Shown one piece after another: positions 1 through 32,606 of a stretch of DNA of 32,606 nucleotides. A program made the position numbers and the translations under genes. Source of the DNA: a virus. The notes beneath the pieces were generated by a model, which was not told the origin of the DNA, ran no database searches, and worked only from the letters and a program-made list of their open reading frames with translations. The stretch lies in IMG/VR virus record IMGVR_UViG_3300018080_000418, positions 1 to 32,606 of that record; one strand, 5' to 3'. The stretch's first letter is position 1, and each line of letters opens with the position of its first letter.

Positions 1-2
1 AA

Positions 3-110
3 GAAGTTATTGAGAGTATCATTGGTTTTAAGTTAGAATTAAAAGACGATGCTATAGAGGAAGCTATGGAACTATTAAAGAGTAAGGGTTATAAAATAGT
101 TAAAAATTAA
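3..110 (+). CDS. C-terminal end of an unidentified protein (5' partial)
   Basis: An open frame runs from the left edge to a TAA at 108-110. The 35 visible residues are charged and probably helical, ending in KGYKIVKN. No family is recognisable from this fragment. It is on the same strand as everything downstream and is followed 12 bases later by the next start codon. Confidence 0.55.
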   Translation, partial: EVIESIIGFKLELKDDAIEEAMELLKSKGYKIVKN

Positions 111-122
111 TCAATAAATAAT

Positions 123-269
123 ATGGGGAAAATTTTAATAATAATTATTTGTTTATATGGACTATATAATCCATACATAGAGACTTATTGTGATTGTAAT
201 TCTTGTTGCAGTTGGGATAGGTATTCAGGGATAGAGGCTTATTGGAGATTTGATAAGATTAATCAATAA
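123..269 (+). CDS. 48-residue Cys-rich protein with hydrophobic N-terminus
   Basis: The ATG sits in the AT-rich, no-Shine-Dalgarno context (aataatATG) seen at most genes here. The first ~14 residues (MGKILIIIICLYGL) are hydrophobic and could be a membrane anchor or short signal. A Cys cluster follows (CDCNSCC, residues ~24-30), then an aromatic tail. A zinc-binding or disulfide-bonded surface peptide are both possible. Product unknown. Confidence 0.5.
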   Translation: MGKILIIIICLYGLYNPYIETYCDCNSCCSWDRYSGIEAYWRFDKINQ

Positions 270-303
270 ATAATATATGAAGTATCAAGAAAAGTGCGAA
301 TAT

Positions 304-334
304 AGGTATAAAATAGGTATAGTAAAGGTATAAT
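304..334 (+). promoter_or_regulatory. Three AGGTATA repeats at 11-bp period running into a TATAAT
   Basis: AGGTATA occurs at 304-310, 315-321 and 326-332, exactly one helical turn apart, and the last copy overlaps a TATAAT at 329-334. The -35 position (306-311) is poor, so if this is a promoter for the gene at 363 it probably needs an activator bound to the repeats. Confidence 0.35.
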
Positions 335-362
335 TATACTTAAAAATTAACTATAAAAGAGT

Positions 363-773
363 ATGAAAAATAAAAATGATTTTACTACTATAACATTTGT
401 TGTTGCCACAGTCATGACTATGGCATTAATGCAATATGTTTGGCCTTATTATAATTTAGCGTCTAAAAATGAAATAAGGGGTTTAAATGAGAAAATTGCA
501 TTATATCAAAATGAATATGATGAAAAATGTGAATGTGAAGAGTGTGCTGAAGTGATTGAGTGTGAAGAGTGTAATAATGATGTTGAGTATATTCCTTATG
601 AAGATACGGGAAAACTAGAGCAATGCAATGATGATATGGGGTTAATTGAGTTGGCTTTAAATAATTGCAGAGATGAGAATAATAATTTAATGAAAAAAAA
701 TACAGATATACAGGATTATGCTGATGAAGTTTATGGGTTGTTAGAGGATTGTCTTGACAAATATCCCTGGTAA
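363..773 (+). CDS. Membrane-anchored Cys-rich coiled-coil protein
   Basis: 136 residues. A short basic N-terminus is followed by one membrane segment (about residues 9-28) and a long acidic, probably coiled-coil domain. The region around residues 56-71 holds CECEEC and ECEEC motifs, with more Cys further on (near 88, 101 and 128). The topology (short cytoplasmic start, one anchor, soluble coiled coil) resembles an inner-membrane spanin or a surface-exclusion protein, but no family motif confirms either. The Cys pairs suggest disulfides outside the membrane or metal binding. It is followed by a strong promoter at 805-833, so it ends its own unit. Confidence 0.7.
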   Translation: MKNKNDFTTITFVVATVMTMALMQYVWPYYNLASKNEIRGLNEKIALYQNEYDEKCECEECAEVIECEECNNDVEYIPYEDTGKLEQCNDDMGLIELALNNCRDENNNLMKKNTDIQDYADEVYGLLEDCLDKYPW

Positions 774-804
774 TGTTATATTACTGTTGTAATGTTAGGT
801 AAAC

Positions 805-833
805 TTGACAAAGTCTAATATATGTGATATAAT
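805..833 (+). promoter_or_regulatory. Consensus sigma-70 promoter with extended -10
   Basis: A perfect TTGACA (805-810), a 17-bp spacer and a perfect TATAAT (828-833) preceded by TGA (extended -10). It is the best promoter in the window and reads into the small gene at 876, with the start site expected near 840. Confidence 0.9.
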
Positions 834-875
834 GGTTATATAAGATAAAAACATATAACCATAAGGAGACTTAAA

Positions 876-1019
876 ATGCAAGAAGTAATGGAAGTTTTAG
901 GAATCAATGAAAGACAGTATCATGAATTAGTAAATGAAATGACAGAGTTTTTTTGGCAAAAACGTGGTAGAATGGAATTAACCACTGATAATATTTTAAA
1001 GTGTTTTTTAAATCTTTAA
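876..1019 (+). CDS. 47-residue early-type protein
   Basis: The ATG is preceded by AAGGAG at a good distance, one of the few strong ribosome-binding sites in the window. The product is a small charged helical protein (MQEVMEVLGINERQ...) ending in TAA. It lies alone between a consensus promoter (805-833) and an intrinsic terminator (1040-1068), so it forms a monocistronic, probably highly expressed unit, as expected for a small early host-takeover or regulatory protein. No family is recognised. Confidence 0.75.
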   Translation: MQEVMEVLGINERQYHELVNEMTEFFWQKRGRMELTTDNILKCFLNL

Positions 1020-1039
1020 TGTTTTACCTAATTTTACAT

Positions 1040-1068
1040 AAGGGGTTGCAAATAGCGACCCTTTTTTA
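1040..1068 (+). terminator. Intrinsic terminator
   Basis: AAGGGGTTGC (1040-1049), loop AAATA, then GCGACCCTTT forms a 10-bp stem with two G-U pairs and runs into TTTTTTATTT. It closes the unit of the gene at 876. Confidence 0.85.
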
Positions 1069-1069
1069 T

Positions 1070-1098
1070 TTGTCTGAATAATTTTCATATGATATAAT
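1070..1098 (+). promoter_or_regulatory. Sigma-70 promoter of the tRNA/structured-RNA unit
   Basis: TTGTCT (1070-1075, 4 of 6), 17-bp spacer, perfect TATAAT (1093-1098) with extended TGA. It follows the terminator directly. No convincing gene lies between it and the next terminator at 1496-1520, so it makes a mainly non-coding transcript of about 415 nt. Confidence 0.75.
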
Positions 1099-1106
1099 TA
1101 TAGTAT

Positions 1107-1197
1107 GGAGTTACTGAATTGTTAGTAAATTTGATAACTGTTTACATCCAACTTAAAACTGGGCAGCGTATTGAAAGTACGGCTTTATTGGTTCTCC
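1107..1197 (+). ncRNA. Structured 5' part of the tRNA-bearing transcript (unknown RNA)
   Basis: The block begins GGAG and ends CTCC (4-bp closing stem). It holds a small hairpin (TTACT/AGTAA, 1111-1128) and a second domain closed by CCAA/TTGG and TAAA/TTTA with an inner AGCGTA hairpin (about 1149-1193). There is no T-loop motif, so it is not a normal tRNA. I do not recognise an RNA family. Confidence 0.35.
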
Positions 1198-1204
1198 TTT
1201 CTAG

Positions 1205-1279
1205 AGCGGTGTGGAGCAGTGGCAGCTCGTCTGACTCATAATCAGAAGGTCGTGGGTTCGAATCCCACCCCCGCAACCA
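1205..1279 (+). tRNA. tRNA with CAU anticodon (Met or Ile2), CCA encoded
   Basis: The cloverleaf is complete: D-stem GAGC/GCTC (1214-1217/1225-1228), anticodon stem TCTGA/TCAGA with loop CTCATAA and anticodon CAT at 1237-1239, T-stem GTGGG/CCCAC with loop TTCGAAT, discriminator A and encoded CCA (1277-1279). The acceptor stem AGCGGTG/CCCCGCA has two mismatches (A1-A72 and U6-C67). An unpaired first position recalls initiator tRNA, but the anticodon stem lacks the three G-C pairs of initiators. Elongator Met or lysidine-modified Ile2 (AUA decoding, useful in AT-rich genes) are both possible. It lies inside a transcript with other folded segments. Confidence 0.88.
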
Positions 1280-1301
1280 TTTTATTTTGTTTTTTTTATT
1301 T

Positions 1302-1361
1302 CTAATTACCTCCTGGGTGGAAAAGTGCTTAATCGGGTATAGGCGACCAACACCCAGTTAG
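1302..1361 (+). ncRNA. Stem-loop downstream of the tRNA (unknown RNA)
   Basis: A perfect 7-bp stem CTGGGTG (1313-1319) / CACCCAG (1351-1357) closes a 31-nt loop. CTAA (1302-1305) and TTAG (1358-1361) can extend it across a bulge. The stem length is that of a tRNA acceptor, but the interior does not fold as a tRNA. Confidence 0.4.
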
Positions 1362-1410
1362 AAAAAAACTAAGATATTTGTTTAGTTGCGACCCTTTTCA
1401 AGTGTCTTAC

Positions 1411-1464
1411 TAGTGGATTAGCTGTAGTCCAGGGGTTTAATTGGAAATAATCTTCTCGCCACTA
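1411..1464 (+). ncRNA. Second stem-loop downstream of the tRNA (unknown RNA)
   Basis: TAGTGG (1411-1416) pairs with CCACTA (1459-1464), and ATTA (1417-1420) with TAAT (1448-1451) across an internal bulge. Small CTG/CAG pairings are possible inside. It resembles a truncated tRNA in outline but lacks a T-arm and anticodon arm. Confidence 0.4.
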
Positions 1465-1495
1465 TGTTTAAATTAAAAATAAAATCATATATCGT

Positions 1496-1520
1496 AAGCC
1501 TAAATTGTTAGGCTTTTTTT
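1496..1520 (+). terminator. Intrinsic terminator of the tRNA/structured-RNA unit
   Basis: AAGCCTAA (1496-1503), loop ATTG, TTAGGCTT (1508-1515) is a perfect 8-bp stem followed by a T-run to 1520. The next gene starts five bases later. Confidence 0.92.
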
Positions 1521-1524
1521 ATAT

Positions 1525-2127
1525 ATGAAAGTACTTAACTTGTATTGTGGAATAGGGGGAAATAGAAAGCTATGGGGGAATAAACATGAAATAGTAGCTG
1601 TGGACAATAATCCAGTCTTATGTGATTTTTATGCAAATGAGTTTTAAAATGATTTAGTTTTAGAAGGAGATGCCCATGAATATCTAAGAGAGCATTATAA
1701 AGAGTTTGATTTTATATGGTCTAGCCCACCATGCCAAACACATAGCAGTTTTAGATATAATATATGTGTTAGATGTAGAGGCACTGAAGCCAAGTACCCA
1801 GATATGACTTTATATGAAGAGATATTGTTTTTGCAACACCATGCTGAATGCAAATGGGTTGTAGAGAATGTTAAACCTTATTATAAGCCTTTGATACCAG
1901 GAAAGTTAATACAAAGACATATGTTTTGGAGTAATTTCGACATACCAGACAAAGAATTTCCTAAAGACAATATTAGAACAGCATAAATACCAGACCTACA
2001 AAAAAAGTATGGCTTTAATTTAGATGGTTGGAATATTAAAAATAAAAGACAAATACTAAGAAATTGTGTTGAGCCTGAACTGGGTAAGCACGTATTAAAT
2101 CAAATAAATGGAAATAAAACCGTATAG
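1525..2127 (+). pseudogene. C5-cytosine DNA methyltransferase, interrupted by two in-frame TAA codons
   Basis: Read in one frame, the 200 codons give a complete small phage-type DNA (cytosine-5) methyltransferase. Visible are motif I YCGIGG (residues 7-12), the catalytic PPC of motif IV (68-70), ENV of motif VI (114-116), a QRH segment (130-132) and a normal C-terminal region containing LRNCVEPELG. The frame is broken only by TAA at 1645-1647 (codon 41) and 1984-1986 (codon 154), with no frameshift or deletion. It would transfer a methyl group from S-adenosylmethionine to C5 of cytosine. Its end overlaps the ParB-like gene by 20 bases, and a glycosyltransferase follows, so it was probably the first step of a DNA-modification pathway. 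Recent inactivation, suppression of the stops, or consensus errors in the assembly could explain the stops. The piece starting at ATG 1804 alone lacks the catalytic loop. Confidence 0.82.
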
Positions 2128-2854
2128 CAAAAATGCTAAGAAGCATCCCGAAAAGCAATTAAAGGAGTTAGCGGCAATAGTTGGGGAGGTAGGCTGGAGA
2201 GTCCCTTGTTTAGTTAATCAAGATGGTATTATTATAGCCGGGCATGGCAGGTGGGCTTGCTATTCAAAATATAAAGAAAAGTTTAATCTAAAAGAAATAT
2301 GGATAATTAATGACTCTGGTGAGACTGTTATGGGAGAGCCCGAAAAAACACCAATGACTGAACAGCAAGAAAAGATGTATAGATTAGCTGACAATAAAGT
2401 AGCTGAAAGTGATTGGGATATGGGATTAGTAGTCCCTGAACTCAAGGAGTTGTCCGAGGAGATGGCTAACTTAACTGGCTTTGATATAAAGGATAGGCTA
2501 GATGATGTTTATACTAAAAAGGTAGTCCCTCCTACTTATGAGCCTAGTGGTGATGATTGGAATGTTAAGGACTTATATGATGATGAAAGAACTAGGAAAT
2601 TTATAAAAGAAATTAAAGACTCAGATTTACCTGACAATGAAAAATCTTTTTTGATTAGCTCTGCACATCGCTTAACAGTGTTTGATTATGCTAAAATAGC
2701 TGATTATTATGCTAGAGGTGGTGAAGTGTTAAAAAGACTAATGGAACGGATGGCTTTAATTGTTATTGATTATGATGAAGCTATTGAATATGGTTATGTT
2801 AATTTATGCGATAAGATATTTGATAACTTAGACGATGAAATAAATGAGAAATAA
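2108..2854 (+). CDS. ParB/sulfiredoxin-fold protein with extra C-terminal domain
   Basis: 248 residues. Residues ~1-110 show the ParB N-domain pattern: PYSKNAKKHP at the start, a helix, then IIIAGHGRWACYSK with GHGR at 45-48, and a later segment containing RLADNKVAES. This fold is found in ParB-type nucleotide-using proteins and in phage proteins coupled to DNA methyltransferases. Residues ~150-248 form a second helical domain (EKSFLISSAHRL, ADYYARGG, ALIVIDYDEAIEYG) of the sort I recall beside phage base-modification genes. It overlaps the methyltransferase frame upstream by 20 bases and the glycosyltransferase gene downstream by 11, so translation is probably coupled. It may be a targeting or nucleotide-dependent partner of the modification enzymes; that role is inference. 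Confidence 0.75.
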   Translation: MEIKPYSKNAKKHPEKQLKELAAIVGEVGWRVPCLVNQDGIIIAGHGRWACYSKYKEKFNLKEIWIINDSGETVMGEPEKTPMTEQQEKMYRLADNKVAESDWDMGLVVPELKELSEEMANLTGFDIKDRLDDVYTKKVVPPTYEPSGDDWNVKDLYDDERTRKFIKEIKDSDLPDNEKSFLISSAHRLTVFDYAKIADYYARGGEVLKRLMERMALIVIDYDEAIEYGYVNLCDKIFDNLDDEINEK

Positions 2855-3692
2855 TGATTTTGCAATTTTTATATTAACCCATCATAGAGCTGATAGAGTT
2901 TATACTTATAAGGCTTTAAAAAGAACTAATTATAGTGGGAAAATATATATTATTATTGATGACACTGACCCTGAAATAGAAAAGTACAAAGAAAATTTTG
3001 GCAAAGACAATGTTATTATATTTAATAAAAAAGAAATCGCTAAAGAGTTTGATGTAATGGATAATTTTGATGATTATAGGGCTGTTGTATATGCCAGAAA
3101 TGCTAGTTTTGGGATAGCCAAAGATTTAGGGATTAAATATTTTATGTTGTTAGATGATGATTATAGTGGTTTTTGGTATAGATATGACAAAGACTTAAAC
3201 TTTATTAGTAAAAAAATTAAAAATTTAAATGGTGTATTAGACTTAATGTTAGATTATTATAAGAGTACTAATATTAAGAGCATTGCTATGGCACAGAGTG
3301 GTGATTTTATAGGTGGTGACAATGGCTTTTATAAGTCTCCTACTAGACTGAGAAAATGTATGAACTCTTTTATATGTAGTACTGAAAGACCTTTTAAGTT
3401 TATAGGTAGAATAAATGAAGATGTTAATACTTTTGTGAATAATGCTAAGTTTGGTGATTTATTTTTAACTATTCCATTTATTACAATAGACCAGAAGGAG
3501 ACTCAGTCTAACGCTGGTGGACTAACTGAAATATATTTAAACTTAGGAACTTATGTGAAGAGTTTTTACACTGTAATGATATCTCCTTCCTCTGTTACTG
3601 TTGCCCCTATGGGATCTAAACATAAAAGAATACATCATAAAGTTAGTGGAAAAAATACTTACCCTAAGATTATAAATGAAAAGTATAAATAA
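2844..3692 (+). CDS. TET-associated-type DNA glycosyltransferase (putative)
   Basis: 282 residues with a GT-A glycosyltransferase look: an N-terminal strand and THHRADRVYTYKAL, then SGKIYIIIDDTDPEIEKY, an NFDDYRAVVYARNA segment, and the metal-binding YFMLLDDDYSGF with DDD at 104-106. This series matches my memory of the TET/JBP-associated glycosyltransferases, which add sugars to 5-hydroxymethylcytosine (or other hydroxymethyl bases) in phage DNA. The gene overlaps the ParB-like gene by 11 bases and follows a C5-cytosine methyltransferase frame, fitting methylation, oxidation, then glycosylation. No TET dioxygenase is in the window, so the oxidising step would be encoded elsewhere or be missing. 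Another glycosyltransferase role, on a surface protein for example, is less likely but possible. Confidence 0.68.
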   Translation: MRNNDFAIFILTHHRADRVYTYKALKRTNYSGKIYIIIDDTDPEIEKYKENFGKDNVIIFNKKEIAKEFDVMDNFDDYRAVVYARNASFGIAKDLGIKYFMLLDDDYSGFWYRYDKDLNFISKKIKNLNGVLDLMLDYYKSTNIKSIAMAQSGDFIGGDNGFYKSPTRLRKCMNSFICSTERPFKFIGRINEDVNTFVNNAKFGDLFLTIPFITIDQKETQSNAGGLTEIYLNLGTYVKSFYTVMISPSSVTVAPMGSKHKRIHHKVSGKNTYPKIINEKYK

Positions 3693-3748
3693 TTGACATA
3701 TATATAAAAAGATAGATTAATATAATTGTAATAACAATATTAAACAAT

Positions 3749-4090
3749 ATGCCGTTCAAGAAGGGAGACAAAAACATCAATAAAAATGGGAGGCCAAGAG
3801 GCAGTGGGCTTAAATTAACCTCTTTATTAAAGAGTGAGCTAGAGAAAGTCCCTGAAGGACAAAAGAAAACATACTCTCAATTATTTATAAATAAGTTGTT
3901 GCAAAAGGGCTTGATTGAGGGTGATTTTAATACATTAAAGTTGATTATTAACTATGTTGATGGCCTGCCTAAAGGAGAAATAGACTTAAATAATAAGATA
4001 AGGTTATCTGTTGAGGATAGATATCATGCAGAGGAGGCTATTAAAGAATACTTAAATGACAATACAGGAAATACTACAGGGGGACAATAA
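3749..4090 (+). CDS. terS: Small terminase subunit (putative)
   Basis: 113 residues opening with FKKGDKNINKNGRPRGSGLK, the basic start typical of a family of phage small-terminase-like proteins (FKKG...GRPKGS). A helical region follows (LTSLLKSELEKVPEGQKKTYSQ), ending NTLKLIINYVDGLPKG. Such proteins recognise phage DNA and hand it to the large subunit. It directly precedes the large-terminase gene and overlaps it by 35 bases, which supports the call. No canonical terS helix-turn-helix is evident by eye, so the name rests on motif and position. Confidence 0.68.
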   Translation: MPFKKGDKNINKNGRPRGSGLKLTSLLKSELEKVPEGQKKTYSQLFINKLLQKGLIEGDFNTLKLIINYVDGLPKGEIDLNNKIRLSVEDRYHAEEAIKEYLNDNTGNTTGGQ

Positions 4091-5624
4091 GGCACAAAAG
4101 AAGGCATTATTTAGTTTTGATAAAAAGGATGATAATAATAAGGTGATATTTAAGTTTAATTTATGGATTAGATTTTTTTTGACTAAATACCTTGAGAGTA
4201 AAGACGCTCCTTTTCATAAAGAAATAGATTTAAATAATTTGAGAGTTTATCGAAATGAGATTAACTCATTTGCTGATATTGCCTTTAGAGGTGGCGCTAA
4301 AACCGCTAGAACTAAGTTATTTGTTGCTTATGTCATCTTAAATGATTTAGACCATTCCCGTAGATATTTTAAAATATTAAGTGCTGATGGTGTTAATAGT
4401 AAGCAAATTGTTACTGATATATATAATATACTTGTCATGCACGATATTAATGAGTTATATCCTGAAGTCTTTAAAAAGACTGACGCTAAACGTGAGGAAA
4501 CTATGAGCTCATTTACTACAGCCACTGGTGTTAAGATAATCGCTGACACGGTTGGTACTGACCAGCGTGGGGCGTTACAAGAAGAGGCTAGACCTGATTT
4601 TATATGGTTTGAGGATTTTGAAAATAGAACTACTATAAGAAGTGCGGTTAAAACTATTGCTATTTGGGACAATATGGAAGAGGCTAGGACTTCTTTAAGT
4701 AAGACTGGCGGATGTGTTTATACCTGTAATTATATTTCAGAGGCTGGGAATGTTCATAAATTAGTTAATAAAAAGAGTGATAAGAATATTGTGTTAATTA
4801 CCCCTATTATTGACAAAAAAGGCAATATCACATGGCCTGAAAGATACTCAAAGGCAGATATTGAGCAAATGAAGCAGGATGATGATGATTTTGAGGGGGA
4901 GAGGCTATGTGAGCCATCTGCTGGTAAGGATATAATGTTTGATAGACCTAGATTAGAGAAAATGGAAGTTTTACAGCCTATTAGAGAGTCTGGACAGTTT
5001 AAAATATTTAAAGAGTTTGACCCGAGCCACAGATATGGGAGCGGACATGATATTGGCAAAGGCGTTGGTTTGGATAGCAGCACCTCGGTTTTTATTGATT
5101 TTAGCACTATTCCTGCGAGAGTGGTTGGAACGTTTGCCAATAATCAGATTAAGCCGGAAACATTTGGCGATGAGATTAAAAGACAGCAGGATATTTTTGG
5201 CGGATGTATTGCTGGGGTTGAGAATAACTATGGAACTGAAGCTATATTAAGATTGAAGCAATTAAATGCCAATTTATACACAACCAAGAAAAATGATAAG
5301 CAAATAGCTGATAGACAGTCTACTGAATATGGTTGGAACACCAATGCTTTAACTAAACCTAAGATGTTATTTGCTTTAGTTAAGGCAGTAAATGATGGGC
5401 TATTAGAGTTAAGTGATGAAGCCTTAATTGCAGAGGCTAAGAGCTATACTAGGCATGATTTATTGGAAATTGTTAAAAACCCAAGATTGACAACTAGGCA
5501 CTTTGATTTATTAATGGCATGTGCTATCTCGTGGCAAATGAAAGACTATGCTATAATAATAGATAAGGTAAAACCATACAAGCAAGAGGAGTTTGATATG
5601 GGTACAGAATACTATGGAAAATAA
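4056..5624 (+). CDS. terL: Large terminase subunit (ATPase/nuclease packaging motor)
   Basis: 522 residues, normal length for a TerL. The Walker A-like segment is AFRGGAKTART (residues ~76-86) and Walker B is PDFIWFEDFE (~180-190). The C-terminal RNase H-like nuclease shows acidic clusters at SGHDIGKGVGLDSSTSVFID, GVENNYGTEA and near the end RHFDLLMACAISW. The enzyme docks on the portal, cuts concatemeric DNA and pumps it into the head using ATP. The ATG lies inside the end of the small terminase gene (35-base overlap), and the end overlaps the next gene by 11 bases. Confidence 0.93.
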   Translation: MTIQEILQGDNKAQKKALFSFDKKDDNNKVIFKFNLWIRFFLTKYLESKDAPFHKEIDLNNLRVYRNEINSFADIAFRGGAKTARTKLFVAYVILNDLDHSRRYFKILSADGVNSKQIVTDIYNILVMHDINELYPEVFKKTDAKREETMSSFTTATGVKIIADTVGTDQRGALQEEARPDFIWFEDFENRTTIRSAVKTIAIWDNMEEARTSLSKTGGCVYTCNYISEAGNVHKLVNKKSDKNIVLITPIIDKKGNITWPERYSKADIEQMKQDDDDFEGERLCEPSAGKDIMFDRPRLEKMEVLQPIRESGQFKIFKEFDPSHRYGSGHDIGKGVGLDSSTSVFIDFSTIPARVVGTFANNQIKPETFGDEIKRQQDIFGGCIAGVENNYGTEAILRLKQLNANLYTTKKNDKQIADRQSTEYGWNTNALTKPKMLFALVKAVNDGLLELSDEALIAEAKSYTRHDLLEIVKNPRLTTRHFDLLMACAISWQMKDYAIIIDKVKPYKQEEFDMGTEYYGK

Positions 5625-5838
5625 AATTAAGAAGCCTAAATTTCATATAGGGCAAGTAGTTATATTTAAGTTAATGATTGGACGAACTGACGGAGGAGTA
5701 GACGAAATGTATCATCAAGGCATTATTAAATGTGCTTATCTTAATGGTGAATGGTATTATACGATTGACGAGGGGGATGATTGGCACAGCTCTATAGTTG
5801 AAAAGGATATTATAAATTTATTTACAATGGACAAATAA
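5614..5838 (+). CDS. 74-residue SH3-like beta protein
   Basis: The ATG at 5614 is chosen over an upstream TTG because it gives the usual short overlap with the terminase end. KFHIGQVVIFK, then a Tyr/Trp-rich stretch (GEWYYTIDEGDDWHSSIVEKDI), looks like the small beta-barrel (SH3/KOW-like) proteins phages often carry as DNA- or protein-binding accessories. Function unknown; its place between terminase and portal suggests packaging or head assembly. Confidence 0.65.
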   Translation: MENKIKKPKFHIGQVVIFKLMIGRTDGGVDEMYHQGIIKCAYLNGEWYYTIDEGDDWHSSIVEKDIINLFTMDK

Positions 5839-5839
5839 T

Positions 5840-7840
5840 ATGTTGGAAAACAAGGAGCTAGTATCAAAATTGGTAAGGATAGCCTGTAAACAAATTGATG
5901 CTTGCGAAACATTTAAACAACCTCGCTATAAGGATTTTAAAAAGATTGAGGATATTTATTTAAACAAAAATCCTAAACAGCTTAAAAATAGGTTTAATTT
6001 GCCATTACCTATTCTTTCTGGTTTTGTGGATACTCTTAAAAGTAAGATTGATGATGCTCCTATTATTAATTATAAACCTAGTGAAGAGGCTGATTATAAG
6101 GCTGCTAAAAAGGTGCAGGCTGTTTGGGATAGAGAAAAGAGCGATGATTTAGGTATGTGGGAGTTTATTGATAGGCAAGTTAAGACTTTAGCTATTTTCC
6201 AAGGCAGAGGAACATATAAAATATATACAGATAATATTAATGGTTTTAAGAGCCATTTAGAGTTTGTTGATATGTATGATTTTATTTTTGAGCCTCAAGG
6301 TGGCGTTAAATTAGATAATCATATATTTACTGGGCAAAGTAATATCTTTAAAACTAAATATGAATTAATGCAAGGAATGAAAGATGGATATTATGACAGA
6401 GCTAGTGTTAGGAATTTAGTTTTGACTTATAGCGAAGATGCTAAGATGACAAAAGAGGTTAAAACTACTAATAATGATAAATATAATAGATTCAGAGCTT
6501 TAGGCTTAGACCCGGTTACAAATAATTATGTTGGGGATGTTGTAGTGAATTTAAATGAACACATTATGCGATATAATGGTGTTAACTATTACTTGTTATT
6601 TGATAAGGCTACTTTAAATTGTATAAGGTGCGAAAAATTAGTTGATATGATTGGTGATGATAGGACTCCTTATGTTAGTTGGGCTACTCATGAAGACCCT
6701 GGAAATTTTATGAGTAAGGCGGCTGTTGATGATATTTATCCTATTGCTGATGGAATGAAAACTATATTTAATCAAGCAATGGATAATATACAAAAGAGAA
6801 ATTGGGGGCAGAGAGCTTATGACAGAACTATGTTCCCTAACCCTAAAGAACTTGAGTGGAAACCTGATGGCTTAGTTAGTGTTAATACTCAAGGGAAGGC
6901 ACTCAGCTCTGGTGTTTATACTTTTGAAACTCCTGATAATACTCAAGTTACTGTAAATATGATTGAGTGGTTAGATAATTTATTAGGCAACAAATCTGGT
7001 ATTACTGCAAGCGCACAAGGTGCCAGTGATAAGGATACTAAGGTTGGTGTATATTACGGAGATATGCAACAGGTTGCCGATAGATTGGGGTTATATAACA
7101 AATCATACAAAGAGGCTTGGGCTCAATTAGGCAAAAGGTTTGTTGGTGGTTGTAAGGATAATTTAACAGAGCCTTATGCTATTAAAATAATTGGTGATAA
7201 TGGAGTTGAATGGGATGAGTTAAAGAATAATGAAATTACAGAATTTGATATTGATGTTAGCGGTGGTGGTGTTGAAATACAACTAAATGAGATAAAAAGA
7301 GTTAAGCAGGCAGAAGCTATATCAAGTATTATTAAAAACCCAGAGTTATTTATGAAAATTAACCCTAATTGGATTATTGAGAAAATATTGAGTGGAGCTG
7401 ATTATGATGAAGAGGAAATCAAGAGAGCTGTTGATAACCAAAACCAGGGAAATCAGGAGTTAATGAGTGAAGCGGCTGAAAGTATTCAGGAAATATTAAA
7501 GGGCAAAATGCCTGAATTAAACAGAGGAGCCACCACTGGTTTTGTGCAAAAGATTAAAGACTTTGCTATTGATAAATTAGATAATGAAAAAGATATTGAA
7601 AAATATGAGATGATGATGAACTATGCTATGGCTCATTTACCAATAGTCCAGGAAAATATGAAAAAAAGAGCTATTGCAATGAGAGTTGCCAGAGCTGAAC
7701 AAATGAACGCAGTACCTCAAATGGCTGGAGGGCTTGGGCAGATTAACGCTAGTGAAATGCCTGAAGCTATTCCTCAAGGCACTGAAGGTGGCACTGCTCA
7801 AAGGAGCCAAATGGCTACTAAAAATAACATGCCTATATGA
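5840..7840 (+). CDS. Portal protein
   Basis: 666 residues starting one base after the previous stop. Size, position after the terminase, and a central region with WATHEDPG, a helix around QAMDNIQKRNWGQRAYDR and NKSGITASAQGASDKDTKVG fit the portal (head-tail connector) of short-tailed phages. Twelve copies form the channel at one capsid vertex through which DNA enters and leaves. The C-terminal third is helical and ends in a Gln/Met/Gly-rich tail, as in long podovirus portals. The stop overlaps the next start (ATGA, 7837-7840). Confidence 0.88.
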   Translation: MLENKELVSKLVRIACKQIDACETFKQPRYKDFKKIEDIYLNKNPKQLKNRFNLPLPILSGFVDTLKSKIDDAPIINYKPSEEADYKAAKKVQAVWDREKSDDLGMWEFIDRQVKTLAIFQGRGTYKIYTDNINGFKSHLEFVDMYDFIFEPQGGVKLDNHIFTGQSNIFKTKYELMQGMKDGYYDRASVRNLVLTYSEDAKMTKEVKTTNNDKYNRFRALGLDPVTNNYVGDVVVNLNEHIMRYNGVNYYLLFDKATLNCIRCEKLVDMIGDDRTPYVSWATHEDPGNFMSKAAVDDIYPIADGMKTIFNQAMDNIQKRNWGQRAYDRTMFPNPKELEWKPDGLVSVNTQGKALSSGVYTFETPDNTQVTVNMIEWLDNLLGNKSGITASAQGASDKDTKVGVYYGDMQQVADRLGLYNKSYKEAWAQLGKRFVGGCKDNLTEPYAIKIIGDNGVEWDELKNNEITEFDIDVSGGGVEIQLNEIKRVKQAEAISSIIKNPELFMKINPNWIIEKILSGADYDEEEIKRAVDNQNQGNQELMSEAAESIQEILKGKMPELNRGATTGFVQKIKDFAIDKLDNEKDIEKYEMMMNYAMAHLPIVQENMKKRAIAMRVARAEQMNAVPQMAGGLGQINASEMPEAIPQGTEGGTAQRSQMATKNNMPI

Positions 7841-8166
7841 ACATAGATGGAAAATTAAAAAAAATCAAAGAGGAGTATACAGAAAAAGAAGACCAGGAAA
7901 CAATAAGAGAATGGGAGCAAGAAGCAAAAATTAATAATGAGTTTATAAAATTACAGGACAATTTTGCTGTAAAAATATTGTTAAAGCAATTTAAAAACAG
8001 TATTGATAGTATAAACGAAAGATTAATGAATGATGAGAATTTATTAAACGAAGATGGCAGGTTATTGGTTAGAGAAAAAAGAGTGTATGAAGATATGATA
8101 AATAATTTCGCAGAAGCTAAAAAGAATAATGATTTATTAGAAAAAGAAATAAGCAGTAAACTATGA
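7837..8166 (+). CDS. Coiled-coil head-assembly accessory (unknown)
   Basis: 109 residues, almost entirely charged helix (MNIDGKLKKIKEEYTEKEDQ...), probably a coiled coil. It overlaps the portal stop by 4 bases and the next start by 4 bases, so it is co-translated with the portal. No enzyme motif is visible. Position and composition suggest a small assembly factor. Confidence 0.7.
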   Translation: MNIDGKLKKIKEEYTEKEDQETIREWEQEAKINNEFIKLQDNFAVKILLKQFKNSIDSINERLMNDENLLNEDGRLLVREKRVYEDMINNFAEAKKNNDLLEKEISSKL

Positions 8167-8306
8167 TGGATATTAAATATACAAGAGAGGGGAAAGATAT
8201 AACTAATAAGCAAATAATAATTAAGAAAATACCATTTTACAAAAGGTTATGGGTGATAATAAAGTGTTTTTTTAAATTTGCTTTTAAAAGAAAATACGAT
8301 GTTTAA
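8163..8306 (+). CDS. 47-residue basic amphipathic protein
   Basis: It starts at ATG 8163 (ATGA overlap with the previous stop; a second ATG follows at once) and ends at TAA 8304-8306. The C-terminal half is aromatic and basic (FYKRLWVIIKCFFKFAFKRK) and could lie on a membrane. It overlaps the next ATG by 8 bases. Product unknown. Confidence 0.6.
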   Translation: MMDIKYTREGKDITNKQIIIKKIPFYKRLWVIIKCFFKFAFKRKYDV

Positions 8307-8583
8307 TAAGCTAAAGAAAAATATCAAGGAGAATCATACAAAAAAGATTATAGAAAAAAACAGTTTAGAGGGTAAATTAATGGCTGAATTAAAAACTCAA
8401 TATGAATTAAATCCGCCGACCCCGGAAAAACAAAAACAAATAAAAGATATGCATGAACAGTTTGAGAGAGAATTAAGTGCTATTGAGGATGAGTTATTTA
8501 AGCAGATGCGTGAATTAGAAATCATGTATATGCGTAGTGAGATTAAATTATTAAAGGATAGTATTATTAAAAATACATTTTAA
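8299..8583 (+). CDS. Coiled-coil protein between portal and scaffold
   Basis: The start is taken at ATG 8299 (MFNKLKKNIKEN...), overlapping the previous stop, rather than an upstream TTG at 8278. The 94 residues are lysine- and glutamate-rich helix with a short NPPTPEKQ break. It is probably another small head-assembly accessory. No known family. Confidence 0.65.
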   Translation: MFNKLKKNIKENHTKKIIEKNSLEGKLMAELKTQYELNPPTPEKQKQIKDMHEQFERELSAIEDELFKQMRELEIMYMRSEIKLLKDSIIKNTF

Positions 8584-8601
8584 TTATTAAAATTTAAAAT
8601 T

Positions 8602-8751
8602 ATGGCTAAAGAAAAAAATGTTGAGGTTTATTCTCAAGAAGGTGAACTAGTTAGAGTTTACACAAAAGAAGAGGGCAAGAATCCTGCTAAATTAGCAGAA
8701 GAGTTTGCTAAGAAAAATGGATATAAGACAAGAGAGGTTGATGCAGAATAA
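8602..8751 (+). CDS. 49-residue protein of unknown function
   Basis: ATG in the context aaaattATGg without a Shine-Dalgarno. The sequence (MAKEKNVEVYSQEGELVRVY...) predicts a short beta hairpin followed by a helix, a common shape of small phage accessory proteins. It lies directly upstream of the repeat-bearing leader of the scaffold gene. Confidence 0.6.
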   Translation: MAKEKNVEVYSQEGELVRVYTKEEGKNPAKLAEEFAKKNGYKTREVDAE

Positions 8752-8772
8752 AAATTAAAATAAACAAGGTGA

Positions 8773-8851
8773 GAGTCAACTCAATAAAATCGTTTTGCGG
8801 TTATAATTACGCTTATAATTAATTAATGCGAGTCAACGCAATAAAATCGTT
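8773..8851 (+). repeat. 22-bp direct repeat in the scaffold-gene leader
   Basis: The copies at 8773-8794 and 8830-8851 differ at one base (core GAGTCAAC, then T or G, then CAATAAAATCGTT). They are 57 bp apart and flank an AT-rich segment with two TATAAT-like words (8802-8807, 8814-8819) and shorter repeats. The second copy ends seven bases before the scaffold ATG, so it covers the ribosome landing zone. A translational operator or transcription-factor site are possible. Confidence 0.7.
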
Positions 8852-8857
8852 AAGAAT

Positions 8858-9775
8858 ATGACTGAAGAGAAAAAAAATATTGATGATTTAACAGACGAGG
8901 AGTTTGATAAATTATCAGAAGAGGGCAAGATACAGCCCGAAGCAGAGGAAAATGAGGAAACCTCTAAACCTGATGAAAATCAGGAAAAAGATTCTCAAGA
9001 GGAGCAAGAAGATGAAAAAGTTGAAGAGGATGACGAAATTGAGGATGAAAAAGAAGAGGAAAAGACTGAAGCTCCTATAAGGACACCGCACATACCTTAC
9101 TCTAAACATAAAAAAGAAAAAGAAAAATGGGGTGAGGTAAAAAATGCTCTTGAAGAAGAAAATACCGGGCTGAAAAAGACTGTTGAAGATTTACAAAATA
9201 AATTGGAAAAGTCTAAGGATGCTGAAGGTATGAATAAAGACATTGAAGAGTTTGCCGAAAAATCTAATTTAGACAAGGAAACTGTTATCGGTTTAGCTAA
9301 TATCATCAAAAAACATAGTGGTATTGATGAGGAAACGTCTAAAAAAATGCAGGAGTTTGATGCTTTGCAGAATAAGTTAAAAGAGGAGTCTATGTTTGAA
9401 AGTGAATACGAGGATAATGTCGTGCCTAGCTTTGAAAACATAAATCCTGATGCTAGTAAAGCGCAGTTAAAAAAGGCTAAGGCTAAATTAACTGAATTAG
9501 CCTATGACCCAAAGTATATAAAAGTACCTCTTGCAATGATAGTAAGTCATTATAAAGATGAGTTTACTGAAATTTTAGGAGAAAAGGCTAAAAAGAAAAC
9601 AATGGAAGGCTCTACTCGTAAAAAGGCAGTTGAAAATGAAATTGCTGATGAAGAGCTATCTGGAGAGGATTGGCAAAACATGACTGATGAAGAGTTTGAC
9701 AAAAGGTCAGAGCGTTTAGCGGAAAAAAGTCCATCACAATTAGAAATAATTCGCAGAGGCGAAAAAATTAATTAA
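8858..9775 (+). CDS. Scaffolding protein (putative)
   Basis: 305 residues immediately before the capsid gene. The N-terminal ~75 residues are extremely acidic (runs of E and D), followed by predicted coiled coils (EKEKWGEVKNALEEENTGLKK segment and on) and a charged C-terminal helix with a second acidic patch (MTDEEFDKRSERL, echoing the LTDEEFDKLSEEG near the N-terminus). This matches phage scaffolds, which direct capsid-shell assembly and then leave. There is no protease signature in it. Confidence 0.82.
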   Translation: MTEEKKNIDDLTDEEFDKLSEEGKIQPEAEENEETSKPDENQEKDSQEEQEDEKVEEDDEIEDEKEEEKTEAPIRTPHIPYSKHKKEKEKWGEVKNALEEENTGLKKTVEDLQNKLEKSKDAEGMNKDIEEFAEKSNLDKETVIGLANIIKKHSGIDEETSKKMQEFDALQNKLKEESMFESEYEDNVVPSFENINPDASKAQLKKAKAKLTELAYDPKYIKVPLAMIVSHYKDEFTEILGEKAKKKTMEGSTRKKAVENEIADEELSGEDWQNMTDEEFDKRSERLAEKSPSQLEIIRRGEKIN

Positions 9776-9779
9776 CACA

Positions 9780-9830
9780 TTCTATAATAATCGATATTTA
9801 GCTATATCATTGTTATAGGATATCAATGTT
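9780..9830 (+). promoter_or_regulatory. Dyad-rich leader of the capsid gene
   Basis: The 55-bp gap holds GATAT/ATATC (9793-9797/9804-9808) and CATTG/CAATG (9808-9812/9824-9828), two mutually exclusive hairpins sharing one base. A TATAAT lies at 9783-9788 without a good -35. The only purine-rich word before the ATG is AGGA at a poor distance. It is probably an mRNA structural element. Confidence 0.35.
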
Positions 9831-11060
9831 ATGGCTAATAGCTTAAGTGCTTCATTCCCGGAATATTGGAGTCGAAGGATGCAGAGGCAGTACTATAAGT
9901 CTAAAGTTTTTAAAATGCTTGCCAAAATGGAAGAGCAAAAACTGCTTAAAAACGGAGACAAAGTACATAGACCTTATCGTTCTGATTTGACTTACAATAA
10001 CATGGGTTCTGAAGGTAGTTATACACGTCAAGATGTTACTGACACTGACGAAAGTTTAACTATTGATGTTAAACCTGAAACTTCTTTCTACGTGCAAGAA
10101 GTGGATGAAATCCAGTCTAATTATAAAACCACAAACGAGTATGCTGATGACGCTGCTGACGTAATTGGCGACAAAATTGATGGTGATATATTGGGCGAAT
10201 ATGACCAAAAGTATTCAGGCAACCAAGTAGCTAACTATGAGTTGACTGCTTCTGGTACTGCTGGTGATGGTATTGGTTTTACTGCTAGTACCTCAAACAT
10301 TTGGAAGGTATTTAGTATTGCCAACCAAAAACTTACAGCTTTGAATATTCCTTTACAGAATAGATGGGCTGTTATTTCACCAGAGTTTTATAGAACTCTT
10401 TGGGACTTCTTACAAGGTAAGGATACTAATTTAGGTGATACTGTTGGTACTAATGGGAAAATTGGTACTTATGCAGGAATGGAGTTATATCTAAGTAATA
10501 ACCTAGGTTGGAGTGCTAGATTAGAATTTGGTACTAACCCAACTAACACTGATACGGTTACTATTAATGGAGTTACATTTACTTTTTTGGCTACTTTAGG
10601 AACTACTGCTGGTAATGTACATATTTGTTCTGACGCTGCTAATTCTTTAACCAACTTTGTTACTTTCTTGAACACTCCTGGTACTTCTATTGCAGAAGAT
10701 ACTAATGCTGGTGCAGTTGCTCTAAGTGCTGCTGACCAAGTTAAGATGAAAGGAATTGTTGCAACTGACGGAACTACTTACATGACTTTGAAAGCTGAAG
10801 GTAAGTCTTATGTTGCTGTTAGTGAGACATTAACTGCTGCTGCTGATACCTGGACTACAACTAAGCAAATCCAACACCAATTATTCGGTCAAGGTAAACC
10901 TACTGATTTAGTTATCCAAAAATATCCTAATCTAAGAATTAAGGATAGAGATGGGTATATCGGTAAGGACTTTGTTACATGGACTCTATATGGTTTAAAA
11001 ACCTTCCGAGAAGGTACTAAAAAACTTGTGGATGTGCAAACTAGATCGGATCAATATTAG
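9831..11060 (+). CDS. Major capsid protein
   Basis: 409 residues following the scaffold gene. The N-terminal half (SFPEYWSRRMQRQYYKSKVFKMLAK, then HRPYRSDLTYNNMG, DVIGDKIDGDILGEYD) and the end (TDLVIQKYPNLRIKDRDGYIGKDFVTWTLYGL..., written in part) look like an HK97-fold capsid protein. Between about residues 225 and 350 lies a Thr/Gly/Ala-rich insert (DTVTINGVTFTF, then alternating short strands) that splits the capsid fold; such beta-rich inserts usually decorate the outer surface. It ends in TAG, while most neighbours end in TAA. It should be the most abundant structural protein. Confidence 0.88.
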   Translation: MANSLSASFPEYWSRRMQRQYYKSKVFKMLAKMEEQKLLKNGDKVHRPYRSDLTYNNMGSEGSYTRQDVTDTDESLTIDVKPETSFYVQEVDEIQSNYKTTNEYADDAADVIGDKIDGDILGEYDQKYSGNQVANYELTASGTAGDGIGFTASTSNIWKVFSIANQKLTALNIPLQNRWAVISPEFYRTLWDFLQGKDTNLGDTVGTNGKIGTYAGMELYLSNNLGWSARLEFGTNPTNTDTVTINGVTFTFLATLGTTAGNVHICSDAANSLTNFVTFLNTPGTSIAEDTNAGAVALSAADQVKMKGIVATDGTTYMTLKAEGKSYVAVSETLTAAADTWTTTKQIQHQLFGQGKPTDLVIQKYPNLRIKDRDGYIGKDFVTWTLYGLKTFREGTKKLVDVQTRSDQY

Positions 11061-11068
11061 AACGGACT

Positions 11069-11090
11069 CCTATTGATTTAATTCAATGGG
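11069..11090 (+). other. Hairpin after the capsid gene
   Basis: CCTATTGA (11069-11076), loop TTTAAT, TCAATGGG (11083-11090): 8 bp with one G-U pair and no T-run. It overlaps the -35 of the promoter at 11073. It may stabilise the 3' end of the capsid mRNA. Confidence 0.55.
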
Positions 11091-11101
11091 TATCTTATAA
11101 T
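11073..11101 (+). promoter_or_regulatory. Sigma-70-type promoter before the HNH gene
   Basis: TTGATT (11073-11078), 17-bp spacer, perfect TATAAT (11096-11101). The same TTGATT-17-TATAAT arrangement occurs at 28377-28405. The start site is expected near 11108, inside the 5' arm of the next hairpin. Confidence 0.7.
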
Positions 11102-11133
11102 ACAATTAGTTAATTATTAAAGACTAATTGTAT
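11100..11133 (+). promoter_or_regulatory. 11-bp hairpin covering the HNH start codon
   Basis: ATACAATTAGT (11100-11110) pairs perfectly with ACTAATTGTAT (11123-11133) around a 12-nt loop. The 3' arm includes the first two bases of the ATG at 11132. Read-through mRNA from the capsid gene would hide the start codon. Transcripts begun at the promoter just upstream lack most of the 5' arm. Confidence 0.72.
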
Positions 11134-11608
11134 GAAAAAAAAATGTGTCGTTTGTGACAAATTGTTCACAAAAAATCCTAATGTTTCTAAAAAACAATGG
11201 GAAAAATCTAAATATTGTAGCATTCAATGCTGTAATAGTGAGAAAGTAGGGTCTAAGCCACCCAAAACAGCTTTTAAAAAGGGTGATAAGCCCTGGAATA
11301 AGGGCAATCATGTAAAGTTAAATAATGCTCTTGATAAGTGGAGAGAGGCTGGGGGTGGAACAGGTGAAAAAAATCCTAGATGGAAAGGTGAAAAAGCTAA
11401 GTATTCTGCTATTCATATGTGGGTAAAACACCATAAAGGCAAGCCAGAGATATGCTTCAAATGTGGTAAAAAACATGATGGTAAAAAAGGCAGTGTTCAT
11501 TGGGCTAATATAGACCATAAGTATAAGAGAAACTTAGATGATTATATTGCTTTGTGTCCAACTTGTCACAAACGACACGACCTAGACAATTGTCTAGTTA
11601 AACATTAA
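11132..11608 (+). CDS. HNH homing endonuclease
   Basis: 158 residues. An N-terminal zinc ribbon (CVVCDKLF near residues 5-12, KYCSIQCC near 31) is followed by a NUMOD-like AFKKGDKPWNKG motif. The C-terminal HNH nuclease has CFKCGKKH, the catalytic HWANIDH stretch and CPTCHKRHD, with zinc Cys pairs around it. Such free-standing phage enzymes nick or cut a cognate site and spread by gene conversion; this one sits right after the capsid gene, a common insertion point. A promoter and a start-codon hairpin directly upstream suggest its translation is limited in late transcripts. Confidence 0.88.
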   Translation: MKKKCVVCDKLFTKNPNVSKKQWEKSKYCSIQCCNSEKVGSKPPKTAFKKGDKPWNKGNHVKLNNALDKWREAGGGTGEKNPRWKGEKAKYSAIHMWVKHHKGKPEICFKCGKKHDGKKGSVHWANIDHKYKRNLDDYIALCPTCHKRHDLDNCLVKH

Positions 11609-11615
11609 AAAACTT

Positions 11616-12347
11616 ATGAATAAAGTAAATAAAAAGTTCATATCTTTAATGGTTGTTTTAAGCCTAGTATTCTCTTTAGGCATATTTGCAGTAGTTAATG
11701 CAATGATGTTTGAGGGTACTCCTGATGAAATGAAAGAAATGCTTAGCTGTGATTGTGAGGAAATGGTTGGCGGACAATTTCATACTAGATTAGAGGATTT
11801 TTCTGAAGGTATTTCAGTGGATGGTACAGTTGTAATTGATGGCGATGGGAACATTGATGCTCCTATCACATCAACTACAGGTACTTTCTCAAGCACATTA
11901 AGTGTAACTGGCGATACAACACTGTCTAGCGCTTTGGCTGTTAGTGGGGAAACTTCTGTTGAAGGCTTTACTGATGGTGCAGGTGCATTGCAAGTTGCTA
12001 CTAGTTCAACTGATACTGGTTATTTAACACAAGCTCAGCTACTAGCTGATAACTATATTGAAATCATGGTTAACACAGGTGCAACTAAGACAATCACTTT
12101 GCCAGCTACAACAACATTGACAACATTGATTCCTAATGAAGGCGACCATAGAAATTGGATAATCCATAATGCTACATCTAGTACTATGGCTTTAACAATC
12201 GCCGCTGGAACAGGCATTGACCTTATTGGTGTAACAACTAATGACGATGTTATCGATGCAACAGAGTATTCAGAATTAGAATGTTGGAGACAACCAGGTG
12301 GTGGAGACGTTACTTGCAGAATTTCAGAATTATTACACGTAGATTAA
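11616..12347 (+). CDS. Exported fibre-like protein with Sec signal peptide
   Basis: 243 residues. There is a textbook signal peptide (basic start, hydrophobic core, cleavage after VNA at residue 29), then a short Cys-bearing helix (EMLSCDCEEM). Repeats follow (STLSVTGDTTLSSALAVSG) of the kind found in tail fibres and in secreted Patescibacteria proteins. The C-terminal beta domain contains TITLPATTTLT and NWIIHNATSSTMALTI and ends with two Cys. The mature protein would act outside the cell or at the cell surface. It is first in a run of exported proteins, and its start after the signal resembles that of the next gene. Role unknown: adhesin, surface conversion, or virion fibre assembled outside the cytoplasm. 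Confidence 0.75.
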   Translation: MNKVNKKFISLMVVLSLVFSLGIFAVVNAMMFEGTPDEMKEMLSCDCEEMVGGQFHTRLEDFSEGISVDGTVVIDGDGNIDAPITSTTGTFSSTLSVTGDTTLSSALAVSGETSVEGFTDGAGALQVATSSTDTGYLTQAQLLADNYIEIMVNTGATKTITLPATTTLTTLIPNEGDHRNWIIHNATSSTMALTIAAGTGIDLIGVTTNDDVIDATEYSELECWRQPGGGDVTCRISELLHVD

Positions 12348-12357
12348 AGATATTTAT

Positions 12358-12381
12358 AGCTCATTATTAATTTAATGGGCT
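12358..12381 (+). other. Intergenic hairpin without T-run
   Basis: AGCTCATTA (12358-12366), loop TTAATT, TAATGGGCT (12373-12381): 9 bp with one G-U pair. It follows a stop codon by about 10 bases, like the one at 11069. Probably an mRNA-stabilising or processing element; too weak for termination. Confidence 0.5.
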
Positions 12382-12411
12382 AGATAATATTATTAATTTA
12401 ATTATAAAAGT

Positions 12412-12834
12412 ATGGAATCTCTAAAAAAATTATTTATTATAGTAGTGGCGCTCCTATGTGTTGTCGGTAGTGTTCATGCTATAAACATGGAGTTAACTCC
12501 AGAAGAGGCTCAACAGTTTGTTAATTGTGAGGAAAAATTATCAGGAATGGATATTAATCTAATCGAGAATATGACAACTGCTAGTTCTACTGCTGGAAGT
12601 TCAAGCACGGAATTAGTTGCTGCTAATGCGGCTAGAAAATATCTAGCTATTGTTAATGATTCAGATGAAACAGTTTATATTAGTATCGGTGAAACTGCTG
12701 TCGTCGGAAAAGGCATTAGATTAAATGCTAATGGCGGTTCTTTTGAAATGGATAATAGTAATTTAAGTTTTAAAGCTGTGAATGGTATTTGCTCTAGTGG
12801 CGATAAAAATGTTACTTATCAAGAGGGTTATTAA
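12412..12834 (+). CDS. Exported small beta protein, phage decoration-like domain
   Basis: 140 residues. The signal peptide MESLKKLFIIVVALLCVVGSVHA exceeds 20 letters only if its tail is counted; its core IIVVALLCVVGSVHA ends in a cleavage site at residue 23. The mature part starts INMELTPEEAQQFVNC, matching the FEGTPDEMKEMLSC start of the preceding protein. The C-terminal ~90 residues (ELVAANAARKYLAIVNDSDE, then VYISIGETAVVGKGIRLNANGG and on) are a small beta domain common in phage head-decoration or fibre-associated proteins. Here it is attached to a Sec signal, which is unusual. Confidence 0.72.
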   Translation: MESLKKLFIIVVALLCVVGSVHAINMELTPEEAQQFVNCEEKLSGMDINLIENMTTASSTAGSSSTELVAANAARKYLAIVNDSDETVYISIGETAVVGKGIRLNANGGSFEMDNSNLSFKAVNGICSSGDKNVTYQEGY

Positions 12835-12848
12835 ACTAATTTAAACAT

Positions 12849-13793
12849 ATGAAATTAAAATTTAAACAATTTTTAATTGTACTATTGGTTATAGGGCTAT
12901 TAAGTGGTGGATTTGCGCATGCTGAAATAAGGAATGTGTTATCTTCTTTTTTGCAATTATCCGATACACCAACCTCAATAACTGCTAACCAATGTGTTAA
13001 GGGTAATAGTGGCGGCACTGCTTTAGAGTTTGGTGCATGTGGCACTGTTACTGGCGATATAACAGTACAAAGTTTAACGGCTACATCTTCTTTGGTTAGT
13101 CAAGGCACTCTGTCAGTAGATGGTGCTAGCACTTTGACTGGTAATGTTACAGCTTATGGAACTTATACAGGATATAGTGTAGTTGCAACTTCAAGTCTTT
13201 CATCTCAAGGAACTTTAGCGGTGACCGGTAATAGCACTTTAACTGGAACTTTAACTGTTAATAGTGCCTCTACATTTAATCAACCTGCAACAGCAGGAGA
13301 TTTAATAGCTACTTCTAGTCTAGATATTCCATCTGGTGCAGCTCCTACAGTAGATGCTGAAGGTGAAATAGCTATTGATACTACAGAAAATCAGTTTGTG
13401 GCTTATGGAGGCGCTAAAAGAGTAATAGACGAAGATGGTATTAGAAGTTTTTGCGTGCCAATAGCAAGTAGCACAGATATAGTGTCAGGTGATTATCTAG
13501 AATTATTAGAATTTCCTTATGCTTCTGTAACAGTGTTCTATCAATCATGTATAGCTCAAGATGGTACTAGCCAAGTTGTTAATTTAGCCGATACTAGTGG
13601 TACAAATAACATGACGTCTATTACTTGTGCTACAACTAAGGCTACTAGCACACCATCAAGTAATAATACTTTTACAGGTGGAGCTAGTGTGGCTGGTTCA
13701 GCTCCTGAAAATGTAAGGATAGAATTTGGCACTAATACTGGCAATGTAAGACGAATTAGTTATTGTGCTTATTATAGAATTAACGCTCAATAA
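12849..13793 (+). CDS. Exported repeat-containing fibre-like protein
   Basis: 314 residues. The signal peptide ends GGFAHA at residue 25. A shaft of imperfect repeats of the form ATSSLxxQGTLxVxGxSTLTG (about residues 75-170) gives way to a C-terminal domain with several Cys (SFCVPIASS, FYQSCIAQDG, SITCATTKA, ISYCAYY), likely disulfide-bonded after export. The ATSS repeats recall secreted Patescibacteria proteins. It has the layout of a surface fibre or adhesin. It lies 15 bases after the preceding gene and belongs to the same transcript. Confidence 0.72.
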   Translation: MKLKFKQFLIVLLVIGLLSGGFAHAEIRNVLSSFLQLSDTPTSITANQCVKGNSGGTALEFGACGTVTGDITVQSLTATSSLVSQGTLSVDGASTLTGNVTAYGTYTGYSVVATSSLSSQGTLAVTGNSTLTGTLTVNSASTFNQPATAGDLIATSSLDIPSGAAPTVDAEGEIAIDTTENQFVAYGGAKRVIDEDGIRSFCVPIASSTDIVSGDYLELLEFPYASVTVFYQSCIAQDGTSQVVNLADTSGTNNMTSITCATTKATSTPSSNNTFTGGASVAGSAPENVRIEFGTNTGNVRRISYCAYYRINAQ

Positions 13794-13795
13794 AT

Positions 13796-13975
13796 ATGAA
13801 TATACCTTGGTGGCAATTAATGTGGATAAGATTTATTAATTACGACAATATAAAGGAAATAAAGAATGATTGGGTTTGCGGAGATATAATAGTTTATTTG
13901 AAAAATGGTGGCATGAAATATTATGAGCATATGGGCTCACCTTATAGGAATAACTTAAGGAAAGATAATTTTTAA
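13796..13975 (+). CDS. 59-residue protein, aromatic N-terminus
   Basis: It starts one base after the previous TAA (aaATATGa context) and reads MNIPWWQLMWIRFINYDNIK..., a Trp-rich amphipathic start, then a Gly/Tyr-rich tail. It could lie at the membrane. No family recognised. Confidence 0.6.
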   Translation: MNIPWWQLMWIRFINYDNIKEIKNDWVCGDIIVYLKNGGMKYYEHMGSPYRNNLRKDNF

Positions 13976-13979
13976 AAAT

Positions 13980-14120
13980 ATGATTAAAAAACTATTTTGC
14001 AAACACGAGTATAATACTATAAGCGGAGGTCGTTTGTGCGAAACAGGTGACGAAATTGATATTAGCGTTAATATATGTGGCAAGTGTGGCAAAGAAAAAA
14101 ACAATTATTACATGTATTAA
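13980..14120 (+). CDS. 46-residue zinc-ribbon-like protein
   Basis: The N-terminal LFCKHEYN and C-terminal ICGKCGKEK give two Cys/His metal pairs about 28 residues apart, a pattern of tiny phage zinc-ribbon proteins. Four bases separate it from the preceding gene. Its role is unknown; it could be a nucleic-acid or protein adaptor. Confidence 0.65.
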   Translation: MIKKLFCKHEYNTISGGRLCETGDEIDISVNICGKCGKEKNNYYMY

Positions 14121-14132
14121 TAAACAAAAAAT

Positions 14133-14510
14133 ATGAAAAATATTAAACATTTTTGGAAAGAAATATTAATAACTACAGGTCTTACAGTTATGTTTGGAGG
14201 TGGAATGATGATGGGGGGAGAGTCTTTTCTCGGTGGGGAGGCTGAAGATATAACACATATACAAGATACTGTGGCTACATCTCAAGCTACTTATTTTGCT
14301 GAGAATGGGAAGTACGAACATACTGCTTCTAGTACTTATAACTCTTTAGATTATTACTGTTATGAATATATGAACGCTATTAGCCAACCTGGTTATCAAT
14401 TATTTATAGAAAAAGGTAGTGGCACTAGTACTGAAATCATGTCTACAGGTTATGGGCCAGAAGCAACTAGTAGAACATGGGAATGGAGACTTAAATATCA
14501 AGACGAATAA
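14133..14510 (+). CDS. Pilin-like membrane protein
   Basis: 125 residues. A basic start and one hydrophobic segment (about residues 11-28, ending in a Gly/Met-rich stretch) precede an acidic helix (DITHIQDTVATSQATYFAENGKYEH). The Q-A-T-Y-F...NGKY pattern is typical of the helix-to-head junction of type IV pilins and pseudopilins, and the C-terminal part is a small beta domain. A classical prepilin peptidase site (Gly then Phe-Thr) is not present, so it may be anchored rather than polymerised. It lies within the exported-protein run and may join those proteins at the host surface. Homology to true pilins is uncertain. Confidence 0.55.
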   Translation: MKNIKHFWKEILITTGLTVMFGGGMMMGGESFLGGEAEDITHIQDTVATSQATYFAENGKYEHTASSTYNSLDYYCYEYMNAISQPGYQLFIEKGSGTSTEIMSTGYGPEATSRTWEWRLKYQDE

Positions 14511-14511
14511 T

Positions 14512-14661
14512 ATGGATGATTTATATTTCGAACTCAAGGAGTATTTTGCTAAGAAAAATGATTATCTTAAGAACGAACAAATAGATTTAGATGATATGGT
14601 TAATGAAGTCATGCCTTTATTAGAGGACTTAGTTAAACATAAAATTATAAAAATATGTTAA
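14512..14661 (+). CDS. 49-residue acidic helical protein
   Basis: The ATG at 14512 follows the previous stop by one base; a longer frame from 14419 overlaps the pilin-like gene and is rejected. The acidic helices (MDDLYFELKEYFAKKNDYLK...) end KIIKIC. The stop overlaps the next ATG (ATGTTAA), so translation is coupled to the LamG protein. Confidence 0.6.
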   Translation: MDDLYFELKEYFAKKNDYLKNEQIDLDDMVNEVMPLLEDLVKHKIIKIC

Positions 14662-16190
14662 AAAAATTAATATTAATAATAGGATTAGCTGTTTTATTCC
14701 CGCTATGTGATGCTAATGCTTTGAATACTAATACTACAAGTTTAACTAGAGCGGACAGTGAGCATTGGAGTATTGCTGATGCTTCTCAAACAGGCTTAGA
14801 TTTAGCTGGAGATTATAGTATAGAAGCTTGGATAAAGTTAGATCAACTTCCATCTACACCTAATGATGGTATGGGAATAGTTGATAAAACGGTAGCTGGA
14901 GATGCTGGTTATAGATTTCAACTTGCTAATACTAATAAGTTAATGCTTACTATATGGGATGGCTCAGGTGGTTATGACAGAATAACAACAGATTCAGAAA
15001 TATCACAAACCGCTACATGGATTCATGTTGCAGCCACCCAGGATGTTTCGGCTGGCTCTGGTGGAATGATTATTTATGTTAATGGTTCTGCGACCACTAC
15101 AAGTTCTGCATCTGATACAGCTACAGGTTTAAGTGGCAACGCAGGAGCATTAGGTGTAGGAGCATTAACTGTTACTGGTGGTGCTCAAGATTTTTTCGAT
15201 GGTGATATAGATGACGTAAGAATATGGGACGACATAAGAACAGCAGAAGAAATATCTGCTAACTACAATTGCAGACTGCAAGGAGATGAAGCCGGTTTAG
15301 TAGCTTACTGGAGATTTGATAATAATGGAAATGATGACACAAGTAATAGCAACAACCTAACCAATAACAATAGTGTTACTTTCCAAAGTGCATCTCTACC
15401 TTTTACGGATGATTGTAGTGGTGTGAATGGTAATAGTTACACTACAAGTTTGGAAGCCGATGATAGTGAGTATTGGAGCATAGCTGACGCTAGTCAAACA
15501 GGCCTAGATGGTACAGGAGATTTCGCTACAGGCTTTTGGGTTTATTATAATACATTGCCTCAATATAATGATGAAGGAGGTATAGTCGGTTTAGTGGGAA
15601 AGTTCGATGGTGATAATGATGCTGATAGTAGAAATGGATGGAGATTAAGGTCTGTTCAAGGGAATTTAAGGGTTGAATACTCAGACCAAATAGCGAATGG
15701 AACAGTTTTTATATATAACAATGTATTTACTGCTACAAGTACTTGGTACCATATTTATACTTCTGTAGATGTATCTGCTCAAGATATTAGGACAGTAATA
15801 AATGGTTCTGGTGTAAATCCTAGTAGTATTAGTAAAGTTAGCACTGCTATTGGAGCTAATTCTGCTCCATTTTCCATAGGTTGCTTAAATGCGGATACTA
15901 CGCCTGACAGATTTGTTGATGGATATATTGATGACGTGAGAGTTTATAATACTTTTTTAGCAACAAGCACAATGCAAGCTGACTATAATTGTAGATTAGA
16001 TGGTGATGAAGCTAATTTAGTTGGTTACTGGACTTTCGATAATAATGGTAATGGACAAACAAGTAATGCTAATAATCTAACTAATAATAATTCAGCTACT
16101 TTTCAATCAGCTAGTTTGCCTTATACAGATATTTGCTCAGCTGCTGGTGTTGTAGCAGGTTATTTCAATAGTTGTGTAATTAATTTATAA
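14655..16190 (+). CDS. Exported protein with two LamG/concanavalin-like domains
   Basis: 511 residues. The signal peptide ends CDANA at residue 22. Two tandem jelly-roll domains of the LamG-3 type follow (about 30-240 and 262-495), each with the signature FDGDIDDVRIW or VDGYIDDVRVY near its end, then a conserved tail (NCRLxGDEAxLVxYWxFDNNGN ... FQSASLPxTDxC). The tails are nearly identical in both repeats, so the gene arose by an internal duplication. Paired Cys suit oxidation outside the cytoplasm. Such domains bind glycans or proteins, so a surface adhesin, or a fibre attached outside, is the likely role. It overlaps the preceding gene by 7 bases. Confidence 0.82.
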   Translation: MLKKLILIIGLAVLFPLCDANALNTNTTSLTRADSEHWSIADASQTGLDLAGDYSIEAWIKLDQLPSTPNDGMGIVDKTVAGDAGYRFQLANTNKLMLTIWDGSGGYDRITTDSEISQTATWIHVAATQDVSAGSGGMIIYVNGSATTTSSASDTATGLSGNAGALGVGALTVTGGAQDFFDGDIDDVRIWDDIRTAEEISANYNCRLQGDEAGLVAYWRFDNNGNDDTSNSNNLTNNNSVTFQSASLPFTDDCSGVNGNSYTTSLEADDSEYWSIADASQTGLDGTGDFATGFWVYYNTLPQYNDEGGIVGLVGKFDGDNDADSRNGWRLRSVQGNLRVEYSDQIANGTVFIYNNVFTATSTWYHIYTSVDVSAQDIRTVINGSGVNPSSISKVSTAIGANSAPFSIGCLNADTTPDRFVDGYIDDVRVYNTFLATSTMQADYNCRLDGDEANLVGYWTFDNNGNGQTSNANNLTNNNSATFQSASLPYTDICSAAGVVAGYFNSCVINL

Positions 16191-16222
16191 ATATGTTATA
16201 AAAACTTAAACAAATTATAGTG

Positions 16223-16378
16223 ATGACTGTGATAGTCGGAGTCGCTATTGGCTCAATATCTTATGCGGTTGTTTTAAAGCCTGATACTTATTATGCCTTT
16301 ATATTAGATAACAATGAAACTTCAACACAAGGTGGTCAAATAAGATTAGAATTTTATGAGCATACCGATAAAGACTAA
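16223..16378 (+). CDS. Small membrane protein; longer frame from 16193 has TAA at codon 3
   Basis: The intact frame from ATG 16223 (GTG 16220 also possible) gives 51 residues: a hydrophobic segment TVIVGVAIGSISYAVVL, then a polar tail ending YEHTDKD. Two bases after the LamG stop stands ATG TTA TAA (16193-16201), in the same frame and with the usual start context, so an N-terminus of about ten residues (ML*KLKQIIV) seems to have been cut off by a single stop. It is probably a type I or II membrane protein at the start of the lysis region. Confidence 0.5.
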   Translation: MTVIVGVAIGSISYAVVLKPDTYYAFILDNNETSTQGGQIRLEFYEHTDKD

Positions 16379-16393
16379 TTAATAAATAAATAT

Positions 16394-16594
16394 ATGGATA
16401 AAAATTATCTACAATCTACAACAATTCAATCAGCTATTGTAATGATGTTGGTTTTAATCAGTCAAGTTGCAAAAGTTGATTTAGATGAAGGAATTATTAC
16501 AGAATTAGTGCAAGCTGTTATTGGTTTAATATCTGTATGTGGAGTTATCTATGGCAGAATTAAAGCAACACATAAACTAGGATGGAAAAAGTAA
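16394..16594 (+). CDS. Holin-like protein
   Basis: 66 residues with two hydrophobic segments (QSAIVMMLVLISQV, about 12-26, and VQAVIGLISVCGVIYG, about 40-55), a short acidic link, and a basic C-terminus (RIKATHKLGWKK). Size, topology and the position ahead of a candidate endolysin fit a small phage holin, which forms the membrane hole that times lysis. It overlaps the next gene by 13 bases. Confidence 0.75.
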   Translation: MDKNYLQSTTIQSAIVMMLVLISQVAKVDLDEGIITELVQAVIGLISVCGVIYGRIKATHKLGWKK

Positions 16595-16833
16595 ACAAAA
16601 TTACAGCACAGACATTGGTGCCTATCGGATTATTATTTACTATATGCGGAGTTGTTTGGCTGGCGTCAAGATTAGATTCGAGGGTTACTATGAACACTGG
16701 TAGAGTTGAGGCTGTTGAAAAGATGCAAAAAGAATCTCCATCGAGAACAGAGTTTAATATTTTAGTTGACGATGTAAAGGAAATTAAACAAGATACAAAA
16801 ACAGTAATTGAGCAACTGATGCGACATAATTAG
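16582..16833 (+). CDS. Membrane-anchored coiled-coil protein of the lysis region
   Basis: 83 residues: one membrane segment (LVPIGLLFTICGVVWLAS, about 12-29), then a charged helix (EAVEKMQKESP, DDVKEIKQDTKTVIEQLM). This is the plan of an inner-membrane spanin subunit or a holin partner/antiholin. It overlaps the holin-like gene by 13 bases, so the two are translated together. Confidence 0.7.
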   Translation: MEKVNKITAQTLVPIGLLFTICGVVWLASRLDSRVTMNTGRVEAVEKMQKESPSRTEFNILVDDVKEIKQDTKTVIEQLMRHN

Positions 16834-16878
16834 TTATACTATCTAGTTGTCAATAAGGACTAGACGGTTAACAATTTA

Positions 16879-16929
16879 GGCGGTTAGGAAAAAAAGACAG
16901 TATATTTTTACAACTTTTTGCCAACCGCC
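16879..16929 (+). other. Long imperfect hairpin in the lysis leader
   Basis: GGCGGTT (16879-16885) pairs perfectly with AACCGCC (16923-16929). Inside, GG/CC and AAAAAG/CTTTTT pair further across small bulges, leaving a 17-nt loop. There is no T-run after it. It stands 35 bases before a gene with a strong ribosome site, so it may control expression there. Nothing else is evident in 16834-16963. Confidence 0.6.
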
Positions 16930-16963
16930 ATGACCTTTTAACAATTAATATAAAGGAGAGGGG

Positions 16964-17110
16964 ATGAATAAATATATTTATTTGCTTAGCATGAAGTTGT
17001 TCAGATGTATGAGTTTTATAGCAAATACCGCTGTTATATCAATAAGGATTTTATTCATTTTTTGGCTAGCATTAGCACTTTTTATAATACTAAAAGTTGA
17101 TAAGGGGTAA
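16964..17110 (+). CDS. 48-residue hydrophobic membrane protein
   Basis: AAAGGAGAGGGG directly before the ATG is one of the strongest ribosome sites in the window. The product has a membrane segment over the C-terminal half (VISIRILFIFWLALALFIIL) and possibly a weaker one at the N-terminus. Placed in the lysis region, it may be an antiholin or second holin. Confidence 0.65.
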   Translation: MNKYIYLLSMKLFRCMSFIANTAVISIRILFIFWLALALFIILKVDKG

Positions 17111-17142
17111 TTATGGAAAAAGAAAAATGGGGGGGATAATCC

Positions 17143-17328
17143 ATGAGCATTAAAGAGGCTATCAGGAATAGATTAATGGAAGTACATAAGCAATGTGGTA
17201 TTAATTATCAAGAGTATTCAAATGATTGGCAAGAGTATGTCGAAGATATGACATGGAAATCTATGTGTGCGGTGGTTGCGGCAAAAGGTGTTAGTTTAAA
17301 TGAAGCTATGCAAATTATATTACCATAA
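17143..17328 (+). CDS. 61-residue soluble protein in the lysis region
   Basis: The ATG is preceded by a G-rich stretch (GGGGGGAT) acting as ribosome site. The helical sequence contains two Cys and Trp residues (NDWQEYVEDMTWKSMCAVV). No family recognised. It is followed by a 7-bp hairpin. Confidence 0.6.
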   Translation: MSIKEAIRNRLMEVHKQCGINYQEYSNDWQEYVEDMTWKSMCAVVAAKGVSLNEAMQIILP

Positions 17329-17335
17329 CCTCTAC

Positions 17336-17357
17336 GGGCTAATAAAAAAGTTAGCCC
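17336..17357 (+). other. Hairpin after the 61-residue gene
   Basis: GGGCTAA (17336-17342) and TTAGCCC (17351-17357) form a perfect 7-bp stem with an A-rich loop. No T-run follows, so it is a weak terminator at best; probably an mRNA stability element like those at 11069 and 12358. Confidence 0.55.
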
Positions 17358-17381
17358 AATTCATTAATTAAGACATTATAT

Positions 17382-17486
17382 ATGAGTAAAAAATATGATG
17401 ATGACTATTTTATTATCACAACTGCATTATTCGGATTCGTTATCGGTTTTATTGCCGGGATTATTTTGGCTCTAAAATATGTATAA
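17382..17486 (+). CDS. 34-residue single-span membrane peptide
   Basis: MSKKYDDDYF, then a hydrophobic span with small-residue motifs (GFVIGFIAGIILAL). The start has the tatATGa context. Such tiny membrane peptides are common in phage lysis cassettes, but there is no direct evidence of function. Confidence 0.5.
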   Translation: MSKKYDDDYFIITTALFGFVIGFIAGIILALKYV

Positions 17487-17513
17487 TTTTATTTATTTAT
17501 AATTTTTAAATTT

Positions 17514-18590
17514 ATGAATTTCAAAAATAAAGTATTATTTAAAATCAATGAAAAACTTCCGTGGGTTTACACCCAGTTGGTTAAGGTTGGCCTGCAGTGG
17601 AACGATGGCGTTAATGAGAAAAGTGAAAATGAAACTTTTGACAAGGATTGGAAAAGAAAAGAGGGCGAACTTGTCGGCGGAGAATTTGAGCCTAAAGATT
17701 ATCAATCAGACGGGCAATGGTTGGGCTTTGTATATGACGAAGAGGAGCAAAAACAAAATGGAGTTGAAACTATGAGCTGTGCTTCGCAGGCTCCAGTTAA
17801 TGGCATAGAAGTTTTAGAGTTTAGGAAATGGAATAAAAAACCGCAATATTCAAAAAGATTTGTTGCTATGGGTAGTGGCACTACTTACCGTGGAAATACC
17901 CCTACTGCAACTATGGATTTTATAAGAACAAAAGGAATGTGCAGTGAAGGTGCTTGGGGTTGGGGTAATGTTAAAAGTTGGAAAGATTTTTATAAAAAAC
18001 CACCTCAACAGGTGTGGGATTGGGCTGCAGATTGGGTAAGAAGATATGTATTTAGTTATGAAAGATTGGTTTATTCTTATACTCATGTATTGCTTAAGAA
18101 TTTAAAAAGGAGTCCTTTGCCTGTGGCTGTTGATGCTTGGCACAAAGATAGAAATGGTAAATATTATCGGGTTAGCTCTAGGTCTAACCACTTTTGTTTA
18201 CTGGTTGGCTACAAGCTAGATGACTATTGGTTAGTATTGGATAGTTACCCCCCTTTTATTAAAAAATTAAGATGGGATTATAGATTTGATTACACGAGGG
18301 TGATGTATTTAAGACATAGAGATGAAAAATTTAACACAGAGGCGTTAGTACAGAAAAAAAGAGATGGGGTCGAATATTTTTTACATGTTGATGATAGAGG
18401 TAAATTTTATAAAATTACAGACGACTTTGAATTAGTACACATTGAAAAAGAAGAGTTGGAAAAAGAACTAAAGGAAAGATTGGGCAAGGATTTTAAAATG
18501 AGAGATGACTTTATTAGATATTTAGCTGATGTGGTTAAGATATTACAACCAATAAATGCAAAAGACTTTAATAAATTAATTAAAAAATAA
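17514..18590 (+). CDS. Papain-like cysteine peptidase, candidate endolysin
   Basis: 358 residues. The order of a papain-fold (C1-like) peptidase is visible: nucleophile in MSCASQAPVNG (Cys89), histidine in SNHFCLLVGYK (His226), and a third polar residue in LVLDSYPP (Asp243, where papain has Asn). The C-terminal ~100 residues add a small domain and a charged helix. It follows the holin-like and small membrane genes, and no other lysin is seen nearby, so a role in degrading cell-wall peptide cross-links is the best guess; no signal peptide is present, which fits holin-dependent release. Alternatives are a virion maturation protease or a peptidase acting on host surface proteins. Confidence 0.7.
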   Translation: MNFKNKVLFKINEKLPWVYTQLVKVGLQWNDGVNEKSENETFDKDWKRKEGELVGGEFEPKDYQSDGQWLGFVYDEEEQKQNGVETMSCASQAPVNGIEVLEFRKWNKKPQYSKRFVAMGSGTTYRGNTPTATMDFIRTKGMCSEGAWGWGNVKSWKDFYKKPPQQVWDWAADWVRRYVFSYERLVYSYTHVLLKNLKRSPLPVAVDAWHKDRNGKYYRVSSRSNHFCLLVGYKLDDYWLVLDSYPPFIKKLRWDYRFDYTRVMYLRHRDEKFNTEALVQKKRDGVEYFLHVDDRGKFYKITDDFELVHIEKEELEKELKERLGKDFKMRDDFIRYLADVVKILQPINAKDFNKLIKK

Positions 18591-18591
18591 T

Positions 18592-19248
18592 ATGAATGGA
18601 GCTGCGTTAAAAACATTTTTCTTAGGCTTAATAGATGAAGAGGATATCGATAGTACGTTGTTTTACCAACTTTTAAATGTTGCTAAAAATAGAAGAGAAG
18701 CCGAAAGGGATTATATGTATCTAAGAACTAAGGATACATCTCAAACTTCTAGTCCGGGTGATTCTTATACTACAATGAAAGATTTACCAAGTGATTTTAG
18801 AAAAATGCTAAGGGTTTTTGTTGGCGATACAGAGCATTATGGAGTCGGTTTTGAAGACCAAATTTTATATGAAGACGGTGCTCAAAAATATTATTTAGAT
18901 ATGGCTAATGACCAATTTGCTATAATTGGACAACCTGCATCTACTGAAACAATAACTCAATTCTATGTCAAAACTACTGATGATATCACTAGCACAACTT
19001 CTCCTCTTTTTCCTAGTCGTTTTCATCCTATTTTGGCATATGACGTTGCTGGATATTATACTATGGGCATTGATGCTGATAATATTTATGCTCGTATGAG
19101 TCCAGAACATAAAATGGCGGCAGAATTATTGCTTGATGCTATGATTAAATGGGATGATGATTTAGCTTTAGCTAGCCAAAATTATTCTGCTACTCCTTTT
19201 TTGCATGAAGGTGAAAACAGAAAAGATTCAATTAATATGTATGATTAA
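18592..19248 (+). CDS. Head-tail adaptor (P22 gp4-like tail accessory factor, putative)
   Basis: 218 residues with the pattern of podovirus head-tail connectors: N-terminal helices (LIDEEDIDSTLFYQLLNVAKN), KDLPSDFRKMLRVFV, a central beta part (FAIIGQPASTETITQFYVK) and a C-terminal helical block (PSRFHPILAYDVAGYYTMG, then RMSPEHKMAAELLLDAM). It would bind beneath the portal and close the channel after packaging. It starts one base after the peptidase stop and is followed five bases later by the nozzle-like protein, the expected partner. Confidence 0.78.
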   Translation: MNGAALKTFFLGLIDEEDIDSTLFYQLLNVAKNRREAERDYMYLRTKDTSQTSSPGDSYTTMKDLPSDFRKMLRVFVGDTEHYGVGFEDQILYEDGAQKYYLDMANDQFAIIGQPASTETITQFYVKTTDDITSTTSPLFPSRFHPILAYDVAGYYTMGIDADNIYARMSPEHKMAAELLLDAMIKWDDDLALASQNYSATPFLHEGENRKDSINMYD

Positions 19249-19253
19249 TAATT

Positions 19254-21104
19254 ATGTTAGAAAAAATATTTGAAAATTTTAACAGAGGATTAATTACCAG
19301 AGTAGAGGCTAAGAGTATTGGCGATGGCTCTGCTAGTGATATTCTTAATTGGTTGCCTTTGGGTGATAAGATTGAATTACGAAGAGGTATGCTTTTGATT
19401 GGAAGTGAACAGACTGGTTCTGGAAAAGTTACTGGCTTGCATACCACTAGAACAGTAAACAATGTTGAGATAACTTATAGGACTAGAGGGAAAAAAATAG
19501 AATATTATGACACTACTACAGAGGATTGGATTGAGGTTGGAACTAACCAGCTTGGGGATGATGCTGATGGCGAAGATGTGAGTTTTACTGATTATACTAC
19601 TAATCATGGTTATCAAATGTGGTTGTGTTCTCCTAATAGCTCTTTGTATAAGATAATGACTGCAAATCCTGGAAGTATTACAGATATGTATAACAGTACT
19701 AAAAATTATAAGGGGAAAATACAAATAATTTTGAATAGGATGTTTTTGTGGAATAGAAATAAAGATAAGGCGGCGGTTTATGGTTCTCATATAGATGAAT
19801 TAAATAATACTACTGTTACTGCTGAAAATGTTGGCACTGGCGATGGAACTACTAAAACCTTTTCAGAGACTTTAGATTTTAAGGCTGGCGGTTCTAGACG
19901 TACTTGTTTTGGCATTACTGCCACAGATGGGACTGAAACTTTTACAGATAATTATGATGGCACTTTAACTGGCAGTCTAGGCGGTAGTGGTACAATTAAC
20001 TATACTACTGGGGCTATTAGTTTAACATTTAATACAGCTCCGGCTAATTTACAGGCAATTACTAGTGATTATCAATGGGAAGACTCAACTGATGGTGGCG
20101 TTGCTGATTTTAGTTTTAGTGCTACCAGATTAGCTGGCGAGGGTATTTTGTTCAGGCAAGATGTTGGGGGAAATATGCAAAACATATTCACTTATGCTGA
20201 TATTCAATATTGTATCCATCAATTTAAGACTTGGCGTTTAAATATAACAGTTGATGATACTGATGCTACCAATAGAGTGTATAGGGAGTTGGCTGGCATT
20301 CCTAATTGGAGAGCGGCTATTGCTACTGGCGATGGTGTATATTTTATTGATGATTCAGATATTAGCGACCCTAGATTTAGGGTTTTACAAGTTGAGGCTG
20401 GCGGAGAGTCTGTAATACCTGTAGACATTAGTGTCAATTTAGATTTAGGGGATTATAGATTTGACCAGGGAGCTGTTTGCGAGTTTAGCGATTATTTAAT
20501 ATTTGCTTGTCGAACAACTTCTAATACAATTAATGATAGGTTATTTGTGTATAATAAAGTTTGGAAAAATTACACTATATTAGATTATCGAGTTAATTGT
20601 TTTGCTGTGAATAATGGCGAGTTATGGGCTGGTGATAGTGGCACAGACAATGTATATAAATTATTTAGTGGCGTTGACGATGATGACTCAAATGTTGACA
20701 ACTTGTTTACAAGTGATTTAGGAAACCTTGATGCTGAAAGATTAAAAAAGGTTAAAAGATTAATTTTACAGGGTGAAATACAAGTTGACCAAAGTTATGA
20801 TGTTTACTTGAGTTTTGACAATAGCACTTTTATTAATGTTGGTACTGTTGATGGTGATGGTAGTTATGTAGATAAATCTAATCCTGTTACTGTTGGAACA
20901 AACACTGTTGGAACAAAAACAGTCGGTGGTGGAGATGTTTTGACTGCATATAATTATGAAAAAGAGATTAAAATAAGGACAGATAAATTTGAAAAAGTAA
21001 AGATTAAATTTGTTGCTACTAAATTGGGTTATGTAAGTATTAGTAAAATTAATTATAAAGATATACGTTTGAAGGAACAAAGAGTTGCTTCAAAATATCG
21101 TTAA
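19254..21104 (+). CDS. Tail nozzle / stabilisation protein (putative)
   Basis: 616 residues, mostly beta. The start (NFNRGLITRVEAKSIGDGSA, ILNWLPLGDKIELRRGM) is the typical opening of phage propeller-type tail proteins that remove empty-tail gaps and extend the tube below the adaptor, like P22 gp10. Residues ~183-285 are an inserted Gly/Thr-rich domain (VGTGDGTTKTFSETLDF ... GTINYTTGAISLTF) that recurs in many phage tail proteins. Blades with YLIFACRTTSNTINDRLFVY and WAGDSGTDNVYKL follow. Gene order adaptor, nozzle, fibre supports the call. Confidence 0.72.
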   Translation: MLEKIFENFNRGLITRVEAKSIGDGSASDILNWLPLGDKIELRRGMLLIGSEQTGSGKVTGLHTTRTVNNVEITYRTRGKKIEYYDTTTEDWIEVGTNQLGDDADGEDVSFTDYTTNHGYQMWLCSPNSSLYKIMTANPGSITDMYNSTKNYKGKIQIILNRMFLWNRNKDKAAVYGSHIDELNNTTVTAENVGTGDGTTKTFSETLDFKAGGSRRTCFGITATDGTETFTDNYDGTLTGSLGGSGTINYTTGAISLTFNTAPANLQAITSDYQWEDSTDGGVADFSFSATRLAGEGILFRQDVGGNMQNIFTYADIQYCIHQFKTWRLNITVDDTDATNRVYRELAGIPNWRAAIATGDGVYFIDDSDISDPRFRVLQVEAGGESVIPVDISVNLDLGDYRFDQGAVCEFSDYLIFACRTTSNTINDRLFVYNKVWKNYTILDYRVNCFAVNNGELWAGDSGTDNVYKLFSGVDDDDSNVDNLFTSDLGNLDAERLKKVKRLILQGEIQVDQSYDVYLSFDNSTFINVGTVDGDGSYVDKSNPVTVGTNTVGTKTVGGGDVLTAYNYEKEIKIRTDKFEKVKIKFVATKLGYVSISKINYKDIRLKEQRVASKYR

Positions 21105-21113
21105 CTAAAAAAT

Positions 21114-22868
21114 ATGAAAAAAATCATTTCTTTATGCTTATTCCTATTAATTATTACAATGCCTGTGAGTGCTAGTTTTCTATATGAATATGGGAGTTTT
21201 GACGAAAGAGCTCAAATGGCTGTAGATTATGGGATAGTAAATAATATTTCAGAGTATATTGGCAGTTATGAGCAGAATATTAAATTATTAAATGCGCTTG
21301 ACCATGCTGGTGAAGCCAACGAAATGGTTGGCGGTGCTAGCGGTGAATCTGAATTACCATTATTAGTGGCTAACTTTGAAACTTCTCTTGCTTCTAAAAT
21401 AACGTCGGATGCTACGACTTTAACTTTAGTAAGTGCTACTACTGACGCAGGCAACTCATTATCTGGTTGGTATGGTTTAACTATTGATGTTGGTAATTCT
21501 AACCAAGAATATGTTATCGGAAATTGCAGTGGAGTTACTTGCTCTTCATTAATAAGAGGTATTTCAACAGACAATGGCGTATCAACTTCTACAGATTGGC
21601 AGTATTCTCATAGACGTGGTGCTGCGGTTCAGATGACAGACCACCCTAATTTAGTAATTATTACTAATATTTTAAATGGCATAGATGGAATACCTGATAT
21701 TTTATATTATGATGATTCAAATACGTTCACCTCTGCTAAACAGTTAATTGATAAAAATTATGCTGATAGTATAGCTAATCAGGGGGCGGCTACATCTTCT
21801 GACACAGTTGCTGGCATTGCTGAAAGAGCCACAGCGGCTGAACAAGCGGCTAATACTAATTATGGCACTGACAGGCCTCTTTATTTAGGTGCTAAATACG
21901 CTAGTAGTACTAGTGCTAATAATTATGCCATTATAGCAGATAGTAGCGGTGAGTTAGACCCTAGCTGGATAAGTGATAATAATTATACGTTTTCAGGTGA
22001 TAATAGTTTTACAGGCTCTACAACTATATCTGATTTAATATATGGTGGGACAAGTATAACTTCTAATGGTGCAGAATTGAACAAATTAGATGGAGCTTCT
22101 ACTACTGTTACATCTACAAACTTGAATACATTAACTGCTGGGACAGGCTCTAACGCTGATGATTTACACAAACACAATCCTATAGTTATGAATAGTAGAA
22201 TGATGGCACAGGGTTGGAGAATAATAAATATAGAGGGCGACCAACGTCAAGATATAGATGCTGCGGCTACGGAAGTATGGGATGGTACGGCGGTTTCAGG
22301 TGGCTCATTAAAATTTGATTATGATGTGTTGGGAGCAGTAGCTGATGACGAGGTTGGAGATGGTACTGCTTTAGGAGCTGATTGGCCGTCATATATAGAT
22401 GAAGATGGCAACGCACATGATTGGGGCAATGAAAGTATAATAGAATTTCAAGCGTTCCAAAGCAATGGCGGTGATAGCGATATATTCTTTGGGTTAGGTG
22501 GCAATGGAGCTGCTGATGTTACTAGCGGTGCAGTAGCGGCTGATGCTACATTAACTGATAGACATGCAGGCTTTTTCTTAGTAGACGGAACTACTTTATA
22601 CGCTTCCAATGCTGATAATGTTACACAAACAAAAACTGATGTTACTGGCTCATATGACTTAGATAAAAGGCATTCTTATAGAATATGGGTGCAAGGTGGA
22701 ACAAGAATTAGATTTTATATAGATAATACTTTAGTTGCCACACATACAACTAATTTGCCATCAAGTGATACACATAGCTTAATAAGATTCGGTGCGGAAT
22801 CACAGAATGTTGCTGCTACCACTAATTTATTTATTTATACACCTATTATATTTGCTCAAAAGGACTAA
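21114..22868 (+). CDS. Exported tail-fibre-like protein with Sec signal peptide
   Basis: 584 residues. The signal peptide MKKIISLCLFLLIITMPVSA ends at residue 20. An N-terminal helical domain follows (SFDERAQMAVDYGIVNNI). The central part has fibre-like segments (NSFTGSTTISDLIYGGTSI, then LDGASTTVTSTNLNTL, ADDLHKHN). The C-terminal ~200 residues form a jelly-roll-like receptor-binding or lectin domain (SIIEFQAFQSNGGDSDIFFG, HSYRIWVQGGTRIRFYIDNT). Its place after the adaptor and nozzle is that of a tail fibre, but a cleavable signal would send it through the membrane, which a cytoplasmically assembled fibre does not need. Either the particle gains it outside, or it is a surface decoy or adhesin. 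Confidence 0.75.
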   Translation: MKKIISLCLFLLIITMPVSASFLYEYGSFDERAQMAVDYGIVNNISEYIGSYEQNIKLLNALDHAGEANEMVGGASGESELPLLVANFETSLASKITSDATTLTLVSATTDAGNSLSGWYGLTIDVGNSNQEYVIGNCSGVTCSSLIRGISTDNGVSTSTDWQYSHRRGAAVQMTDHPNLVIITNILNGIDGIPDILYYDDSNTFTSAKQLIDKNYADSIANQGAATSSDTVAGIAERATAAEQAANTNYGTDRPLYLGAKYASSTSANNYAIIADSSGELDPSWISDNNYTFSGDNSFTGSTTISDLIYGGTSITSNGAELNKLDGASTTVTSTNLNTLTAGTGSNADDLHKHNPIVMNSRMMAQGWRIINIEGDQRQDIDAAATEVWDGTAVSGGSLKFDYDVLGAVADDEVGDGTALGADWPSYIDEDGNAHDWGNESIIEFQAFQSNGGDSDIFFGLGGNGAADVTSGAVAADATLTDRHAGFFLVDGTTLYASNADNVTQTKTDVTGSYDLDKRHSYRIWVQGGTRIRFYIDNTLVATHTTNLPSSDTHSLIRFGAESQNVAATTNLFIYTPIIFAQKD

Positions 22869-22887
22869 ATAATTAACATATAAAAAT

Positions 22888-24705
22888 ATGGCTTTAAGCA
22901 TGGATGAAGTAAACAAAAAATATGGCATCTTGGGCAGTGGTAGTTCTCCTACTAATAGGTCTGATTTAGCAGATAAATCTAGTCTAGATCCAAGATATCA
23001 AACTGGGGGCGATGCGCCAGATGGTGGCGCTAAAAGCTCTCCAGCTAACTTATTGGCGGCGGAAAAAGCGGCGGCTGAAAGACGAAAAGTTACTGGTGTT
23101 GGCAAAGAAGGTAGCCTAGATTTAACTACTGATGTTGATACTGGAGTTGGCAGGTATACTGAAAAAGAAGACCCTGTCGCTCAAATGGATAAAACAGAAG
23201 AGGAAATCAAAGAAGAGATGGCTAAAAAGGCTCAAAAAGCTATTGATGCTATTAATGAAGAGTATGCTATATCACTTGAGAAAGAAGAGGTAAGGGGCGA
23301 GGGTAGAATGGGGCAGACTAGAGCTATGGCTTCTAGAGCTGGGTTAATGGGTGCTCCTATGGGTGCTAGTCAATTAGCTAAGACTGAAGCATTTAATGTT
23401 CAAGAAGAGGAAAGAATAGCGGCTGAAAGACGAAATGAGATTTTAAAAGTCAGAGAAGCATATGATCAACGTGCCGAGGAAAAACTTGCGGCTGAAAGAG
23501 AGTATGCTTTTAAGACTAGGGAAATACAAGAACAGGAAAGAGCTGAATACATAGAGAGAGGTATACAATTAATGTCTGATTTAGCTAAGACTGGTGAAAG
23601 TTGGGAAAATGTTGACCAGGATATCAGAGATGAAATTTTGACTAATACTGGAATGAGTCCTTTGGCGGCTAGATTGAATTATAATGCTAGATTAGATAAG
23701 GATAAGCAAGTTGATTTGCAATATGAACAATTATCAGATGGCTCTTATATGTTTTGGGGACAAGACCCACAAACCGGTGAGCTTGTTCAATATAAATATG
23801 AGTATGAAGTGCCGGAAGGTGAGGAATTAAAAATTATTGATAATGTTCCATATTTTATATCTAAAAACGAAGATGGTGAAACAATTTTGAAACCTGCAGA
23901 AGGTTATGTCGAAGACCCTATTGAAAAATATAAAAGGGAATTAGAAGCTGAAGAGGCTGAACTCGGATTGTATGGCAAAACTCAAGAATTGGCTAAAAGT
24001 GCTTTAGAAATTGAAAGAGAGAAGGCCACAATGGGATTAGATATACAAGAACAAAAACTAGAGATAGATAAATTGTATAAAGAAATCCAAGAAATTGGTA
24101 AAACTGACCCAATTGAGGCTGCTATGAAGTATGAGCAACTGAAACAATTGCAGGCTAAAAACGCTGCTTCTCAGAAAGAGCTAGATGATATTAGCTTACA
24201 ACAGGATAATGAACTTGAATATGCTGAGACAAAACTAGGAGAAATTGATGATATTCTTAACCACTCAGGATTTAGTGATGCTATAGGAACGTTCCCTCTA
24301 GGTAGAATAAGTTTTGATGAATGGTTTACTGCCGATAAGGCTAATTTTATTGCGGCGATTGATCTATTATTATCAGAGGAGACTATGGACACATTATTGC
24401 AATTAAAGAACAGAGGTGGAACACTCGGCGCTTTGTCTGATGCTGAATTACAAATGCTTAAATCTGCTGCAAGCAAGTTTGGAAGTGAAAGTGTAAGGGT
24501 TAAAGATGATGATGGTAATACAGTTGGATTTAGAATGAGTGAAAATGATGCTAAAAAAGAATTGCAACGAATCAGGAACCAACACCAAAAATTGGTTGAC
24601 CATATAAAAGAATTAAAAGCAAAAGAAGTTAAAGGCTTGTATGATGATTTTTATGGAGAGGAAACAGAAATTGATGATGCGGATGCTAGCATTTTTTATG
24701 AATAA
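22888..24705 (+). CDS. Large coiled-coil virion protein, probably ejected (putative)
   Basis: 605 residues, low-complexity Ala/Gly/Ser start and then long charged coiled coils (AQKAIDAINEEYAISLEKEE, EEERIAAERRNEILKVREAY) with a Gly/Met break (ASRAGLMGAPMGAS), a beta insert (SYMFWGQDPQTGELVQYKYE) and a C-terminal helical domain. It resembles the internal or ejected proteins of short-tailed phages that travel with DNA to form a passage through the envelope. It lies between the fibre and the ART-bearing protein, as internal virion genes do. No enzyme motif. Confidence 0.6.
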   Translation: MALSMDEVNKKYGILGSGSSPTNRSDLADKSSLDPRYQTGGDAPDGGAKSSPANLLAAEKAAAERRKVTGVGKEGSLDLTTDVDTGVGRYTEKEDPVAQMDKTEEEIKEEMAKKAQKAIDAINEEYAISLEKEEVRGEGRMGQTRAMASRAGLMGAPMGASQLAKTEAFNVQEEERIAAERRNEILKVREAYDQRAEEKLAAEREYAFKTREIQEQERAEYIERGIQLMSDLAKTGESWENVDQDIRDEILTNTGMSPLAARLNYNARLDKDKQVDLQYEQLSDGSYMFWGQDPQTGELVQYKYEYEVPEGEELKIIDNVPYFISKNEDGETILKPAEGYVEDPIEKYKRELEAEEAELGLYGKTQELAKSALEIEREKATMGLDIQEQKLEIDKLYKEIQEIGKTDPIEAAMKYEQLKQLQAKNAASQKELDDISLQQDNELEYAETKLGEIDDILNHSGFSDAIGTFPLGRISFDEWFTADKANFIAAIDLLLSEETMDTLLQLKNRGGTLGALSDAELQMLKSAASKFGSESVRVKDDDGNTVGFRMSENDAKKELQRIRNQHQKLVDHIKELKAKEVKGLYDDFYGEETEIDDADASIFYE

Positions 24706-24721
24706 TTAAAATATAAATTAT

Positions 24722-27700
24722 ATGGCTAAAGTAGTTAAAACAAATTATCTAAATAAATATGGCAACATTACTGGATATGGTTCTAAATATTGGAAGCCTG
24801 GGCTTGATGTTGATTTAAAAATAGGCGACCCTGTCACAACTCCTAAAGCTGGTAAGGTTGTTATTGCTGGAGAAAAGGGTGGTTTTGGTAATCAAGTTGC
24901 GGTCGAAGATGAAAGAGGTAATGTTATTATGTTGTCTCATTTAGACAAAATAAATGCTAAGGTTGGGCAAATTTTAAAGGCTGGTGAATTTGTTGGAGAG
25001 GGTGGAAATACTGGGACTACATATTCTCCTGGTGGTGGCGATGGTTCTCATGTTGATATAACTGTTAAGAAAAAAGATGGCAGTTTTTTAACCCCTGAGC
25101 AAGTTGAGACTTATGTTAAATATGAGCCTAAAGAAAATGTAAAACCGAAAATAGACATAATGAGCATGAGAAATTTAAATGAGAAAATTGAGACTTTAAG
25201 AAAAAAGGGTAAATCTGATACATATATATTAAATACAATGGCGAAGGTTGACCCTAATTTTGCAAAAAAAGTTGAAGCTGGAAGGAAAATAATTGAGAAG
25301 GGAAATAGAGATAATTTGCAAAATGATAGAGACTTATTAAATTACATTAATAAGGTTGTTACAGGTAAAACATTGACCGTTCCTAGCATGCCTACAAGAC
25401 AACAGCATGACGAAGATTTTGCTGGTATGCGTAAAAATATTGAAGAGTTAAAAGAAATTGAGGAAAAAGAAAAAGAGGAAAGACCTAGTTTTACTGAAAG
25501 AATTAAAGGAGTTGGTGAACAAATCAAAGAAGGTTTTGGTAGACAAATGGAATCTACTAAAAAATTTTTAGGTAGAGTCGGGGAGTCTGTTGGGGCGGAA
25601 GCTGTGGGCGACCAAACCAAACTAGAAACTGGAGCTCAAATTATGGGTGAAAGTGCTTTGGCTTTAGGTTCTTCTTTTGGGAATGTTTTAGAAACTATTG
25701 TTAAATCTGCAAATGAATTAAGTGGCGATAGGTTGGGTGAAGCTGTAGAGCCTTTAAAACCTGGGTTAGAAGAGTTAAAAGAAGATGTTTCATATATAGT
25801 ACAAGAGGGACCAAAAAATGTTCTAGAAAATATTAGACAAGAAGACCCAGAAAAAGCTGAACAAGTTGAACAATTTTTTACTAACCCTAGAACTCAAAGA
25901 AATTTAAGGGTTTTGCTAGGCATGGCTGAAATGTTTGGTTTTAGTAAAGCTAAACCTGCAGTTGAAGCTGGCGAAAGAGCTGTTGTTACTGGGGTTAAAG
26001 AAGGAGTTAAGGCTGGCGTAAAAACTGTTGATGATTTTGAAGTATGGATGGCGAAACAAGTTAAAGATAGAGGTTTGGGAAAAAACGCTGGATTAGTGGA
26101 TGACATTACTCCTACTCCTAAACCAGCTGGGGCTGCTGGTGAAGCTACAACTCCATCTAAAATTGCTGGTAAAGTTACAACTCCATCTAAAATTGCTGAT
26201 GAATTATTTCCTAGAACTGCGGAAGCTGCTAAAACTGCTCCAGAGGTTACTTTCACACAAAAATTAGTTGGCATGACACCATCTAATAAAAGACGAATAA
26301 CAGAAAATCCTGATGACTTTATTGAATATTTAGATGTTGCTAAGGCTAGAGAAAAAAATGACCTTTTGGATAGTGCTATGACTCATGCCAGTAATAAAGT
26401 TACTGAAGTAAAAAATATTTTAAATCAAAAATTGAATGATACTGGCAGTGAATTGGGTAAATTTAGACAGAAACTTGCCACTGTCAAGGCTCCAATTGAT
26501 GATATTCAGAAGGTTATAGATAAATTTGATGCTGAATTAGCTAAAAAGGGTATGAAAGTCGATGGACTGGGTAAACTAATTGTCTCTAAGGGACGTGAAA
26601 CTTCTTTAACTGAAAGAGATATTAAAGCATTAACTACTATTAGAAATGATTTAATTAAACTAAAGGGCGACCCTACTTTACAAAGAATAATGGACAATAG
26701 AATAAAGATTGATAAAAATATTAACTTTGCTAAAGAAGCTAAAGAAGTATCAAGTGAGGTTGACCCTATTTCAAGAGCTGTAAGGTTTGAATTAAAATCA
26801 ATTAATGAAACCATTATAGGAAAATCAGAGGCGGCTAAATTAGCTAAATACAGTGCTTTAAATGATTTATTATATGATTTGAACAAATTGACTAGTAAGG
26901 GTGCTAATAACGAATTCTTATTAAAGAGGGTATTAACTGAAAGGAGCCGGTTACCTAAAGAGACATTGGCGGCTATTAAAGAGGAAACGGGGATTGATTT
27001 GATGAATGATGCTGTATTTGCTCAATTAGTCACAGAATTGGTTGGCGGTGCTGATGTTAAATCTGGATTTAGAAAGGAAATAAAGAAGGCCGGGGTTGAT
27101 GTTGTATCTATGTTAAATCCTAAAGTTAATGTATTACAATCACTTGCCGGAACTGCTGCTGAAATATTCATTAAAGCTGAAAAAGAATATATAAGAGCTG
27201 CTCAACAGGGTGCTAAGAAAAATATATTCGAAAAAGCAGAAGATGGAATAAAAGATATTCCAGAAACTCTTAAAAAGGCTATTAAATCAGAAGAAGGATT
27301 TTTTGTTATACCTGACGTGCCTGATAACTTAATTAATACTGCTAAAAAATATAAAAATGTTGATGAATTTATTAATGGTGTTAAAAAAGCAGACTTAGAA
27401 AACTCTATGGCTCATAGGCCTAACAAAAGTGGACATGGCTTCAATATAGATTCTAATGGTAATGCTCCTGATTTTTATACAAATCCAGAATATTTTGGGA
27501 GTATGAATAATAATACATATAAAGAATCTGTTATTGCACTAATGAATATTAAAAACAATCCTAATGCTGAAATCACTATATATAGAGCCACTCCTAAGGG
27601 TGAACTTAGATATGGTGATTGGATTACATTATCTAAAGATTATGCAAAACAAGAGGCTTCTACAGAAGGTGTGCCAATAATAGCTGTAAAGGTAAAAGCT

Positions 27701-27793
27701 AAAGATATACAATTTGCTGGCGATGATATTAATGAGTTTGGATATTTTCCCACAGATGAAACATTAAGAGAAATATTTAATAAGTCGCGTTAA
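24722..27793 (+). CDS. 1023-residue virion protein: M23-like start, ADP-ribosyltransferase-like end
   Basis: Residues ~15-125 follow the M23 endopeptidase fold: KPGLDVDLKIGDPVTTPKAG, FGNQVAVEDERGNVIMLSHL, VGEGGNTGTTYSPGGG and GSHVDITV. Two usual zinc positions are changed: H-x-G-x-D reads K-P-G-L-D, and H-x-H reads H-V-D, so activity is doubtful. The middle ~700 residues are helical with a Thr/Pro-rich linker (a 10-residue repeat VTTPSKIAG/D). The last ~110 residues resemble phage ADP-ribosyltransferase domains: ITIYRATPKGELRYGDWITL and, near the end, DDINEFGYFP, matching the Arg, Ser/Thr and Glu positions of the R-S-E class. Such a protein could help DNA cross the wall and modify host proteins with NAD on entry, as T4 Alt does. 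The stop is TAA. Confidence 0.72.
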   Translation: MAKVVKTNYLNKYGNITGYGSKYWKPGLDVDLKIGDPVTTPKAGKVVIAGEKGGFGNQVAVEDERGNVIMLSHLDKINAKVGQILKAGEFVGEGGNTGTTYSPGGGDGSHVDITVKKKDGSFLTPEQVETYVKYEPKENVKPKIDIMSMRNLNEKIETLRKKGKSDTYILNTMAKVDPNFAKKVEAGRKIIEKGNRDNLQNDRDLLNYINKVVTGKTLTVPSMPTRQQHDEDFAGMRKNIEELKEIEEKEKEERPSFTERIKGVGEQIKEGFGRQMESTKKFLGRVGESVGAEAVGDQTKLETGAQIMGESALALGSSFGNVLETIVKSANELSGDRLGEAVEPLKPGLEELKEDVSYIVQEGPKNVLENIRQEDPEKAEQVEQFFTNPRTQRNLRVLLGMAEMFGFSKAKPAVEAGERAVVTGVKEGVKAGVKTVDDFEVWMAKQVKDRGLGKNAGLVDDITPTPKPAGAAGEATTPSKIAGKVTTPSKIADELFPRTAEAAKTAPEVTFTQKLVGMTPSNKRRITENPDDFIEYLDVAKAREKNDLLDSAMTHASNKVTEVKNILNQKLNDTGSELGKFRQKLATVKAPIDDIQKVIDKFDAELAKKGMKVDGLGKLIVSKGRETSLTERDIKALTTIRNDLIKLKGDPTLQRIMDNRIKIDKNINFAKEAKEVSSEVDPISRAVRFELKSINETIIGKSEAAKLAKYSALNDLLYDLNKLTSKGANNEFLLKRVLTERSRLPKETLAAIKEETGIDLMNDAVFAQLVTELVGGADVKSGFRKEIKKAGVDVVSMLNPKVNVLQSLAGTAAEIFIKAEKEYIRAAQQGAKKNIFEKAEDGIKDIPETLKKAIKSEEGFFVIPDVPDNLINTAKKYKNVDEFINGVKKADLENSMAHRPNKSGHGFNIDSNGNAPDFYTNPEYFGSMNNNTYKESVIALMNIKNNPNAEITIYRATPKGELRYGDWITLSKDYAKQEASTEGVPIIAVKVKAKDIQFAGDDINEFGYFPTDETLREIFNKSR
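26147..26198 (+). repeat. 30-bp-period tandem repeat in the linker of the ART-bearing protein
   Basis: Two identical 22-bp cores (starting ACAACTCCATCTAAAATTGC) at 26147-26168 and 26177-26198 encode a repeated TTPSKIA segment. This is a flexible Thr/Pro linker and a likely slippage point. Confidence 0.75.
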
Positions 27794-27813
27794 TTAATTA
27801 ACCTATAAAAACT

Positions 27814-28299
27814 ATGTCTAGATATTCAGAGGAGACTAAAAAAATCCTTAATAAAACAGTAGAAAGCCAGGGCAGAATGACTGGTGCTGGTACAGTTATT
27901 ACAGCTGGTGATAAAGCCTTAATGGCTAAATGGTTAAAACCTGTTGCCAGAAGTAAGATTGTGCAAGAGGCTATGAAAACTAAACATGTACCGCAAGCAT
28001 TAAAGGCTTTAAGGACTTTTGGTAAAACTGGTTTTAATACTAGTGCTAAAGGGTTTTCTATAATTAAACCTATGCTTAAAGTTGGTGCTGTGGCCGGTGC
28101 TAGTGCTTTAGCTGGTATTCAAGTATATGGAGCGGTAAAAGCTAATAAAGAGGCTAGACAGGCAATCAGGGGGCAGAAAGAGGGTGATAAGAGTAGATAT
28201 GACACTAATAAACAGGCAATTGCCAAAATTAGAAGTATGGACAAAGATGACCCTAAAAGAAAAAGACTAATGAAAAGCATGGGTGTTAGGTATAAATAA
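27814..28299 (+). CDS. Basic internal virion protein (putative)
   Basis: 161 residues, strongly basic, with an Ala/Gly-rich hydrophobic helix (LKVGAVAGASALAGIQVYGA, about residues 88-107) between two charged regions. The C-terminus is Lys/Arg-rich (DDPKRKRLMKSMGVRYK). Small basic proteins with one hydrophobic helix beside large coiled-coil proteins are typical of virion contents ejected with DNA. It is the last gene of the late block; the origin-like region follows. Confidence 0.6.
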   Translation: MSRYSEETKKILNKTVESQGRMTGAGTVITAGDKALMAKWLKPVARSKIVQEAMKTKHVPQALKALRTFGKTGFNTSAKGFSIIKPMLKVGAVAGASALAGIQVYGAVKANKEARQAIRGQKEGDKSRYDTNKQAIAKIRSMDKDDPKRKRLMKSMGVRYK

Positions 28300-28341
28300 C
28301 ATTTACTTGATGTTAGGAAAAAGATATTAAACCATAAAAAG

Positions 28342-28370
28342 TTTTCCACCAAAAACACATGTTATCCACA
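28342..28370 (+). other. DnaA box and near-match, candidate origin element
   Basis: TTATCCACA at 28362-28370 is the perfect DnaA box, and TTTTCCACC at 28342-28350 is a near-match in the same orientation. An AT-rich stretch follows (28381-28420) with TAATAATAATAG-like triplets. Host DnaA could act here as loader or as transcription regulator of the promoter just downstream. Confidence 0.6.
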
Positions 28371-28375
28371 TAGAG

Positions 28376-28419
28376 GTTGATTAATTTTTTTAGTTGATTT
28401 ATAATAATAATAGTTGATT
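28376..28419 (+). repeat. Three GTTGATT repeats
   Basis: Copies start at 28376, 28393 and 28413 (17 and 20 bp apart) in a very AT-rich tract. The first supplies the -35 hexamer of the promoter at 28377 and the second abuts its -10, so they could be binding sites for an autoregulator. Confidence 0.5.
28377..28405 (+). promoter_or_regulatory. Sigma-70 promoter of the replication region
   Basis: TTGATT (28377-28382), 17-bp spacer, perfect TATAAT (28400-28405). Its start site near 28412 makes a ~130-nt structured leader that ends in a terminator-like stem; read-through would express the initiator operon. Confidence 0.75.
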
Positions 28420-28437
28420 TGAAAACGGAATCCTAAA

Positions 28438-28566
28438 ATGTCTAAAAAACAACAAGAAAAAGAAACTCTTAATTTGTACGCAATCGGTAATACGATTGGC
28501 AGTTCTTGTTGGCTGTTAGACACGTATAAGTTAAGAGTTTTTTTATTATTAAATAAACATATATGA
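28438..28566 (+). CDS. Possible 42-residue leader ORF within the structured RNA
   Basis: ATG 28438 to TGA 28564-28566 gives MSKKQQEKETLNLYAIGNTI... and ends LLLNKHI, overlapping the next ATG by 4 bases. A weak CGGAA stands upstream. The frame runs through the whole 18-bp stem structure, so base-pairing alone may explain the sequence. Translation of it would melt the stem and could control termination. Confidence 0.35.
   Translation: MSKKQQEKETLNLYAIGNTIGSSCWLLDTYKLRVFLLLNKHI
28463..28544 (+). terminator. Long-stem, branched terminator/attenuator RNA
   Basis: An 18-bp stem (28463-28480 with 28523-28540, two G-U pairs) is closed over two inner hairpins, one of them a perfect CAATCG/CGATTG (28481-28498). 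Its 3' arm runs into GTTTTTTTATT (to 28544). It either ends a ~130-nt small RNA begun at 28412 or attenuates the initiator operon. Confidence 0.75.
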
Positions 28567-28799
28567 AAAATAAGTATTTAAATAGATACACATTAGAAGA
28601 GCTAAAAAACACAAATGACACCACAATGAAATATATTTTAAACAATCCTAATTGTACTATGGATGATGTTAGAGTTGCTCATAAATGGTATTTAGAAAAT
28701 TCTAAATCTGAAAAAAAATATAATAAAAAATTTTCAAGGTTTAAAAAACATTTTGAAATGCAGTTAGAGGTGTATAAAACAAGAATAAATGAAAAATGA
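28563..28799 (+). CDS. 78-residue helical protein before the initiator
   Basis: The start is tatATGa after the attenuator. Charged helices (MKNKYLNRYTLEELKNTNDT..., KKFSRFKKHFEMQLEVYKTR). It overlaps the initiator gene by 11 bases, so it is co-translated and may help replication or DNA binding. No family recognised. Confidence 0.65.
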   Translation: MKNKYLNRYTLEELKNTNDTTMKYILNNPNCTMDDVRVAHKWYLENSKSEKKYNKKFSRFKKHFEMQLEVYKTRINEK

Positions 28800-29322
28800 G
28801 AACTTTATAACAATCCAAGGATGGATGATAAATGAACTCAACTTAAAAGGTAATGAGTTACTTTTATATGCCATAATATATGGCTTCTCGCAAGACGGTG
28901 AGTGTGAATATCATGGCAGTATAAGTTACATAATGAAATCTCTTAAAGCATCAAGACCAAATGTTGTGTTTATAATCAAGAATTTAATAGACAAAAAACT
29001 TATAAAAAGAACAAAAGAAAGTCACTATATAGCTAGTAAAGAAAGTTTACTACCCTGGTTAACAAAGTTAACTAGTGCTAGTAAAGAAAGTTTACCATTA
29101 GGTAGTAAAGAAAGTTTACCATTAGGTAGTAAAGAAAGTTTACCCAATAATTATAATACTAATTATAATACTAATTATACAAAAAAAATTAAAAAATCTT
29201 ATAAAGATGGAGATAGAATTAATTTAAAGGATGGGACAGTAGCAGTTATGTATTTTGGAACATGGGTTGATAGTGTCTCAAGAATTAAATTAGATTTAAG
29301 ACATTATAAAGAATTAAGATAA
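28789..29322 (+). CDS. Winged-helix replication initiator (O/DnaD-type, putative)
   Basis: 177 residues. Residues ~5-80 form a winged helix-turn-helix of the phage replisome-organiser type: ITIQGWMINELNLKGNELLL, YAIIYGFSQDGECEYHGSIS, IMKSLKASRPNVVFIIKNLI, then IDKKLIKR. The middle is built of repeats SKESLPLG (residues ~84-118) and NTNY, encoded by DNA iterons and an AT-rich tract. The C-terminal ~45 residues form a small domain (INLKDGTVAVMYFGTWVDS). As in lambda O, the protein would bind the iterons in its own gene and load the helicase. It is preceded by a DnaA box, promoter and attenuator. It lacks a visible helicase-loader or DnaD C-domain. Confidence 0.78.
   Translation: MKNENFITIQGWMINELNLKGNELLLYAIIYGFSQDGECEYHGSISYIMKSLKASRPNVVFIIKNLIDKKLIKRTKESHYIASKESLLPWLTKLTSASKESLPLGSKESLPLGSKESLPNNYNTNYNTNYTKKIKKSYKDGDRINLKDGTVAVMYFGTWVDSVSRIKLDLRHYKELR
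29036..29143 (+). repeat. Five iterons inside the initiator gene
   Basis: The 15-bp palindromic unit GTAAAGAAAGTTTAC occurs exactly at 29036, 29081, 29105 and 29129. A 12-of-15 variant GTTAACAAAGTTAAC stands at 29058. Spacings of 22, 23, 24 and 24 bp are about two helical turns, so all lie on one face. Each has a dyad (GTAAA/TTTAC). This is the arrangement of an initiator-binding origin. Confidence 0.88.
29145..29200 (+). other. AT-rich unwinding element beside the iterons
   Basis: AATTATAATACT is repeated in tandem at 29149-29160 and 29161-29172, with a partial third copy to 29180, then an A-run (29181-29188) and more A/T. It directly follows the last iteron, as the duplex-unwinding region does in lambda-type origins. 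Confidence 0.7.
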
Positions 29323-29323
29323 T

Positions 29324-29833
29324 ATGCTAACTAAACGGAACATAGAGAAAAAATATGGCAGGCTCACTTTAATAGGTGAGAGTTTTATAAAGGGTAAAAA
29401 TAGTTATTATAAATGCAGATGTGAGTGTGGAGTAATAAAAAATATTCGTTTTTATGATTTAAAGAATGGTATCACAAAAAGTTGCGGATGTTTCAATGAT
29501 GAGAAGTTATTAAAACATGGTTTTGCGGGAACGAAATTTTATCAAACATGGCTGGGTATGTGTCATAGATGTAATAATAAAAAAAGCATAAGTTATAGAA
29601 ATTATGGAGTACGTGGGATAAAAGTCTGTAAAAGATGGATGAATTTTGAGAATTTTAAAGAGGATATGTATACTACTTATTTGAAACATGTAAAAAAACA
29701 TGGAGAGAAAGACACTCAAATTGAAAGAGAAAACAACAATGGCAATTATTGCAATGAAAATTGTTCGTGGAAAACAAGAAAAGAAAATAATAGAAATAAA
29801 AGAACTAATAAAATGATAACCTATAAAGGGTGA
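29324..29833 (+). CDS. HNH-type homing endonuclease, probably cut short by TGA
   Basis: 169 residues to TGA 29831-29833. The order of domains is: an N-terminal part with CRCECGVIKNIRFYDLKNG and SCGCFND (zinc Cys), then the HNH-like core (FYQTWLGMCHRCNNKKS, YRNYGVRGIKVCKRWMNFEN, TQIERENNNGNYCNENCSW). The same frame continues after the stop to TAA 29951-29953, giving TQCLKDWSIELNIKYSCLMS and RRGWSVKRAFEIN, which is the usual C-terminal DNA-binding helix domain of this family. The stop therefore removes a real domain of ~40 residues. The enzyme would cut or nick its target site; it starts one base after the initiator gene, suggesting a homing target near the origin. Confidence 0.8.
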   Translation: MLTKRNIEKKYGRLTLIGESFIKGKNSYYKCRCECGVIKNIRFYDLKNGITKSCGCFNDEKLLKHGFAGTKFYQTWLGMCHRCNNKKSISYRNYGVRGIKVCKRWMNFENFKEDMYTTYLKHVKKHGEKDTQIERENNNGNYCNENCSWKTRKENNRNKRTNKMITYKG

Positions 29834-29953
29834 ACGCAATGCTTGAAAGACTGGTCTATTGAGTTAAATATTAAATATAGTTGTTTAATGTCTAGGCTTC
29901 GTAGAGGTTGGTCTGTCAAAAGAGCCTTTGAGATTAATCGCAATTTGAAATAA
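29834..29953 (+). pseudogene. C-terminal domain of the HNH gene beyond the in-frame TGA
   Basis: In frame with the gene at 29324, 39 further codons follow the TGA and end in TAA. They encode a helix-turn-helix-like module (CLKDWSIELNIKYSCLMSRL, RRGWSVKRAFE) that normally ends these endonucleases. No start codon or ribosome site of its own is evident, so it is a remnant or a read-through extension. Confidence 0.7.
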
Positions 29954-29955
29954 TT

Positions 29956-30159
29956 ATGTATAAAGATTTAACACCTAGTGAAACAAAAAGACGAGTTAAT
30001 ATGCTTAAAGGTAGTATTAGAGGTATTAAGAGCTATATAAGTAAAACTAATACCCCTAAAAAGTTTATGACTGATAAATTATATGCTTATCAGCAGGAGC
30101 TTCATGAAATAAAACAAAAGAATAATTTTATATATATTAGTGATGAATATTTTAAATAA
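29956..30159 (+). CDS. 67-residue basic helical protein
   Basis: It starts two bases after the TAA that ends the HNH frame. The helices (LTPSETKRRVNMLKGSIRGI, MTDKLYAYQQELHEIKQKNN) are Lys/Arg-rich, and the end is ISDEYFK. It could bind nucleic acid. No family recognised. Confidence 0.6.
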   Translation: MYKDLTPSETKRRVNMLKGSIRGIKSYISKTNTPKKFMTDKLYAYQQELHEIKQKNNFIYISDEYFK

Positions 30160-30167
30160 CAAACATT

Positions 30168-30611
30168 ATGGAATTAAAAATTAAAGGCTATGACTCATTA
30201 TTAACCCATAAACATAATTTTGAGGTTGTAGAATTAAACAATGTGTATTGGGAGTTTACTTTAACTAGAACTCTAAAAAAAGGGGATGACATATTTATAA
30301 ATGATAAAAAGGTTGCATTAGATTATTTAGACACTTTTGATTTAGCTAAAAGTAGTATAATTTTTTCTATTAATTATGCTTTAAAGGATTTAAATATACA
30401 TAGTTGTATTGAAAAAAAGGAAAATAAACTTATTATAAGAACAGACAAAGAAGTAGAGTTTACTGAAACTATAGCTTGGGCTGATTGTGGATTTAAAAAG
30501 AAAAAGAATTATAAGATGAAAAACTTTTTCATGTTGTTAGATGAGCAGACTGGCTCAAAACTAGTCTTAGAAAAAGAGGACATTAATAAATTGTGTAAAC
30601 TTTGGAAATAA
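30168..30611 (+). CDS. 147-residue protein of unknown function
   Basis: A mixed alpha/beta sequence with no familiar motif: MELKIKGYDSLLTHKHNF, YWEFTLTRTLKKGDDIFIND, a segment with Cys (NIHSCIEKKENKLIIRTDKE) and a Lys-rich end (KKKKNYKMKNFFMLLDEQ). It is among the early-type genes after the origin. Nothing in it points to an enzyme. Confidence 0.65.
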   Translation: MELKIKGYDSLLTHKHNFEVVELNNVYWEFTLTRTLKKGDDIFINDKKVALDYLDTFDLAKSSIIFSINYALKDLNIHSCIEKKENKLIIRTDKEVEFTETIAWADCGFKKKKNYKMKNFFMLLDEQTGSKLVLEKEDINKLCKLWK

Positions 30612-30643
30612 TATAGGCTTTATACTAGCTAATAAAAAATAAT

Positions 30644-30904
30644 ATGGACATAGAAAAAGACTTAAAACAATTAAATAATATTATTGCTAAGGTTAAGAAA
30701 CTTAAAAAAGAGGATGATGAAATAATTAATATATTAAATCAATTACCTAAAGAAAAGGTGGAACAATTATATGCAGTTAATATGAGTGTATTAACTATGC
30801 TTAAAGACAATAATAAACATATAAGCGATGAGGATTTAATGAAAATGTTCAATGTAGTATTTTTAGGAGCTTGTAAAAGAATAGGATTAATAAAATTTAT
30901 ATAA
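30644..30904 (+). CDS. 86-residue helical protein
   Basis: A charged, probably coiled-coil N-terminus (LKQLNNIIAKVKKLKKEDDE), then DNNKHISDEDLMKMFNVVFL. The ATG is in AT-rich context without a ribosome site. No family recognised. Confidence 0.6.
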   Translation: MDIEKDLKQLNNIIAKVKKLKKEDDEIINILNQLPKEKVEQLYAVNMSVLTMLKDNNKHISDEDLMKMFNVVFLGACKRIGLIKFI

Positions 30905-30909
30905 ATAAT

Positions 30910-31152
30910 ATGAAAAAAGAACATATAGAAAATAATTATTTAATAATCTGTAAAGATTTTGATGAAGAGGGAGAGGAAAAAGAAAGCAGGATTGCTTTTA
31001 CTATGGAATGTTATAACGAAGAGGATGTAAGGAAATTAGCTACTCAATTATTGAGATATATCGCTAGACATTTTTGCTATATTAGATATGATAAGTTTAG
31101 CAAAAATAATTTAAATATAACTTGGGACAAAAAAGGATATAAAGTAGATTAA
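30910..31152 (+). CDS. 80-residue protein of unknown function
   Basis: Alpha/beta, acidic in the middle (ICKDFDEEGEEKESRIAFTM), then a basic aromatic part (YIARHFCYIRYDKFSKNN). It begins five bases after the preceding stop. No known motif. Confidence 0.6.
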   Translation: MKKEHIENNYLIICKDFDEEGEEKESRIAFTMECYNEEDVRKLATQLLRYIARHFCYIRYDKFSKNNLNITWDKKGYKVD

Positions 31153-31198
31153 TATATTAAAAGAAATTGAAGCAATAAATACACTAAATAATAAGGAT

Positions 31199-31381
31199 GT
31201 GGCTAAAATAAGTATAGGTGATTTTGTTGATGGGCTAGGTAATAGTTTAGATTGTATATTTAAGTCAACAGGATGGACTGTACAGCTTGATTTGGGCAAT
31301 GATGGTAATATTATGGTATTTAGAGATGATGAGCTTATATATGCCCTTGCAGAGGCTTATAAATATAAATATAATTTGTAA
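31199..31381 (+). CDS. 60-residue protein, start codon uncertain
   Basis: The GTG at 31199 gives VAKISIGDFVDGLGNSL... The frame is open upstream back to TAG 31145-31147, and the upstream codons read INILKEIEAINTLNNKD, a plausible N-terminal helix, if translation begins at ATT 31148, a rare start. The beta-rich remainder (WTVQLDLGNDGNIMVF) has no family match. It ends two bases before the 17-bp RNA stem at 31384. Confidence 0.55.
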   Translation: MAKISIGDFVDGLGNSLDCIFKSTGWTVQLDLGNDGNIMVFRDDELIYALAEAYKYKYNL

Positions 31382-31383
31382 AT

Positions 31384-31466
31384 TAACACAGCATAGCAAC
31401 TCGACAAGCATGGGATTTTTCCTCTAATTTGAGGGGGTGTATCTTCTTTGTTGCTGTGCTATGTTA
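31384..31466 (+). ncRNA. Long-stem structured RNA between genes (unknown)
   Basis: Arms 31384-31400 and 31450-31466 pair over 17 positions with one C-A mismatch and one G-U. The 49-nt interior holds a CCTC/GAGG hairpin (about 31421-31434) and conspicuous T- and G-runs. There is no T-run after the 3' arm, so it is not an ordinary terminator. It ends 24 bases before the YopX start codon; a cis-acting regulatory RNA is possible. Confidence 0.6.
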
Positions 31467-31487
31467 ACCTATAATCGTAAAGTTAAC
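31463..31487 (+). promoter_or_regulatory. GTTAAC pair flanking a TATAAT before the YopX gene
   Basis: GTTAAC at 31463-31468 and 31482-31487 encloses TATAAT at 31470-31475. The -35 (TTGTTG, 31448-31453, 16-bp spacer) is weak. Two palindromes on either side of a -10 look like a repressor operator. Confidence 0.4.
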
Positions 31488-31490
31488 ATT

Positions 31491-31802
31491 ATGAGAGTTA
31501 TTAAATTAAGGGCTTGGCTAAATACTGAAAAAAGGATGATATCCTCAAAAGCAGTAAAGCATCTCCTTTTTGCGTGTATAGAAGAGGATAATAGATTAGA
31601 ATTTATGTTATATAGTGGTTTTAAGGATATTAAGGGAATTGAGTGTTATGATGGAGACATAATTGAAAGTAATAATATTAAGTATAAAATTGAATTTTTA
31701 GAGGGTTGTTTTTATGCCACTAACAATAAGCAAAGGTTGCCATTAAGTAATTTTAAGGGGATTTTTAAGGTAATTGGTAATATGTATGAAGGTATTAGTT
31801 GA
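31491..31802 (+). CDS. YopX-family protein
   Basis: The start is taken at ATG 31491 (MRVIKLRAWLNTEKRMI), the usual opening of the family; a longer frame from 31437 would run through the RNA structure. 103 residues with the hallmark order: IKLRAW near the N-terminus, FMLYSGFKDIKGIECYDGDI, a beta middle, and FKVIGNMYEG at the end. YopX proteins are common in phage early regions; their function is not established. The gene ends within the stem of an intrinsic terminator. Confidence 0.82.
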   Translation: MRVIKLRAWLNTEKRMISSKAVKHLLFACIEEDNRLEFMLYSGFKDIKGIECYDGDIIESNNIKYKIEFLEGCFYATNNKQRLPLSNFKGIFKVIGNMYEGIS

Positions 31803-31816
31803 TAATACTTTTTTTT
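31789..31816 (+). terminator. Intrinsic terminator after YopX
   Basis: AAGGTATTA (31789-31797), loop GTTGA, TAATACTTT (31803-31811): 9 bp with one G-U, running into eight Ts (31809-31816). The 5' arm and loop lie within the YopX coding end. A further A/T-only inverted repeat follows to about 31840. Confidence 0.85.
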
Positions 31817-31887
31817 ATTTTAAAATTTTTTAAAAAAGTAAAATATTAATTCTATTTCTAGTGTAATCTTAGGGAAAAATTAGGGGG

Positions 31888-31916
31888 TTTACAATTTGAA
31901 AAAAGTATGATACAAT
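31888..31916 (+). promoter_or_regulatory. Sigma-70 promoter with extended -10
   Basis: TTTACA (31888-31893), 17-bp spacer, TACAAT (31911-31916) preceded by TGA. Each hexamer matches at five of six bases. It restarts transcription after the YopX terminator and drives the genes from 31962. Confidence 0.82.
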
Positions 31917-31961
31917 ATATATAGAAGTTAAGAAATGATTTGATTATTAATACATAAATAT

Positions 31962-32195
31962 ATGAAATATGATTACTTAGGCAGTTGTGTTAATGGATAT
32001 CACGTTGACACACAATATAATAAAGCTCCAATAAAAAAAGAAGTTGAGAGAGCTTTAAGAAGTAAAGAAAAAAGAACAACATTGAGCGATAAATCTGAAT
32101 TATTTATATTTGATACTGGATTTATGGTGCAGAAAACAGTTGGTAATAATACTACTAATAATTGTTATCAAGACCATTATTCATTAACTAAATAG
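31962..32195 (+). CDS. 77-residue protein, first gene of the last unit
   Basis: MKYDYLGSCVNGYHVDTQYN, a basic middle (KKEVERALRSKEKRTTLSD) and a Thr/Asn-rich end. No family recognised. It lies 45 bases after a good promoter, as expected for an early phage protein. Confidence 0.6.
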   Translation: MKYDYLGSCVNGYHVDTQYNKAPIKKEVERALRSKEKRTTLSDKSELFIFDTGFMVQKTVGNNTTNNCYQDHYSLTK

Positions 32196-32223
32196 TATGT
32201 TAAATGGAACATAAATAAAATTT

Positions 32224-32523
32224 ATGAATAATAATGAAATAGAAAAATTATATATTAAATTGAGCGAACATACAGAGATTTATCACCTTGTACGAAACTA
32301 TACATTATTCAAATTAAAAATGGCTAAAATCAGTAAGAAAAACCTGGAAGCTCTAAATAAATCTATACAAAACAAAAAGATAGCCTATATTAAGTTAATA
32401 TTAGGTAGATTAGGGATTAGTTGTATGAGATTTAAATTTGAGGATAGTTTATTGGGAAATGAGCTTAAAAAAATTAAGACTAAGCCTTTAATAGAGGTTT
32501 GGAATAATAAATCATATGTATAA
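32224..32523 (+). CDS. 99-residue basic helical protein
   Basis: Helical (NNEIEKLYIKLSEHTEIYHL, KKNLEALNKSIQNKKIAYIK), basic overall, ending VWNNKSYV. No known motif. It overlaps the following ATG by 8 bases. Confidence 0.6.
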   Translation: MNNNEIEKLYIKLSEHTEIYHLVRNYTLFKLKMAKISKKNLEALNKSIQNKKIAYIKLILGRLGISCMRFKFEDSLLGNELKKIKTKPLIEVWNNKSYV

Positions 32524-32606
32524 ACAAAAAAACTGGGAAGAAGAATGGGATAATTTATACGAGGAGTCATTAGGTTTAATTGTAGTGGAAGGACATAATA
32601 TAGAAA
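32516..32606 (+). CDS. N-terminal part of an unidentified protein (3' partial)
   Basis: ATG 32516 overlaps the previous stop. The 30 visible residues (MYKQKNWEEEWDNLYEESLG...) are acidic and Trp-rich and run off the window. No identity can be given. Confidence 0.55.
   Translation, partial: MYKQKNWEEEWDNLYEESLGLIVVEGHNIE

Follow-up and report, generated by a model that had tools for sequence, protein, structure and literature searches.

Tailed phages are taken to assemble wholly in the cytoplasm, and their tail fibres are normally made without a signal. Virion proteins that are exported through Sec with signal peptides are known from the Inoviridae. However, the members of this family lack an HK97-type capsid and a terminase and their particles are extruded at the membrane, whereas the virus considered here has the packaging genes of a tailed phage. 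A search of an open-access library gave no description of Sec-exported, disulfide-bonded appendages for tailed phages. Phages of groundwater Patescibacteriota encode LamG/concanavalin-type proteins, possibly acting at surfaces (PMC12911398), to which one of the proteins described here (viz. the product of the gene at 14655) shows a likeness; the text searched makes no mention of signal peptides, gene context, leader modularity or cysteine parity. The observations presented below suggest that, in a group of uncultured tailed phages, some components of the virus may be produced, or may function, outside the infected cell.

The stretch of DNA analysed (referred to as the window) is the linear virus record IMGVR_UViG_3300018080_000418, of 32,606 bases, and it is a fragment of a tailed-phage genome. 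Its packaging and structural genes include those for a terminase, an SU10-like portal (49.2 bits, exceeding the Pfam gathering score of 30), the capsid protein at 9831 and a conserved tail protein at 19254, for which a sequence search of solved structures gave no match. The positions of these and other features are listed in Table 1. Elsewhere in the window, a 1023-residue virion-type protein (24722-27793) has an M23 peptidase domain at its N-terminus and a match to phrog_2579 ('ParB C-terminal domain', E 1e-20) at its C-terminus. HNH endonuclease genes are found at 11132-11608 and 29324-29833, the former lying between the capsid gene and the gene for SP1, at a position that is empty in the contig L002. 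A gene for a TET-associated glycosyltransferase (2844-3692; PF20691, E 8e-36), with a ParB-like gene immediately upstream, suggests that cytosine in the phage DNA may be glycosylated or hypermodified. At about 1525-2000 there is a remnant resembling a C-5 cytosine methylase with in-frame stops, an intact homologue of which (L123, 5623-6252; PF00145) is present in the virus of contig L015.

Table 1. Positions of the features of the window that are considered in the text; a slash marks the predicted signal-peptide cleavage site or the end of the junction motif.
Feature	Position	Strand	Remarks
Portal, SU10-like	5840..7840	+	PF23899, E 4e-13
Major capsid protein	9831..11060	+	phrog_267; anchors the conserved gene order
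SP1, exported fibre-like protein, 243 aa	11616..12347	+	signal peptide 1-29 (FAVVNA/MM); first leader-bearing gene past the capsid gene
Junction motif VGG in SP1	11766..11774	+	context CDCEEMVGG/QFHTR
SP2, exported single jelly-roll protein, 140 aa	12412..12834	+	signal peptide 1-23 (VGSVHA/IN), linker helix, domain 54-139
Junction motif LSG in SP2	12538..12546	+	LSG/MDINLIEN; lowest-confidence hinge of the model
Exported fibre protein, 314 aa, T-S-S/ST-L repeats	12849..13793	+	signal peptide 1-25 (GGFAHA/EI); 6 mature Cys
Small membrane-anchored exported-type protein ('pilin-like')	14133..14510	+	LGG motif at 14229-14237
Exported protein, two LamG/concanavalin-like domains, 511 aa	14655..16190	+	signal peptide 1-22 (LCDANA/LN); 6 mature Cys
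Two small holin-like membrane proteins	16394-16594, 16582-16833	+	assigned by position and topology only
Divergent protein in the slot held by a C1A papain-type peptidase in several relatives	17514..18590	+	not identified as C1A
Head-tail connector	18592-19248	+	relatives match SU10 adaptor PF24175
Conserved tail protein	19254-21104	+	conserved
T, exported protein of 584 aa, encoded next to the 19254 tail gene on its 3' side	21114..22868	+	signal peptide 1-20 (MPVSA/SF)
Junction motif VGG in T	21327..21335	+	context GEANEMVGG/ASGESELPLLVANFETSL

The original prediction was that five products of the morphogenesis region are exported through Sec by signal peptides with A-x-A-type cleavage sites, and that they carry fibre repeats, LamG-like or jelly-roll domains and paired cysteines. 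All five open reading frames are present at the starts 11616, 12412, 12849, 14655 and 21114, and by inspection their N-termini show a basic n-region and an uncharged hydrophobic core followed by an A-x-A-like site. Four of the five proteins pass an in-house signal-peptide score at its threshold of 5.5, a value attained 0.02 times per window when the N-termini of all window genes are shuffled; the product of 14655 falls below it solely because an Asp precedes its A-N-A site. N-terminal hydrophobic segments are present in 8 of 13 genes at 11.1-22 kb versus 1 of 24 elsewhere (p = 2.5e-4). The description of the mature parts was likewise borne out: the protein at 14655 has two Laminin_G_3 domains (E 7e-36; 124 bits over two stretches, against a Pfam gathering score of 27.6), the jelly-roll of 12412 is seen in a confident structure model, fibre-like repeats are seen in 11616 and 12849, and in the order of their genes the five products have 4, 2, 6, 6 and 2 cysteines after the hydrophobic core. 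The small protein at 14133, which had been called pilin-like, does have an N-terminal membrane segment, but its sequence (KHFWKEILITTG) has neither a prepilin site G-F-x4-E before the hydrophobic helix nor a Pfam pilin match.

In the model of 12412 a signal helix and a linker helix precede the jelly-roll (residues 54-139), the lowest confidence being at residues 45-47. The AlphaFold model of T, which is poor beyond the N-terminal domain, has the same layout at its N-terminus; after the signal peptide of this protein there is a helical linker, then a conserved domain from about residue 81 and a variable C-terminus. A conserved domain with a variable C-terminus is seen in T proteins both with and without a leader, and this pattern resembles that of receptor-binding proteins. 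Although sequence searches of solved structures with SP2 and T gave no match, a fold search with SP2 retrieved small Caudoviricetes proteins that have no leader (83-110 residues; TM, by target length, up to 0.81), including two proteins of Pseudomonas phage tf. Thus the mature parts (viz. jelly-roll, LamG, fibre repeats and T domain) look phage-type, the place of the fold matches in the virion being putative.

Leader-bearing fibre-like proteins are common to the window phage and dozens of its uncultured relatives. Conservation of the signals was surveyed among related IMG/VR contigs (given here L numbers), and the signal was found to be a trait of the clade: leaders of the same type are present in the same gene slots (viz. 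downstream of the major capsid gene and of the 19254 tail gene) in about 40 contigs. Wider scans with the capsid protein and a conserved downstream protein gathered more than 100 loci, many of them leader-bearing. The slots which recurrently bear a leader are those of SP1, SP2, a fibre, and T directly 3' of the tail gene. In the nearest relative, L002, whose capsid protein is 79% identical, four consecutive signal-bearing proteins are found past the capsid gene, and SP1 homologues with a leader are present in L002, L013, L015, L022, L032 and L136-L172. In a tree of capsid proteins from 79 phages (42 leader, 37 leaderless), the leader label needs 7 changes versus 26.4 when shuffled, and the window falls in a supported group of 33 phages, 31 of them leader-bearing; however, these proportions should not be interpreted as population frequencies, because the A6 scan favours leader-type phages.

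The bearing of these leaders on export can be seen from the cysteines of the mature proteins, counted after the hydrophobic core and compared with those of leaderless proteins from the same phages. Among leader proteins with 1-8 mature cysteines the ratio of even to odd numbers is 109:10, versus 124:171 in the other proteins (p about 1e-22), a parity that forms a statistical basis for disulfides and in which homologous families are not fully independent. When one member is taken per homology cluster, the ratios are 20.4:5.2 for leader and 40.6:47.5 for leaderless proteins, and in the proteins of leaderless-clade phages the ratio is 111:178. One example of this difference is provided by the T domain, where the 25 leader members include 24 with exactly two cysteines, whose positions differ, and no member with an odd number, whereas one cysteine is present in 12 of the 24 leaderless members. 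A parity of this kind is unlike that expected of cytoplasmic proteins and speaks for genuine export by the leaders. The topology is predicted to be N-in/C-out in 84% of cases, and the basic n-region with acidic residues following it fits Sec topology. Judged from the sequences, the predicted export through Sec during infection is well supported, and it is supported that the exported mature domains would be disulfide-bonded in an oxidising compartment.

The leaderless homologues of these proteins begin near the place where the leader ends. This is seen for SP2 (L033, L045, L021, L032), T (L041, L063, L070, L077) and the fibre (L003 versus L015), in all of which the initiator Met of the leaderless form is close to the junction; the SP2 homologues at L033 13362 and L045 9954 start at the junction itself. 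Of two sister phages, L015 encodes the orthologous fibre with a leader and L003 without one, an in-frame stop being present 18 nt before the start in the latter; leaderless sisters such as L003 indicate that the fibre can do without export. The junction usually reads [LMVF]-G-[GAS] or a close variant and is common to families without mutual similarity; in the window it is EEMVGG in 11616, EKLSG in 12412, SFLGG in 14133 and NEMVGG in 21114. With one protein taken per cluster, the motif lies 20 or fewer residues from the helix in 14.1 of 45 clusters, versus 4.2 (s.d. 1.9) when shuffled, and its frequency drops from 0.32 to 0.05 with distance from the helix. It is not an internal start codon, as the codons for its hydrophobic position are not enriched for ATG, GTG or TTG, and hence it is a feature of the protein; nor is it a general host signal, as no enrichment was seen in Patescibacteria genome pieces. 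In homologous fibres, a classic A-x-A site takes the place of the G-G motif in several members, and in many relatives the leader is a plain hydrophobic helix without A-x-A. The junction may be a processing site, or perhaps a hinge with a membrane tether instead of a cut; in 12412 the likely Cys39-Cys127 pair, both cysteines of which are absent in L002, spans the junction and argues against a simple cut there. An identical stretch of 14 nt, GAAATGGTTGGCGG, is present at 11760-11773 and 21321-21334, where it encodes EMVGG in two unrelated genes, and it could reflect swapping of leaders by recombination.

A candidate for processing at the junction is the C1A papain-type peptidase (PF00112; 1.6e-10 in L149, 2.9e-7 in L017) that follows the holin-like gene in several relatives. 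Peptidases of this type, some next to holin-like genes, are encoded at L003 8474-9334, L015 15649-16539, L017 7563-8435, L025 14951-15847 and L149 14155-15135, and in the L015 virus, which has a separate Amidase_2, lysis may involve more than the C1A peptidase. C1A peptidases prefer a hydrophobic P2 residue, which would suit [LMVF]-G. However, among the 20 whole records searched C1A was absent in the majority, several of which are leader-bearing and 40-44 kb long, and L033 has a weak C1A match yet a leaderless SP2, so that a general role at the junction is not borne out; in the window, the protein at 17514 is not found by a C1A profile built without it, and the Cys-His-Asn motif and profile together do not identify it as C1A. 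Leaders of the double-glycine type, which are cut by C39, similarly have G-G, G-A or G-S at the end of a removable part. In contrast to them, the leaders of the window clade have a membrane helix before the motif and lack the LS-x2-EL-x2-I consensus; further, the junction context varies and a C39 transporter was not found in the window, and C39 too was set aside as a general processor. No single protease fits all of the junction cases, and the main claim does not depend on the C1A peptidase.

Peptidoglycan enzymes (M23 in the window and Amidase_2, PF01510, in the L015 virus) and the D-arm of the window tRNA-Met (CAT; 1205-1279, with an encoded CCA), which we take to be bacterial initiator-like, together indicate a bacterial host; L002 has a tRNA-Met at 644-716. 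The nearest relatives of the window tRNA are from Patescibacteria (91%) and Pseudomonadota (88%) and are not decisive. Patescibacteria are, from sequence, a plausible host group; Parcubacteria-type (Patescibacteria) bins contain leaderless relatives only, and the T domain is barely found in Patescibacteria. The sole contig of the leader clade in a genome bin, L089 (the same contig as L015), is in a Pacearchaeota bin of a species-representative genome. However, a Pacearchaeota host was rejected, as the virus encodes a peptidoglycan amidase (PF01510) and a match was seen in only 1 of 236 genomes of this phylum; the contig is probably misbinned.

The reading that we favour, with a probability of roughly 0.55, is that the appendage proteins would be secreted, acquire disulfide bonds once out of the cytoplasm and be added to the particle at lysis or later. 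SP1, SP2, the repeat fibre, the LamG protein and T would be made as preproteins and carried by Sec across the cytoplasmic membrane, and outside the cytoplasm their mature domains would gain disulfide bonds. The leader would be removed or left behind, by signal peptidase at A-x-A and possibly also by a second cut at [LMVF]-G-[GAS], or else the proteins would stay tethered to the membrane at that hinge. At lysis, heads and tails would escape from the cytoplasm and be met by the preformed appendages, which would attach to them; a part of the virion would thus be completed outside the cytoplasm. Attachment to particles is suggested by the gene slots, the leaderless homologues in related phages and the sister fibres of L003 and L015. 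If the joining occurs after lysis, then the compartment in which an appendage waits will matter little, and this would explain the toggling of the leader between sisters. For the whole clade, the broader proposal, viz. two-compartment virions in which a modular [LMVF]-G-[GAS] leader can route any appendage outward for completion after lysis, seems to us evenly poised between right and wrong.

The original prediction of a phage-encoded system outside the cytoplasm is supported by the clade-wide signals and the strong cysteine parity. Of the two forms proposed for it, decoration of particles after they leave the cell fits better than decoys or adhesins displayed on the infected cell, due to the homology and fold likeness to leaderless proteins of head-tail slots, the differing presence of the leader among orthologues and the lack of a C-terminal anchor. 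That the proteins are free adhesins or decoys, which coat or leave the infected cell and are never part of the particle, we consider the main competing view, less likely but to be taken seriously, together with the roles proposed for them (receptor blocking, superinfection exclusion, sparing of progeny from adsorption to debris, and altered adhesion of the cell to partners). Secretion is well supported, LamG and fibre domains are of adhesive types, a part in host adhesion has been proposed for the concanavalin-like genes of Patescibacteriota phages (PMC12911398), and the phage tail proteins PblA and PblB are active at the cell surface (PMC7600539). However, across a wide clade the genes occupy constant places in the head and tail region, related phages encode leaderless homologues of T and SP2 at comparable positions, and the variation of the leader among orthologous fibres would not be tolerated in a purely extracellular role. 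Further, a C-terminal wall or membrane anchor is missing among the leader proteins (LPxTG in 0 of 152, a hydrophobic tail in 2 of 152), so that cleaved forms would not be retained on the cell. As in tailed-phage appendages, the genes are positioned amid head-tail genes and their products are homologous to phage proteins in comparable slots.

Since the leaders are on virion-type proteins and in many relatives consist of a plain hydrophobic helix without A-x-A, they could also be interpreted as uncleaved hydrophobic plugs, which fix cytoplasmically assembled appendages into the capsid or tail. This is the least probable of the explanations considered, as it does not account for the strong difference in cysteine parity between leader and leaderless proteins, the Sec-type topology of a basic n-region with an acidic stretch after it, or the classic A-x-A leader ends of several fibres where others have the G-G motif. 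It is likewise quite improbable that these are moron-type genes aiding the surface life of the host (e.g. adhesion of an episymbiont to its partner), from which the phage gains through host fitness alone. Adhesive domains are present and Patescibacteria, in whose phages such genes have been proposed (PMC12911398), are a plausible host group, but the genes belong to the late morphogenesis block, no integrase was recognised in the window and the host assignment is putative.

If secretion followed by joining to the particle is the correct interpretation, then an extracytoplasmic stage is added to the assembly of tailed phages, raising the question of how fibres reach the particles, and lysates may influence adsorption, superinfection and host adhesion by new routes. 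In addition, cysteine parity and N-terminal signals together provide a practical test by which, in the annotation of uncultured viruses, exported phage proteins can be told from cytoplasmic ones. Of the described systems, PblA and PblB of the Streptococcus mitis prophage SM1 are alike in that they are tail components which also act outside the cell, binding surfaces (PMC7600539). However, their release needs the phage holin and lysin and is followed by binding to wall choline (PMC7600539), whereas the window proteins each have a Sec leader of their own; no choline-binding repeats were noted in the latter, and homology to PblA or PblB was not found by any search made. The head-tail module of SU10 (Kuravirus; PMC9509320) is shared in that the window has its portal family (PF23899) and relatives have its adaptor (PF24175), in a similar gene order. 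In comparison with SU10, the leaders on the appendage genes are a feature of the window clade.
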